Assembly: GCA_038030265.1 (NCBI GenBank)
Contig: CM075938.1
Span: 4,503,009-4,567,008, forward strand
From: Corythucha ciliata
Taxonomy: Eukaryota > Arthropoda > Insecta > Hemiptera > Tingidae
DNA length: 64,000 bases
Direction: 5' to 3'
Shown in pieces: positions 1 through 64,000 of the stretch. Position 1 is the first letter of the stretch. Each line of letters starts with the position of its first letter. The notes under the pieces were generated by a model. It saw only the letters and a program-made list of their open reading frames with translations, did no database searches and was not told where the DNA came from. The position numbers were made by a program, and so were the translations under genes.

Positions 1-320
1 TTCGTTTTGTGAGCAACAAAAATCCTCGAAATGCCGACGAACCAAAACGTGGTTATCTTGAAGGATTTATACTTTCTCATACTAACACGCAGCTGCCCCA
101 CTAATTCTGCGCTTTCGAGTCTAAGGGAGGGCAGCCGCCAACCCCTGCCTGCCCCCTCTGTCTTTGCCAATAAACGAACCTTGAACAAAATTTTAAGATG
201 ACATTCGGAAATCTTTTAAACTCTCTCCATGCTGTTTGGATTTTTTTTTCGGCGGGCATCCTAAATCAGGAAATTCAGTCCATTTTCTATTTCGTAGGCT
301 AATGTACACATATCGTTGAT
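1..320 (+). other. Unassigned sequence, possible 3' end of a plus-strand transcript
   Basis: No gene is recognised. A pyrimidine-rich stretch at about 125-165 is followed by AATAAA near 170 and an A-rich segment. This looks like the 3' end of a plus-strand transcript or LINE whose body would lie before the window. The short ORFs here look like chance. Confidence 0.3.
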
Positions 321-516
321 TAACGATCGATTAATCGGTTGTTCGTATACCGTACAGATTCGATTGGGAACGCAATACTTGTCAGTCCTGTCATACATTC
401 GCAAAACATTATGTCTAGCTGTTCTAATAGCTGAAAGTGGCTATGCTTTGATAATAGCTTCAAATTCGAATGAACAGAACTCAAGGAAAGGCGTAAATCA
501 AACAGGAAATCCAACT

Positions 517-522
517 TTTATT
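517..522 (-). terminator. Polyadenylation signal of LDLa gene copy A
   Basis: AATAAA on the minus strand, about 63 nt downstream of the stop codon at 585-587. It is consistent with the 3' end of the copy A transcript. Confidence 0.5.
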
Positions 523-584
523 ATACTTTAGTGCAAAATAACTGTTGAATCACATCTACTTACTCGAAACTGTGCCCGTTACTG

Positions 585-1651
585 TCAGCAGTATTGTCTA
601 TCACTGCGGTCTCCACAGTAAATATTGTAGTCGTTACATCTACTGGCGACGCACTGACCATCATCACAGCGAAAATTATTCTCTGGGCACTTCTTTCCAA
701 ACAAGTTAACACCTACATCAAGGAAGTGAAATGAACTTCAACATTTGATACGAACAGTAACCGAAATTACTTACAGTCTGGTGGTTCGTCTGATTCATCA
801 CCACACTCACTATGACCGTTACAGTACTTCACGCAAGTCAAATTTCGGGCTCCATTTTCACAGACGAACATGCCATTACGACAAATGTCCGTCGCTAAGT
901 CAGAATCATATATATCACCTTCGTGAGAGTATGTCGACACTACTGAAAGGCGCCTCCTGATTACTCCGATGTTGCTTAAGTGATTCTGGTAATTTTTCGA
1001 TAAGTCGGAATGAAGTACTACCAAGTTCGCAATAGCCTCGGTTATTTCACTAGCTTTGCTATCCAGCCACTTATTAAGCGATGTCTGATTTCCTCCACCG
1101 ACCAATCTCGCTGCAAATGATCTGAGGTTCTTTTCAGTTTCCATCAATTCGATCCTCCTTCTCAGGTCACTTGCCAGCAAAAGTATCTGAACATTAATCA
1201 AAATTTCAAGTTATTAATAATCCAAATTGCGCTGAAACGCACATACTCGTACACTATACTAAGTATACCAACCTTTTCAGCCGATTCCTTTACAATTGAG
1301 ACGGAGAAGTAATAGTTGTTAGCGCTTAATCTGGCTTGTTTGCTTTTCAAATTCAAAAGAAGGCTCTCAGTAGAAGGATCTTCAATTTTATTGAAAATAT
1401 CCCGCGTGGAGGTGGTAACTAATTCCAGAAAATCCAACACATTGTCAGACTGCGGAGTTACCGCTGAAGTTAGATTTGTGGAAACGTGGATAATATCTAA
1501 TGACGTTCCTGTTCCTCCAATGAAAGGCGAATTATATCCAAATCTGAGATAAAAGAATACAAAACATCGTGACTAGTGCTTCCACACAGTATGCTCCGCA
1601 GTAGATTACTCACGCGAATAACACAAGTATCACTGCCCCAGATCGAACCAT
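585..1651 (-). CDS. Secreted two-LDLa-module protein, copy A (4 exons)
   Basis: Minus-strand spliced gene. Exons: 1651-1614 (start ATG and a short hydrophobic signal peptide, MVRSGAVILVLFA), 1543-1273, 1186-775, and 712-585 (stop TGA). Every intron begins GT and ends AG, and the phases join without a break to give about 282 residues. The middle (exons 2-3) is mostly helical, with N-glycosylation sequons, and I do not recognise it. The C-terminus holds two LDL-receptor class A modules of six cysteines each. The last cysteine of the first module is split across the exon 3/4 junction (T|GT) and is restored by splicing. The second module ends directly at the stop. Such modules usually bind calcium and protein or lipid ligands. 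A paralogue lies at 21888-22925 with the same exon structure, which strongly supports the model. The ligand and role are unknown. Confidence 0.8.
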
Positions 1652-1700
1652 TGCACCGTACTGTTTGAATTGGACTGGCTTATGCAACGTTCTGAGAATG

Positions 1701-1710
1701 GCTTATATAT
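1701..1710 (-). promoter_or_regulatory. TATA box of LDLa gene copy A
   Basis: TATATAAG on the minus strand about 50 nt upstream of the start codon, implying a 5' UTR of roughly 25 nt. The surrounding upstream sequence (to about 1830) is conserved beside copy B (to about 23115), so the promoter was duplicated with the gene. Confidence 0.65.
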
Positions 1711-1839
1711 TTGTGTTGAAGCGACCCCTGTGTATCTCATCATCAAAAGGGTCAAATTTCGTGTGTTATTCTTATAATTGAATGAAAGGAAGGATAAGGA
1801 TAAATGAGAAACTGTATCAGTCATCATTTTCTTGCTCTC

Positions 1840-2180
1840 TAATAACCATAGAAAACACAGAAATGATATTCCTTATCTTTTCTTCTTGCAGTTCTGACTG
1901 TTTCGTAATTCAGTTGACCTGGTATTCTCTGTTGTATACACCACTCAGCGTTTATAAGTTTATCTTGACCGAAATTGAATATATCAATATTTCCCACGAA
2001 TTTATCATATTTCGGTGGCGAATTCTCCCCTTCACCCACTCCATAACCACCAGTGCTAGGGGAGAACCCACGCCAGTAAAAAAAATAAGTAGTATTTGAT
2101 ACTTTTTGAAAAGGAAACACGGTATGTACTCCTCGCTATAGGATCAATTAATTATAAATAGTATATCGTTTTTCCTCGTT
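1840..2180. other. Unassigned upstream flank of copy A
   Basis: AT-rich sequence without a recognisable gene or array. The overlapping ORFs have no family features that I can see. It may hold distal regulatory sequence of copy A. Confidence 0.3.
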
Positions 2181-2585
2181 TCAGCCGGGGTTTTTCTCAG
2201 TTTCAGCCTCGAATTGGCGCTTTCTCAATTAATAAGCTGCGAATTTTGTCCTTGGCGCTTTATCTCAACTTAAGCCACGAAGTTGTCTTAACGAGAAGCC
2301 GCGAAAGGGCGAGTTCTCGTTTTAAGCTTTGGATTTGTTATTTGTCTCCATTCTTTGCAGTTTTTCCGAAATTCCGCCGTGTTCTTACGCAAAAGATTAG
2401 AACATTGGCACGCCTTTTCAATTTGATGAAATGAGCGCTTTTTCTTAATTTTAACCGCGAATTATTTCTCAATATAAGGCAAGAACTGCCACTTTCACTC
2501 AATATTAGCTGAGGATTAGGGTGTTTTGCCAAATGGATCCGCGTAGTAGCGTTTTTCTCCATTTTAGCTTCAGCCAATGATAAAG
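2180..2585. repeat. Family A degenerate ~30-bp tandem repeat
   Basis: Recurring units of the type CTCAATTTTAGCCGCGAATT, spaced about 29-31 bp and heavily diverged. This is the reverse orientation of the family A unit. From 2585 to 2850 I see only AT-rich unassigned sequence. Confidence 0.6.
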
Positions 2586-2850
2586 TGAGAGTATATTCAA
2601 AAAATATTCTTCTGATGGGTCTTTTTCAGCTTCCCCTTACTTACACTTGTGACTTGCCGCGAAATACAAATATTTGGTAAAATTTATCAGTGAAGCCGTA
2701 AAGTCGATTGAAAGGTTCAAGTGTTATCCCAGTTTTCAAGCAATTTATTTTAAAGTAAGTTTAATTATTCGCAAAGCGCCATCGTATTCGTGTTTCTGTG
2801 ACTCTGCAAAGCGATGAAAATGCACTGAGTCTTGAGCGAATTGATGAGTC

Positions 2851-5345
2851 TTTTATTTATTTAAAGTGACACGGGCGAAGCCCAATTACAAAAGAAAAAA
2901 CAAATTAATTTCCATCTGTGCACACAAAATAATACAACTAATAGGTATAGCAAAATAAACACTTGGACGTGACAATAAAACACTTGTTATCAAGTAGACT
3001 TATTGAGTTTGCAAATTAGACGCCTAAAAGAGTCGGAAAAAACATCCAAACCACTATCAGAAAGAACCGAATTCAGAGCTCTCTGGGAACGCCGAAGGGG
3101 ACCATTATATAGATAATTAGTTGGAGTGGTACGTATATGAAATAGATTAGTAGAACGGGTGCGGTATTGAGGTACAAGAAGGTCAATCTGTTCCAAAAGA
3201 GCTGGACAATCGATGGAGTACTGCAACAACTTAATGACTAGGGCGCAGTCGGCAACCCGACGGCGGTGAGAGAGAGGAGCCAGTTTACAAAGAGCTTGAG
3301 TAGAGATGAAGTCGAAATCCGACCAGCTCACTCCTTGAGTGAACGAGACTTAACTGAGGAACCTACGCTGGATCCGCTCAATGCGATCAGAAGCATTAGC
3401 ATAAAAGGGCGACCAGATGATGGAACCGTACTCAAGGACTGAGCGAACCAACGAAGTGTACAAAGTAACGAGAGCATCGGTGTCGGTAAAACCCCTAGTG
3501 TGCCGCCGCAAGAATCCCAAGGCTCTCATACACCTTGAACAAATGTCGTCGATATGTGCAGAAAATGTCAATTGTGGGTCGAATGTGACACCGAGATCCT
3601 TGAATGTGACACCCTTGCTATTGTCTGGCCGTCCTACGAATACTGGTACCAATATGGAGATGTCGATCTTGAGAAGGTCATTACTGCGCATTTCCCAAGG
3701 TTCAGCCGCAATTCGCTTGCCACGCACCACTCGAACAATGAATCAAGTGCCGCCTGCAACAACAGTGAGTCGTGAAGTGATCGTATCCTCATGAAAACTT
3801 TCAAATCATCAGCGAACAGTAAATACTGAATTTCCCCAGCAAAAACTCTAGTGACGTCGTTGACAAAAATCAAGAAGCACATAGGCCCGATATGAGAGCC
3901 CTGTGGTACGCCGGAGGTGGTCGAAAAAGGTGCCGAGAAAGTTGATTTGATCCTAACCATCTGGGACCGATCGGAGAGGTAGCTGCCAAACCAACGAAGC
4001 AGGGACCCAACTATGCCAAAGGACTTGAGTTTACTGACGAGAAGAGAGTGCGGGACCTTGTCGAAACATTTTGAAAAATCAGTATAGACACAATCCACCT
4101 GATCCCCAGATTCAAATGCCCGAAGAATGAACTGCTGTAGTGTTAAGAGATTCGTAATCGTCGATCTGCCATGCATGAATCCATGTTGGTGCGGGGACAA
4201 ATGAGCCCCAACCAAGGGCATAACCCTTGATACAACAATCTTCTCCAAGATTTTCGGGATGGTGGCCAGCAAGCAGACAGGCCGATACTCCTCTATTCTT
4301 GATTTGTCGCCCTTCTTAGGGATTGGTGTCACAAAGGAAGTCTTCCAAATCGGAGGAACATCACCCAATGAAAGGGATCTATTGAATAGGATACTCAGAG
4401 GTCTGGAAATGCTGCCGGCACAATGCAGAAGAAGAATAGGGGGAACTCCATCGGGACCCATTCCTTTAGTGGCATCAAGAGAGAGCAGTTCCTTCCTGAC
4501 TTCCTCAATCGAGACAGAAAAAGAGCTATATGAGAAGGATGAGTAAGAATTGTCATCAGACATGACGGTAGCTGAAGGAGGGTCGTAAACGGCTGAAAAA
4601 TGCCGAGCAAACAGGTCGGCAATACCCACTGGATCACTGGCGACCTCATCACCGAGAATTGCCGAGTCCCTATGCAAGTAATTGAAATGATTCCAATAAG
4701 CCTTCGGGTTTGATTTGAGTGAGTGCTGCACATCATCCAAGTAACTCCTGTAGAGACCCCGAGATACAGATTTACATTTCCGGCGAAGGTCTGCGAAAAT
4801 ATCGTAGTCAGACTGAGATCTTGTAGACTTATATCGGTTGTGTGCAATGTTCTTGGCCTTAATCAGCCTGATGGCTTCCACATTGAACCATTTGGGAAAA
4901 GAATATGTTATTTCCTTTTGTTTAGGTACGAATGCATTTAATGGAGTCACTCAGGATAGCATAGAGTTTATTAACTGATTCGACGAGAGGTAGATGTTCG
5001 CAAAAACTCCAATCCTTCTCAAGCAGGTTGCTGTTCATGCCCTTATAATTCCCCTTTTTGAAATTGAAAACGAAACTCTGTGATGGGTTCCATATACAAG
5101 TGGAAGAAGTATCGCAAGTAATTGAGCATTCGAAGGCGGGGTGGGCAACATCCAGTGGAACCACAGGGTCAGCACCACGTAACACTATATTTGGGATATT
5201 AGAAAGACATAAGTCCAAGACATTACCAGCTAGGTTGCATAAAGAATTAAATTTCTTCAAATTAAGCAGATGCATTGAATCAGTTAGTATTTTGGCCTTA
5301 AGAGAGAGCTTGCAGTTAGCAGATACAGAAAACGCTATCACGGAC
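2851..5345 (-). mobile_element. 5'-truncated CR1/Jockey-like LINE
   Basis: Minus-strand non-LTR element. The 3' end is an A/T-rich tail (AATAAATAAAA) at 2851-2870, preceded by the GGGCTTCGCCCGTGTCACTTT motif region. Coding pieces in order are the linker after the endonuclease (5341-4922), reverse transcriptase (4950-3634) and the C-terminal thumb and tail (3730-2990). The endonuclease is absent, so the copy is 5'-truncated. Frameshifts near 4935 and 3650 and a stop at 3348-3350 break the frame, so it is dead. Confidence 0.85.
3634..4950 (-). pseudogene. LINE reverse transcriptase (frameshifted)
   Basis: This 438-residue open stretch carries the standard RT blocks in order: the fingers motif with GPDGVPP, a YRPVCLL segment, the FDKVPH block with its catalytic aspartates, SGVPQGSHIGP, and the active-site FADD box (LLFADDLKVF). 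The layout matches CR1/Jockey-type LINE ORF2. The frame is lost near 3650, after the GKCAVMTF segment. It continues in another frame at 3730-3350 with the KDLGVTFD block that follows RT in these elements. The open stretch begins at a frame break, not at a true start. Identification as a LINE RT is secure; the exact clade is not. Confidence 0.85.
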
Positions 5346-5640
5346 GAAAGAGACTCTCCTGAACTAATTCAAAACATACCATCTTCTCCTCCCACTATAC
5401 CCGAAATGAGAAGAAGTACAAGACCGAGAAAACTGCCGGCTTATCTCTCGGACTATATTATTTAATACCTAAGCTCTGGATGAAGACTTCTCTCTTGGAC
5501 GGAAGAATGTTATAATTATCAATTCCACTTTATGTTATTTAAATACCCTCCAACCTTATGACTTTTTGTTTACAATTGTTTTAAAAGTTCAGTTCGTTTC
5601 TCACACGGTTTATTTTGTCAATTAAAGCCTTATTCTACAA
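5346..5640 (+). mobile_element. 3' end of a gypsy-like LTR element (Pol tail plus short LTR)
   Basis: The plus strand encodes a basic tail ending at a stop near 5463 (RRSTRPRKLPAYLSDY), typical of the end of gypsy-type integrase ORFs. A purine stretch (GGACGGAAGAA) then leads to TGTTATAATTATC at 5509, and sequence ending TTCTACA near 5640 with ATTAAA inside it. I read this as a polypurine tract plus a short (about 130 bp) 3' LTR. The 5' part is lost at the LINE junction. Confidence 0.5.
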
Positions 5641-5654
5641 AAGGTTTTATCATT

Positions 5655-7178
5655 TCAACGCTTAAGGGCGAGAAGGCCGTAAGAACCATTCATTTCTGCG
5701 GTAGACGGATCCATCAGGTGTTGCGATCGTGTAGGATTTTCGACCTGAGAAAGACAATACCTTTGCTTTCAGCCAGAGCCTGTGGCCCTTCCTGAACCAA
5801 ACTTCTTGCCCGATCTTCAACGGTTCTCTGTTACGGGTTCCTCTATCTCGGTATTTCTTGTATGTCTGCCGATATTTGTGTATACCTTCCGTTACTTTTT
5901 CTGGAACGCGTGGTTTCAAGACACTGTCACTCGACGGAATTAACGTTTTGGTTTTCCTTCCCATTCGGGCGGGAGAGCCCAAGCACCCTTTGGGAATATT
6001 TCGAGGGTTCAGCAATGCGAGATATATGTCACTTCCATCCATTTTGCATCGGGCAAGCAACTTCTTAGCACGTAGCGTTCGGCCAAACCATTCGAACGAG
6101 AGTGATAAGGGCTAGATATGTCATGATTCAGAGTCCAATCTTTACAAAAACTAGAGAATTCCTTGGATGTGAACTGGGGGCCGCCATCGGTGAGCAGCGT
6201 GTCGGGAATACCGTGAGTCGCAAACCACATTTTGAAAGCGCGAATCACTCCTCCAGACGTCATACTGGAAATCTGACAAAAGTCGAAATATCCCGAGTAG
6301 CTGTCAACAAAAAGTAAACAGTTTTTCCCGTTGAAAAGAAAGAAATCTGAAGCGAACGATCATCCAAGGTCTTGACGGTATTTCGTGCAAAGTTACTGGA
6401 GACTCCTCTTGATCTCTTCGTTGTGACTGGCACACATTGCAGCTTTGAACATAATTAGTTATGTCTGTGCTCATCCCATGCCAGTACACATGCTCTCGAG
6501 CTACATTTAACGTACTCGATATTCCTAAGTGACCTTTATGTAGACCTTCCAGAACGAAGAGCTTCTGCATTGAAGAGGTACGACTATACGGTCTCATTTG
6601 AAGATGATCCCAATGTATGAAGCTAATTCGTCTCTGAATGTCCAGTATTTCCTTAAATTTGTTTGAACCGTTTTCGATGATTCGGGAAATCCCTTTTGTA
6701 TCAATTTCAGTAGCTGTGATAGCTCCGGGTCGTTTTCAGTGGAAACTTGCATTTCTTCAAGTCTTTCGTGTGACAAAGGAATCACGACAGAGACTTCTAG
6801 GATTGATTCGTCATCCTTTTCTTTAGTTTCGTTACAGTCTCTGCTTAATGTGTCAGCAATAAATAACTGTGATCCCTCCTTGTATTTCACTATTGGGTTG
6901 TACGGGGTTGTGTCGAATAAAATTCTCCGCAGACGGGCTGGAGCGTTGTGCAACGGCTTACTGAAAATTGACATTAATGGTTTATGGTCCGTTTCAATCA
7001 CTAGTGAGACACTTCCCCAAATGTATTCATGAAATTTTAAACAGTCGAACTTGATCGCTAGAGCTTCTTTTTCGAGTTGAGAATAGTTTCTTTCTGTCTT
7101 ATTAAGAGAACGATTCGCAAATGCTACTGGATGGTGTTGCTGGCATCGACCGAGAGAATGACGGGTTTGTTCACGTCA
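5655..7178 (-). pseudogene. Decayed Ty3/gypsy Pol fragment (RNase H to integrase)
   Basis: Minus strand, in order: RNase H start (SVDASN near 7150, SQLEKEALAIK near 7070, ETDHKPL near 6990), RNase H tail, integrase zinc-binding region (HKGHLG ... SCNVCQ, 6597-6400), integrase core with DGGPQF and a later glutamate block (6263-6010), and a basic C-terminal region ending in a stop near 5662. At least three frame changes separate these pieces, so it cannot be functional. It ends abruptly at 7178 inside RNase H, where a G-rich element starting CAGTGGCGG is joined. Reverse transcriptase and protease are missing. Confidence 0.85.
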
Positions 7179-8010
7179 TCAGTGGCGGCGGAAGTATTTT
7201 GGTTCAGGGGGGGCGAAAATTAAGGCGCTTCCCCCCTTCCCTTCCCCACCTTACCCTACACTACCATCACTTCCTTAGTTTTCATCAACAGAAGGTGAAG
7301 TGTAGTGTAGTTCTCAATTTTAAGTAAATAGAGGAGGCAAGGTATTGTATGGAGGCAGGGGCGGATACAGGGGGTGGGCGATCGGGCTGAGCCCGAAAGG
7401 CCGGAGGCTCCGAGGGCCAGTGCGGCCGGAGGGCCGATGCCCCCCCCCCCAACATTGTGACGGATCCTTGTCCTCCTGAAAAAACTGGTAACTACAGATT
7501 AATTTTTCTCGGTAATGGTCCTTAAGGTAAGCCTACAGAATCCCGGAACTGGCCTATTATAGGTACGATGAAACAAATGAGAAAACCTATCAAGTAGGGT
7601 TTTCTTAAAACCGGGACAACCTTCAACCCATGACTCAAGACACAAGGCTGTTTTATAGCGTATAGCTTAGCAGTTGGTTCAATTGAGAACACCCAGAATA
7701 CACGTACTCTAAAGGCCTGCCGCAGCAGTTTGTGCCTCACCCTCATGCTGCATACATTTTCCCCATAATTTGCTGTCTTATATCTGCACCGAGACCGATT
7801 TTATGGTCCCGTTGCAATCTTCAGGGAACAGGGCGTTAGGACTTGATCGGGGACTTGGGCATATTGTGATCTTTGTGTGTAGTTTTTTCTCTTCCACCCA
7901 GGGGCGCCGAGGCCTGAGGGGCGCGTCTAGCAAAATGAGCAGGGGAGAAGGAAGGTGGACGAGAAAAAATGACCTAAGAAGCCCATTTGACTTATGAATA
8001 TTTTAAAACT
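7179..8010. repeat. G/C-run element remnants and unassigned sequence
   Basis: Begins CAGTGGCGGCGGAAG with a run of G near 7205, and holds a second unit near 7350 (AGGGGCGGAT...) and a C run at 7440-7450. Similar GGGGCGGAT plus G-run phrases recur at 18711, 29699 and 46733. This suggests ends of a dispersed non-autonomous element. From 7500 to 8010 I see no gene. Confidence 0.4.
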
Positions 8011-9290
8011 TTAAAATAGCCGAAAATTGAAGTTTTTTTTTGTTTTGTTTTTTTCAATTTTAGCCGTGGATTAACGAGCTTTTCCTCTACACTTTGTCCG
8101 CGAATGTGGCTGCGAAGTAGCGTTCTTATCCCATGTTAACGATTTTTCTCAATTTTTGCCATGAATAAAAGTTTTCCTAGATTTTTGCAGCAAATTAGCG
8201 ATTTTTTACCTTTTCAGCAGTGAATTAGCACTTTGAGCTGCAAGTATAGCGTTTTTCGTTGATTTCAGCCGCGCTAATTAATTAATAATTTCTCAACATT
8301 GAACCGCATTTTTTTTTTCAACTTTTAGCTATAGACTAGCGCTATTTTCCAGGTATACGTCCGAAGTTGCGTTCAAAAGCAACAGATTATTGTCTTTAGC
8401 TGAATTTTAGCCCCGAGTCAGCGTTATTACTAAAATTTAGTCGTGAATTGGCGTTTTCTCTAATATAGCTGTGAATTAGCCTATTTTTTTCATTTGAATC
8501 CGCGAATGAACGTTTTTTCTAGACTATCCGCAAATTATCGGACTTTTTACAAATTTTAGCTGCCAAGTAATTATCTATTAGGTATTTTAAATTAAGTCCT
8601 CAGCATTGGATTGTTCCAAGTTTAGCCGCTAAGTAGCTCTTTTTGTCAAACTTCATTAGAGAAGCTATTTTTCTCAATTTTTGCCGTGGATTAGCTAATT
8701 AGCCATTCTTCTCAATTTCCGTCGTGAATTAGCATTTTTCGAAAATTAGCTGTGAATTGTGGATTTTCAGTTTTTTATCCGCGAACGGGCAATTTTTTGC
8801 AATTTCAGATGCAAACTTGTCATTTTTCTCAATTTTAGCCCCCAATTAGCGTGTTTTTTTTTTCATCGTATAGCCTTAGCGGTTTTTTTGCCTTTTAGCG
8901 CTTGCAGAAAAGCAAAAACTGCGTCGCGTCTCAATTTTACCAACAGCAAATTAGCGTTTTTTCTTCATTTTAGGCATAAAGTGGCATCTATACACCGCGA
9001 ATCAGCTATTTTTTCTCAATTTCGGTCTAGATGTTTCATCGAGATACTGCGAATGAAAGCTTTTGAACAGTTTTTGCCACAAATACTAGCGATGTTTCCC
9101 AACTTTTTGCAGCCGTTGGTACTTGCCTGCAAGAATAGCATATTAGTACGTCTTCTCATCTTTATCCGCTTACGGACCTAAGAAAAACAAACTGGGGAGC
9201 AGCGTATTCTCTCTATTTTAGCTGCGAAGTTACCCCCAGAAGGGTGCGTTTCCTCTCAATTTGAGCCTTCAGAATAAGCGCTTTTGTGGG
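8010..9290. repeat. Family A array (long)
   Basis: Around forty diverged units built on CTCAATTTTAGCCGCGAATT. The unit length is near 30 bp with many indels. ORFs through this array (e.g. 8759-9181) are artefacts of the periodic sequence. Confidence 0.65.
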
Positions 9291-9735
9291 CTAAATGGAT
9301 TATTCAGCTAAACTCCTTGCTGATCACCTGCAAGCACTCCATCCTGAATGGGATGGATTGAAAAGCATCGAAAGGAGCCAATATCGCTGTCAAACTGCAT
9401 GCCAAAAACTCGTTTTCACGTACCTACAATCATGAACATAAGCTATGTCTTCACTTGTGCCTTTTCGCGTGCGTCAGAGGCATGCGTCATAGCAGGCGCC
9501 GGTGTGTTGAACGTGAGGAATGCGCTATTGCATGCCTCAAAAAGCTGGAAGGATAACAGAAATGGCGTGCATAGCTTGGACGCATGCGTTGTTGAAAGTT
9601 GAAAAGGCGTGTTAAATTGAAAGAGGAAGACGAAAGCGCACAAGTGGGAGACATAGCTATAGATCCTTAATATCCACATTTTTAGGCCCACATAGGGAGC
9701 CACAGAGGGGGGTGGCTCATGTTTCCTTAAAGCTT
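9291..9735. repeat. Unique tail of a family A element
   Basis: Sequence at about 9328-9440 (GGATTGAAAAGCATCGAAAG and following) resembles stretches at 32397-32560 and 46419-46570. In each place it directly follows a family A array. I read it as the conserved end of a repeat element whose interior is the array. No gene seen. Confidence 0.5.
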
Positions 9736-10152
9736 CCGCGAATAAAGTACAGAAAAAGCGCTAATTCATGAATCAAATTGAGAAAAATGGCTCATTAGCG
9801 GTTAAGATCAAGAAAAATACGAACCCACCGCAAAAACTCAGAAAAAACGCTAATTCACCGCTAAAATGGCGAAAAATCGCTAATCCACCGATAAAATTGA
9901 GAAGCGCTGAAGTGAGGAAAAACGCTAATTTGCTATAATGGACAACGTCAAATTCGCAGCTTCTAAAGGTAGCTTTGTGCCAGAAAGTGAAAAAATCGCT
10001 AATTCACAGCCAATTTCAGAAAAAGCTTTACGTAGTTCGCGACGAAAATTGGGGCAAAACTCTAATTCGTGGCTGAAAGATAAAAAAATCTATAATTTTA
10101 GCGGCTAAAATGAGGAAAAACGCTAATGTGTGGTTATAATAAGGATAAATGG
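9735..10152. repeat. Family A array, opposite orientation (interrupted)
   Basis: Units of GCTAATTCGCGGCTAAAATT type. The array is cut at 10152 by the LTR retrotransposon and resumes at 18332, so it is the element's insertion target. Confidence 0.65.
10149..10152. repeat. Target-site duplication ATGG (left)
   Basis: ATGG directly before the 5' LTR. The same ATGG follows the 3' LTR at 18332-18335. Confidence 0.7.
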
Positions 10153-10709
10153 TGTTATGGAACAAGCCAAGGAGCTAAAAGTAGATTTTGCCCATTTAAT
10201 AAAAACATAAACTAAGCCTAGAAAAATAAATTCAAATATAACTAATAATTAAATAGATCGACAATTAATTAAATAAAATTACAAACATAATAATTAAAGA
10301 AAGAAAAAAGTTCGCGGGTGAAAAAAATGTGCCGGTTAGAACATGTTCATGAGGTAGTCGGCACTCGTCGCAAAAGGAAGAGGGGATCGGAAAACCTTCG
10401 AAGAATGAGAAAGGGATTAAAGGGAGCCACCATTTTTCCCCTGATCGTGGCAGCGGAAGCCCGTGGAAAACAGGACCTCGACGTTGGCTGAAAAAGAAAA
10501 AGGCGCAAGGTAAAAAACCAAAGAACCCTCACAATCCACGAAAATTAAGGGAGCATAACACACTCTAACTCATGAAGTCCGAATCCTTTAGCTTTTCTTT
10601 CTGGTCTTCATCTGACCGCACTACGTCGTCTTCCTGAGACTCCACTGGCAAGCTCGTTGAAACACGCTCGTAGCGTACCGAACTCGCTCACGAATATTGG
10701 AGCCCGGAC

Positions 10710-10717
10710 TATATAAA
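10710..10717 (+). promoter_or_regulatory. LTR TATA box
   Basis: TATATAAA in a GC-richer context in the middle of the LTR. It probably drives the genomic RNA, with a start about 30 nt downstream. The 3' LTR has the same box at 17857-17864. Confidence 0.65.
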
Positions 10718-11090
10718 GACGCTCCCAACGGCGCCTGTTCCTTCATAGCGTTTCCAGGAACAACTTCAGTAGAAACGGACACGACGACCCTTCAAAAAGG
10801 TATTCCGTACCCGTGCACCCACGTACGACACCAGATTAAAAATCCATATAAAAAAGGACAAAACTCGACCTTAATATCAACACCGTCGCGTAACGAATGA
10901 CACCAAGTGAAATTAAGAACAATTAAATTATACATCTAAGAGTAAGTTAAACCCGGTCCAAAGTTAATATATTATAACATAACGTATTCGTAAAGGCGGG
11001 AGGCCTCCGCATTAATAGCGCTAATTTAAAAACCCCCCTTTTCTTTTTGCTCTTTCTTCGATGTAAGGCTCCTTGGCCCAAAATTAACTA

Positions 11091-11096
11091 AATAAA
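11091..11096 (+). terminator. Candidate LTR polyadenylation signal
   Basis: AATAAA close to the LTR 3' end. Its equivalent in the 3' LTR would end the genomic RNA. A second AATAAA lies about 18 nt downstream. Confidence 0.4.
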
Positions 11097-11184
11097 AAAC
11101 TGATTCGAATAAAAACCCGATAAAAATTCAAAAAATAGCAAAAAAGCAAAATAAAAGAATACAAAAAAGGAAAAGAAAATAACA

Positions 11185-11504
11185 ATTTGGTGGCCCAGTG
11201 GTTTTGGTTTCTGGTGATTCGTTTAATCTGAGAGGAGAGCGCAGAGCTCCTGAAAGAACAGGTTCGGGTGCGTGTTTCAACAATTCCCCTCCCTTTTTTT
11301 TTTGTGCGTGTGTTGGTGGCAGGTTACAGGGTCAGACCCAGCTGTTCAATTATAACCACCTCCTTTTCCAGTTTATCAGCTATCAGGAAACAGTTTAGAA
11401 TTTTTCAACAAAACAACAGTAAAATATTTTCAGATCATTCTCTATTCATCATTAATAGCTGTTTAATAAACATAATAAAGCTCGAAGGGTAATTGCTCGT
11501 CAAC
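11185..11504 (+). other. Retrotransposon leader with candidate primer-binding site
   Basis: The 320-nt leader between LTR and Gag start. TGGTGGCCCAGTGG begins at 11188, three bases after the LTR, and is the natural candidate for the tRNA primer-binding site because it starts with TGG. I cannot name the tRNA with confidence. Confidence 0.45.
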
Positions 11505-13205
11505 ATGTCAGATTCTAATCCAGACGAAAACTTGGTAGCCTCAGAGAAATTTGACGGCTTCGTCCTGCGTTCCGGTAGACAAATAGAACCCCTGCCCTTA
11601 CCCACACGAGACCCTTTTATAGCGTTTAGGCAGATGGAGACGTCGAACGTCGTGCCGCAAAGAACGGGAAGGGAAACCGTCGATACATCCGACGAGACAT
11701 TACAACAACAGGGACGTACTTCTAGCCCCACGGGAACATCTCCGCGCTCAATGGATCTCGAGACTAGCCTTTTGGATACCGAAGTACCACAGCTACCACC
11801 GGTGGAAGAAGAGGAAACGAGGCAGGTAGACGCGGCAGTAGAGCAACAAGTAGGCGACCAAGGCGGCGACCTTCACAGGGCGATGACGAAACTTATAACT
11901 ACTTTTAATCAGGCTCGCATAGAAGATCGAAAGACGGCGGAAGAACTTAGGAAGAGGCTGGAGGCGATCGCCGAAGAACAGCATTCGTATAAGAGGGAAC
12001 TTAGTAACCTGAAAATCACGATAATGAACGCGTGTAGTGACTACGTCGACTCGGTAAGGACAGACATCCAACAAAGCATAGAAAAACAAAACGAAGCACA
12101 ACTCACGAGAACAAGAGAACTCGCCGATTTGTCTGTTCAAAAAATGAGCGAGCTCAAGGCGCGCTTAGATCAACAAGAAGCAAAGCAAAGCGAGCTACTG
12201 TCCCGAATTACTGAATGGGAGGGCCACCGACCAAAACAGCAGAAAGAAGCCGAAGGCCTATTATCAGACCTGATTAGCGCGATTCGAGACCAGCCAGTAG
12301 ACCCTGTCAGTCCCCATCAGGGCTCCCCTTTATGTTTTTCAGATTATAGATGGAGCTGTCCATTTGAATTCCTGCAGGCAGTGGAATACTCCCATCGTGC
12401 GTGGAACCTAGGTCAAAGACCTCTCACCCATCGTTTAAAAAACCTTTTTTCAGGAAAAGCACTCCTGTGGTTCCTAATGAATCAAGATTCTTTCCGGGAT
12501 TTTCAAACGTTCCAGGCCAAGTTCGAGGAGGATTTTCAGGGCCATGAGTACCAACTATATTTGCATAAACTCCTATACTCAGGTTTTTTCACGAGCAGTA
12601 AAACAAAAAACCCACAAATCTATGTGATGGACATAGTCACGAGAGTCCGCAACGCCAAGCTAGCGATACCTGAACAAACCCTTGTCCAAACTCTAGCATC
12701 ACATTTTGATCAATCAATAAGTCAAACCGTAAAACTAATGAATATTTCTAAACTGACAACTTTCCTTGAATATATAGAGCAGGCGTTTAAACTCGAATGG
12801 CAAAACAAGGGCAGACAACAGTATAACAGGGAAACATCTCCAGAAAAATCTCAGTCACCTCCACGTAAGAACTACTATAACAATAGGCCAACCTCACCAA
12901 TACATAACTCCTCTAGGACGTTTTATAGAAGACATTCAAACCCCCGAGACAACCGCCAACGGCCTAACAACTACGAAAGGGCTGACGACAGAAGAGTCTT
13001 CCACCACAACCAGAAGTGGCACAACAGCGGCCGTCAATCATCTTCCTACGACAGGGATAGACAACGGGACCGTTTAGGGGACAAAATCGCGACAATGACG
13101 TTATCAAAAGAAGAAAGGCACGGCGAAGAAGCCCCTCGACCCTCCTCCCTATTCGAGAAGTCTCATGGGGAAGGGTCAGGGGCTCGAAACGACACAAAAA
13201 ACTAG
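11505..13205 (+). CDS. gag: Gag-like structural polyprotein
   Basis: The first in-frame ATG is at 11505 (ATGTCAGATTCT), giving 566 residues. Residues 1-120 are acidic and low in complexity. About 122-260 is a strongly heptad-patterned coiled coil rich in Glu, Lys, Arg and Gln. About 285-430 resembles the Retrotrans_gag capsid region (FEFLQAVEY, ALLWFLMNQ, QAKFEEDF). Residues 435-540 are basic and rich in Arg, Asn, Ser and Pro. No CCHC zinc knuckle is visible, so RNA binding probably falls to this basic tail. The protein assembles the particle that packages the element RNA. The last codons are AAA AAC TAG. The first six bases of that sequence are the slippery site for entry into Pol, which lies in the -1 frame. 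Gag alone should be the major product. Confidence 0.88.
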   Translation: MSDSNPDENLVASEKFDGFVLRSGRQIEPLPLPTRDPFIAFRQMETSNVVPQRTGRETVDTSDETLQQQGRTSSPTGTSPRSMDLETSLLDTEVPQLPPVEEEETRQVDAAVEQQVGDQGGDLHRAMTKLITTFNQARIEDRKTAEELRKRLEAIAEEQHSYKRELSNLKITIMNACSDYVDSVRTDIQQSIEKQNEAQLTRTRELADLSVQKMSELKARLDQQEAKQSELLSRITEWEGHRPKQQKEAEGLLSDLISAIRDQPVDPVSPHQGSPLCFSDYRWSCPFEFLQAVEYSHRAWNLGQRPLTHRLKNLFSGKALLWFLMNQDSFRDFQTFQAKFEEDFQGHEYQLYLHKLLYSGFFTSSKTKNPQIYVMDIVTRVRNAKLAIPEQTLVQTLASHFDQSISQTVKLMNISKLTTFLEYIEQAFKLEWQNKGRQQYNRETSPEKSQSPPRKNYYNNRPTSPIHNSSRTFYRRHSNPRDNRQRPNNYERADDRRVFHHNQKWHNSGRQSSSYDRDRQRDRLGDKIATMTLSKEERHGEEAPRPSSLFEKSHGEGSGARNDTKN

Positions 13206-13249
13206 AGTGCTCGGGTGAGGTGGGACACGACGACAGGACCATCCACCCG
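13196..13249 (+). promoter_or_regulatory. Programmed -1 ribosomal frameshift signal
   Basis: Slippery heptamer A AAA AAC at 13196-13202 sits in the correct register on Gag codons and is followed at once by the Gag stop TAG. A 9-nt spacer leads to a predicted stem: CGGGTG (13212-13217), a bulged A, GGTGG (13219-13223), a 15-nt loop, then CCATC and CACCCG (13239-13249). Pol is open in the -1 frame from CTA at 13202. All three standard elements of a -1 frameshift site are present, so Gag-Pol (about 1867 residues) would be made this way. Confidence 0.88.
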
Positions 13250-16200
13250 GAAGCCACACAATCAAATTCAAAAAAACCTAACAAAACACCGTCAACCTAC
13301 ATCTACTCAGACCTTACAGATAGATTCATGGAGCAGGCCATGTCGAACACAGCAAAGAACCTGGAAACTTGTGCTTACTTGTTAGGAGAGGAGAACGCAG
13401 ACGGCACCTGGACAGTCACCACGATATATCTGCCCCCTCAATCGGGATCACCAAATACGTGTGAGGCATTGGACGACCCCCAATTAGTACCATTCCTGTG
13501 GGCATCCGATTTATGTGTTATCGGATGGATACATACACACCCATCTCAAACGGCATTTTTGTCTAGTATAGACCTACATACATCACTTGCTCTGCAGAGC
13601 TTACTGCCACAAGCAGTAGCCATCGTCTGTGCTCCAGCATTCAACGAAGTAAAGGTGTTTTCGCTTACTCCTCAGGGTATTGAAACGGTCCGGAGATGCA
13701 AACTGACAGGTTTCCATAAACACAATGAAGAAGAAACCTCCCCATTGTTCGAAGAGGCGGGACACGTCGTTCAACTCGAAAACGGCAAAACTCAGGTGGT
13801 AGACGAACGAAACATCGCCACAGACACAAAAAGAGAAGATCCCTTACCGATGATGCCATCAGAAATGAATATAAGAGTCGCAACGTTGTTCGAAGACGAC
13901 ATTTCGGAAGACGATGACGACAGGACTCTGCAAAAGACACCCCGACCACTTTGTCCGGTTATAAAATGCCTGATTGGCAAAACAACTATAGAATCTCTTG
14001 TAGACACGGGGTCCATGGTGACGGCCATTAATGAGAAAAAGTTTCAGGCGATCTCGGAAGATTTGGGACGAGTCGCAATATTTCCTGTCCAGGGGATCAA
14101 AGTAACGACCGCGGTTTCTAAAAAGGCTCATAGGGTAAAAGCTCAAGTACTCCTCCCACTGCAAATCCAGGACGCCAAAACCCTGTGTAAATTTTTGGTG
14201 ATACCAAATTTAAATCACGACATCATTCTAGGGATGGAAACGCTGAATGAATGGGAAACACATATCGATTTAAAAACTCAACAAATCTCTTTTCACTTCG
14301 AAGCTCAGGCCACAGCAACGGTGACCTTCCCAAAATACTGTGAAAACAAGCAAACTCTTGAAGTATCGGCCACTTACCGGACAAACCTTGAAAATGACGG
14401 GGACTTGACGACTAAAAACTCTTTTCAAGATATATTACAAGATCTATGTACGAAATTTCAGGATGTGCCCAACCATACAGTACACGACTTCAAGCAATTG
14501 GTACAACGATATGAGTCAATTTTCAGTGACCAACCGGGCCTAATAGAGGGTTACGAACACGTAATAACGCTGAAAGACGAAACGCCTTTTAAAACATTTC
14601 AGTACCCAATAAAAGCAGCAGACCAAGAAGAGGTCGATGGCGAAATAAAACGGCTTCTGACACAAGGAATTATCGAGAGGTCGAACAGCCCATTTCTCAA
14701 CCCTCTGCTCATAGTACGCAAAAAGAACGGACAGCTACGAACGACGCTAGACGCCCGTAAGATGAATAGTAAAATGTTCGAAGAACACGACATCCCTCAA
14801 ACTTTCGATCAACTGATTAAAGATGCAGCAGGAGTGACACACTTGTCGACGCTAGACCTGGTATCATCATTTCACCAAGTTCGACTACACCCGAACAGCC
14901 GAAAATATACAGCCTTTCGACACAGAGGGCTCGTTTATCATTTTTCCAGGGTCCCCTTCGGAGTTCGCAGTTCAACGGCGGCTTTAGAAAAGGCCCTCCG
15001 TCCCTTAATACCAGAGCATGCGGCACGAAATATAAAGTCATACGTCGATGACCTTCTCATCCATTCTAATTCAGCCTCAGATCACCTCGATCACTTGAAA
15101 ACAGTGTTTGAAATGTGCCAGATCAATAACATTACCCTCAATCTACAGAAATGTCAATTTTTTCGCACAAGACTGCCCGTCCTGGGATTCGTTCTGACCA
15201 CGAATGGGATTCAAAAAGACCCAGAAAAGGTGTCGGCCGTCTTAAACTTTCCAACACCGACTAACGTCAAGTCAGTGCAGTCATTCCTCGGTTTGATAAA
15301 CTTTTACGCTCGTTTTATTCCAGAGCTCTCTAGGATCGCTACCCCGTTGTACAGGCTAACAAAAAAGAAAGAACCCTGGCTTTGGACAAAAGAAGTAGAG
15401 GACGCTTTCGTAACCATAAAAAACCTGATGGCCAAAGACGTCGAACTGAGCTACCCCGACTTTACACGCCCATTCTATCTAGAAACCGACGCCAGCAAAA
15501 TAGCGACAGCAGGAATGCTGTACCAATTCGACGATAACCAACAAAAACGTCCCTTGGCATTCACTAGCAGCACTTTAAACTCATCACAACAAAATTATAC
15601 CACCTCTGAATTAGAAATACTTGCGATCATAAACAGCTGTAAAAAATTTTATTCTTATATCGGTGGGCACCACTGCAAGATTAGAACGGACCATCAGGCC
15701 ATACCGTTTATGTACACGTGTCAGTACCCCTCACCACGCTTAAACCGCTGGTTTCTGTTCCTTCAGAACCTAAACCTAAGTTTCGAATACATTCCTGGAA
15801 CACAGAACGTGGTTGCAGACGTCCTTAGTCGTTATCCTCCGATAAAAACACCTTGTAATGAAAATAACAAACAACTGAAGATTATGGCCGCAAAGATACA
15901 GACACAACGAACCTGGCAAAACACCCTTCTTAAAAAACTTCCACTAGCCCAAAAACAAGACGCGTTTCTCCAAGCCAAGCGTAAAAAACGCCCAGACATA
16001 TTTGAACAAAAGGGTGATATAATTTATCAAATTTGTCAAGGCAAAAAATTAATTTATCTACCAGCAGAACTGCGCGACGAGTTGATCATAGCCGTTCATA
16101 ACGACCTCCTCCACTCTGGGGTGCAAAAATGTCACCAATTCCTGCGACAGTCTTTTATAACGAAGAGCATGAAACGTCACGTAAAACGCGTACTAAGACC

Positions 16201-17107
16201 TTGCCACACTTGCCAGATCAATAAATATGGTAACCTCGGCTTACAACACTTGGTGGGGGCGCTACTTCCAAAAACAAAGCTGGACATTCTGTCTATCGAC
16301 CACTTTGGCCCACTGCCAAAAGCCAGATTTGGTACAAGCTACATTTTGACAGCGATCGACAACTTAACTCGCTTCACGAGGCTCATACCACTAAAAACGA
16401 CTAGCAGCAAGGAAACAACTTCAAAATTAAAGTCATATTTCAAACTCCACGGAAAACCGAAAAGGTTATTAACTGATCATGGGTCATGTTTCACCTCAAC
16501 AATGTGGAAGAACTTTATCAAAGAAAGTACCGTCACTCACATTATGATTCCATTAAAAAGGCCTAACGCCAATTTGGCGGAGAGAGTACACCGGGACCTC
16601 GTCACATACCTGAGAGTTACGGTATCTACCAAACAATCAGTGTGGTACGACCAAATACCCCGGATAGAATGGGTTATGAATAACACCTATCACTCTGCGA
16701 TACAATGTACACCTCACGAAGCTTGGTACGGCACCAGACCTAAATCGCCATGGGTAAAATACACTGACGATGACAACGACACATATTCTAGGTCACGTGA
16801 GCAAATGGACGAACACCTCCGAGAATGCCAAAACACAAAGATATCGTCTCTAGAAGACACCAACAAGAATAAGAAAACACGTACATACCGTATAGGGGAA
16901 AAAGTCTTGGTAAAATACTACCCGTCCAGCTCAAAACTCAAGAAGAGAAGTGCTAAGCTCATGCCAATTTTTCAAGGACCATGCACTGTTCATAAACGTC
17001 TAGGGAAGAGTACATATTTAGTCAACATTCCGAAAACACAAAAATTAATGCTGTATCACACAACATCCATCAAACCTTACTTCTCTCCTCAACAACAAGT
17101 GGACTAA
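13202..17107 (+). CDS. pol: Pol polyprotein: JAMM deubiquitinase, protease, RT, RNase H, integrase
   Basis: Open from the frameshift point to TAA at 17105. There is no ATG at its head, so it is expressed as Gag-Pol. Numbering residues from the codon at 13220: JAMM domain about 28-185; aspartic protease with DTG at 262-264 and ILGM at 336-339; RT about 455-660 with catalytic D546 and YVDD at 608-611; RNase H with D757, E797 or E799, D824 and D867; integrase zinc site H960, H965, C995, C998; integrase core D1027, D1086, E1121 (a DD35E spacing). Every catalytic residue I looked for is present and no frame break occurs. Order and motifs are Ty3/gypsy type except for the N-terminal JAMM domain, which is not a standard retroelement part. 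The protease would be expected to cut the polyprotein into separate enzymes. Confidence 0.93.
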   Translation, partial: LECSGEVGHDDRTIHPEATQSNSKKPNKTPSTYIYSDLTDRFMEQAMSNTAKNLETCAYLLGEENADGTWTVTTIYLPPQSGSPNTCEALDDPQLVPFLWASDLCVIGWIHTHPSQTAFLSSIDLHTSLALQSLLPQAVAIVCAPAFNEVKVFSLTPQGIETVRRCKLTGFHKHNEEETSPLFEEAGHVVQLENGKTQVVDERNIATDTKREDPLPMMPSEMNIRVATLFEDDISEDDDDRTLQKTPRPLCPVIKCLIGKTTIESLVDTGSMVTAINEKKFQAISEDLGRVAIFPVQGIKVTTAVSKKAHRVKAQVLLPLQIQDAKTLCKFLVIPNLNHDIILGMETLNEWETHIDLKTQQISFHFEAQATATVTFPKYCENKQTLEVSATYRTNLENDGDLTTKNSFQDILQDLCTKFQDVPNHTVHDFKQLVQRYESIFSDQPGLIEGYEHVITLKDETPFKTFQYPIKAADQEEVDGEIKRLLTQGIIERSNSPFLNPLLIVRKKNGQLRTTLDARKMNSKMFEEHDIPQTFDQLIKDAAGVTHLSTLDLVSSFHQVRLHPNSRKYTAFRHRGLVYHFSRVPFGVRSSTAALEKALRPLIPEHAARNIKSYVDDLLIHSNSASDHLDHLKTVFEMCQINNITLNLQKCQFFRTRLPVLGFVLTTNGIQKDPEKVSAVLNFPTPTNVKSVQSFLGLINFYARFIPELSRIATPLYRLTKKKEPWLWTKEVEDAFVTIKNLMAKDVELSYPDFTRPFYLETDASKIATAGMLYQFDDNQQKRPLAFTSSTLNSSQQNYTTSELEILAIINSCKKFYSYIGGHHCKIRTDHQAIPFMYTCQYPSPRLNRWFLFLQNLNLSFEYIPGTQNVVADVLSRYPPIKTPCNENNKQLKIMAAKIQTQRTWQNTLLKKLPLAQKQDAFLQAKRKKRPDIFEQKGDIIYQICQGKKLIYLPAELRDELIIAVHNDLLHSGVQKCHQFLRQSFITKSMKRHVKRVLRPCHTCQINKYGNLGLQHLVGALLPKTKLDILSIDHFGPLPKARFGTSYILTAIDNLTRFTRLIPLKTTSSKETTSKLKSYFKLHGKPKRLLTDHGSCFTSTMWKNFIKESTVTHIMIPLKRPNANLAERVHRDLVTYLRVTVSTKQSVWYDQIPRIEWVMNNTYHSAIQCTPHEAWYGTRPKSPWVKYTDDDNDTYSRSREQMDEHLRECQNTKISSLEDTNKNKKTRTYRIGEKVLVKYYPSSSKLKKRSAKLMPIFQGPCTVHKRLGKSTYLVNIPKTQKLMLYHTTSIKPYFSPQQQVD
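13301..13775 (+). other. AMSH-type JAMM/MPN+ deubiquitinase domain within Pol
   Basis: The core motif is HTHPSQTAFLSSIDLH (Pol residues 105-120), the H-x-H-P-(x)n-S-x-x-D signature of JAMM zinc isopeptidases. It has the flanking residues typical of AMSH/AMSH-LP/Sst2 enzymes. Catalytic set: E49 (in LETCAYLLGE), zinc ligands H105, H107 and D118, and S115 or S116. AMSH proteins also bind a second, structural zinc through one His after the Asp and a Cys-x5-His-x-His group. Here H120, C160, H166 and H168 supply all four. AMSH enzymes cleave Lys63-linked ubiquitin chains at endosomes. From conserved residues I infer an active enzyme of the same specificity. The MIT and clathrin/STAM-binding parts of cellular AMSH are absent, so targeting must come from Gag. 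Confidence 0.9.
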
Positions 17108-17143
17108 CCAAATTGCATGCCTATCATTAATCGTTGAAGCTTT

Positions 17144-17186
<43 letters not shown>

Positions 17187-17299
17187 ATAAAATATAAAAT
17201 AAAATAATAAAAAAAAAAATAAAAGAATAATAATGATAAAAAACAAATTTAATATCCAATTTTTTTTTTTCTCATTTTTTTTCCGGAAGGGAAGGATAT
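17108..17299 (+). other. A-rich 3' untranslated stretch and polypurine tract
   Basis: After Pol come about 30 A residues (17148-17184), then AATAAA-like simple sequence, T runs and finally GGAAGGGAAGGATA (17285-17298) touching the 3' LTR. The last is the expected polypurine tract for plus-strand priming. Long homopolymers inside an LTR element are unusual and prone to assembly error. Confidence 0.7.
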
Positions 17300-18331
17300 T
17301 GTTATGGAACAAGCCAAGGAGCTAAAAGTAGATTTTGCCCATTTAATAAAAACATAAACTAAGCCTAAAAAAATAAATTCAAATATAACTAATAATTAAA
17401 TAGATCGACAATTAATTAAATAAAATTACAAACATAATAATTAAAGAAAGAAAAAAGTTCGCGGGTGAAAAAAATGTGCCGGTTAGAACATGTTCATGAG
17501 GTAGTCGGCACTCGTCGCAAAAGGAAGAGGGGATCGGAAAACCTTCGAAGAATGAGAAAGGGATTAAAGGGAGCCACCATTTTTCCCCTGATCGTGGCAG
17601 CGGAAGCCCGTGGAAAACAGGACCTCGACGTTGGCTGAAAAAGAAAAAGGCGCAAGGTAAAAAACCAAAGAACCCTCACAATCCACGAAAATTAAGGGAG
17701 CATAACACACTCTAACTCATGAAGTCCGAATCCTTTAGCTTTTCTTTCTGGTCTTCATCTGACCGCACTACGTCGTCTTCCTGAGACTCCACTGGCAAGC
17801 TCGTTGAAACACGCTCGTAGCGTACCGAACTCGCTCACGAATATTGGAGCCCGGACTATATAAAGACGCTCCCAACGGCGCCTGTTCCTTCATAGCGTTT
17901 CAAGGAACAACTTCAGTAGAAACGGACACGACGACCCTTCAAAAAGGTATTCCGTACCCGTGCACCCACGTACGACACCAGATTAAAAATCCATATAAAA
18001 AAGGACAAAACTCGACCTTAATATCAACACCTTCGCGTAACGAATGACACCAAGTGAAATTAAGAACAATTAAATTATACATCTAAGAGTAAGTTAAACC
18101 CGGTCCAAAGTTAATATATTATAACATAACGTATTCGTAAAGGCGGGAGGCCTCCGCATTAATAGCGCTAATTTAAAAACCCCCCTTTTCTTTTTGCTCT
18201 TTCTTCGATGTAAGGCTCCTTGGCCCAAAATTAACTAAATAAAAAACTGATTCGAATAAAAACCCGATAAAAATTCAAAAAATAGCAAAAAAGCAAAATA
18301 AAAGAATACAAAAAAGGAAAAGAAAATAACA
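17300..18331 (+). repeat. 3' LTR
   Basis: 1032 bp and identical to the 5' LTR at all but about three positions. It is followed by the ATGG target duplication at 18332-18335. Confidence 0.93.
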
Positions 18332-18510
18332 ATGGGTAATTGGGGTTTAAATTGAGAAAATTTGGAAATAAAAGCGGTAATTTACGGCAAAAATTGAGAA
18401 AAATCGCGGCTAAAATGGAAACGTATCGCTTATTCGCGGTTGGAATGGGGGAAATATCGAATTCACCGATGAAATTGAGAACCTCTGAAGTGTTGAAAAA
18501 AGTGTGAAAA
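18332..18510. repeat. Family A array, continuation after insertion
   Basis: Units of the same orientation as 9735-10152 resume directly after the target duplication. Confidence 0.6.
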
Positions 18511-19530
18511 AAAAAAAACGTTTTTCGACAAGAAGGGTGGGTGGATAGCGCTGGCTAGTGTGTAACTAAAGCATTTTCGGCTGTGCGTCTATATGACGTT
18601 TTTGTCCGTCCAGGTACGCACCATCACCAGGTGCAAGTGTGTCAGATTCCTCCTGAATCACTCCTGTATAAATGTATAATATTGGGCCGATATTTTCTCA
18701 GTGCCCCGGGGCGGACAAATCTGTGTATCCGCCCCTGTATGGAGGTGCCCAATAGTCTTGAATTTTCAGCATTTAGGGAATGATTTGAATGTGGTATACA
18801 ACGGCCTGATTCTTGATAGGTTTTTGACTAATAATATTTTATTTTTATCCCACATGATACTAAAACCGAATTTTACGGCCGCAAATGAGTCCCAAAAGTG
18901 TCTCTTTTCATGCCTAGGAACTAAAGTATTTTTCAAGCGACATGCTCCGAAAGTAGTCATTTTCTGTACCCAAAAATGTCTGGGAAATTGACCATTACCG
19001 CACAGTGACATTCGAGACATTTTCTGTACTAGTCCAGAAAATATTTTCCGTCCTAGTACGGAGAGTAAATGAACTCGAGTTATAACCTCGTTTAAGGTCT
19101 TCTTAAACTAAAGACACGAGAAGTCAGTAGTCAATTTGTCAAAGTCAGTTTTATCGCGTGAAAAAAGTTGTACATCACTCGTAGGAAGGGGATTTACCTC
19201 GCCTCGCCCGCCAGGCTTATAATGTAATGTACCGCGGCAAATTTTACGGCGTTTTAGAGCCACGACTTTAGCTCCTGCGTATACATATACTATTATTGAT
19301 TTCTTAGTTGTTTTTTTTTTGCCACAAGAATATGGCAAGTATTCGTTTTAAATAATAAACGATAATCATTCGTACTCAAATAAAACAGCAAAGTGTGGGA
19401 ATGCAGGTAGGGGCATAACTAGAAATCCGGATCCGGGGTTCGGATGGGGGCCCCTGAATAGCTTGAAGATGAAAAATCGGGATTTTCAAGTAGATAAGAT
19501 GAAAACGAATGGCTAAACTCGCTTGTAAAA
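18511..19530. other. Unassigned intergenic sequence
   Basis: No gene recognised. A short inverted pair GGGGCGGA...TCCGCCCC lies at about 18711-18738. A second G-rich phrase is near 19408-19455. Confidence 0.3.
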
Positions 19531-20925
19531 GTGAGTAAAACGCTGATTCGCGGCTGAAATTGAGAAAAATTGCTGAAATTTATGGCTGTTAATATTAAGA
19601 AAAAGCGCTAGCTAATTCACAGCTGACATTCTAATTCGTGAGCTGGAAAAATCACGAATTGTTGGGGCGAAATTAGGAAAAAGCGCGAATTTACGCAGCT
19701 AAAACTGAGAAAAGCGCTAATTCAAGGATGAAAAAGAGAAAAACGCAAATTCGCGTCGTCTTGAAAAAAAAACACGCTAATTTACAGCTAGAATTGTGAT
19801 AAAGTGCTACAATTTAGCAACTTTCAAAATTTAGAACAAGCGCAAATTCACAGCTAAAAGGGAGAAACGCCAACTCAAGGATTCTCGGGGCAACATTGGG
19901 ACTAAAATTTAGAAAAAGCGCTAATTCACGGGTGAAATAGTCAAAAACGCGAATTCGCGTCTAGATAAAAGTGGAGGAAAACTCAGCTAAGGTATGAAAA
20001 ATTACGATTTTACGGATAAAATCGAGAAAAAACGCTAAAACTCGTAGCTAAAATTAAGAAAATGTGCTAATTTACTGCTAAAATTGAGAAACAAAACGCT
20101 AATTCACAGCTGAAAATGAGAGAAAACGCCAATTCGCCAATTCAAGGATAAAAAAGAGAACAACGCGAATTCGAGTCTAAAAATAGAGAAACACGCTATT
20201 ATGATAAAGTGTTACAATTTGGCAACTTTAAACATTGGGAAAAAGCGCGAATTCACAGAAAAAGCCAACTCACGGATTCTCGGGGCTGGGACTGAAATTG
20301 AGAGAAAGGGCTGCGATTCACGGCGTGAAATAGAGAAAAACGCGAATTTGCGTCTAAAAGTGGAGGAAAACTTTAATTCACAACTAAGGTACAAAACATT
20401 TCAATTTTGCAGATAAAATCGAGAAAAAGTGCTATAAATTCCAGCTAAAATTAAAAAATGTGCCCATTCACTGCTAAATTGGGGGTAAAAAGGCTAATTT
20501 ACAGCTGAAATTGAGAATACCCCAACTTGCACATTCTTGGGGAACTTTGGGAATAAAATTGAGAAAAAGCGCTAATTCAAGCGGCTGAAACTGTGAAAAA
20601 GCGCTAATTCGAGGGTAATAAATAGAGAAAAACACGAATGGTTTTTTTTTGTAATGGAGAAAAGCGCGAATTTACGGCTTAAATTTAGAAAAATTGCTAA
20701 TTTGCGGATAAAATTGGGAAAGAGCTCTTAAACGCTACCTAATTTGCGGATTCTTAAGGCAACTTCACGGTAAGAGCTTGTAAAAAGCGCCGATTCGCAG
20801 CTAAACATGAGAAAATGAGCTAATTCGCGGAAAAAATTGAGAAAACGCACTTTAGAGGCAATTTCGTGGCTAAAATTGAGGAAAAAATAATACTTCAAAG
20901 CTGCAAAAAAGTATATTTACGGTTT
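19530..20925. repeat. Family A array (longest)
   Basis: About 1.4 kb of diverged units of the GAAAAAGCGCTAATTC type, about 30 bp apart, all in one orientation. Two sub-blocks (about 19790-19990 and 20205-20400) share several consecutive units in the same order, including GATAAAGTG, the CAACTC...GGATTCTCGGGGC phrase and AAAGTGGAGGAAAACT. That indicates a higher-order duplication of roughly 415 bp. Confidence 0.65.
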
Positions 20926-21275
20926 AATTAGAGACTAAAGGGCCTCCTAGAGATTTCCGCCCCGGACCCCGGACAAGTTTTGTTCCGCCACTGGGTAGCG
21001 GTGATCGCATAACAAAACAGCGGGTTTGATGCCCCCAGGGTAGAGATGCCCGGTGCGCACCGCACACGCCGCACGCCCCTTGCTACGCCTGTGCTTCATA
21101 TTGCTTAAATTTGGGCTAAAACCCTCTCCGGGGAGGGTGGCCGATAGGTGGATCGCCCTCCTTTGCCAGATGGCAGGGGTAAAGTGTAGAAGAAGAATCA
21201 ATAATATACCTAACAAAAAGTCTGCAGAAAAGTGAAAGATGGGGGGGGGGGCGAATGTTCTAGGCATTGCTATTT
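20926..21275. other. GC-rich repeat remnant
   Basis: Contains the TTCCGCCACTGGG phrase near 20982 (the reverse of the CAGTGGCGG family), a CCTCTCCGGGGAGG palindrome and a run of G at 21241-21251. Probably fragments of dispersed non-autonomous elements. No credible gene. Confidence 0.35.
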
Positions 21276-21470
21276 TTCATCTTCTCGCAAATGATCCAGG
21301 GTTTTCGATCTGAGTGACGGTCGCTTGGTCCTCGAATAAGAAGCGAAAAGGATAGAATAAGAACTTTGGGTGCAGTATTCGGGACAGAAGATCGGCATCG
21401 AAGCAACCTTTTCAGCCGACTCCTTAACAACCGAGGCAGAGAAGTAAAGTTAGTGTTTAATTCAGGGCTG
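21276..21470 (-). pseudogene. Fragmentary third copy of the LDLa-protein gene
   Basis: On the minus strand, 21470-21404 matches the end of exon 2 of copies A and B (the part encoding YFSxSxVKESAEK, with one base missing). 21345-21276 resembles the start of exon 3 (the GATCATTTGCGAGAAGAT stretch). Order and strand are correct, but frame, splice sites and the LDLa exons are lost. It lies just downstream of copy B, which points to a once larger tandem family. Confidence 0.55.
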
Positions 21471-21706
21471 TCAGTGCAGCTCATTGAGATTACTCTAGTA
21501 GCCGATTTCAAAGTGCAGCAAATGTTTTTCATTATTACCTTGAATGTTCCTTTTTTGTGCCAAAACTAAATCAGTTTTACGAAAATGAATTAGGGTCTTA
21601 TTAACTTGCACTGCACTGCCGAGTAAGAATGTCATTAAAAACTCAGGAAATGTTAAAATTCGCTCTCAGCGTACGTATATTATTTGTGTACAAGTATTTG
21701 TTTTCG

Positions 21707-21712
21707 TTTATT
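21707..21712 (-). terminator. Candidate polyadenylation signal of copy B
   Basis: AATAAA on the minus strand about 176 nt downstream of the copy B stop codon. Confidence 0.35.
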
Positions 21713-21887
21713 TGTTTATCTATTTAGCTAATTTGTTATTATACTATTTTCTCAGCTCTATCAAAATAGGGTTGATAATGTTTCACTTCGCCAGCTGTCC
21801 ATGACAAAACACATCACAAAGTCAAATTGGGTAAAAGCTTCGATGCACGGATATATTATTGATTGCAGCGCACCGCGTGAACTCTTT

Positions 21888-22925
21888 TCAATGCGATGAG
21901 CAATAGTGCAGATGACTTCTGTCGTTACAATATGAGTTGCTAGTGCATCTATTTCTGATGTCGATGCATTCACCATCATCGCAGCGAAAACTTTGACAGT
22001 TTCGTCCAAACAGATTGCCACCTGATTCATCACAAAAGTGTAATTAACTTCAACCTGGAAATTCATGATTACGAAGATGACTTACATCCTATTGGTTCGT
22101 CTGATCCATCACCACACTCGCTGTGACCGTTACAGTACTTCACACAAGTCAAGTTTCGAGCTCCATTTTCACACACAAACATGCCATTACGGCAAATGTT
22201 CGACTCTGAGTCAGAATGATTGTCATCACCTTCGTCAGGGTATGTCAACGAAACCGCAAGGCGTCTCTTTATTACTCCGATGTTGCTCAAATGATGCTCG
22301 AAATTTTTCGATAAGTCCGAGTAGAGTACGGCCAAGCTCGCAAGAGACTCGGTGAATTCATTAGATTTGCTTTCCAACCACTTGTTAACCGACGTTTGAT
22401 TTCCTCCGCTGAACAATCTCGCAGCAATTGATCTGAGGTTTTTTTCGGTTTCTATCAATTGGATCTTTCTTCTCAGGTCACTGGCCAGCGAAAGTAACTG
22501 AACATCATTAAATATTCCAAGTTACTATCCAAATTAATGAATATAATTACCTTAAAGCCAAGAACTAACCTTTTCAGCTGATTCCTTTACAATCGAGACG
22601 GAGAAATTCAAGTTTTTCACGTTTATTCCGGCTCGTTTGCCTTTCAAACTCAGAAGAAGCCTCTCAGTGGAAGGGTCTTCAATTTGGGAATAAATTGTCT
22701 CAGTAGAGTTAACAACTAATTCCAGAAAATCCAAAGCATTGTAATTTGTGGATACGTTGATAACATCGAATGCCGTTCTAGTTCCTCCAATGAAAGGCGA
22801 ATTATATCCAAATCTGAGGTAAAAGGACACACAAACATCAAAGCGTTTCAACGCAGTATGCCTCGCAATATAAAATAGGTTACTCACGCAAATAACACAA
22901 GTAACACTGCCCCAGATCGAAACAT
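21888..22925 (-). CDS. Secreted two-LDLa-module protein, copy B (4 exons)
   Basis: Paralogue of copy A. Exons: 22925-22888 (MFRSGAVLLVLFA signal peptide), 22813-22570, 22497-22086, 22021-21888 (TGA). Splice sites are GT-AG at the same phases as copy A, giving about 275 residues. Exon 2 is 27 nt shorter (nine codons missing after VSTN). Exon 3 is exactly as long (412 nt). The first LDLa module is nearly identical to copy A (CRNGMFVCENGARNLTC), with its last Cys again split over the exon 3/4 junction. The second module keeps six cysteines but has diverged: the acidic SDxxxC end has become SHLHYC, which would probably weaken calcium binding. The protein also runs three residues past the last Cys. 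Function unknown. Confidence 0.8.
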
Positions 22926-22978
22926 TGTTGAGTGGGTACTGTTCAGGCTGGTCTGGCTTATGAAACATTCCGAGAATG

Positions 22979-22990
22979 GCTTATATAATT
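22979..22990 (-). promoter_or_regulatory. TATA box of LDLa gene copy B
   Basis: TTATATAAG on the minus strand at the position matching copy A. It sits within about 150 bp of upstream sequence shared by both genes. Confidence 0.6.
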
Positions 22991-23114
22991 GTGTTGCGGC
23001 GACCCCTGTGTATCTTATCAAAAAAAGGGTCAAATTTCTCGTGTTATTCTTATAATTCAATGAAAGGAAGGATAAGGATAAGGAGAAAGATAAATGAGAA
23101 ATTGAATCAGTCAT

Positions 23115-23690
23115 CAGTTCTTTCCTCACTTGTGTAACCATATAATATTCAGACAATACAGAAATTATATTCCATCCTTCAACCCTGAAGATTTCACAAC
23201 TAAAGGTCACCATAGTGGCAAGGGGAATTGGGGTGCGTGCCCCGAAACTAATTAGTATAACATCAATTAAAATGAGTGTTTCGATTAAAGTCGATCAATC
23301 ACGAGACAGGTTAGTACGTTCGTGGAGGCATAAAAATAGTCATTTCCTGTGAAAAACTCCCCAGAAGTAAAAACTATGTTTATAGTTATCCCCTGTTTTG
23401 TGGGGGGGGGGAGGCTTACAATGTGTGACGTATCCATAGGTAGCTGTTGCCTTTTTACAACGGCAACAGAGTATAGCACACTGTCCTTCTCTGGGTGCAC
23501 TCTTTGAATCTAGGTGAGGGCTACTATAACTACCTCTGCGACCCCCTTTAGGCTTACCTCAAAGAAGCTGCCCCCCTCCCCCCAGATTATCCCCCCCCCG
23601 CGTTCACAATGGTGCCAAAATAAGGTACCCAACGTCGACGTTCATATGCAACGATGGCGGCGTCTAGTTAGCATGCTAAGAAAATAGCTA
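23115..23690. other. Unassigned flank of copy B with C/G runs
   Basis: No gene recognised. G run at 23401-23410 and C-rich stretches at 23570-23600 that look like element ends. Confidence 0.3.
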
Positions 23691-23882
23691 AATGGGCGAT
23701 TGTTAGCGCCTTGATAATGCCTAAACAGGCAATTCTTGAGCTTAAAAATGGCCAAACTGACCTTGGCACCCAGACAAGGATTGAGCTGGCCATTCTCGCT
23801 CTAAAAAATGGCTAAACTGGCAATCCTCACTCTAAAAACGGCAAAACTGACCATTCGGACCCTTAAATGGCAAAACTGACTA
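23690..23882. repeat. Family B tandem repeat
   Basis: Diverged units of the type ACTGACGATTCGCGCCCTAA followed by AAATGGC, with a period near 30 bp. Interrupted by the Penelope-like element next to it. Confidence 0.6.
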
Positions 23883-23924
23883 TTCATTATCTGTAGAATT
23901 TGACTTCGTCGGCCGCATATTTGT

Positions 23925-24052
23925 AATTACTGGAAATTTGTCGGGATTACTCGGCCAAAAAAGAAGAAATGATGGTTCAGTAGAACATCAGTCCGATATA
24001 TATTTCGGGTGTATCACACCCCTCTTCAGTCTACAGCAGAAAAACCAACAAC
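23925..24052. repeat. Left arm of 128-bp inverted repeat (Penelope-like element)
   Basis: Exact reverse complement of 25484-25611. On the minus strand it is the 3' end of the element. Confidence 0.9.
23988..24036 (-). ncRNA. Hammerhead-ribozyme-like motif (3' arm)
   Basis: Minus strand: CTGAAGA core, a perfect GGGTGT/ACACCC hairpin as stem II, GAAA, a self-complementary ATATATAT (stem III) and C as the candidate cleavage base. Hammerhead motifs are known in Penelope-like element ends. Stem I is not clean, so activity is uncertain. Confidence 0.5.
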
Positions 24053-24283
24053 AAACGGTTACGGCACTGTATGGGCATTACTTAATCGTTTAGAATAAAA
24101 CAATAACCATACCTTAATAATTCTTAAAGAAGATAAATTATTGAAGGAGAACACCTCCTCTGTCGAAAAAAACCCATAAGGTGAGCCTAGAAAACCACGA
24201 AATTCTTAATTATTAATTAATTATAATGAAAGTTAAAACGAATTTACCCTTTAACAATAACATGTAGCGTGAAGCTTACTACT

Positions 24284-24706
24284 TCACCGGACTCTGGTCG
24301 AAAAATGAGTCATTATCTCACCACTCACTCCTCCCGTAGGTGGAGACCGCGCAGGTACGAGAGTATTAACTGCGTTAATGACACCGTTAAAGCGGCAATT
24401 AAACTCCAAAGAGTCTCTATTCAAATTGACAGAAGAAGGACACAGCCTAACGTGAAGTGACTCAGAAATAAGTCTTCTGTTCAATACCTTTTCTCGGCTC
24501 AATACGCGAGCTTTGCTGAAATCAAACATATGCCCTGCATCTCTCGTATGTTTGACGAGTCCTGAAGTCACCTCCTCATTCTTAAGCGAGTTACGGTGTT
24601 GACTTAGACGTGTTTTTAAATACTGTTTAGTTTGGCCGATGTATTTTTTGTCACAGCCGGAGGCACCACAAGGAACCTCGTACACAACGTGGGTCGCCTG
24701 CTCCAA
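24284..24706 (-). pseudogene. GIY-YIG endonuclease domain of Penelope-like element
   Basis: VYEVPCGASGC followed by KKYIGQT (the GIY and YIG strands), TRLSQHR with the conserved Arg and His, then HTRDAGH and ISE. This is the Penelope-type arrangement with extra Cys and His zinc ligands. The domain nicks DNA to prime reverse transcription. The downstream residues run into a less conserved tail. A stop in the linker at about 24773 separates it from the RT part. The domain is well kept, but the element is 5'-truncated and so not autonomous. Confidence 0.85.
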
Positions 24707-24772
24707 CTTCGCCGGATCTTTCAGCCGCGAATAAAACCTATCAATCTTGTTATCAATCTTTCAATCTACCTA

Positions 24773-25474
24773 TCAATCTTTGTTGTTGTCGGGCCTCATT
24801 CCAAAGTTGATGTGAACTTTTTTAGACGCACCACGAAGACATTTTGTGACTCTTTCCGTAACCCCTTTTACATACGTAAAGGGAAAGAAAACTTTGGGTA
24901 CTACTTGTGGTGTTCCTTCTAGGCGTTCTTCCGCACGACGAGGTTCTTCGGTTCTTCTAGTGGCAGATGTTTCTCCTGATGCGGCGCATGCTGCAATCAG
25001 TGACGTCGGGTAGCCATTGTCCCTCAATAGCGCTGACGCTCGCTCAAAGCTACGGTGGAGAAACTCTGGTGATGACAACTTCCTGGCCCGTGAGATCAGA
25101 TTGGCTGCTGTGTTAACTTTTTGATAGTAGGGGTGGCAGCTGTCGAAATTAAGAAGTCTTCCAGAGCTAAGCGGTTTCGAGTACCAACAATGCGCTATTG
25201 TATTACTGCTAGTCCTTGTTACGAAAGTGTCCAGAAACGGAACCCCCGTAATTCCATTCCACGACGACTCTCTCTCTACCGTGAACCGTAGCCCCGGGTG
25301 ATAGGAATTGAAGGCCTCAAGTACCTCATCCACACTCCCTTCTTCCAGCGAAATCCAAAGATCATCGACATATTTTCTGACATTGCTGACTTTGCAGCCC
25401 AACCTGGGAACCACAAGATTGAGAAGATCATTCATGACCAACGCACTCATGTCCGGGCCAAGACACGAACCCAT
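24773..25474 (-). pseudogene. Penelope-like reverse transcriptase, C-terminal part
   Basis: MGSCLGPDMSALVMND followed by the catalytic YVDDLW box and the FTVERE...PFLDT block, then a long thumb and linker, as in Penelope-like RT. The reading frame continues upstream of the first Met through YSRKTNNGLA into the inverted arm, where homology stops. The fingers and the first catalytic Asp are therefore missing. Dead, but with little internal decay. Confidence 0.85.
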
Positions 25475-25483
25475 CGCAAGGCC

Positions 25484-25611
25484 GTTGTTGGTTTTTCTGC
25501 TGTAGACTGAAGAGGGGTGTGATACACCCGAAATATATATCGGACTGATGTTCTACTGAACCATCATTTCTTCTTTTTTGGCCGAGTAATCCCGACAAAT
25601 TTCCAGTAATT
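25484..25611. repeat. Right arm of 128-bp inverted repeat
   Basis: Exact reverse complement of 23925-24052. It carries the hammerhead-like motif on the plus strand (about 25500-25548). Confidence 0.9.
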
Positions 25612-25620
25612 CATTATCTG

Positions 25621-25768
25621 ATTTCGGGGAGAAATCGTATTTTCGGGTGTTTAAAACGAAACAGAAAAATTTAGTTTCACGTTAAAATATCCAGTTTTTA
25701 TAGTGACATCTTCAGTTGATATGGTGAGGGGGGCGGGGGGTAAACGTCAGTTTTGGCGAGAAATTGAA
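25621..25768. other. Unassigned sequence
   Basis: Short AT-rich stretch with a G run at 25726-25740. No gene seen. Confidence 0.3.
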
Positions 25769-26095
25769 CGCCACGGGGACGCCTATGGGAGTCGTACTCC
25801 GAGGGATAATCTGAGCCGAACCCCACCCAGGTCCATTGTTTCTCGAAACTCTAGGCGCTTCTCCTGATCGGTAAACCACGCCGAATTTTATCTTATAGGC
25901 GTCCCCGTGGCGCAAATGGCAGCGTGCTGGACTGGTAATCTAGAGGTTGCGGGTTCGAATCCCGCCGGGGAGCCATTTTTTCTCGAAACTCGGATCGTGT
26001 TGGGCTATGCCCTTCCATCGTCGTCCGGATGATATCAGTCTAATTAATTTATTAATTACAATACCGGTGACAGATTTATTCATTATATTCATCTA
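25769..26095 (+). mobile_element. tRNA-derived repeat (SINE-like) with inverted leader
   Basis: CGCCACGGGGACGCC at 25769-25783 is the exact reverse complement of GGCGTCCCCGTGGCG at 25898-25912. The 114-bp leader between them is reversed relative to the leader before the related copy at 52201. Downstream of the tRNA part is a body (TCTCGAAACTCG...CCGTCGTCCGGAT type) shared with the 51.9-52.4 kb copies, ending in AT-rich sequence. Confidence 0.7.
25901..25975 (+). tRNA. tRNA-Thr(GGT)-like sequence, probably SINE-associated
   Basis: Folds as a cloverleaf: D arm GCGC/GCGT, anticodon arm CTGGA-CTGGTAA-TCTAG with anticodon GGT, T arm GCGGG-TTCGAAT-CCCGC, encoded-looking CCA. The acceptor stem has a G-G mismatch at its first pair. 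GGT is an unusual anticodon for a eukaryotic nuclear tRNA-Thr. An attached conserved body and copies elsewhere favour a tRNA-derived repeat over a working gene. Confidence 0.55.
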
Positions 26096-26100
26096 ACAAC

Positions 26101-27690
26101 TTTTCTTCTTTGACTTTGCCGTCTGATGTGTCGGAGGTCTTGTCTCTGGTGGCTAATTTTAGTGTAGAAAATAAGAACGTGAATGAGTATGTTCCGAACC
26201 TGGTTGTTGACGCGGAGAATTGTATCAGGAACATTAGCGAGAGCAATGAGGAAAGGGAGTTTTTAAGGGGTAAAGTTTCCAACATTCTGATCAATCATTT
26301 GCACAAGGATACAATGGGGGAGAAACAAAAGAAATCAGCAAATTTCGCTCTTTCTCGCAAATTTAAAATTGCGAGGACGTTTATGAAAGAAAATAAAAAA
26401 ATCGCATAATGGTAACTGAGTCGGACAAGGGCAATTTTACAGTCGTACTGGACAGGGACATGTACACGAACAAAATGGAGGAAATGTTTGCTGACTCCTC
26501 AACGTACGAACGAATCACGAAAGACAGCACAATATCACAGCAAAACTCATTCAATGCGTTAGCTGCTAGCTGGAAGGAGGCCGGGTACATCGACAAGGAA
26601 TGCTATCAGCGTCTCGTGGCGCATAATTGCCTGTGTCCTAAGGCGTATGGGCTTCCAAAGACTCATAAAATGAAAATAGGGGAGGATGACGTCTCAACGC
26701 TGAAGTTCCGACCGATTATATTAGCAGCATCCAGAGTCCGGCCAGTGCGATTAGTAGGTTTCTTCTGCAGGGTGTCAAAGCAGTGAGCAAGGGTAATGAG
26801 TTCGACGTCAGTGATTCTTTCGAGTTCGTGAGACTGACTAGGGGTGTGAAAATTCCCGAAAATTACGTCAGCGTCTCCTTCGATGCCGTGAGTTTGTTTA
26901 CTAATATTCCCATTGACAGGTGCCTGAGCATAATCGAGCGGCGGTTTGATGAGAAAACAGCGGGGCTGACGAGACTGCCTAAGACGGAGTGTCTCGAGGC
27001 CCTAAAGGAGATGTTGCACAGGGTCATATTTTTCCTTCAATGGAAAAATGTATAGGGAAATCTCGGGTTTCGCCATGGGCTCTAGTTTGGCGCCTGATAT
27101 GGCCGGCATCGTAATGAACGACCCCCTTCGTAATTCACTTCCGAAATTGGGTGAAAAGGTGGCAATGGTGAAAAAATACGTCGATGACCTTTGGCTTGAG
27201 GCGAACCCGGAAGCGATCGACAAAATATTGGAAGAATTCAATAGTTACCATCCGATGATTCAGTTCACCGTGGAGAGGGAGTCACTCGTTCGAAGGAGTA
27301 TATGGAGTTCCATTCCTGGACACACTAGTCTCGAGGACCGAGACAAATGAGATTCAGCATAATTGGTACACGAAAACCATCGCATCGGGACGGATTCTAA
27401 ACTACCATAGTTGCCATCCTAAGGGTCAAAAGACCAACGTGGCTCACAACTTGCTCGAGAGGGTGCATAGGATTTAACATCCTGCCTTTTTGGACGAATC
27501 TCTCCGCAAGGCGTCGCAGATCCTGCTCGAAAATGGATGTCCCAAAGAGCTTATAAAGGGGATTATCGAAAATATCGGGAAGCACACTCAGGAAGATGGA
27601 AACTCCCGGAACCAAAGGATTGGTTGTTGTCGCCCCACTATGACTTCTTCCTCCTCCGTTTAGAAGAGGGGTGCTAGGCACCTGAAAACG
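26101..27690 (+). mobile_element. Second Penelope-like element fragment (RT region, frameshifted)
   Basis: Plus-strand RT pieces in order: 26110-26409 (N-terminal region), 26409-26786 (SDKGN motif, CPKAYGLPKTHK, KFRPI), 26783-27055 (VSFDAVSLFTNIP, the first catalytic Asp), and 27048-27350 (GFAMGSSLAPDMAG, catalytic YVDDLW). They lie in different frames with stops between. The thumb continues to about 27690. No GIY-YIG domain or hammerhead end follows, so the 3' part is lost. It differs enough in sequence from the neighbouring minus-strand element to be a separate family. Confidence 0.85.
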
Positions 27691-27789
27691 TTATCATGTA
27701 TTAAAGAACAAAACAAAAACTTCATCTTAATTTATCCTTGGCCGAATTTCGACTATATTAAATAAATCAGCATCAGCTCAGCGGCCGAC

Positions 27790-28490
27790 AAATCTCTTCT
27801 GAAATGCCTGAACACGTGATTCCTGCCCTTAAAGTGGCCAAAATTGACCATTCGTGCGTATAAAATTGCCAAACATGCAATCCCTGCAGTAAAAATGGCC
27901 AAACTGGTGAATTCCGAGTCAAAAACACCAAAACTTACCATTTGTACCCTAAAATGCCAAAACTGACGGTTTTTGCTCTGAAAATATCGCACTGTCCAAT
28001 ACCTATTCATTCCTTATATAAATGACCTGCAAATTTTCCCATCGAAAGTGGGAAACCTAGCATTCGCAACCTAAAAATAATGGTATGGCGGACTATTTTC
28101 ACTATAAAAATGGCAAAACTAACTGTTCGTGTCCACAAAATCGCCCTTGATAATGGCTAAACTGAGTTCGTACTCAAGACTGAAAAGGCGGATTCTCGTT
28201 CGCCTTGAAAATATCGCACTGATTATTCACGCCCGCTAAAAATCAACATACTGACAGGTTGCGCGGTAAAAATTGCCAAAAGCTGCGACTATTGAAGCTC
28301 AAAAATTTGTTAAACTGTGCGGCTATAAATGGTTAAACTTACGATTCATGCTTGAACTTGTGCTGAAAATTGCTTGATTGACAAATCACGCCCTCAAAAT
28401 TGGGAATTGGCGAAACTTACCATTCGCGCTTTAAAAATGACCAAATAGGTTGAGTTCACTTTATTCGGGACGTGGAGTGCTGGATCCTCG
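27790..28490. repeat. Family B array
   Basis: Diverged ~30-bp units (AAAATGGCCAAACTGAC followed by ATTCGNGCCCT). ORFs in it are not genes. Confidence 0.6.
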
Positions 28491-28870
28491 CCTGATCGTA
28501 TCGCTCAAAGTTCACAATTTTAACCGTAGTTTAGCGCTTTTTCTTACATCTAGCCACGAAATTTGACTCCAGGAATTAATGAATTAATCATTCCTCTCAA
28601 TTTTAGTTCGTTGTCTCAAACTTCACAGCGTTATTTCTTTTTAAGCCGCGAATTAGCACATTTCTCCATGCCGCGAATTAGCGATTCGCTTTCAGAAAGA
28701 AGCGCTTTTACTCGATTTTAGCCACAAATTAGCATTTTCTACTTTATTAGCCGCAAAGTGCTGGAAATTAGTGTTTTCTTCAATTTAGTCGCGAATTAGC
28801 AATTCGTTTCAGTTTTAGCCATGACGGACTGGCACTTTCTCTCACTTTTAGCCGCGCACTTGGCCGAAGA
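28490..28870. repeat. Family A array
   Basis: Units of TTTTAGCCGCGAATTAGC type, directly next to the family B array. Confidence 0.6.
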
Positions 28871-28904
28871 ACAGTACACTCGCGTTTTTCTGTACAAGGG
28901 CCAC

Positions 28905-29110
28905 CTCAAAACCAAGTACTAGGGATTTTCCAGTATAGCTGAACCCTGCGAAATGTTTTTTTTAAAAGAGTCAAACCTGTTAAATTAGTTTTATTCAAGG
29001 CCGAATCCACGAGAATGGGTTTTTCAAGGGATAAATCCGGCGAAATTTGTTTTTTCAATAATTGAAGTCTGTGAAATTGGTTTTTGAGTGAACCAACTCC
29101 CAATATATGT
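28905..29110. repeat. Family D tandem repeat
   Basis: Units of the form GTGAAATTGGTTTTTGAGTG with about 30-bp spacing, diverged. Confidence 0.5.
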
Positions 29111-29940
29111 TTTGAATGCGTACGTTTATTTATTTTATGTATTTATTTATTTTTTTTGACACGATGTACTTATTTGTTTTTCAGGTAACTTGCCGCACTT
29201 GGTACAAAACTCACATTTCCGAGCAAAGCACAGCTCAGTCTTCTAGAAAGGTAAAGTAAAGAATACGAAGTCAAATTTGAAAGCTCTAGGGTGATTTTCA
29301 TCGACTTTGGTGGGCATCCTTTCGTATAAGAATCGGCCACTCTTTATTTATGCTCCAAATGGATGATTTATCCGGCGGGCTTGCCGGAAATTGGAATTTG
29401 CGACCATCACGCACTGTGTCCTTTCTATACCTCTTCAAGTTCACTAAATTAATGTAAATCGATCCACTTTCAAGTCTTTCACGTTTATATACCTGCTCTC
29501 GTCTACATTTATGTAAATTTTTATCTCTGTGCACGCCAGTCAAAGAGGGGTATCTCTTGATGAGGGGGACTGTGATTCATACATTTTGGATTATACCATT
29601 AATAATTTATTTAGGGAGCTAATAGCCCACGAAAGCGACGAATTTTCCCAAACAATTTAAAATGGCATTGTACTACTCTGACCTACAGATGCAGAGCCAG
29701 TGGTGGATTTACGAGGCGGGTTTTGGGGGGTTTAAACCGCCCCTAAGAAGATGGCTTTTACCTTTTAAGCTGTTTGCTGCAGATGATTTCTCGACCCCCC
29801 CCCCCCCACCGAGACCATATTCATTCATGCAGCAGTAGTGCATCGACGAAGGGACGAGGGGGGCAATCCGACCCGGGCTACCCATTCCGATGGTGGTGAG
29901 GGGGGGGGGAGATATGGATTTGTAAATTTCAAAGCGTTGA
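29110..29940. other. Unassigned sequence with G/C runs
   Basis: No gene recognised. A minus-strand ORF at 29543-29298 (81 codons, basic) has no feature I can place. C and G runs at 29797-29810 and 29900-29910, plus a GGTGGATTTACGAGGCGGG phrase near 29701, mark element remnants. Confidence 0.3.
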
Positions 29941-30440
29941 TTTAGAGAAAAATATTGACAAAACGCGCTCACTTAAATTAGGAAAAGACCAATTCAAAAT
30001 ATCTGAAGGCAACTTCGCGGAAAAAAACAGAGAAACTACGCTAACCTCAAGTTTCGGCGAACAAGTTGAGAAGGCGCTAATCCGCTAATTCGCGGATCAA
30101 TTTAAGAAAATGAGCTAATTCGCGACTAAAATTAAGATATTATCCACCGACTAAAATAGAGAAATAGTGCTAATTCGCGGCAAAAATAGAGAAAAAGTGG
30201 CAATGTGATGCTAAAATTTAGAAAAACGCTAATTCACGGATACATGTGATAAAACTAAAAACCCGCTTAATTACTGCTAAAACTCAGACAAACCGCTAAC
30301 CCTTGCCAAATATTGGTGGGCACATGATCATTCGCAGCTAAAATATAGACAAATCTCAAATTCTTCGGTAATAATTGCAAAAAGCGCTTATTAGCTGCTA
30401 AAATAACGAAATACGCTAATTCACGGATCTATTTATGGCA
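29940..30440. repeat. Family A array
   Basis: Units of GCTAATTCGCGGCTAAAATT type, about 30-bp spacing. Confidence 0.6.
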
Positions 30441-30834
30441 TGGGTTCCCAAACCCCAGGTCGCGGGCTGTTTTTCTTAGGGTCGTGGACTGTTTCGGCCA
30501 TTTCATTTGAAGTACCCGGTCCTTGAACTACCTCACTGCCTTCAGCCAGACTACAATTCCCCGCACGCACATTATTTTTATGTAAGTGCGGTCTCCGCTC
30601 ACTTGTTTGCTCTGGATCAAATTCGAATGAAAGAAAACCGAACAGTCCATAGCAGGCGTTTCAATTTTTTCTAGTAGTCTAAGATCCTTGAAGTCGCGGA
30701 TTTTCAGAAAATTGTGTGCAGATACTGGCGCTGGCGGACCTAGACCTATCGGGGCCCGAGCCGGAAATCTTTATGAGGCCCCTTAGTATCTAAATAAACA
30801 AGAAATATAATTTTCAAGTTTAAGTGCCGTTTAA
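30441..30834. other. Unassigned sequence between A arrays
   Basis: No gene or clear repeat seen. Contains CCTAGACCTATCGGGGCCCG near 30738, which looks like an element edge. Confidence 0.3.
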
Positions 30835-32330
30835 TTATGGATTTTTCCTTATTTTAGCCATGAATTAGCGTTATTTCTACATCCTATTAGCCCTTTTCTC
30901 AATTTTGGCCGCAAGTAACGTTTTTATCAATGTTAGCAGCAAATTAGCGGGGTTTTCACCTATAGCCACAATTATAGCTGCAAATTGGCGATTTTTTCCA
31001 TTTTTAGCAGCAAATAAGTATACTGTTATCGATTGGAGCTGAAAAATAGCGTTTTTCTCGATATTTATTGGATGTTAATTGGTGATTTTTTTATTATTAA
31101 TATCCACGAATGCCATAGACACAGTGGGCCAGAATTGTAATTTCTCAGGGGGGCGAGACTTGTTGCCATGAATTAACGTTTTTTCTACACATCAACAGCG
31201 AATCAGCGATTTTTTTCAATTTTAGCAGCGATTTTTCTCAATTTTGACCGTGAATTACCGTTTGTCCTAATTTTAGCCACTAACTAGCGCGTTTTCTCCA
31301 TTAGCTAGAATTAGCAGTTTTGCAAAGTTTTCACATTCAGATATGAATACAAACGCTTAAATTTTGGCCCTGAATTAGCGTTTTTCTCAATTTTAGACAC
31401 AAAGTAGAGATTTTCTTTACTTTTAACTACGAAGTTGCCTTTCAGAAACTATACGCATTGGCTTTTGCTCAATTTTAGCTGCGAATATACAGGGGCGTAG
31501 ACTGTCCGTAGCCTGGACAAGGCAAGAATGATGGACAGCTGCCCATACCCTTCTTCAAACTCGTCTTTGTTCGAAACCGATTGTTTTATCTCGGAAACCG
31601 TTTTGCCTATTCAAAATGACTGATTGGGATTAAAAGTGAACAATGTGTCCTACAAAAACGAGAAATACACATAAATTTTCTGCAGAAAAAATTGTCATTT
31701 TTGCAGAGTCGCGCTAATTCACGGCTGGAATGAGGACGAAACGATAATTAGCGGCTAGCGGCATTTATTTGCAGCGAAAAATGAGAGAAATCGCTAATTC
31801 ACAGCTAAAATCGAGCCAAAACGCTAACGCGCGCATGAAGAACAAACAATTGCAATTTCGTGGATGTTCTGACCCAAAATTTGCAATTTCGTGAATGGTC
31901 TGACCCAAAAGTCGCAGTTTCGCAGATTTGGAACTCCGATGTCGTGTGATTTCGTGGCAGAATTTGGGCTCTGTCGTGACTGGCTTGTCCGGGTTATAGA
32001 TTTTAGCAGATAATTAGCGATTTTTCCAAATTTATGTTGTAAATAAGCGTTTTTGTTTTTGTTTCCAAATTTAGCAGCGAATTGACGCCATTCATCAGTT
32101 GTGAATTTGCCATTTTCTTAACTTCAGCCCCAAGTTAATTTTTAGCCGTGATTTTTTTTCACATTTATAGCCTTGAATTAGCGCTTTTTCCATTTTAGCA
32201 GTGGGCTTGGCCCAAGAGCACCAGTTTGCACCGCGAATCAGCGATTTTTTCTCTATCTGGAAGTCTAAGATTTTTTTCTCTAGTCTGAAAGTTGCGAGTA
32301 TTTTTTCAATTTGAGGCTTCGAGGCTTTTC
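30835..32330. repeat. Family A arrays, alternating orientation
   Basis: Sub-blocks 30835-31480 (reverse unit), 31700-31830 (forward unit) and 31990-32330 (reverse unit) are separated by unique stretches. One stretch (31850-31940) carries a short tandem repeat around ATTTCGTGGATGNTCTGACCC. Confidence 0.6.
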
Positions 32331-32389
32331 AATTGCACTTACGTCGCCTGAGCATTCGATTCATCCACTCTAAACGCCTGACCCAGATC

Positions 32390-32560
32390 AACCCTGTAAC
32401 GTTCTATTCTCCAGGTCGGATTGACTGAAACCCGTCGAAAGGACCCAAATCGCTGTACAACCGAACACCATGACTCTTTTTGACGTACATTCATGAACGT
32501 AGGACCTGAAAATCCTCATTTTCCCATCTTTAAGCTTTTTTGTGGCCCTCTCTGATAGGG
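32390..32560. repeat. Conserved tail of a family A element
   Basis: GTAACGTTCTATTCTCCAGG begins a ~170-bp stretch that closely matches 46419-46570 and more loosely 9328-9440. In all three it follows a family A array in the same orientation. Confidence 0.6.
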
Positions 32561-33242
32561 AAGGGATGAATCGTACTTAGTTATCTCCATCATGAAATGG
32601 ACCTATGTTATATGCCTGCAAATGTTGATCTGAGTAAACGCAGCTGGTTATAAATCGATTTGCTACAGACGTCGACATAATTGGAGAGGAAATACCGGGA
32701 TTTCAACTAGAGTTGTGTGATCTGCACGTGCCTAAAGAAAAATGCGTGTATTTCACAAGTTTGGGCGCAGTTGCTAGTACATTCCGTTTTAGTTACCGAA
32801 GCAGAATAGGTATACTCTTCTGCCGTTTCCTGCAATTATATGTTTGTCAGCAAGGGTTCTCAATTTTGTGTAGTTGTGGTCAAAACGAAAGCTCGCAACC
32901 GATTGGATTTCCGGGACGATCTGCGACGCGCATTGACTAATAACTTTCGTCCGAGTGTTGCAGAATTTGTGAAAAAGTTGGCGAACCACTATCGAAGTAA
33001 CCAAAAATTCGTCTAGGGTCGCGAAGGCTTTTGCAGTGTCAAATTAGGGTCGTCATCAAAAAACTTTGTAAACCCCTGATTTATGGGATAAATGCGCAAA
33101 TTTCCATCAGCTAAGATTGAGAAACGCGGTGTTTCGCAGCTGAAATTAAGAAATGATCTGTCGCTAAAATTGGGGAAATAATTCGTTGCTAAAATTAGAA
33201 ATGGCGCTAATTCACGATAAAATTTGAGAAAAAGCGCTAATG
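32561..33242. other. Unassigned sequence with a short family A block
   Basis: No gene recognised from 32561 to 33080. 33085-33242 is a family A fragment that abuts the Jockey-like LINE. Confidence 0.35.
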
Positions 33243-35825
33243 TGTCCAGTCAGAAATATCATTAAGCGACCGTTGCAGATTTTCCACGGCTGAGGAGTAA
33301 TCACAATGTGGCGCCAAAATTGCCGTATCGTCGTGGGTTTACCGATTCAGTGGAATATCCGCCGTGTACAACGTGTAAAGCAGCGGACCGAGAACACTAC
33401 CCTGTGGTACTCCTGCTTCTATGGGACGCACGTCAGACTGCCCTTCCCCATACTGTACTTGGAACCTTCTGTTAGTAAAGATATGACTGCAATATAAGCA
33501 CGTGATGCATCGGAAGGTATTCGCTAATTTTATGAAGGAGCCCCGCGATCCACACATCAAGACTGCAGGACAAAACATCTTTTCCTCCAGAGCAGCTCGG
33601 GCAATATTCGTTACTCGGTGTACTTGCTCTACGGTCGCATGCTCAGCACAAAAGCCGAATTGGTGTTCTGGTATAATTTGAAGCTCGTTTATGATGTTTA
33701 TTAGCCTGCAGTAGAGAATTTTCTCGAAAAGCTTGGAAAGCGTCGGGAGCAGAGAGATTGGTCTGTACGACTTCGTTTCGTCAAGTGGTTTACCAGGCTT
33801 GGGTAACATAATTACTTTTGCTATCTTCCACTGATTCGGAAAGTATTTTGTACGTATAACTGCGTTGAATATGTACGTGAGCATAACAACAGCCTTCTTC
33901 GGTATTTCCTTTAAAATTTCCGCTGACAACATGTCATAGCCGGGAGCTTTGTGAGGCTTGAGTTTGTTTATAAAACTCCGTACCTCCGTGACGGTGAGCT
34001 CGGCTTGATCCTGTTTCCTTTATTGTACGTGATTGTTGGCAGAATGTCAGAGGTAAAGTTGTTGGGTTTGAACGTGTTTTCCAGGTGTGCAGCAAAAGCG
34101 TCGGCCTTTTATTGCTCGCTTCGGGCCCAAGTGTTTGTCTCGGTGAGAATTGGCGGTACATAACTAGGAGATTTTTTTGCGGCTTTCGTTATCTTCCAGA
34201 GGGAGTAATTAGTTTCCCTCGTGGCGTCTAGTGAAAGTAGTAGAGATGTGAACGTATCATTATTTATTTTCTTCAGTAAGTATTTAAGTTCTTTGCAGCG
34301 TTTGTTAAAAGTTGCCTTGTCTGCCGGGTCTCGTGTTGATTCCCACTTACGTCTGGCTTGTCTCCTTTCCCGGATGGCATTGCGAACTTCTTGCGGGTAG
34401 TACTGTCCTGTCTTCGCCTTAGCAGGCTTTGGGGTGGCATTCACTGCAGCTTCAGCAATGTTAGTTGTAAAGTATGTGATTGCATTATCAATATCGACTG
34501 GTCTCTTAAGTCGCGTATTTAATTCGATGCGAGCTGTAACTTCCTCCCGAAAGCTATCCCAGTTCCTAAGTTTGCTGGTTAAGTTTCTGGCGGCTAGCTT
34601 TGCGGATGATGCTATTACTACACGTAAGTATGATCGGTGAATGGTCCGATGATAGATCGCTGACGTTCTGGAGCTCAAAATAGCCTTCAGCAATGCCTTT
34701 ACAAATAAAGAAGTCAATACAGTCAGGGATCTTCGGAGGGTCAGTAGGCCAGTACGTAGGTTTCCCATTTGAGAGGCAAGTGGCCCCAGTCGCACTTATG
34801 GCGTTGTACAAAGCGGTACCCTTAGCCGTGATGAGTCGTGACCCCCACATGTGGTGTTTGGCATTGTAATCTCCACCCACGATCCATCTGTCCCCAAGGG
34901 TGCCAAAAAATGCCAGATAATCTGCAGTTACGATTCTATGCTTTGGAGGACTATAAATTGCCGCAATTTTAGTGACTGAGCCATTTTCATTGTAAATAGT
35001 AATACATGCTGCTTGAATTTGTCTGGTTGTGTAGCTGTTATTTTCATGATGTCTCAGGCTGCTCCTCCATGAGCTGCATCATCTGTATGATTGCAGGTGT
35101 AAATGCTGTAATCACGTATTTCAGCATTACTACGTGACGTAAGATGGGTTTCTGAGAGTAGTGCGATGTCGATGCTTTCCATTTGTAGAAATTGCGCGAG
35201 TTCATCTTTTCTTTTGAGCAATCCGTTGATATTCAACAACAAGATTCTTTTAGCTTGTTATGAAATGGCATTTGTGGGGTACATTGGATTAATTTCGTGA
35301 GTAACTTGGTTAATAGCTCAAGTATCACGGCGTTTTGGCTAATCATTTTTTCAATCATCTCTTCGAGCCGACTGTTTATGACTGTTGAAGGCTGAATTAT
35401 TACCTATTGAGGAGATGTGGAATCTTCTTGGTTTTTCTGTGCGATTTTTCTGGCTGCCACCTCAGAAAACTATGCTAGTTGTTGTTGCTAGTTTTAATCG
35501 CTTCGAGCGATTTAACTATTTTTCGTTTCTTGGTGACAGTTTGCCAGGAGGCTTCATCAATACGAACAAAATCCAGTATTGACTGTTGCTTGACCGAAGT
35601 GTTTTTCTCCGTCATGACTGGATGTAAGACACAAATGGGGTGGTTATGCGTTGACGCCGTGTATTTCATGGCGTCTTTTAAAAATACGGCACCATGCATT
35701 TTGGTGCAGCTAGCCACTGACCACCCAACTCCGACCTCCAGCCTTCCCGGCGTCTTTGACGCGCCGTGCTGTGGCATCCGCGGCACGGTTGGCGGCCCTG
35801 TTACGGAGAATTCTCTTAACAAATG
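33243..35825 (-). mobile_element. Jockey-like LINE fragment
   Basis: Minus strand. A candidate ORF1 tail is at 35822-35475. The endonuclease follows: 35242-35054 (LNINGLLKRKDEL, LLSETHLT) and 34880-34566 (GGDYNAKHHMWGS, SDHSPI). A linker runs 34795-34109. RT is at 33932-33339 (LPKPGKP, SYRPISLLPTLSKLFEKIL, EAGVPQGSVLGPLLYTLY), with a degenerate THDDTAILA active-site box at about 33330. It breaks off near 33243, just past the active site. The frame changes at least three times, so it is a pseudogene. Only the endonuclease and part of RT are recognisable. Confidence 0.85.
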
Positions 35826-36042
35826 GAGGAGGGGTATGGGCCGTGTAGTGGCGAGGGCACGGTCTTAAAAGAACTCGCTACCAACCCAAGGCGTTATGCG
35901 ATCCGTGCCGAAGGGTGCGTGACCCAGGGTGAGCTGTGTATTTAACGGAGCCTCAGGGATACCAGGCGACCTCCCTGAGTATTAAGCCTTCCCACGTCAT
36001 GCGGGGCTCTGCCGTGGGTGACTTTTATTTCCCTAGCTGCTC
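35826..36042 (+). other. Probable 5' UTR of the LOA/I-like LINE
   Basis: GC-richer than its surroundings, with no ORF, directly upstream of the first LINE ORF. The precise 5' end of the element is not clear; I place it around 35870. Confidence 0.4.
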
Positions 36043-37275
36043 GTGGGACCGTTTATGGATCGCGATCGTTTTACGTTGACAAACCCAGGGTTCATAACTC
36101 TGGAGCAGGTTGAGGACGAGCTTCTCAGTAGCCCTCAGCCTGCTCAGCCCGGCACCGCGGAGAAGACGGGGGAGACCACCTCAATGGAGGTGGTTGAGCC
36201 CGGAACCTCCGGTGGTGTCGCTGAGGGAGTAGTCTCCCTCTCGGGTTCGCCGGTATCCGGCGTACCCGAATTACAAGCGGGTCAGGGAACGGTATCCGAA
36301 CCCGTCGATCCCGCAACAGCGGCGCCTGGAGACCAGGAGATCGCTGATTTTGACAAATACGTCTCTGGCCTGAACAGGGATCAGAGGCGACGCTTTTTGT
36401 GGCTGGTTCGGAAGAAGGGGGAGGAACCGGAAGCCGCCAGGGCGAGTGCTCTGCAGAGCGTGGTGAAGAGGAAGAAGGGGAGAGCCTCTGCAGAGACGAC
36501 TCCGGAGGGAGCCGTGAAAAAGAAGCGAAGGACGACCGCACAGGGTCCTTCGTATACCGGAGCGCTCAAGGGAAGGAAGCTTGGTGTGGTTCATAGAGAC
36601 TACCCAGCAGTCCTCCTCTTGGACGACCAGCTTGAGGCCCTGGAAAGGAGCATTGAAGCTGCTATTGTTGCGCTGGAACCTAAAGCTGGGGAGGTAGTGC
36701 CCCAGTTTGATGGTCTGGTGCGAAGGAGGGGATAGCTATCCATCACCTGCGAGGACGACGGGACGGCTGTTTGGTTAAAGTCGCTCGTTGAAAGTATCGT
36801 ACCCTGGGAGGGGGCAAGGTTGAAGGTGGTTGAGGGGAGTGACCTGCCCAAGCCCAGGGTGGCGGTTGCATTTCTCCCGAAGTGCGCGGATCTGGGGAAT
36901 GAGCAAGTCCTTCAGTTCCTCGTGCGCCAAAATCGGGGGTTAAATGTGGGACAGGGGAAGGTACTGTCCAGGAGTGTGCCTCAGGGCACGCCGGCTTTGA
37001 TGATGACCCTGCTCATCGATGAAGAGTCGGCGAAGATCCTGGAAAGGAATAATGTAGTCCACATCAGGTTCGGCAAGGGGACCATCCGGCCTAAGGCTCG
37101 GAAGGGGGAAGGATCATCCTCCGGCCCCCGGCAGCAGCCGATGGAGGTGGATCAGGTAGCCGCTGCTGTGCGGGGTACCCACCCCCGCACCGCGGCAGGA
37201 AGAGCTATCTGTGGGAACAGCGGTTGGCGCCACGGCATCCGGGCAGTCAACGCAGGTAGCTCCCTCATATGCTAG
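36043..37275 (+). pseudogene. LINE ORF1 protein (Gag-like), one in-frame stop
   Basis: A 230-codon stretch ends at TAG (36733-36735) and resumes in the same frame to a second stop at 37273, about 410 codons in all. The N-terminal part is acidic, then Lys/Arg-rich (VVKRKKGRAS, VKKKRRT). The later part (AVWLKSLV...VVEGSDLPKPRVAVAFLP...VLQFLVRQNRGLNVGQGKVLS) resembles the DUF4780-type domain seen in ORF1 of LOA/R1-like insect LINEs. It would bind LINE RNA. The frame is otherwise clean, so the TAG is probably a point mutation. Confidence 0.7.
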
Positions 37276-37415
37276 GCCATCGACTAGCAAGGCGGTGGAG
37301 AGAGGTGATAGTGTCGGACCAGCGGGGGGTGAAAGAGTCCCGAAGGCGGCAGGTCGGGCACGGAAACCCCACCCTACTCCGAGTAAGGCGATGCTGAAGA
37401 AGCAAGTCGGCCGTA

Positions 37416-40400
37416 TTGAGCAGGGTGTTCACTGGGGGAAGCTATGACGTCGCCATGGTTCAGGAGCCATGGGCATGGGAGAGGCAGGTCAAGGGCCTCT
37501 CTGCGACAGCAGGTAAGCTGGTTTACTGTAGGGATGAGGAGCGGCCACGAACTGCGCTGTTTCTAAGTCCCGCAGTGAAATTTTTAACTATGCCAGAATT
37601 TCTGTGCAGAGATTATACAGCAGTCATCCTGGAAGCCAAGGACGAGGACCGGACCCGGAGGTGTGTGGTAGCTTCCGCGTACTTCCCGGGGGACGCTGAG
37701 GTGACGCCGCCGGAGGAGCTTCAGCGTTTGGTCCTGTACTGCAGCGCGAGGAACCTGCAGCTGATTGTGGGTTGTGATGCGAATGCTCACCATACCATCT
37801 GGGGAAGTACAGATGTCAATGCCAGGGGTGAGTCACTTTTTCAATTTTTGATGACGCATGACCTGGTGGTGGTAAATCAGGGCTCGATCCCTACTTTCGT
37901 GACAAGTGCGAGGAGTGAGGTCCTGGATGTTACTCTGGCTAGCCAGTTTTTGGCCAATAGTGTCAGAGATTGGAAAGTCATGTCAGAAACATCAATGTCT
38001 GACCATAGGCTGATTTCGTTTGAGGTCGAGTTTCCTAGGGTTAGAAGTACAGAGTATCGGAATCCCAAGAACGCGGATTGGGAGGTCTTTAAGGGGCATC
38101 TTGAACAGGAGTTGTCTTAGATGGACCTGGACATTCAGTGCCACGCCGATCTCGATAGGGCGGTGGAGGCGATAAATTCAGCGGTCCTCAGTGCGTATGA
38201 GGAAAGCTGTCCTGTTAAGGTGAAGAAGGGGAACAGGGAAGTCCCTTGGTGGAACAACGAGCTGGAGATGCTCAGAAGAGAAACGAGGAGGCTTTACAAT
38301 AGGGCCAGATCACGTGGGGAGTGGGATACTTATAGGCACTCCCTCACGGAGTATAACAAGGCCCTTAGGAAAGCAAAGCGGGCCACGTGGAGGACCTTCT
38401 GTGAGGGGATGGAGAATGTGTCCGTTATGGGCAGACTACAGAGGGTCCTGTCCAAAGAGAGCCCGGGCCAAATTGGTCTAATAAAAAAGGCAGATGGGGC
38501 GTATACAGAGAGCGCTAAAGAGACCCTGGAGGTCCTCCTGCGAAGTCATTTTCCTGATTCCAGGGATGCAGGGGCCTCAGATGTTCAGGGCGAAGTGGTG
38601 GCTGACTGCCAGCCAGCAAATAATGCAATATGGAGCGCATCGGGGAAATTGTTTACGCCCGCGAAAATTAAATGGGCTATCGGCTCATTTAAGCCCTATA
38701 AATCCCCTGGGCCGGACGGGATATTCCCGGTCATGTTACAGCGTGGCCTGGAGGTCCTGGAGCCGCGTCTCAGAAGGATATTTAGGGCAAGTTATGCATT
38801 ATCGTATATACCGAAGGCATGGAGGGAGGACAGGGTTGTGTTCATTCCTAAGTCGGGAGCAAACTCCTCGGCCCAGGCAAAGGCGTACCGACCCATAAGC
38901 CTCATGTCCTTCCTCCTTAAAACAATGGAAAAGGTAATTGGCCTGGATATAAAGGACGGTTGCCTTAAAATTAAACCAATCCAGAGGGGGCAGCATGCCT
39001 ACCAGGCGGGCAAGTCTACTGAGACCGCCCTAAACGAACTGGTGGGTAAGGTTGAGAAATCTCTGGAGGCGAAAGAAACTGCGCTGGGCTGCTTCCTGGA
39101 CATAGGTGGTGCTTTTGATAACACTCTGTGGAGGCTGCAGTAAGGAGCAGAGGTGTTGATCCATCTTCAGTGAAATGATCAAGGGGATGCTGGAATGCCG
39201 CGTCGTGACTTCGGAGCTGGGAGGGGAGACTGTTTCCGTGTTGCCCTCAAGGGGGTGTCCCCAGGGGGGTGTGCTCTCTCCTTTGCTCTGGTTGTTCGTG
39301 GTGGACGAGCTTCTCGCTATCCTAAAGGAGCAGGGTTATGAGGTAGTTGGTTACGCGGATGACCTTGCGATTCTAGTTAGGGGCAAATTTGATGATACCA
39401 TATCCAGGTGGATGCAGGGTGCCCTTAACATAGTGCAGCGATGGTGCAGCAGGCATGGTCTCAGGGTTAACCCTGAGAAGACCACCCTTGTTGCGTTTAC
39501 CAGGCGGAGGAAGCTGGCATTAAAGGTAGTTCGACTGAATGGAGAAGTGTTGAAGGTAGGAAAAGAAGTCAAGTACCTTGGAGTTACCCTGGATCAGGGG
39601 CTCAAATGGACCTCGCATATCAAGAGGGTGCTGAATAAGGCCACGTTCGCATTGTGGGCTGGTCGGAAAATGTTTGGCAAAATATGGGGTCTAAAGCCAA
39701 AAATGGTGTTGTGGCTGTATACAGCCGTTGTTAGGCCTATCGTCACCTATGGCTCACTCCTATGGTGGCAGAAGACGAAACAAGGGACAGTCCAGGCCTT
39801 GCTGAGTAAGTTGCAGCGCCAGGCCTGTCTTGGAGTAACGGGTGCTATGCATTCGTGCCCGACGGCAGCCATGGAGGTGTTACTGGACATGCCTCCCCTG
39901 CACTTTCATGTGCAGGCGACCGCATATATGGCGGCGGTGAGACTGCTGCGGGCGGAGTACGTGAAGCGGGGTGTCCAGGTTGGGCACTTGCGTGTTCTGG
40001 AGGAAGTTGCATGTAGTGAGGGGGCTGAAGTCGTTACGGATCTCATGCATGTGAGGATGGATTTTGAGAAACCCTTTAAGGTCGACATAGGCAACCGCGA
40101 CCTTTGGGATAAGGGTTTGCCGAGGTTTAAGCCCGGCACGCAAGTATGGTATACTGATGGATCTGTGAAGGATGGGGGTGCTGGCATTGGGGTGTTTGGC
40201 CCCAGGCTTCAGCATTGGGAGTCCCTTGGGACGACCGCCACCATCTTTCAGGTGGAGATCCATGCTATAGAAGCCTGTGCGCCAAGCTCTTTGTCACTCC
40301 AAAGGGACGATCGGAGAAGGGCCTGATCTCTCTGAGCCGAGGAGACCTTAGAATCTTGGTGGGACTGCTAACGGGACATTGTGCCCTTCGATATACGCTC

Positions 40401-40616
40401 AGACTAATGGAGAAGTCTGACACGGACATTTGCAGATTTTGCGACCTGGCCGTGGAAACAGCAGAGCACGTACTGTGTGAGTGCCAGGCTCTGGGGTGGT
40501 TACGCTTTCTACATCTTGGAAATGATGTGCTTCAACCGGAGGACATCTCCAGGATGGCTACGGGAAATATCCTCAACTTCGTTAAGGAGTGGTGGTGGAG
40601 GACGCTTGAAAGCTAG
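37416..40616 (+). pseudogene. LINE ORF2: endonuclease, reverse transcriptase, RNase H, zinc knuckle
   Basis: Apurinic-type endonuclease at 37416-38120 (VAMVQEPWAW, VGCDANAHHTIWGS, SDHRLISF); its N-terminus is missing. An in-frame TAG at 38118-38120 is followed by RT (38121-39143: YKSPGPDGIFP, AYRPISLMSFLLKTMEK, LDIGGAFDN). A frameshift occurs near 39125-39175, then GCPQGGVLSPLLW and the GYADDLAIL active site (39175 onward). RNase H starts at about 40147 (WYTDGSVKDGGAGIG, FQVEIHAIEAC) but is cut short by a deletion and frame change near 40290. The tail 40320-40616 holds a CxxC...HxxxxC knuckle (ICRFCDLAVETAEHVLCEC). This domain order is that of LOA/I-superfamily LINEs. Confidence 0.87.
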
Positions 40617-40709
40617 CGTCTTTCTTGGCAGGGCAACCTGAGGGGACACCACAATAGATCTTATAGGTCGAGTTTGGTAGGAGATAGTTTCTTCTGGGCT
40701 TCCCTCCCC

Positions 40710-40741
<32 letters not shown>

Positions 40742-40742
<1 letters not shown>

Positions 40743-40964
40743 ACACACCAGGAGTTTAAACAAAAAACAAAAAGAAAATCGGGGTCAGCGACCCCGAACA
40801 CAAATTAATTTAAAATGCAAACTAAGAAAAAGTAAGTGCAAGGTTCACGCAATCCGTGTCCATGTCCGAACGTGGAGTGGTTCGGTGTGTTGTGAATACT
40901 CTCATTGTTGACGTGATACCCAGTTACAATACTTTACCATTTTTTATTTTTCACAGCTCTCTTT
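40742..40964. other. Unassigned sequence after the LINE tail
   Basis: No gene. A short GGGGTCAGCGACCCC palindrome is at 40779-40793. Confidence 0.3.
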
Positions 40965-41360
40965 TGTTCGGCTCAATTTAAGCTGCAAATTGGAAATTTC
41001 TTCCATTTTCAACTGAGAATTAGCACTTTTTCCCAATTTGAACTGAAAATTAACGTTTTTCTTAATTTTAGCTGCGCTAATTGGTGATTTTTTCAATTTT
41101 AGCCGCGAATTAGTGATTTTTCTCCAATTTTAACCTGAAAGCGTCTTTTATTTGTCAATATTGTAGCGTGTTTTCTCAACTTTAACCGCGGGGTTTACCC
41201 AAGTACAACACTTTTGCGTTGGTTTCCACAATTTATTGTAGATTGGCCTCCATGTACCGCGAATCAGCGATTTTTTTCTTAATTTTAGTCTGGAAGTTTA
41301 CTTTGCAATACCCCACGAATCAGCGCTTTTTAGCAGCTATAGCCACGAATATTACCAATT
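40965..41360. repeat. Family A array
   Basis: Reverse-orientation units (TTTTAGCCGCGAATTAGTG), about 30 bp spacing. Confidence 0.6.
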
Positions 41361-42880
41361 TTTGTCTGATAGAGGGTCCGGGTCGAAACCCCCTCCCCCC
41401 CCCGTACTTTGGTACACTACTGCGTTGGGTCTCAAGTCCAAGGAAAAAGCTGGACGTACTCGGACCTTTTCGGGATGCTTCAGGTCCAGAAAATCTGCTA
41501 AACCTAACTTCAACGTGAAACGCTCATTTTTGGAGATTTTATGGGGCTCTTCGTAAGTGCTCCTTCGTTCGTATACTTGTAGCTCTCGGGGGGGAGGGGG
41601 GATCTATCCCCCATACCCCCCCCCGTACCTATGCCCCTGAACTTGCGTTGCTTAAAATTATGACATCATCAAAGTGATTTCAAGTTATTCCCTCATTCTT
41701 AGTTTGCTAAACATGTTTGGCTTCGATCTTGGCTTCTATGCCTATAGTAGCGATTTAACGAGTGAGAAGGACGTACAAGCGTATTTAAACAGCGCCCAGC
41801 TCCTTCAGTGCAGACAAAGAAAAAAAACACCTGTTGCCGCTTCATTTCACATTTTCGTATTCATAAATCCTATTATATCGTCGCTCATATCTGAAAACCT
41901 TTTTTTTTCTCGCTTTATAACTTAATTTAATCTTTTTTAATGAAATGATCAAAGTGTTTAGAGTGTGGGGTACGGGTAGGGTTACTACTATTATTCCCCA
42001 AATGTAGACCTTCCGAGCCGCTGACCGAAAAAAAAAAGAAGAAGTTAAAACTGCGTAATTTTCTAGACTCGTTTAGTTCAAAAAAAACTTCTCGCCTGCT
42101 GGATTTTCCAACCCTGAGCGCGAAAATATAAAAGTTAAAATCGAGAGTCACCATCTCTCACAATAAATGATCCACGCCCTTCCACTTCCATCATAATGCT
42201 TAAACTACGAGTAAACAAGAAACCGGGAAATCTGTGAAGAGGGAGAGCTTTTTTTTTTTTTGAGTGATGAATGTTAAAAGTTTAATCCAAAAAACTACAT
42301 GAAAATACGTTTTTCTTCTCCCCCTCCCCTCCTCTACACCAATGAGAGAGATAAAAGGGAGGAGCCGAGCTAGAGACTTCTTTTTTCTCATTACAGTCTG
42401 GTAATTAGATCACGGGGCAAAGTTTCTTCGCTGGGAATCCTTCATCAAAAACAAGCAAGAACACGGGTGACGACGTCTTTTTCTCGCTTCATTATAATAT
42501 AATCTACTGCTGCTTGACAGATTCCATGTTGAGTGAAAATTTTAAATTATTAAATTAAAAAGCCTAACATTTATATCTGTGTTTTCCGGAGTAAGAGGTG
42601 GATCTTCCCCCTTTCTTCATTTGATTGCTTTGGAGGATTCAGAAATTTGGGGACTTGGACAGGGCCGACTTTAGAGAACGAGAGGCCCCAAGGGGCAGCT
42701 GATTGAGAATGGCCCCTTTTTTTTTCACCCCCCCTCCCCCCCCAATCCCGTGGGAGAGAACTTTATTCACATGTGCAAGACAATTCCCTTCGTAGTCCGG
42801 GAGCCCAGCACCGTATGAGAAATCCGTATCATCTGATCGCACTTGAAACCATCATCACGACGTTACATGGTCACTAGCAA
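41361..42880. other. Unassigned sequence with C/G runs
   Basis: No recognisable gene. C or G runs at 41392-41403, 41588-41628 and 42728-42745 resemble the ends of small elements. A T run at 42250-42261 and purine-rich DNA at 42310-42360 add low complexity. ORFs (up to about 99 codons) show no family features. Confidence 0.35.
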
Positions 42881-42889
42881 ATGCGCCTG

Positions 42890-43790
42890 TATCGTCGCCA
42901 GAAATTTTTAGCGGGACAAGGCCCCTGTCCAAGCCCCAAACGCAAGTTTTGCAAACGGTATCATCTGATCGTGTCTGGCGTTTGTAAAGGCTTATCATAC
43001 GCCTAGAGAGGTTTCCTTAGTAACAAATGCCAGACGATTTCAGTGGTACATAGAGGGACGACAGCAGCGTTCGAAGTTTGCAAAATTTGTGCCCCGACAT
43101 TGGATCATCTGAACATGTGCCATTTTCTGAACGTGGGCCATTTCTTACTATTTGGATGCTCCCCTTTTCGGGATATCTCAATGCCAGACAATCAGAAGGG
43201 ACACTTAGTTGATGTGAAAGGATGAAATTGCAAAAAAAAAAAAAAAAATGGGGGGGACTTGGATGATTTGAACAAAAATTTTGTTGAAATAAATGTCATT
43301 TCTAGCTCAGTGAAGTACACGAATCTGCTTTCGCCAGACATTTTAAGTGGGACAATAGCCCACAAATGATAGTTTTAATTATTCCCCGCTGTATACATAT
43401 AAGGAATCTTTAAGGTCCGGTTAACAAACCATATGGCCCTGTTCACGCGCGTCTGTGAAGCCTTAGCAATCTATCAAAATGCTGCATTTTTCGACGGAAT
43501 TTCTGTTTCGTTGCATATACTCCACTGACGCATAACATAACTTGGCTGATCATCCGAATATTTCGTGTAACTATTAAATTATCGGTAAGATATCACTTTA
43601 AATGTGTCTTGCACAGTTCATGTACCGCTGATAATGTCTGGCAAAGTGACAAATATGTGATCCTATCTCATCTACTCAGTGTCCCATCCGATTTGTCTGG
43701 CATTGAGACATTCCAGTAGCGGAGCATCCAAATAGTAAAAAATGACCTTCGCCAGACACGTCCAGACGATCTGATGTCTTTATTTCTGTA
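42890..43790. repeat. Diverged fold-back element with internal repeats
   Basis: The segment 43147-43205 (TACTATTTGGATGCTCC...CTCAATGCCAGACAA) is an imperfect reverse complement of 43678-43745. A CGCCAGA-TTTTTAAG-GGGACAA motif recurs directly at about 42893 and 43333, and GTCTGGC/GCCAGAC words are scattered through. No ORF of note. It looks like a non-autonomous DNA element or fold-back repeat. Confidence 0.5.
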
Positions 43791-43829
43791 AACATCTAGC
43801 CAGCACTCATTTACGTGAGTACTCTAAAT

Positions 43830-44745
43830 GATACGAAGTATGATCGGCAGCTCGTTCTCTGACTAATTCCATGTATGACCCTCAACGCTCTCATCTGCTT
43901 CTTTCGTCTGCTTCCTTGTTCAGCTGACGGCGCGTTTCCCCAAAGCTCTATTCCATACGTGAGCACTGATTAAAATAGTGCAACGTCCAGGGACGATACT
44001 CTAACCAGCCTTCCTAGCACTTAGATGGCGTTACCCAGCTTCTTTATAATAGAGTCCACGTGTGGTGACTATCTTCACTGCTCATCAAGTACGATGCCCA
44101 AATACTTGAGGGTCTCTTGGGACTTTTTAGCACTTGAAAAAATCAGAGTCTTTTTCTTGGACTGGTTCGCAAATAATCGATTTTCCGCGAGCCACTGATA
44201 GAGGTCCCGAGTAGGGCCTCCCAAGGTCTCCACCACTTCCTCTCGGTTTCGTTTCGAGACAGCCAGAGCTGTATCATCAGCGAATTGGAAAATACTGGTT
44301 CCTAGGATGTGCGGAACGCTGTTTACGTATACTAAAAACAAAAGGGGACCCAATATGGATCCTTGCGGAACTCCGTGTTCCAGTGAAAGATGGCCAGACT
44401 GTCGGGCTCTCGTTTTAACCATCTGAGTTCTCCGAGGCAGATAGCTCTCAATCAACTTCAAGGCCACTCTACAAACGCCCGTTTGCTCAAGTCTTTTAAG
44501 GAGAACTTCATGAGAGAGTGTGTCGAACGCTTTGGAAATATCGCAAAACGTGACTCCTGAGAATTCGCCCGCTTCAAATGAAGGTTGAGGAGGTATACCA
44601 CCTCCTCCAACAAGGACATCACGCAAGCAACAGTAGATTTTCCCTCCCTAAATCCAAACCGTTTGGGGTAGAAGAAATGTTGTTTTTCCAGATAGGAGAG
44701 TAATCGAGTAGACAACAGCGTTTCAACCACATTACAATGCATAGG
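43830..44745 (-). pseudogene. LINE reverse transcriptase fragment
   Basis: Minus strand. 44742-44458 carries the FYPKRFGFREGKST block. 44626-44075 gives FCDISKAFDTLSHEVLLKRL (catalytic Asp), EHGVPQGSILGPLLFLVYVN, the FADDTAL active site and LKYLGIVLDE. Below 44075 a LTYGIELWGN remnant in another frame reaches about 43840. Two frames and both ends missing make this a dead fragment. It most resembles Jockey/CR1-like RT, but the clade is uncertain. Confidence 0.83.
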
Positions 44746-44879
44746 AATAATTTATTGGTACCGGCCTATATTTCGGGTGACCAGAATTTTTCCCAGACGA
44801 AAGAAGGACCCAAATTTCATAACGGGCGAGAAGAAATATTATCAGGGGGGGGGATTGATAGTTCCTCTATTCTGCCACT
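44746..44879. other. Junction sequence with G run
   Basis: A run of G at 44846-44855 precedes the family D array. No gene. Confidence 0.3.
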
Positions 44880-45060
44880 GATTGCCAAAACACAAAATTG
44901 GCTTTTGAATGAGCCAAAACACAAAATTGGGTTTTGAAAGAGGCAAAACACAAAATTTGCATTTGGAGGAGCCAAAACATAAAATTCGATTTCTAAAGAG
45001 CCGAAACACGAAATTGGCTTCCTGAGAAGCCAAAACAAGAAATTTGCTTTAGTGGGAGCC
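44880..45060. repeat. Family D array (clearest copy)
   Basis: Six consecutive units of 28-30 bp, consensus GCCAAAACACAAAATTGGGT plus a variable nine bases. Open frames through it in several registers are artefacts of the period. Confidence 0.7.
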
Positions 45061-45600
45061 GAAATACCCCTCCCCCAATGGTCTGGTTAGGGAAGCAGCG
45101 CTCCCCCAATCCGATGTTTGAGGAATCGAGAAAAAAATGGCTTCGAGTTGAATTTACCTCCTAAAAATTGTCGTTCGCCCCTTCCACAACATGAATAACG
45201 CGTTCATCGGGTTTGGGCCTGATCTTCAGCCAGAGCTGGGTTCCCTTAATGCCGAATGCGCGAAATTGCTTCTATGAAGGCGACAAACGTGTGAAATTGC
45301 TATCTTGAATCCCGTGAAATATGACTTTTTAAGGAGTCAACCCCACAAATTTGGATTTTGAGGGAATCAATCCTTCAAAATTGATTTTTTAAAGGGACAA
45401 ATCTTTAAAATTTCGGCTTATAGGGGTGAAAACTGTCAATTTTAGCCATCTAACTAAGACAATTTCAGTCAAGACCATAAATAAGAGGAATGTGACTCTG
45501 GAATCAACTGCTTCGTCCTTTTGGTCGGTCTTTTTGGGTGATTAAAACCCGAGAACTTTGGTTTTTTGGAATCCAAATCCACGAAATTTGGGCTTTGAAA
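45061..45600. repeat. Degenerate family D and unassigned sequence
   Basis: Scattered GTGAAATT/CACAAATTTGG units, especially 45290-45430 and 45560-45600. No gene. Confidence 0.4.
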
Positions 45601-46570
45601 GGCTAACCCCCTCTTTTCTCACTTTTAGCCACAAATAAGTTTCATTCGGAAGCCGAGAATCGGCGTATTTTCAATTAATGAACATTTATTGGGATTTTTG
45701 TCCATTTTGTCCGCGAATTAGCCCGGTTTTTCTCAATTTGAGCTGAAATTTATAGTCTTCCTTATTTTTAGCGGCGCTAATTATTGATTTTTTCAATATT
45801 AGCCGTGAGTAAGGCGTTTGTTTTACATTTTAGCCCCACATTGGCCATTTCATATCAATTTAGTTATGGATTAGCACTTTTTCTTAGTTTTAGCTCGAAA
45901 TATCCTTTAGAAGAAACGGATTGGCGTTTTCTCAATTTTATCCGCGATTAAGTGATTTTTTTCATTTTTATCCGTAAATTAACATTTTTCCTACAGGTTG
46001 TTTGTGATTTAGTGCTTTTACTCAATTTCATCAACGGGTTAGGCCCAAAAACAGCACATTAGCGGTTTTTTGGTACATTTTAGCCGTAAAATTGCCGCAA
46101 TACACCGAGAATCAGCGATTTTTTTCAAAATTATGGTCTGAAAGTTGCATCGAGAAACCAGGAATGAGCGCTTTTTTGCAGTTTTAGCACTTTTTCCAAT
46201 TTTTTTTCCGCCTACTCGCCCCAACATCGGCACATCAAAGCGCCTTCTCAATTTTATCTGCTTAAGGACCTAAAGAAACTTGGGAATTAGCGTATTTTCT
46301 CTATTTTAGCCGCGAATTTGCCTCCAGAAGGCACAAATTTTCACAATTTTAGCCGTCAGAATTGCGCTTTCGTGGGGTTCGATCGAATATTTAGCCACAC
46401 TGTTTGCTGCATCACCAGTAACGTTCTATTCTCCAAGTCGGATGGGCTGAAAATCGTCGGAAGGAGCCAAGTCACTATCCAATCGTATACCAAAACTCCT
46501 TTTGAACCTAAAAATCATCATTTTTCTATATTTAAGCTTTTCGGGGCCCCTCTCTGACTGGTGGCCCTGG
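45601..46570. repeat. Family A array with conserved tail
   Basis: Reverse-orientation units to about 46390, then the tail (GTAACGTTCTATTCTCCAAG at 46419 onward), matching the one at 32390-32560 including a shared GCTTTT..GGGGCCCCTCTCTGA ending. Confidence 0.6.
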
Positions 46571-46845
46571 GCGGTCCGCCCTCCTCGCCATATACCTCGG
46601 TACGCTACTGTTCACGGCACACTCTTGTTCTTTCACACTAAGTTTCTGCTCTGAATAGTGTGAATACGTCATTTCATGGACGATGTAGCCGATTTAGCTT
46701 ATAACACGTCATTTATCTAGTAAATTTGTCAGGGGCGGATTTAAGGTAAAATGTTTAGAGGGGCTTAGCTCTGAGCTCATGACCCCCCCCCCTCTCACGC
46801 AGATGAAGTCAAATTCCAAATTTTGTGGATATTTGCTCTCAGAAC
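46571..46845. other. Unassigned sequence with an element edge
   Basis: Contains CAGGGGCGGATTTAAGG near 46731 and a C run at 46785-46793. No gene. Confidence 0.3.
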
Positions 46846-47200
46846 GAATTTCAAAGTTTTTCCTCGCTCAAAACGCCAATGTCACAGAATTGACTCCCAA
46901 AATAGCCAATTTGCACCTGGTTGACTCTTCATGAAATTCCGCTCATTAGACACTTTCGATGTCCAAATATCACGGATTGAACACACCGCAAAACCCAATT
47001 TCGTGGTTTTCCTACTTCAATAACAAAATTTGCCGGTTTGGCACTTTTAGAGACCAAATTTGTCGGATTTCATAGGTCAGAAACCAATTTCGAGGGGCTG
47101 GCTCCCTGAAGACAAGCCAATTTAACGGGATTTCACACCTTTTTAAAGGATAAATGAGCGTACTGGCTCATTTTAAAGAGAAATTTCATGGCTCTGGCTG
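46846..47200. repeat. Family D array, diverged
   Basis: Units with CCAATTTCGTGG/CCAAATTTGTCGG words about 30 bp apart. Confidence 0.5.
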
Positions 47201-47219
47201 TTTTTGAAAACAAAATATC

Positions 47220-48590
47220 GCAGGGTCCAGCCGCGGATCCTAGATTTAGTCAAGGGAGAGGCTTTGAAATTGTGTCCTTCGCTCTAATAAAAATGACTTG
47301 CTATCAATTCACTGCCTACTCCCACCTTAAAACGCCTTTAAAATGGCCAAACTGGCAATCACCCTTCTAAAAAAACCCAACGGAGCGTAGCGCGCTCTAA
47401 AAATAAGGCAAACTAGCAATTCACGTTCCGCAAATCCCTAAACAGACAATTCCTGCCCAGAATATTCTAAAATCAACCATTTGCGTGCCAAGAATGCCCT
47501 AACTGACCATTCGGGCGTTGGCTTGACGGGACTAATTACGTCCTTAAAAAATCAAAACTGACGATTCGCGCTTATTATAAATGGCTCAACAGACTTTACG
47601 AACCCTAAAAATGGAAAAACTGACGATTCATGCTCTGAAAATATCACACTGGCTATTCACTCTCAATAAATGACTATACTGGCAATTGGCGCCCTATAAA
47701 TGGCAATCTGACCATTCGCACGGACGGAAAAAATGGCAGAACTGAGTTCGTAACATACAATTGACTAAAATGACGGATTCATGCCCTAGGAATGGCCACA
47801 CTGGCAGCGTTAAAATTGCCAAACTGGCTATTCACGCCCTATGAAATTAGTAAAACGGACTCTATGCGGCCTACCATGAATGATTAAACTGACAATTCGC
47901 ACTTTGAAAATCCTAAGCAGATGATTCATGCCCTGAAAATGGCAAAGTTGGCCATTCGCGCGTCAGAAATAGCCATACTGAGCCTTCACGCCTCGAAAAT
48001 GTCTAAACTGACGATCCTGGCCTTAAAACTGGCTATTACGCTAGTATTGCACCGGTCTAAAATGGACTAACTAAACAGCTATTTTGCACCCTGTAAATGA
48101 CATAAACTTTACGGACGTTTCGTCCCCTGGAAATGCCTAAAATGACGACTCGCACCGGGAAAATTGCCAAAAAGGCCATCAGGCCATTGAAAATGACTGA
48201 ACTGACGATTCGTGCTCTGAAATAACCAAACGCCTTAAAAATTTCAATCTTCAAAGTTTTGGTCTAAAAATGGTCAAACTGGTCATTCACGCTCTTTGGA
48301 AAGCGTCAGGGACAACGACAATTGGCCCCTTGAAAGTGGTAGAACAGACTGGACAAGCCCTAAAACGGGCTGCTGGTCGTATTGACAATTCATGCCTCCC
48401 CCTCCCCACAATGGCTGTACTGATAGATTTCGTCTTAAAAACGACCACTTAAAAGCGACCACTCGCGTTCGAATAATGGCCAAATTGACCATTCGTGTCT
48501 TAAAAATGCCTGAACTGACGATTGGTACCCTAACTATCACCAAAACGACTAGTCAGGCAATAAAAATTGCACACTCAGTCACTGACGTGA
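47220..48590. repeat. Family B array with leader
   Basis: Leader at 47222-47290 (CGGATCCTAGATTTAGTCAA and CTTCGCTCTAATAAAAATG), then about forty units of ACTGACGATTCGCGCCCTAA type, 29-31 bp apart. The same leader precedes family B arrays at 54524 and 55318. Confidence 0.65.
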
Positions 48591-48599
48591 ATTCTGGTT

Positions 48600-49815
48600 T
48601 CAGACGACCGTATTGATTTTCTTAAGTCCTCCCTCGGCAACTGTCAGTTTCGGTCGAGCTGTCAATTTCACCCGAGAAACTGTCAATTTTGTCATAAATA
48701 ACTGTCAATGTTGTCTCAGAAACTGTCAATTTCGTTCTGGGGACTGTAAATTTCTAGTTGAAACTATCAGTATCGATCTAACACTGTCAATTTTGTCCAA
48801 TGAAGGTCAATTTCGTCATTCAAAACTGTCTATTTCGTCCTACTATAGCGATATCCTTCTGAAACTGTCAATTTCGTCCTCGAATCTGCCAATATCTTCA
48901 TAGAAACTGCGTCAAGGGATTTCGGAAACTGACGGTTTCTAAGCCGCTTCACCGGAAACAGTCGAGAACTAGAAACTGTCAATTTCGTCGTTCAAAACTG
49001 TCAATTTCGCCCTATAAACTGTCAAGTAAATGTTCAAATCTAACAATTTCGCCCTGGAAACTATCAATTTTGTTCTTCAAACCGTGAATTTCATCCTGGA
49101 AACGGTTAATTTCGTCTTTTAAACTGTCAATTTCGTCCCCGAAACAGTCACTTTCGTCGCCAAACCTATCAGTGTCGTCCTGAAACTGCCAATTTCGTCC
49201 TAAAGACTGTCAATTTTGTCCTGGAAACTATCAACTTGCATTTGTTCTGGAAACAGTCAATTCCTTTCTGAAACTGTCCATTTTGTTCAGGAAATTGTAA
49301 ATTTCGTTGTCAAAACTATCAATGTCGTCCTAAAACTCCTAATTTCATCCTATAAACTGTCAATTTCGTCCTCGAATTTGCCAATTTCACCCTAGATACT
49401 GTCATTTTCAGTAAAAATGATAAATCACGAGTAAAAAAGTAAATTGTGTGCTCTCGCCCTTGTCCACGACACCTTATGGTAGTTGGACGTAAAGATCCGT
49501 TGGATTACAGTCAATTTCAACATTCAAAACTGTGATTGTCGTGCTTTGAACTGTCAATTTCGACTTACAATACTGTCAATTTTGCCTCAGGAACTGACAA
49601 TTTTGACTTGGAATCTCAATTTCCTCCAACATAACAAATATCCCAAACCTTGATTACGAGGTTTTGCATCAGAGTACTAGAAACTATCATTATCGTCGTT
49701 CGAAACTGTCAATATCGTTCTGGAAACTGTAAATTTCGTCCTCGAAACACTGCCAATGCCGCCCTATAGACACTGTCATTTTCGGCGTTAAAAACTGTCA
49801 ATATGACAGTTTTTG
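48600..49815. repeat. Family C tandem repeat, ~21-bp period
   Basis: Dozens of units of AACTGTCAATTTCGTCCTGG, diverged but easy to see, directly following family B. No coding potential. Confidence 0.75.
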
Positions 49816-49829
49816 GAAAAGGGGCTTGA

Positions 49830-50890
49830 GAATAAACATGTCGGGGCTAATACGACCGACTAGGGGGGGCTAAGTCCCTATAGCCCCCTGTAACGTGGTT
49901 GATCAACAACCGTTGTTGTGGGGCTTGTTCAGGTTGTGTTAGGCAGAGAGATTTTTGTACGCAGTGTTTTTTTAGAAAAGAATTATTTATTAAAAGGAAC
50001 TGAAGAGAACGGAAAAAGGGTTGCAGAGTACAGATGCTTGTTGAATGGGCACTCGGGTCCGCAGGTTGAATTCGAACGAGACACGTGCTGCGAACATGAC
50101 ACACACAAATATACCCTTAGCAACGAGGGGTGAAATAAAGAAAGATTACACTCACCAGTTATTTATGACCTTATGAAGCTCCGGTTGCTTAACCGTCCAC
50201 AGACGTTGGTCCTGTGCGGGGCGATCAAAGAGCGGTGGGTCGATAGGGTGAGTGGTGAGTGGTGTGTGGTGAGTGGTGTGTGGTGTGTGGTGAGTGGTGT
50301 GTGGTGAGTGGTGTGTAGCCGACGCGCTCGACTCGCTTTGTAGAAGGGTGGATGACCGGAGTGTCTGAAGACGGCAGGCGCAGGGAGTGGGCTTGCTCAT
50401 GATTCCGCAAATGCGTTTCAGGGTGTGTCGCCGAAAGTGGTGTGTGCGTGTCCGTTCGTCTAAACGGCGAGACGGGACGTGTCCGTATTCGTGTGTCACC
50501 GATACAACAGGAATTTCCGACGTTGGGTCCGACTTGAAAAAGTGGCAACGAGGTGAGTTCGTGCGTGAAGATGACGACTGCAGACGGCTGGAACTCGTTT
50601 GATACGACGAGTGGTGAGCGGCCTTTTCGCTCCAAGTAGCCTCGGACTTACACAAAGAAAATCACACAATTCGTGACTAACACCCCACGAGTCACTCCCT
50701 CCCCTTGAGCACTTTGAATCACTTTTGAATGCCTCTCTCCGGGAAAAACCCGAGCTTTTATACCTTGGGATTTTTCCCCCATCAGTGGATCTTTCTTCCT
50801 TCCATCCCCCGTTGCGAGGGTTACCTTTACTTAACAGCTTCATGTCTCATTCGTTTTATTAGTATTACCCATAGAGGAGGAATAACATGG
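49830..50890 (-). mobile_element. Possible solo LTR or promoter-bearing repeat
   Basis: On the minus strand the segment 50887-49889 starts TGTTATTCC, ends CGTTACA, and carries TATAAAA at about 50756-50762. It could be a solo LTR of about 1 kb, but I find no target duplication. It contains a GTGGTGA/GTGGTGT microsatellite (50248-50318). ORFs across the microsatellite are unconvincing. Confidence 0.35.
50248..50318. repeat. Purine-rich microsatellite
   Basis: Alternating GAGTGGT and GTGTGGT heptamer-like units, about ten in a row, all on one strand. Confidence 0.8.
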
Positions 50891-51685
50891 AGGGAGTGTC
50901 TTCCAAAATCCCTGACCAAATCATAACTGAAGGGAAAAGTATCTTTTCAAGTGAAGCTACCCTTCCGGGTAACATGTCAAAGACGGAAACCTCTCATTTG
51001 ACTCATGTCAAATGTGACTCATGTTTTTAATTTGAACCGTCTCGTAGTGACTTTATTTTCACGTTTTCTCACTTTATTTCTTTTTTCGTAAACCCGGAAA
51101 AACGAAAATCTGTTCGGTGTGCCGAAGTAACAGTGTGTGTATTCAACATTCTTTTTAAAAGTGAGTATATTATCGTGCATAAATGAATGGTCCGTTGGTT
51201 TTTAGAAAATACACACCGATGGCAAGATTGCTGAAGTACTTTACCACGAGTTTCTTGTTCTTTGTTACTCTTTCTGGTTTCTAGTTGACTTCATAAATAA
51301 ACCAAACTTGACAGCCGGCCGGCGCGCGCCGGGAGAGCATATTACACGTTAACAGAACTAGAATTGTGGTTGTTTCATAGGCCTGCCCGCCGACAAAATC
51401 AGTAGATATGCAATAATATGAAGAAGTAGCAGGTAACGAATCGATAAACTATATTATTTCTGTTCTGTTTCTTCCCAAATAGATGACCTTCAACAGCAGT
51501 CAACATGGGGTACTGATCAACTGTCGGCTGTTATGATCGGCTTGCCTTTAATGTACACAAACCCTTGCGTGCGCGCTTGTGAAGAATTATTAACTTCATC
51601 GACGGTCTGTCTGTACTATCCCTGGTCACTGACAGATAATAGACGTTTTTGATTCTTAATCTTAACAACGCTACAACGTTGTATC
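50891..51685. other. Unassigned sequence
   Basis: No gene recognised. A GCCGGCCGGCGCGCGCCGG stretch at 51314-51332 is the most GC-rich point. GAAGGGAAAAGTATCTTTTC and its inverted partner near 50930-50975 form an imperfect palindrome. Confidence 0.3.
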
Positions 51686-51752
51686 ATGGCTCAAATGATG
51701 AAACTTGTGCGTAAGGCCAGACCCAACGATCCGGCGCCGACTGCGAGTGTTG
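51686..51752 (+). CDS. Possible first coding exon of an unknown gene
   Basis: ATG at 51686 opens MAQMMKLVRKARPNDPAPTASVG, after which GTGAGG offers a splice donor near 51753. Without splicing the frame ends soon after (near 51804). No downstream exon is visible; the next sequence is tRNA-derived repeat. I cannot name a family. It may be a real exon or chance. Confidence 0.2.
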
Positions 51753-51918
51753 GTGAGGTGGGGTTGCTTCGCCCCATCATACCATTCGAATTTATTAAAA
51801 TATAGTATATCCTCTAATTGATACAATTTTCTTCAGAATTAATAAATTAATTAGACTGATATTATCCGGACGACGATGGAAGGGCATAGCCCAACACGAT
51901 TCGAGTTTCGAGAAAAAA

Positions 51919-51993
51919 TGGCTCCCCGGCGGGATTTGAACCCGCAACCTCTGGATTACCAGTCCAGCACGCTGCCATTTGCGCCACGGAGAC
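51919..51993 (-). tRNA. tRNA-Thr(GGT)-like sequence (left arm)
   Basis: Same cloverleaf as 52201-52275 on the opposite strand. Anticodon loop CTGGTAA, T loop TTCAAAT. Part of the palindromic repeat; probably not a working gene. Confidence 0.55.
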
Positions 51994-52200
51994 GCCTATG
52001 GGAGTCGTACTCCAAGGGATAAGCTAAGCCGAACCCCACCCAGGTCTTCAGATTTATTCAGTATATCCATCTAACAACATCTAGATAAGATAAAATTCGG
52101 CGTGTTTTACCGATCAGGAGAAGCGCCTAGAGTTTCGAGAAACAATGGACCTGGGTGGGGTTCGGCTTAGCTTATCCCTTGGAGTACGACTCCCATAGGC

Positions 52201-52275
52201 GTCTCCGTGGCGCAAATGGCAGCGTGCTGGACTGGTAATCCAGAGGTTGCGGGTTCAAATCCCGCCGGGGAGCCA
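52201..52275 (+). tRNA. tRNA-Thr(GGT)-like sequence (right arm)
   Basis: Anticodon stem CTGGA/TCCAG, loop CTGGTAA (GGT), T arm GCGGG/CCCGC, B box GGTTCAAATCC. Acceptor strands GTCTCCG/CGGGGAG leave the first pair mismatched. It is the third copy of this repeat in the window. Confidence 0.55.
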
Positions 52276-52359
52276 TTTTTTCTCGAAACTCGAATCGTGT
52301 TGGGCTATGCCCTTCCATCGTCGTCCGGATAATATCAGTCTAATTAATTTATTAATTAA

Positions 52360-53190
52360 AATACCGGCGACAGATTTATTCAATATATTCTTCAGAATAT
52401 TTTTGGAGTCGTATAATTATGCCCAACACATCTCTCAGTTCATTTTCGGAGCGACCTCTCTCAGAAGCCAAAGTCAAAACTTGGAGCCGTACGTAAGGAA
52501 GTGTCAAGGGGCACGTGCCCCGACAGCAACCAGACAGCCGCAGCGCTTTGTTAAGTTATAGGGGGGGGGGGGGGCTTTTATCTCACTATGTCAATTAGCA
52601 GCCGAGAAACAGAGTGGTTCTCTAATGAGCGAACCCCCAGAAAATTCGATTTTTATGGATCCAAACCCACGAAATTGGTTTCTGTAAGTGACAGATCCGC
52701 TGAATTGCTGGAAGAGTCATGGCAGCGAAATTGGTTATTTTAATCAGCCGGCCCCGCAAAATTACTTTTAAGGTGGGTCAAAAGCACGAAATAATTCAGC
52801 ATTCACTGCACGTGCAATGCTAGGGTGAAAAATTGAGTCCGAGCTGACTTCATATTGTGATACACAAACTCTTTTGTGTGAGCTACCCCAACGAAATCAG
52901 ATTTTTAATTAGACAACCTGGGATATTTTTTCTCAGAAAGTCAACTCCGCGAAACTGAGAGGTGTGGGTCAATTCGCGGTCTTGAGGGGGACGAGCTTGC
53001 GAAATTCTGTATTAAAAGAGGAGGAGGGAAAGTTGCAGGCTCTGCAATGCAGAGAATGGAATGGAAAGATCTGTATCAAGTACCTGAAACCAGTTCTTGG
53101 ACGTTGTGGCTTGTTGGTTGTCAAAATTTATGCCTCTCGAAATTTCGTGTGCAAACTATGAGTCCATGTCCCCCCCCCCTCCAATAGCAA
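52360..53190. repeat. Unassigned sequence and family D units
   Basis: G run at 52561-52573, then diverged family D units from 52630 to 52960 (ACGAAATTGGTTTCTG). No gene seen; a C run at 53169-53178 precedes the next element. Confidence 0.4.
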
Positions 53191-53192
53191 GG

Positions 53193-53416
53193 CATACACG
53201 AACGGATTTTTTTGACAGGCCAGAACCGCAGGACGGGCCCGGCCTGCGGGTTTCTGCCTTGCACGTGAGTGGAGAATGACAAGCCAGAACCGCAGATTTA
53301 GACCGTGGGTTTTTCCAACAGGCCAAATCTGCGGGTTTTTAGCCTTTCGTTGCCCACTCACGTGCAGTCCTCGCCTTCGGGAAAACTTACCAACGGTTCA
53401 AATCCGTTCGTGTATG
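53193..53416. mobile_element. MITE-like element with 17-bp terminal inverted repeats
   Basis: CATACACGAACGGATTT at the left end and AAATCCGTTCGTGTATG at the right end enclose about 224 bp with GC-rich internal palindromes. The right-end motif recurs at 54097-54113 beside similar internal sequence, suggesting a second, more decayed copy (about 53875-54113). Confidence 0.6.
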
Positions 53417-53486
53417 GTGAAACACACAGATTTTGAAAAACAAAATCCGCAGGTTGAACTGTTGAGCATGTGTCACAGATCAGAGG

Positions 53487-53700
53487 CATGACTCGGTGGT
53501 GTAATGTATTCAATACTCGCTTCGGAAACCAGCAGGCCTGGGTTCAAATCCAGCTATTGCCCATTTGTCATAAGGCTGCAGCGAGCTGCGACTCGGCTTC
53601 GTGTGTGCGTTCACGGCGATCGGGCGTATATGACAAACTTCACACCGACCGAAACGCCCGCGCGGTACGAGTGTGAAGTGCACAGTTAGATCAGGGTATA
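53487..53700 (+). mobile_element. Possible tRNA-derived SINE
   Basis: A perfect pol III B box GGTTCAAATCC (53541-53551) follows an A-box-like TGACTCGGTGGTGTAATG about 50 bp upstream, as in a tRNA-derived head. The body to about 53690 has no identity I know. Confidence 0.4.
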
Positions 53701-54523
53701 ACCAAGGAATAAATCAAAAAATATTTGTCGATCCACAACGTTTAATTTGGTGCGCAACAACGGTTTCAGCATCATCAGTCGCTCAGTCGTTGTCGTCAGC
53801 TCCCAGCTTTTACCCAATTTTATGCGTATGCTTTTTATTAATTTTAGTTTTTCCGTTTCCGTAAACAAACAAGTACCCTCGGACACAAACCGAGCGTTAG
53901 TCGCCCACTGGCCCTCGACAGGCCAATCCTTCGGATTTCAAAACCCGCGGGTCTAGAGTTCCGAGATCCGTCGGTCTCAACTGCACGTGTATGTCGATAA
54001 ACAGACCTGGCCTTCGGGTTTTGAAAACTGATGGTCAAAACTGAAGTTTTGTCTTCTTCACTAACACACAGACCAGGCCCGCGGGTTTCCCAAAAAAATC
54101 CGTTCGTGTATGGCCACCTAATTAGAATACTTAAAATAAAAATCATAAAATCGTTACATCTGTTGTAAGATGCATACTGGACTATCTTGAGAGGCCAAGA
54201 TTGGCAAAATTTGGTTCTCTTGTTGGGTGGAGCACCAATAATCCATAAACTCGAGTACTTTAAAAACCCTAAAGAAGCGGAATTGAATTCGCACGCACAT
54301 CAGTAATGTGTTGTGAACGATGTGTTGAACGATGGAGGCCATTCTATGAATAAATTGTGGAAATCAACGCAAAAGTGTTGTATTTGGGCAAACCCCACGA
54401 TTAAAGTTGAAAAAACACGCTACAATATTGACAAATAAAAGACGCTTTCAGGTTAAAATTTAGTAGCCTTTAGTACCCTAAGTAACTATCCACGGCATAA
54501 TATGGTATTTATTCCACTGTCTT
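53701..54523. other. Unassigned sequence with a degenerate PLE-like end
   Basis: On the minus strand near 53790-53755, CTGATGATGCTGAAACCGTT resembles the core of Penelope-type hammerhead ends but lacks a stem II hairpin. 53875-54113 is the likely decayed MITE copy. 54115-54520 has no visible feature. Confidence 0.3.
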
Positions 54524-56745
54524 GGCGTGGATTCAGGATTTGTTCAAGAGAGAGGGGCTTGAGAAATTCTACTAAAGATGACTTGGCAGCCATTTGCTGC
54601 CTAAAATTAGCTAAATTAGCTATTCCCACCATACAGAATCCTAGACTGACTATACTCGCGCCCCAAAATGGCAAAACTAAGTATTTGAGCCATAAAAATA
54701 GCCAAACTGACTTCACGCGCCCTGAAAATAGCTAAAACTGATTCCGCCTTGAAAAAAGCTAAACTGATTATACATAAGTGCGCTAAAAATATCCAAGCTG
54801 GTGATTCCCGCTCTAAAATTGTCCAAGCTGACTTTTTTTAAGCGTCATAAAACTGGATCAACTGGCAATTTGTGCACTGATAATGCCTGAACAGATGATT
54901 CCTGCTCTAAAAATGGCTAAACAACCACCCGCGCGCCAAAATTGGCCAAACTGACGGTTTTCGCGCCTTGACTTGACGTACTATTCACGCCCTATATAAA
55001 TGGCCAAACTGACTCTACGCGCCCTAAAAATGGCCAGACTGGGCAATCAAGCCACAAAATCGGCAACACCATTCTATGTGCCCCAGACAAGGGCACATAG
55101 AGTCAGTTTAACAATAAACTGACGATTCGCGCCTTAAAAAGGCCTAAACAGATTATTCCTGACCTGAGAATGGCAAAAACGACAATTCCCGCGTCAAAAA
55201 TAGCCAAACTGAGCCTTCACAATGTCTAAATTTAACATTCGTGCCCTAAAAAAAAAAATAATAATAAAAAAAATAAAACTGGCTATTCACTCCCTAAAAA
55301 TGGCATATTCGTACTCAGATACGGATCTAGGATTTGCTCAAGCGAGGGGCTTGGGCTTGGGAGATTGTGTGCTTCGCTAGACTGACTAAAAATGGCTTGA
55401 CAGGGCAGTAATTCACTACCTAACAACTGCTAAACTGACTATAATCGCGCCTGCAAATGGCAAAACTGACGATTCTTGCATTTAAAATGTATATTTGCGC
55501 CCTAAAAATTGGCATTTACCACTCTATAAAACCGCCAAAATGACTTCACACGCCCCAAAAATAGCCAAATTGGCGATTCTCGCTCTAAAATGGTCAATAT
55601 GACTCTAGGCGGCCTGGAAATGCCTTAACAGATTATATTCCTGTCCTGAAAGCTGCAAAATAGACCATTAGCGCGCCAAGAATGGTCAAAATAACGATTC
55701 GTGCGTAATTGGCTAGAAGTGACTAATTGAACCCGCCTATACGCTGTTATGTTTGGGCAAAGTATAACTGACGATTCGCGCCCTGAAAATGGCAAAATCA
55801 ACCAGTCGCACGCCAAAAATGCCCTAACTGACCATTATCGCCTTGGTTTGACGCCCTATATAAATGTCATGCTTCAAGACTACACGCCCTAAAATTGGCC
55901 AAACTGACTATGCAAGCCATGAAATCGGCAAAACTGACTCTATGCGCCCTAAAAATAGCTTAACTGACGATTCGCGCCTTGAAAATGCCTAAACCCAGAC
56001 GATTCCTGTCCTTAAATTGGCCAAACTGACCATTAGCGCTTTGAAAAATAGAAATTTCTCGCTCTAAAAACAGCAAAACTGACCATTTCGACTAGTAAAA
56101 CTGATGATTCGAGCACTTAAAATATCGCACTGACTCTTCATGCCTTAGAAATGACCATTCTGACATTTTGCGCCGTAAAAATGGCCAAACTGGCTATTCA
56201 CGTCCTAAAATTAGTAATACCAACTCTACATATAGCGGCCCGCGAGATTCGTGCTTTGAAAGGTCCGAAACGGATGATTCATGTCCTGAAAATGCAAAAT
56301 CGACCATTATCCAGCATAAAAAATGGCCAAACTGAACCTCATGCCCTGAAAATGTCTAAACTGACGATTCGTTCCCTAAAAATAGCAAAACTGACTATTT
56401 AAGTCTTAAAAATGGCATACTCGTACCAGAAATTCACGGTCCAAAGATTAGCTAATCAGATCTTTTGCGCCCTACAGAGGCTACTGCGCGTCTTCAAAGT
56501 GGCTATCGGCACCAGCAAAAAAAACTGATCTTCCGCGGCTTGAAAACGGTGAAACTGCGGACAATTCGTGCCTTAGAAATACCGGAACCGATCATTCGCG
56601 CCTTGTATAGATGGCTTAAATGACGATTTGTGCCATGCTGCACCGAAAAAATTGCCAAACTGGCTATTCGCGCCCTTAAAAGATGAATTGACTATTGGCG
56701 CAGAGTTGACTATAAAGGACCGTGCCCTTTATGTAATTTGAAAAC
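54524..56745. repeat. Family B arrays with two leaders
   Basis: Two successive arrays, each starting with the leader (GGATTCAGGATTTGTTCAAG at 54526; GGATCTAGGATTTGCTCAAG at 55323) and followed by many ~30-bp units. ORFs are artefacts. This is about 2.2 kb with no gene. Confidence 0.65.
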
Positions 56746-56778
56746 CCCCCCCAAGAAAAATTCCTGGGCACGCCACTG

Positions 56779-56902
56779 CCTTTCCGACTTGATGAAGGAC
56801 CGTCACCAGATGCTCCCCCTGATGCCCTTCTTCTTGCGTGTGGCGGAAAAAATTCGAGTGTTTGTCCTTGCCGCCATGTTCCGCAACTCGAACCTTTAGG
56901 CT
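56779..56902. repeat. Left arm of 124-bp inverted repeat
   Basis: Exact reverse complement of 57537-57660 within the GIY-YIG coding region. Confidence 0.9.
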
Positions 56903-57833
56903 ACGTCGACGATGTATTGTGCCTCTTTCAGGGAGACAATATTGAGCTCGCGGGACTTCTAAGTTACCTGAACGGGTGTCACGAGAAAATTAATTTCACG
57001 ATGGAGGTGGAGGTTGATGCCAGAATAAACTTTTTAGATCTGGCGGTAAGTAGAGAGGGTGGAAGGCACTCCTGCTTCACAGCTCCTCTAACCATCACCC
57101 CCGGCAGAAAATGAGTGCGTTTCACAATTTTGTCCACCGCTTAACTTCTGTTAAATTGGAACAAGATGCTTTCGATAGAGAGCTAGATTATGTGAAGCAC
57201 TGCGCCGAGGTGAACGGGTTTTCGGCGTCCATCGTTGACCGGATTATGGAGAAGAAGAAGATGAAGAGCATCATTTCCTTGGCGTACCCCTCCGACCCAA
57301 GGGATTCTGAAATAAAGACGAAAAAGTGGCACAGCATCCCTTATTACGGAGGAATTTCGGAGAGAGTTGGACGGCTTCTGGAAAGGAATGGGTTTAACGT
57401 CGCCTTTTCTTCAAAGGACACGTTAAGGACAATGGTCTCAAAGGGGAAAGATCCAGTGCCGGACATGGACAAATCAGGTGTTTACCGTATTACCTGCGGT
57501 GACTGTGGTAAACACTACACCGGACAGAGCGGCAGGAGCCTAAAGGTTCGAGTTGCGGAACATGGCGGCAAGGACAAACACTCGAATTTTTTCCGCCACA
57601 CGCAAGAAGAAGGGCATCAGGGGGAGCATCTGGTGACGGTCCTTCATCAAGTCGGAAAGGGGTCGGTGATGAATTTTCTCGAAGGCGTAGAGATTAAAAA
57701 CGCGTTGAGCGATAGGTCTCTGAATGCAAGAGAGGAACTCCCCGTTCCCTCCCCATTAGTTAATATCCTTGCATCCTTTCCTCAAAACGTTGCCAGTCCT
57801 AAAAAGACAACGGACACGATTGTGTTTACGTAA
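56902..57833 (+). pseudogene. Penelope-like RT end plus GIY-YIG endonuclease
   Basis: Starts at GYVDDVLCLF (RT active site), then KINFTMEVEVDARINFLDLAV. A frame change near 57110 leads to an open 240-codon stretch: linker with SIPYYGGISERVGRLLERNG, then GVYRITCGDCGKHYTGQSGRSLKVRVAEH (GIY and YIG strands, conserved Arg and His, and Cys ligands), the FRHTQEEGH block and FLEGVEIKNAL with the conserved Glu. It ends at TAA 57831-57833. The endonuclease looks intact while RT is mostly gone. Confidence 0.85.
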
Positions 57834-58003
57834 GTTCCTATGTTCTAGTCAATATACTCTTTTAGATTATTTATTGCCGTTTTATTGTTAATTGCTCATT
57901 TATTTCATTTTGCTATCCCCCCTTACCAGTTTATTATTACTCTTTAGTTTAAGATTGAAAGACTGTACAGGTGATAGGAGTGCTGTTTTTATGTTAACTT
58001 TTA
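57834..58003 (+). other. 3' UTR of the Penelope-like element
   Basis: AT-rich sequence between the endonuclease stop and the hammerhead-like motif. Confidence 0.5.
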
Positions 58004-58045
58004 GATCACTGAAGATGCTCTAGTAAAGAGTGAAACCGGTTTGAT
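58004..58045 (+). ncRNA. Hammerhead-ribozyme-like motif
   Basis: ATCA (stem I), CTGAAGA core, CTCT...AGAG (stem II), GAAA, ACCGGT (self-complementary stem III, as in dimer-type hammerheads), T at the cleavage position, TGAT (stem I). It lies where Penelope-like elements are known to carry such motifs. Stem I is only four pairs. Confidence 0.55.
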
Positions 58046-58129
58046 GTACCTGCATAATACAAATTGTGGTGAAGACGACATCTGTTGCGATTTATTTACA
58101 AAGACTTATTATTGAGAAATAATAGGCCA

Positions 58130-58400
58130 AAAGCGAATAGGATGCTGAATAGCCGCAAAATTAGCACAAAACGCTATTTCACTGCTGAAATTGGGAAAAA
58201 TCGCTTATTTGCAATTTACAGATATAAAGTTATGGAAAAACGCTTACAAAATGAAGAAAATCACTAATTCGCGGCAAAAATTGAAAAAATCACCAATTAG
58301 TGCAGCTGAAATTATGAAAAACGTTAATTTTAAGTTCAAATTGAAAAAAAAGTGCTAATTCTCAGTTAAAAATGGAAAAAAATTGCTAATTTGCTAATTT
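58130..58400. repeat. Family A array
   Basis: Forward units (GCTAATTCGCGGCAAAAATT) interrupted by the fold-back element that follows and seen again from 59570. Confidence 0.55.
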
Positions 58401-58403
58401 TTA

Positions 58404-59465
58404 AATTATAAATTTCACCGCACTTAATTCGAGAATTATAGACCAAGAGCCAGCGAAGTAAAAAGTGCAACCATTTGCATACTTTTCTTACCCAGCGCAT
58501 AAAATCGAGAATAATTCCCCAATAATGGGAAAAATTGTCTGCCTCCATTTGGACGTGACGAAACCGGTGGCAGACGGCATCAAAGATTCACTTCTGGGGA
58601 GAAGTAACACAAATTCCGATCATACGGCAAAGACGTTCTATTCACGTGATTACGCATTGAAAAATACGGGGACATGCATATTACATTTAATGCTATCACG
58701 TTCTATGGAGTCGAGCCAATGGCAAAGTCGTGAAAGCTTAAAACCCTCTAATTTGAAGTATCGGTTTTCGGTGCCAGGGTACTGTTTTCTGGGGGCAAAT
58801 AGGATGAGAAATCTGAAAAAAATATTTTAAAAAATCTATGAAGAACAGTTCTTATGCTATCGTAGAAAAGCAGTGTCACTTCAGGTAAGAACACACCCCA
58901 AAAAATGTTTTAGGCTGCAGTGTGTGTGAAATTATGGTTACTTTCACCACGAAATATGAAAATTCATAATACGCACCGTAAATCAGAGTACAGCCGATGG
59001 GATCTTTCAAAATGCATCGAATAAAAAAAAAAGGATTCGATACTAGAATTTTTCGTCCCTCTTCTTCAAATTGGCCCCGTATACCCTGATACCGACAAGC
59101 AGTACTTCAAATCAAAGGGGTTTTCGACTTTTCCGACTTTTCCTTTGCCACGCAGCCGCAGGACCCGTGAGCATGAAACGTAATATTCATTTCCCAATAT
59201 TTTCCAATGCGTTATCACGAGAATAAAACGTCTTTGCCGTCTGGCCGGAATTTTTGTTACTTCTCCCCACAAGTGAATCTTTGATGCCGTCTGCCACCGG
59301 TTTCGTCACGTCCAAATGGAGGCAGACAATTTTTCCCACTATTGGGGAATTATTCTCGATTTTATGCGCTGGGTAACAAAAGTATGCAAATGGTTGCACT
59401 TTTCACGTCACTGGCTCTTGGTCTATAATTCTCGAATTAAGTGCCGTGAAATTTATAATTTAAAA
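58404..59465. mobile_element. Large fold-back element, ~390-bp inverted arms
   Basis: 58404-58796 and 59075-59465 are inverted copies. They are close to identical in the outer 250 bp and more diverged inward, with about 280 bp between. ORFs at 58465-58830 (+) and 59399-59187 (-) are mirror images of the same arm sequence, so they are not independent genes. Flanks on both sides are family A repeat, which suggests insertion into an A array. Confidence 0.75.
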
Positions 59466-59569
59466 ATGATGATTTTTTGGCAGAAATGGATGGATAGAAT
59501 TTGTTGGTTTGAAAAAGAAAAAAAAAATCAGAAAAATGGCAATTTCATGCATGGCTATAGTTCAATGTT

Positions 59570-59760
59570 AAAAAATACGCTAATTCACGGCTAGAACTGA
59601 AAAGAAGCAATAATCTATACCTATAAAAGTTATATAAAATTGCTAATGCTGTGGTAAAATGTGAAAAACCGCTAATCTGCGGCTGAAATTGAGAAGAACG
59701 ATTCACTCGGCCAAAATTGAGAAAAGCGCTAATTTGCGAGTAGAGTCCAAAAATCGCCCT
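59570..59760. repeat. Family A array, continuation
   Basis: Forward units resume after the fold-back element. Confidence 0.5.
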
Positions 59761-61630
59761 TAACTGAGAAATTGAGGCTATGATGAGGCCAGCAAGATGG
59801 CCAGATTCAAGAGTGTGCTGGCTGGGTGGAATGATGACTAAAATGTGAAATTACTCCCCTCCCCTCACCATCACGAGATTTCAATCTGACAAATTCCTAC
59901 CTACGCACTGATTTAGACTCAAACTATAGAGTCTTGATTCTGGAAACTGAGTGTTTAGCTTAATACCGGGCACGCCCCGACTCGTGAATTGACAATTATT
60001 CAGGCATTCAAACTGAGTAATTAGCCTACCTAAAATAAATATCTTGAAAAGTCACAATTTGTCGACGAAACCTCCACAGAAACGGTGACACTTAGTCGAG
60101 AGATTGATAATATCGCGCTAGACGCTGACTATTAATGCAGAAAACTGGAATTTAACCCCCAAGAACCAGACTCTTTCATTTCTCGACGCCCAGAAAATGG
60201 TCCAACTCACCATCTTGGACAATTTTGTGGCACAAAATGACCACTCATCCTGGGAAATGTTGATTTGTTATGTCAGGATGGTCATATCGCCCGGTTAAAT
60301 ACTCTAAAGCTTGAGTACTGATGATAATTCCATCAAGTCGATCCCGAGGCCTGAACGAGCGTCAGTTTTGCCGTCCACACGCTCAAACTTTCCGTAGGGA
60401 AAGACTGGATTCGAGCTTTCCGTAGGGAAAGACTGGCCGTGTAGCCGGGCCTTTAGACTGGAGTATCAAACCGGAATTGTAATGCGGACCCCAAAAGCTC
60501 CAATAGAGCAATGTGGGCTCGGGAGACGTCGGGAATTCGTCCCGTGCTTTCATGTATACTGAATCCGCTTATGGTCTGAGTTGGTAGTCCATAAATGGTC
60601 TACAGCAGTCAAACACGAAAAGCAATCAAATTTCCTACAGTAAACCAATCAGTTTTCTATAAAATTGGTTCTCATACCCACCGGCTTAGTTGAAAACAGA
60701 ACGTCGTCGAATATGCCCTGACTACACTGGCATTAGAGGCGGGATGAGATGACAAAATAATGAATTATTAGGCAGGAAGAGTGGGAGCATCCAACAATTT
60801 GATGAGAAAACGTCTGGGTATTGAGATTCATACCTTTATGAATAGACCGGAATAGACCGTGAAAAATGACAATGTTGGAGGTTCGCGGTCGTATCGTAAT
60901 CTCACGTTCGTTAAATATTTGTTCAATGCAAATAAAAAATACAGGAAGACGATTACTATTACTATGTCACGAACCACGTAGGCGCATTAAAAACGAAGTA
61001 CCAAGGGACTTTACGAGCACAGTGTGTTAGAATTACCGTCAAAAATATTTCTATAATTTGATATTCAAATTTCTTCCCAGACAAAAACGAAACATAAGTT
61101 ATATTTCAATAAAACAGAAAATAAGAAAACTTATCAATTTTGTTAGCTACGTTTGTTTACATTGTGCAGGAAACTAGGGAAGTTCTGTGGCTGTTACCCT
61201 AAAAGCAACCTCTTTTGACAGCTGTAATCTTGGGGTCGTCCCCTTGAACCCCTCTTTCCTTCAAGGCTCCCTCCATGATATTACTCCTCTATGGTATTAC
61301 CTTTTCAATTTCTGCCTCTGAAGCCCAAACAAAACAAAACAAAAAAAAAAGAAAGGAGCTGGGCCACCACGCTACACCCCCCTTAAATCCGCCAATGAAA
61401 TTTGTGTCTGTAGTACTCAAATTACCCAGGAAAATTAACCCAGAAACAAGAGAATTTCATGAAGAGGCGGTAAATTGTGTCGAAGGATTTGGAATTTTGG
61501 CCTCAAGAATTGTATTTTTGCACATGTAAGCATAATTGATTCGCAAAATAGTATTTTCTAGGTAGGGGGGAGGGGTAAATCTGAACTCCTCAGATTCTTG
61601 CTCCCCCAATGCCGGCTAACTTCCACTGCC
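59761..61630. other. Unassigned sequence
   Basis: No gene recognised in about 1.9 kb. A 23-bp phrase around CTTTCCGTAGGGAAAGACTG occurs twice in tandem at about 60389 and 60415 and is itself palindromic. 60190-60260 has faint family B words. The ORF at 61275-61529 is low-complexity. Confidence 0.35.
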
Positions 61631-62035
61631 ACTGGCTCTTTTTCTTAATTTTACACTGTAAATTAGACATTTTTAATAACTTTTGGCGCAATTTAGAGAT
61701 TTTTTCACATTTAGCTACGAATTAACGCCTTTTTTTCTTTTTAGCCAAAAACTTGCTTCTAAGAAGACGAGGTTTTATCAATTACAACCTAATTAGCGTT
61801 ATTTCCCAATGTTGGACGCGAAATTGCGTTTTTCCTTACCTTAGCTGATAATTCACGATTTTTCTCAATATCAGCCACGAATTATAGCGCTTTTGGCTCA
61901 ATTTCAGCCACCAATCAACGTTTTTCGTATATTAACAGCTAAATAGCCATTTATCCTTATTTCAGCAGTCAATTGGAGTTTTTCTATGCCTTTTCTACTA
62001 TTTTTTCCGTGAATTAGCGTGCTTTTTAAATTTTA
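61631..62035. repeat. Family A array
   Basis: Reverse-orientation units, followed by a C run at 62041-62050. Confidence 0.55.
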
Positions 62036-62050
62036 ACTCTCCCCCCCCCC

Positions 62051-63714
62051 CTATTTATAGTCCTCTTCAAATTAGCATTCGTCTGACATGTTCATAACCA
62101 TTTTTGGCAAAATTTCGTGCTCCATGCCCCGGCCTCTTCATCCGACTTATCCGAGGCACACTGTGCCAATAGGGTGAAGGGATTTGGAGATCGGAAATGC
62201 TATACACATAATAGTTAAAGTGGGGATAAAGTTCAGAAATAGGGAGAGGGAATGTTATAACTCAGAAATGACTGTATAAAACAGTCCAAGCTCCATATAG
62301 GAGGAGAAAGAAAAGAGCTCATAGTTTGTGTTACAGGCCTTCTCCCAGTTGATCTGAATCAAATCCTGCCGATTGTTTATTTCTTTTGCTTTGTGCTTCA
62401 GTTGACTGCTCGAATGGAGGAAAATTTATATTCTCATCTTCAATTTCTTGAATTTATTCAAACAAAAAATCCAGTTTGAAGTTGCGAAAGATATATTTTA
62501 GGACTATTTAGAAGAATAGACCGGCGAATCCACGAAAAAAGGTACTAAAATAAAGATAAAAAAAGGGTTGAAAATGAAGGAGAGCATTGTTAACTGAAAA
62601 GGCAAACAGCCCCGGACTTTTTAATATATTCCAGAGATGGTAAGATCTCCCATCTAGGAACATATATAGCCTTGTCCCCGGCTAAATCCTTTTCTCGGTC
62701 CTGGGATTTTCAGTGGACAATTACCCTGGCCCAACCACAAAAATATTTACGGCCGAGTCTAGTTATGTTAATCCCTCTTCGAGAAATAGAGAGAGACAGA
62801 CGGATAGTGAGTAAGCGAGACAGGAAACACCAAAAAAAGCCCAGGTTTATTAGAAATGACGATGAAGGGGTGATGGGGGTGATCGAGGGGAATTCGGATG
62901 ATTATGAAGAAGAAGAGGGTGGAGGAGGAAGCGTAAACTCTTCGCGGCGGTGGATACACTCACTTCTAATTGGGCAATATCCGCGGAGGAATCGAGATTC
63001 CTTACGACAAAGATGGCCGGTCCACCTTACGACATTTGAGAACAAGCGTTGTATAAAACAAGACCGGTTGTCAACTATCCCAACTCCTCCCCCTTTTTTA
63101 TAAAAAGGGAAAAAACAAAACAAAAATTCCTCTAACTATACTCCTCCTCTTGCGCAACTTATTTTGAGAAGAAAAAAAACAAAAACAAGAACTAGTTCGG
63201 GAGAGCTTTAACCTCTTCGATAATTTCAAAACAGTTTATTCATGAGCCTGTTAAGCATTCTTTTTTTCGGCTAAGTAATGGGATAAATGACTGGTTCGGT
63301 TCGGACTAGAGAACTTTTTTAAGAGGGCATCTCTCTCATTTAAAATAGACGGAATTCTTCGTGGAACGGACTGTGCACCTTGATGTCGTTTCTTCCCTCA
63401 ACTTTTAAAAATGGGAATTTGGCATAGCTCAAACCACCTGCCCTCGCATGAATGTAACTCATTTTGGACGAAACTTCCTAGCGGCAACCCCCCGAATCCC
63501 GAAATTTCAACAAAAATCGGACAATAGAAATGAAAGCATCCATACTCATTTGGGTGGCTCTGCAAGCTCGTTGGGGAAACCATATGAAAGTGATAGTTTT
63601 ATGTGGCTGATACTAGGATGGTGGAGGGGGCAGTGGCGCCGAAACGATTTCAATGGGGTGTAGCAGAATTCTGGAAAAAGGACCCACCCACCTCTCGGGA
63701 TGGTCATATGGGTG
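62051..63714. other. Unassigned sequence with one unrecognised ORF
   Basis: A plus-strand ORF (62672-63103, 143 codons) has an Arg-rich middle, an acidic Glu-Gly run (EEEEGGGG) and a charged tail, but no family features. It could be an exon or chance. The remainder is AT-rich and has no visible structure. Confidence 0.25.
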
Positions 63715-64000
63715 GGAAATGGCCAAATAAACAATTCCGCAACCAATGAAAATGGATAAACTGACAATATACTATATACCCTAAAATAACCAAACCCCCC
63801 AAAAGGACAAACGGTAGTCGATCGCGCCTCTTTGCAAAGCGTCAGGGACGATTCACCGCTTGAAAGTGGCTAAACTGACTGATCTACGCCCAAAAAAGTG
63901 GCCACACGTGGACTATTTGCGCTTCGCTCTACTAAAAATAGGTAAAAACAGCTAAATTGGCTATTTGCACCCCTTAATAGTGCAAACTGACGATTTGCTA
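63715..64000. repeat. Family B array running off the window
   Basis: Units such as AAAGTGGCTAAACTGACTGA to the window end, including the CTTCGCTCTACTAAAAATAG leader-like phrase at about 63923. Confidence 0.55.

What the first reader, a model, noticed from the sequence alone, without database searches (positions are those of the whole stretch)
13220..13775. LTR retrotransposon with an AMSH-type deubiquitinase built into Pol
Seen: a complete JAMM domain (HTHPSQTAFLSSIDLH) in one unbroken frame with protease, RT, RNase H and integrase. Known: AMSH/AMSH-LP/Sst2 JAMM proteases cut Lys63-linked ubiquitin chains on endosomal and ESCRT cargo. Inference: the element captured a host AMSH catalytic domain and uses it to remove ubiquitin from its particles or proteins, or to reshape endosomal sorting. 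I do not know of a described family with this layout but could not search.
Basis: partly seen in the sequence, partly recalled or inferred. Interest (0 to 1): 0.95.

Follow-up and report, generated by a model that had tools for sequence, protein, structure and literature searches.

The report
Jumping gene carrying a ubiquitin-removing enzyme
A family of virus-like jumping genes in one eukaryotic genome carries, inside its own replication polyprotein, a complete copy of the catalytic part of AMSH, a cellular enzyme that cuts ubiquitin chains, and has kept its active site through long divergence, which suggests that these elements strip ubiquitin tags for their own benefit.

Summary
Confirmed, and larger than reported. 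The window holds an intact Ty3/gypsy-type element (10153-18331; LTRs 1032 bp, 3 differences; ATGG duplication) whose Pol has an AMSH-type JAMM domain (13301-13810) between Gag and protease. It matches AMSH at E 1e-36, the predicted fold matches AMSH-LP (TM 0.89/0.93), and every residue invariant in 121 AMSH sequences is kept. A slippery A AAA AAC before the Gag stop should put the JAMM only in frameshifted Gag-Pol. The genome has 49 JAMM matches (about 44 places); 30 were fetched with flanks, 28 with RT downstream. I sort them into about 13 subfamilies (mean JAMM identity 41%), which keep 8 of 9 catalytic/zinc residues invariant. By RT, 10 subfamilies form one clade (100/100) beside 16 near JAMM-less relatives: probably one old capture, though JAMM and RT trees disagree on one grouping. 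So: no chimera, no single copy. Most likely role: an in-built deubiquitinase that removes (probably Lys63-linked) ubiquitin from the element's own Gag-Pol or particles; inferred, not shown. A 2021 review says no retrovirus-encoded deubiquitinase had been reported; my paper searches listed no JAMM retroelement. Open: activity, substrate, donor, other species. The genome search answered once, so JAMM-less members here and the host AMSH gene went unsought.

The parts
10149..10152 (.). target site duplication ATGG, left
   Evidence: flank strings; repeated at 18332-18335
10153..11184 (+). 5' LTR, 1032 bp, TGTTA...TAACA; 3 differences to the 3' LTR
11188..11201 (+). putative primer binding site TGGTGGCCCAGTGG
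   Evidence: assigned by eye; tRNA not identified
11493..13205 (+). Gag ORF (ATG at 11505); no CCHC knuckle, no P(T/S)AP, PPxY or YPxL motif
13196..13202 (+). slippery heptamer A AAA AAC in the Gag frame, directly before the Gag stop TAG (13203-13205); Pol is the -1 frame
   Evidence: in-frame heptamer in 24 of 30 loci
13207..13257 (+). predicted stem-loop 4 nt downstream of the heptamer, -23 kcal/mol, z -3.4
   Evidence: 8 of 11 loci folded have z at or below -1.6, 3 do not
13061..17107 (+). Pol open frame, stop to stop (JAMM-PR-RT-RNaseH-IN)
13301..13810 (+). AMSH-type JAMM domain; catalytic E102 H158 H160 S168 D171, second zinc site H173 C213 H219 H221 (numbering of the stop-to-stop frame; roles recalled from AMSH)
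13964..14248 (+). aspartic protease (VDTGS)
   Evidence: (RVP_2 above its cut-off, the other protease models below theirs)
14714..15193 (+). reverse transcriptase
15458..15769 (+). RNase H
16061..16225 (+). integrase zinc-binding H2C2
16286..16555 (+). integrase core rve
17285..17295 (+). polypurine tract GGAAGGGAAGG
   Evidence: by eye
17300..18331 (+). 3' LTR
18332..18335 (.). target site duplication ATGG, right

Best explanation
An ancestor of this Ty3/gypsy lineage gained the catalytic (C-terminal) part of an AMSH deubiquitinase at the Gag-Pol junction, and the lineage has kept it as a standing part of the polyprotein. Ribosomes that slip at A AAA AAC make Gag-JAMM-PR-RT-RH-IN, so the enzyme exists only on Gag-Pol and is carried into particles with it at RT dosage. 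There it removes ubiquitin chains, most likely Lys63-linked, from the element's own Gag-Pol and neighbouring Gag, and so shields a scarce product from ubiquitin-dependent clearance (proteasome or selective autophagy) during particle assembly and transit. Shown from sequence: architecture, intact residues, a frameshift signal, conservation over many subfamilies, one RT clade. Inferred: frameshifting itself, enzymatic activity, chain type, substrate, benefit.
For: JAMM identity; model pLDDT 92.6, best PDB match AMSH-LP with Lys63 di-ubiquitin, 2znv, TM 0.89/0.93, rmsd 1.1. The columns conserved in all of 121 AMSH sequences are kept. Across 13 subfamily representatives (pairwise identity 33-55%, mean 41%) 23 of 170 columns are invariant and include 8 of 9 catalytic/zinc sites (P 2.8e-7 with columns treated as exchangeable; the ninth differs in 1 of 13, L015). 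Order Gag-JAMM-PR-RT in the 30 loci: PR 29, RT 28, Gag 28 of 30. 11 of 49 matches lie in open Pol frames of 1289-1348 aa, in three subfamilies. Heptamer in frame in 24 of 30 loci, 10 of 13 representatives. RT tree: 10 of 10 JAMM subfamilies tested are one clade, 100/100, with the 28 JAMM-less rows outside. Precedents: the frameshifted gag-pol form of the Ty3/gypsy-derived PEG10, not gag, accumulates without UBQLN2 and much of this depends on the proteasome, though the cycloheximide-chase difference was not significant (PMC10076021, sections 5 and 6); TYMV's deubiquitinase strips ubiquitin from its own polymerase (PMC5695851, passages).
Against: No activity, frameshifting or substrate was measured. 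AMSH enzymes are known (recalled) for Lys63 chains, while the PEG10 precedent is proteasomal. JAMM evolves faster than RT-RNase H (44% against 65% identity between the window and L009/L031). L004, with an open Pol frame, has lost the catalytic Asp. Residues near-invariant in AMSH have changed in the window (for example a Glu kept in 99% of AMSH is Gln). In young pairs dN/dS ranges from 0 (L016/L017: 5 synonymous, 0 non-synonymous changes) to 1.5, on few changes and with broken copies included. Of the 13 representatives, 4 (L012, L018, L019, L022) have a stop inside the JAMM and others have a cut Pol frame. 3 of 11 loci show no significant stem. Loci were found by their JAMM, so JAMM-less members of the clade in this genome were not sampled.
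Confidence: 0.5

Rival explanations
1. The JAMM acts on host proteins rather than on the element: it removes Lys63 chains from innate-immune or other signalling complexes and so blunts a host response to the element.
For: AMSH-type enzymes prefer Lys63 chains (recalled); some RNA viruses use deubiquitinases against host signalling (PMC8123002, passages). Faster evolution of JAMM than of RT-RNase H would fit a contest with a host factor.
Against: By its place behind the frameshift signal it should be made only on low-dosage, particle-bound Gag-Pol, poorly suited to act in trans unless the protease frees it.
Confidence: 0.2
2. The JAMM works at endosomes with ESCRT, like cellular AMSH, to help particle trafficking or budding.
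For: Closest fold and sequence are AMSH/AMSH-LP.
Against: No USP8-dimerisation/MIT part of AMSH was found (Pfam), only 177 bases separate Pol and the PPT (no env), and Gag has no late-domain motif of the three kinds looked for.
Confidence: 0.1
3. The JAMM is used at nuclear entry or integration, removing ubiquitin from integrase/cDNA complexes or from chromatin at the target site.
For: It is encoded in one polyprotein with RT and integrase; other JAMM enzymes work at damaged chromatin (BRCC36, recalled).
Against: Position at the Gag-Pol junction, upstream of protease, gives no special link to integrase; no data.
Confidence: 0.1
4. A passenger or structural linker: a captured fragment without enzymatic role.
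For: L004 (open frame) has D171G; young-copy dN/dS is mostly not low.
Against: 8 of 9 active-site and zinc residues are invariant over 13 representatives at mean 41% identity, P 2.8e-7; a non-enzymatic linker would not need them.
Confidence: 0.07
5. Assembly chimera or a one-off insertion.
For: None found.
Against: 49 matches on several contigs, 8 places of this family (the window included) at 93-99% identity, further subfamilies; two complete elements with their own LTRs and target duplications.
Confidence: 0.01

Closest known systems
AMSH / AMSH-LP / Sst2 (JAMM deubiquitinases)
   Same: Catalytic domain at 36-39% identity with TM 0.87-0.90 to the model in the 24 best PDB matches; catalytic and second zinc site kept; C-terminal VVD.R motif kept.
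   Different: No USP8-dimerisation/MIT part found; fused between Gag and protease of a retroelement; activity untested.
Ty3/gypsy LTR retrotransposons (Pol relatives P0002-P0017, mostly unnamed database proteins)
   Same: PR-RT-RNaseH-IN order, LTRs, PBS, PPT, 4-bp duplication; about 30% Pol identity.
   Different: None of the 120 listed of 231 Pol relatives matched the JAMM (best E 0.83).
Phalaenopsis Gypsy elements with an AlkB-type m6A demethylase (PMC9289625; abstract, and section 12)
   Same: A host-type enzyme gained by a Gypsy lineage, which the authors link to host surveillance of TEs.
   Different: RNA demethylase in an additional ORF of giant elements; the text of the authors' angiosperm screen names no JAB/JAMM domain (its figure and supplement were not seen).
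Planarian Burro giant Gypsy elements and Helentrons with OTU-like protease (PMC6431247, passages)
   Same: Mobile elements with domains tied to ubiquitin or apoptosis (MATH/TRAF, BIR; OTU in Helentrons).
   Different: No JAMM in the passages seen; different place and enzyme class.
Turnip yellow mosaic virus PRO/DUB (PMC5695851, passages)
   Same: Polyprotein-borne deubiquitinase acting on the virus's own polymerase: the working model here.
   Different: OTU-type cysteine enzyme of an RNA virus; unrelated fold.
dUTPase in the Pro frame of betaretroviruses (recalled)
   Same: Extra enzyme placed just after a -1 frameshift site, N-terminal to protease.
   Different: Nucleotide enzyme, not ubiquitin.

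Membership tests
Ty3/gypsy LTR retrotransposon | LTRs with short target duplication, PBS, PPT | tested here: met
   (PBS and PPT by eye); LTRs and duplication also in L032
Ty3/gypsy LTR retrotransposon | PR-RT-RNaseH-IN order in Pol | tested here: met
Ty3/gypsy LTR retrotransposon | RT groups with Ty3/gypsy RTs | tested here: met
   against database relatives, few of them named; no named reference set of gypsy lineages was at hand, so the clade within Ty3/gypsy is not given
AMSH catalytic domain | JAMM motif E...HxH...S..D | tested here: met
AMSH catalytic domain | second (structural) zinc site H/C/H/H peculiar to AMSH among JAMM enzymes (role recalled) | tested here: met
   H173, C213, H219, H221 kept
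AMSH catalytic domain | fold | tested here: met
AMSH catalytic domain | cuts Lys63-linked ubiquitin chains | not testable with these tools
   needs assay
AMSH full-length protein | N-terminal MIT / USP8-dimerisation domain | tested here: not met
   only JAB upstream of the protease
-1 frameshift retroelement | X XXY YYZ heptamer in Gag frame, spacer, stem-loop | tested here: met
   for the window; frameshifting itself not measured; 6 of 30 loci lack the heptamer where looked for and 3 of 11 folded loci have no significant stem
endogenous retrovirus | env gene | tested here: not met
   only 177 bases between the Pol stop (17107) and the PPT (17285), no further long plus-strand frame in the element

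The most novel reading that the evidence does not exclude
A retroelement lineage with its own working deubiquitinase: the first known reverse-transcribing element to encode and maintain an enzyme that erases ubiquitin marks, implying that ubiquitin tagging is a long-standing host control on retrotransposons in this host group, strong enough to select for a counter-enzyme.
Probability: 0.6. Interest if true: 0.9.

Novelty: new variant of a known kind. Interest (0 to 1): 0.83.

Why it matters
A review of viral deubiquitinases (PMC8123002, passage) states that no retrovirus-encoded deubiquitinase had been reported to 2021. A JAMM enzyme kept by about 13 diverged subfamilies of an LTR element would suggest that ubiquitin-based control of retroelement proteins is strong enough to select for a counter-enzyme, and would make that idea directly testable with a small domain whose closest relatives have crystal structures with ubiquitin and an engineered binder (titles).

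Tried and rejected
Chimera/one-off: rejected by copies. JAMM as a standard part of Ty3/gypsy: not supported, 0 of 120 listed Pol relatives, and in proteins of 712-2266 aa only 1 of 587 candidates matched the JAMM region, a plant AMSH fused to a peroxin; proteins outside that length, and 1329 of the 1449 hits (120 listed), were not seen. Viral source: in BFVD the 17 matches with E up to 0.001 are distant JAB folds, mostly of phages where named, one of an iridovirus (TM to the model at most 0.54, 10-22% identity; 50 of 282 listed); IMG/VR scans gave no relative. Donor: left open; in the JAMM tree 21 of 23 retroelement rows are one clade (99/93), L029 and L030 fall apart on long branches, one clade is not rejected (p-AU 0.377); L030's RT lies inside the JAMM clade. 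Separate capture by each subfamily: not favoured. JAMM and RT trees share L022+L024 (starred in both) and L018+L020 (98/96 in JAMM, 89/83 in RT), but they disagree on L016: with L018 and L020 by RT (100/98 and 100/99), with L013 and L019 by JAMM (97/91), unresolved in the JAMM tree. Recombination between subfamilies or tree error could do this. Host AMSH: nine further matches (L033-L041) were fetched; 7 of 9 have the element's protease beside the JAMM, L033 and L039 show the JAMM alone in the short stretch fetched. dN/dS between subfamilies: saturated, not used. The one window tRNA-Thr printed does not fit the PBS by eye; the other two were not compared.

Paper searches on the topic. No listed title or abstract start reports a JAMM/AMSH retroelement. 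Two papers that hold both 'JAMM' and 'LTR retrotransposon' (PMC8947704, PMC10144533, reviews on other topics by title) were seen as listings only. Subscription journals, preprints, Repbase and Dfam were not at hand.

Full report
What is there. The finding is real. At 10153-18331 there is an intact LTR element: LTRs of 1032 bp with 3 differences, TGTTA...TAACA ends, an ATGG duplication on both sides, and by eye a primer binding site and a polypurine tract. Gag (11493-13205) ends in TAG directly after A AAA AAC (13196-13202); Pol is open in the -1 frame from 13061 to 17107. A predicted stem-loop starts 4 nt after the heptamer (-23 kcal/mol, z -3.4). [quoted passage not shown] There is no room for an env frame.

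The JAMM is an AMSH domain. The best solved relatives are STAM-binding protein (E 1e-36), AMSH-LP and Sst2; Rpn11, CSN5 and BRCC36 come far behind. Aligned with 121 AMSH sequences (120 best of 1449 hits, plus P0001), the columns conserved in all of them are kept: among them E102, H158, H160, S168, D171 of the active site and H173, C213, H219, H221 of the second zinc site (roles recalled). Some near-invariant residues differ, for example Glu to Gln where 99% of AMSH have Glu. The captured piece runs to the natural end of AMSH (VVD.R) but lacks its N-terminal half. The AlphaFold2 model (pLDDT 92.6) has AMSH-LP bound to Lys63 di-ubiquitin as its top match; viral structures match only as distant JAB folds, mostly of phages.

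It is a lineage, not one copy. The genome search gave 49 JAMM matches, about 44 places when neighbouring pieces are merged by eye (a lower bound). Thirty were fetched with 1.5 kb on each side: 29 have the protease, 28 the RT and 28 Gag around the JAMM, in that order. Eight, the window included, are of the window's family (93-99% identical protein; DNA of the fetched stretches 96-100%), L025 is a fragment of it (86%), and the others are 35-50% identical; I sort them into about twelve more subfamilies. Eleven matches lie in open Pol frames of 1289-1348 aa, in three subfamilies. L032 is a second complete element, with LTRs 99% identical (no mismatch, two gaps) and an AGTT duplication. The in-frame heptamer was found in 24 of 30 loci and 10 of 13 representatives (only A AAA AAC between the frame's start and the JAMM was looked for); of 11 downstream stretches folded, 8 have z at or below -1.6 and 3 (L009, L016, L029) show no significant stem.

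Selection. Between 13 subfamily representatives the JAMM is 33-55% identical (mean 41%). Only 23 of 170 columns are invariant, and 8 of the 9 catalytic/zinc residues are among them; the ninth is changed only in L015, a copy whose Pol frame is cut short (P 2.8e-7 with columns treated as exchangeable). That is what a working enzyme leaves. Against it: 4 of the 13 representatives have a stop inside the JAMM, JAMM changes faster than RT-RNase H (44% against 65%), the open copy L004 has D171G, and dN/dS in young pairs runs from 0 to 1.5 on few changes.

History. RT pieces of 10 JAMM subfamilies form one clade (100/100) with 28 JAMM-less rows outside, 16 of them near; a wider, quick tree of 120 rows agrees for three full Pols. 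JAMM rows: 21 of 23 in one clade, L029/L030 unsure. JAMM and RT trees share L022+L024 and L018+L020 but disagree on L016, which goes with L018 and L020 by RT and with L013 and L019 by JAMM. The simple account is one capture and mainly vertical descent, perhaps with recombination between subfamilies. The donor is not resolved: 'host AMSH' is likely but not shown. Caveat: the loci were found by their JAMM; the RT search that would show JAMM-less members did not complete.

How it probably works. By its place the enzyme rides only on frameshifted Gag-Pol. For a Ty3/gypsy-derived protein, PEG10, it is the frameshifted gag-pol form and not gag that rises without UBQLN2, much of it through the proteasome, though the chase difference was not significant (PMC10076021, sections 5-6). 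A polyprotein-borne deubiquitinase that strips ubiquitin from the virus's own polymerase is known from TYMV (PMC5695851, passages). I therefore favour cis or in-particle removal of ubiquitin from Gag-Pol, at 0.5. Rivals are action on host signalling, endosomal sorting, integration, and a passenger.

Novelty. Accessory enzymes in retroelements are known (m6A demethylase in orchids, PMC9289625 abstract and section 12; esterase and exonuclease ORFs in rotifers, PMC5408684 passages; helicases, PMC6338049 part 1 of 4), as are ubiquitin- or apoptosis-linked domains in planarian Burro (PMC6431247 passages). A JAMM/AMSH deubiquitinase in Pol appeared in none of the listings of my ten paper searches, and one review says no retrovirus-encoded deubiquitinase was known by 2021 (PMC8123002 passage). 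Hence new variant of a known kind, of high interest. The species is unknown; an LDL-receptor-A-like exon in the window (E 7e-5, just under Pfam's cut-off) hints at an animal.

Noticed in passing
window 767-1572 and 22069-22980 (-): Two similar exon sets either side of the element, the second with an LDL-receptor-A-like stretch (just under Pfam's cut-off), like a duplicated gene.
   Followed up: partly
window 36037-40326 (+): GC-rich stretch with LINE endonuclease and RT frames split over several ORFs.
   Followed up: partly
window 24284-25552 (-), 57054-57833 (+): Pieces that by eye recall GIY-YIG ends of Penelope elements; Pfam gives GIY-YIG for the second only, under its cut-off, and nothing for 24284-24760.
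   Followed up: partly
window 51920-52274: Two tRNA-Thr(GGT) genes head to head about 200 bp apart, a third at 25901.
   Followed up: no
window 9754-10102 and 19507-20458: Degenerate repeats around GCTAATTCACGGCTAAAATTGAGAAAAA on both sides of the element.
   Followed up: no
L004 (G000:C1:2889139-2892729): Copy with a full open Pol frame but the catalytic Asp of the JAMM changed to Gly: a natural control.
   Followed up: no
L029, L030: Very divergent JAMMs (40% and 35%), with Gln179 changed to His in both; RT of L030 still in the clade.
   Followed up: partly
L016 against L013/L019 and L018/L020: JAMM and RT trees place L016 differently, which may mean recombination between subfamilies.
   Followed up: no
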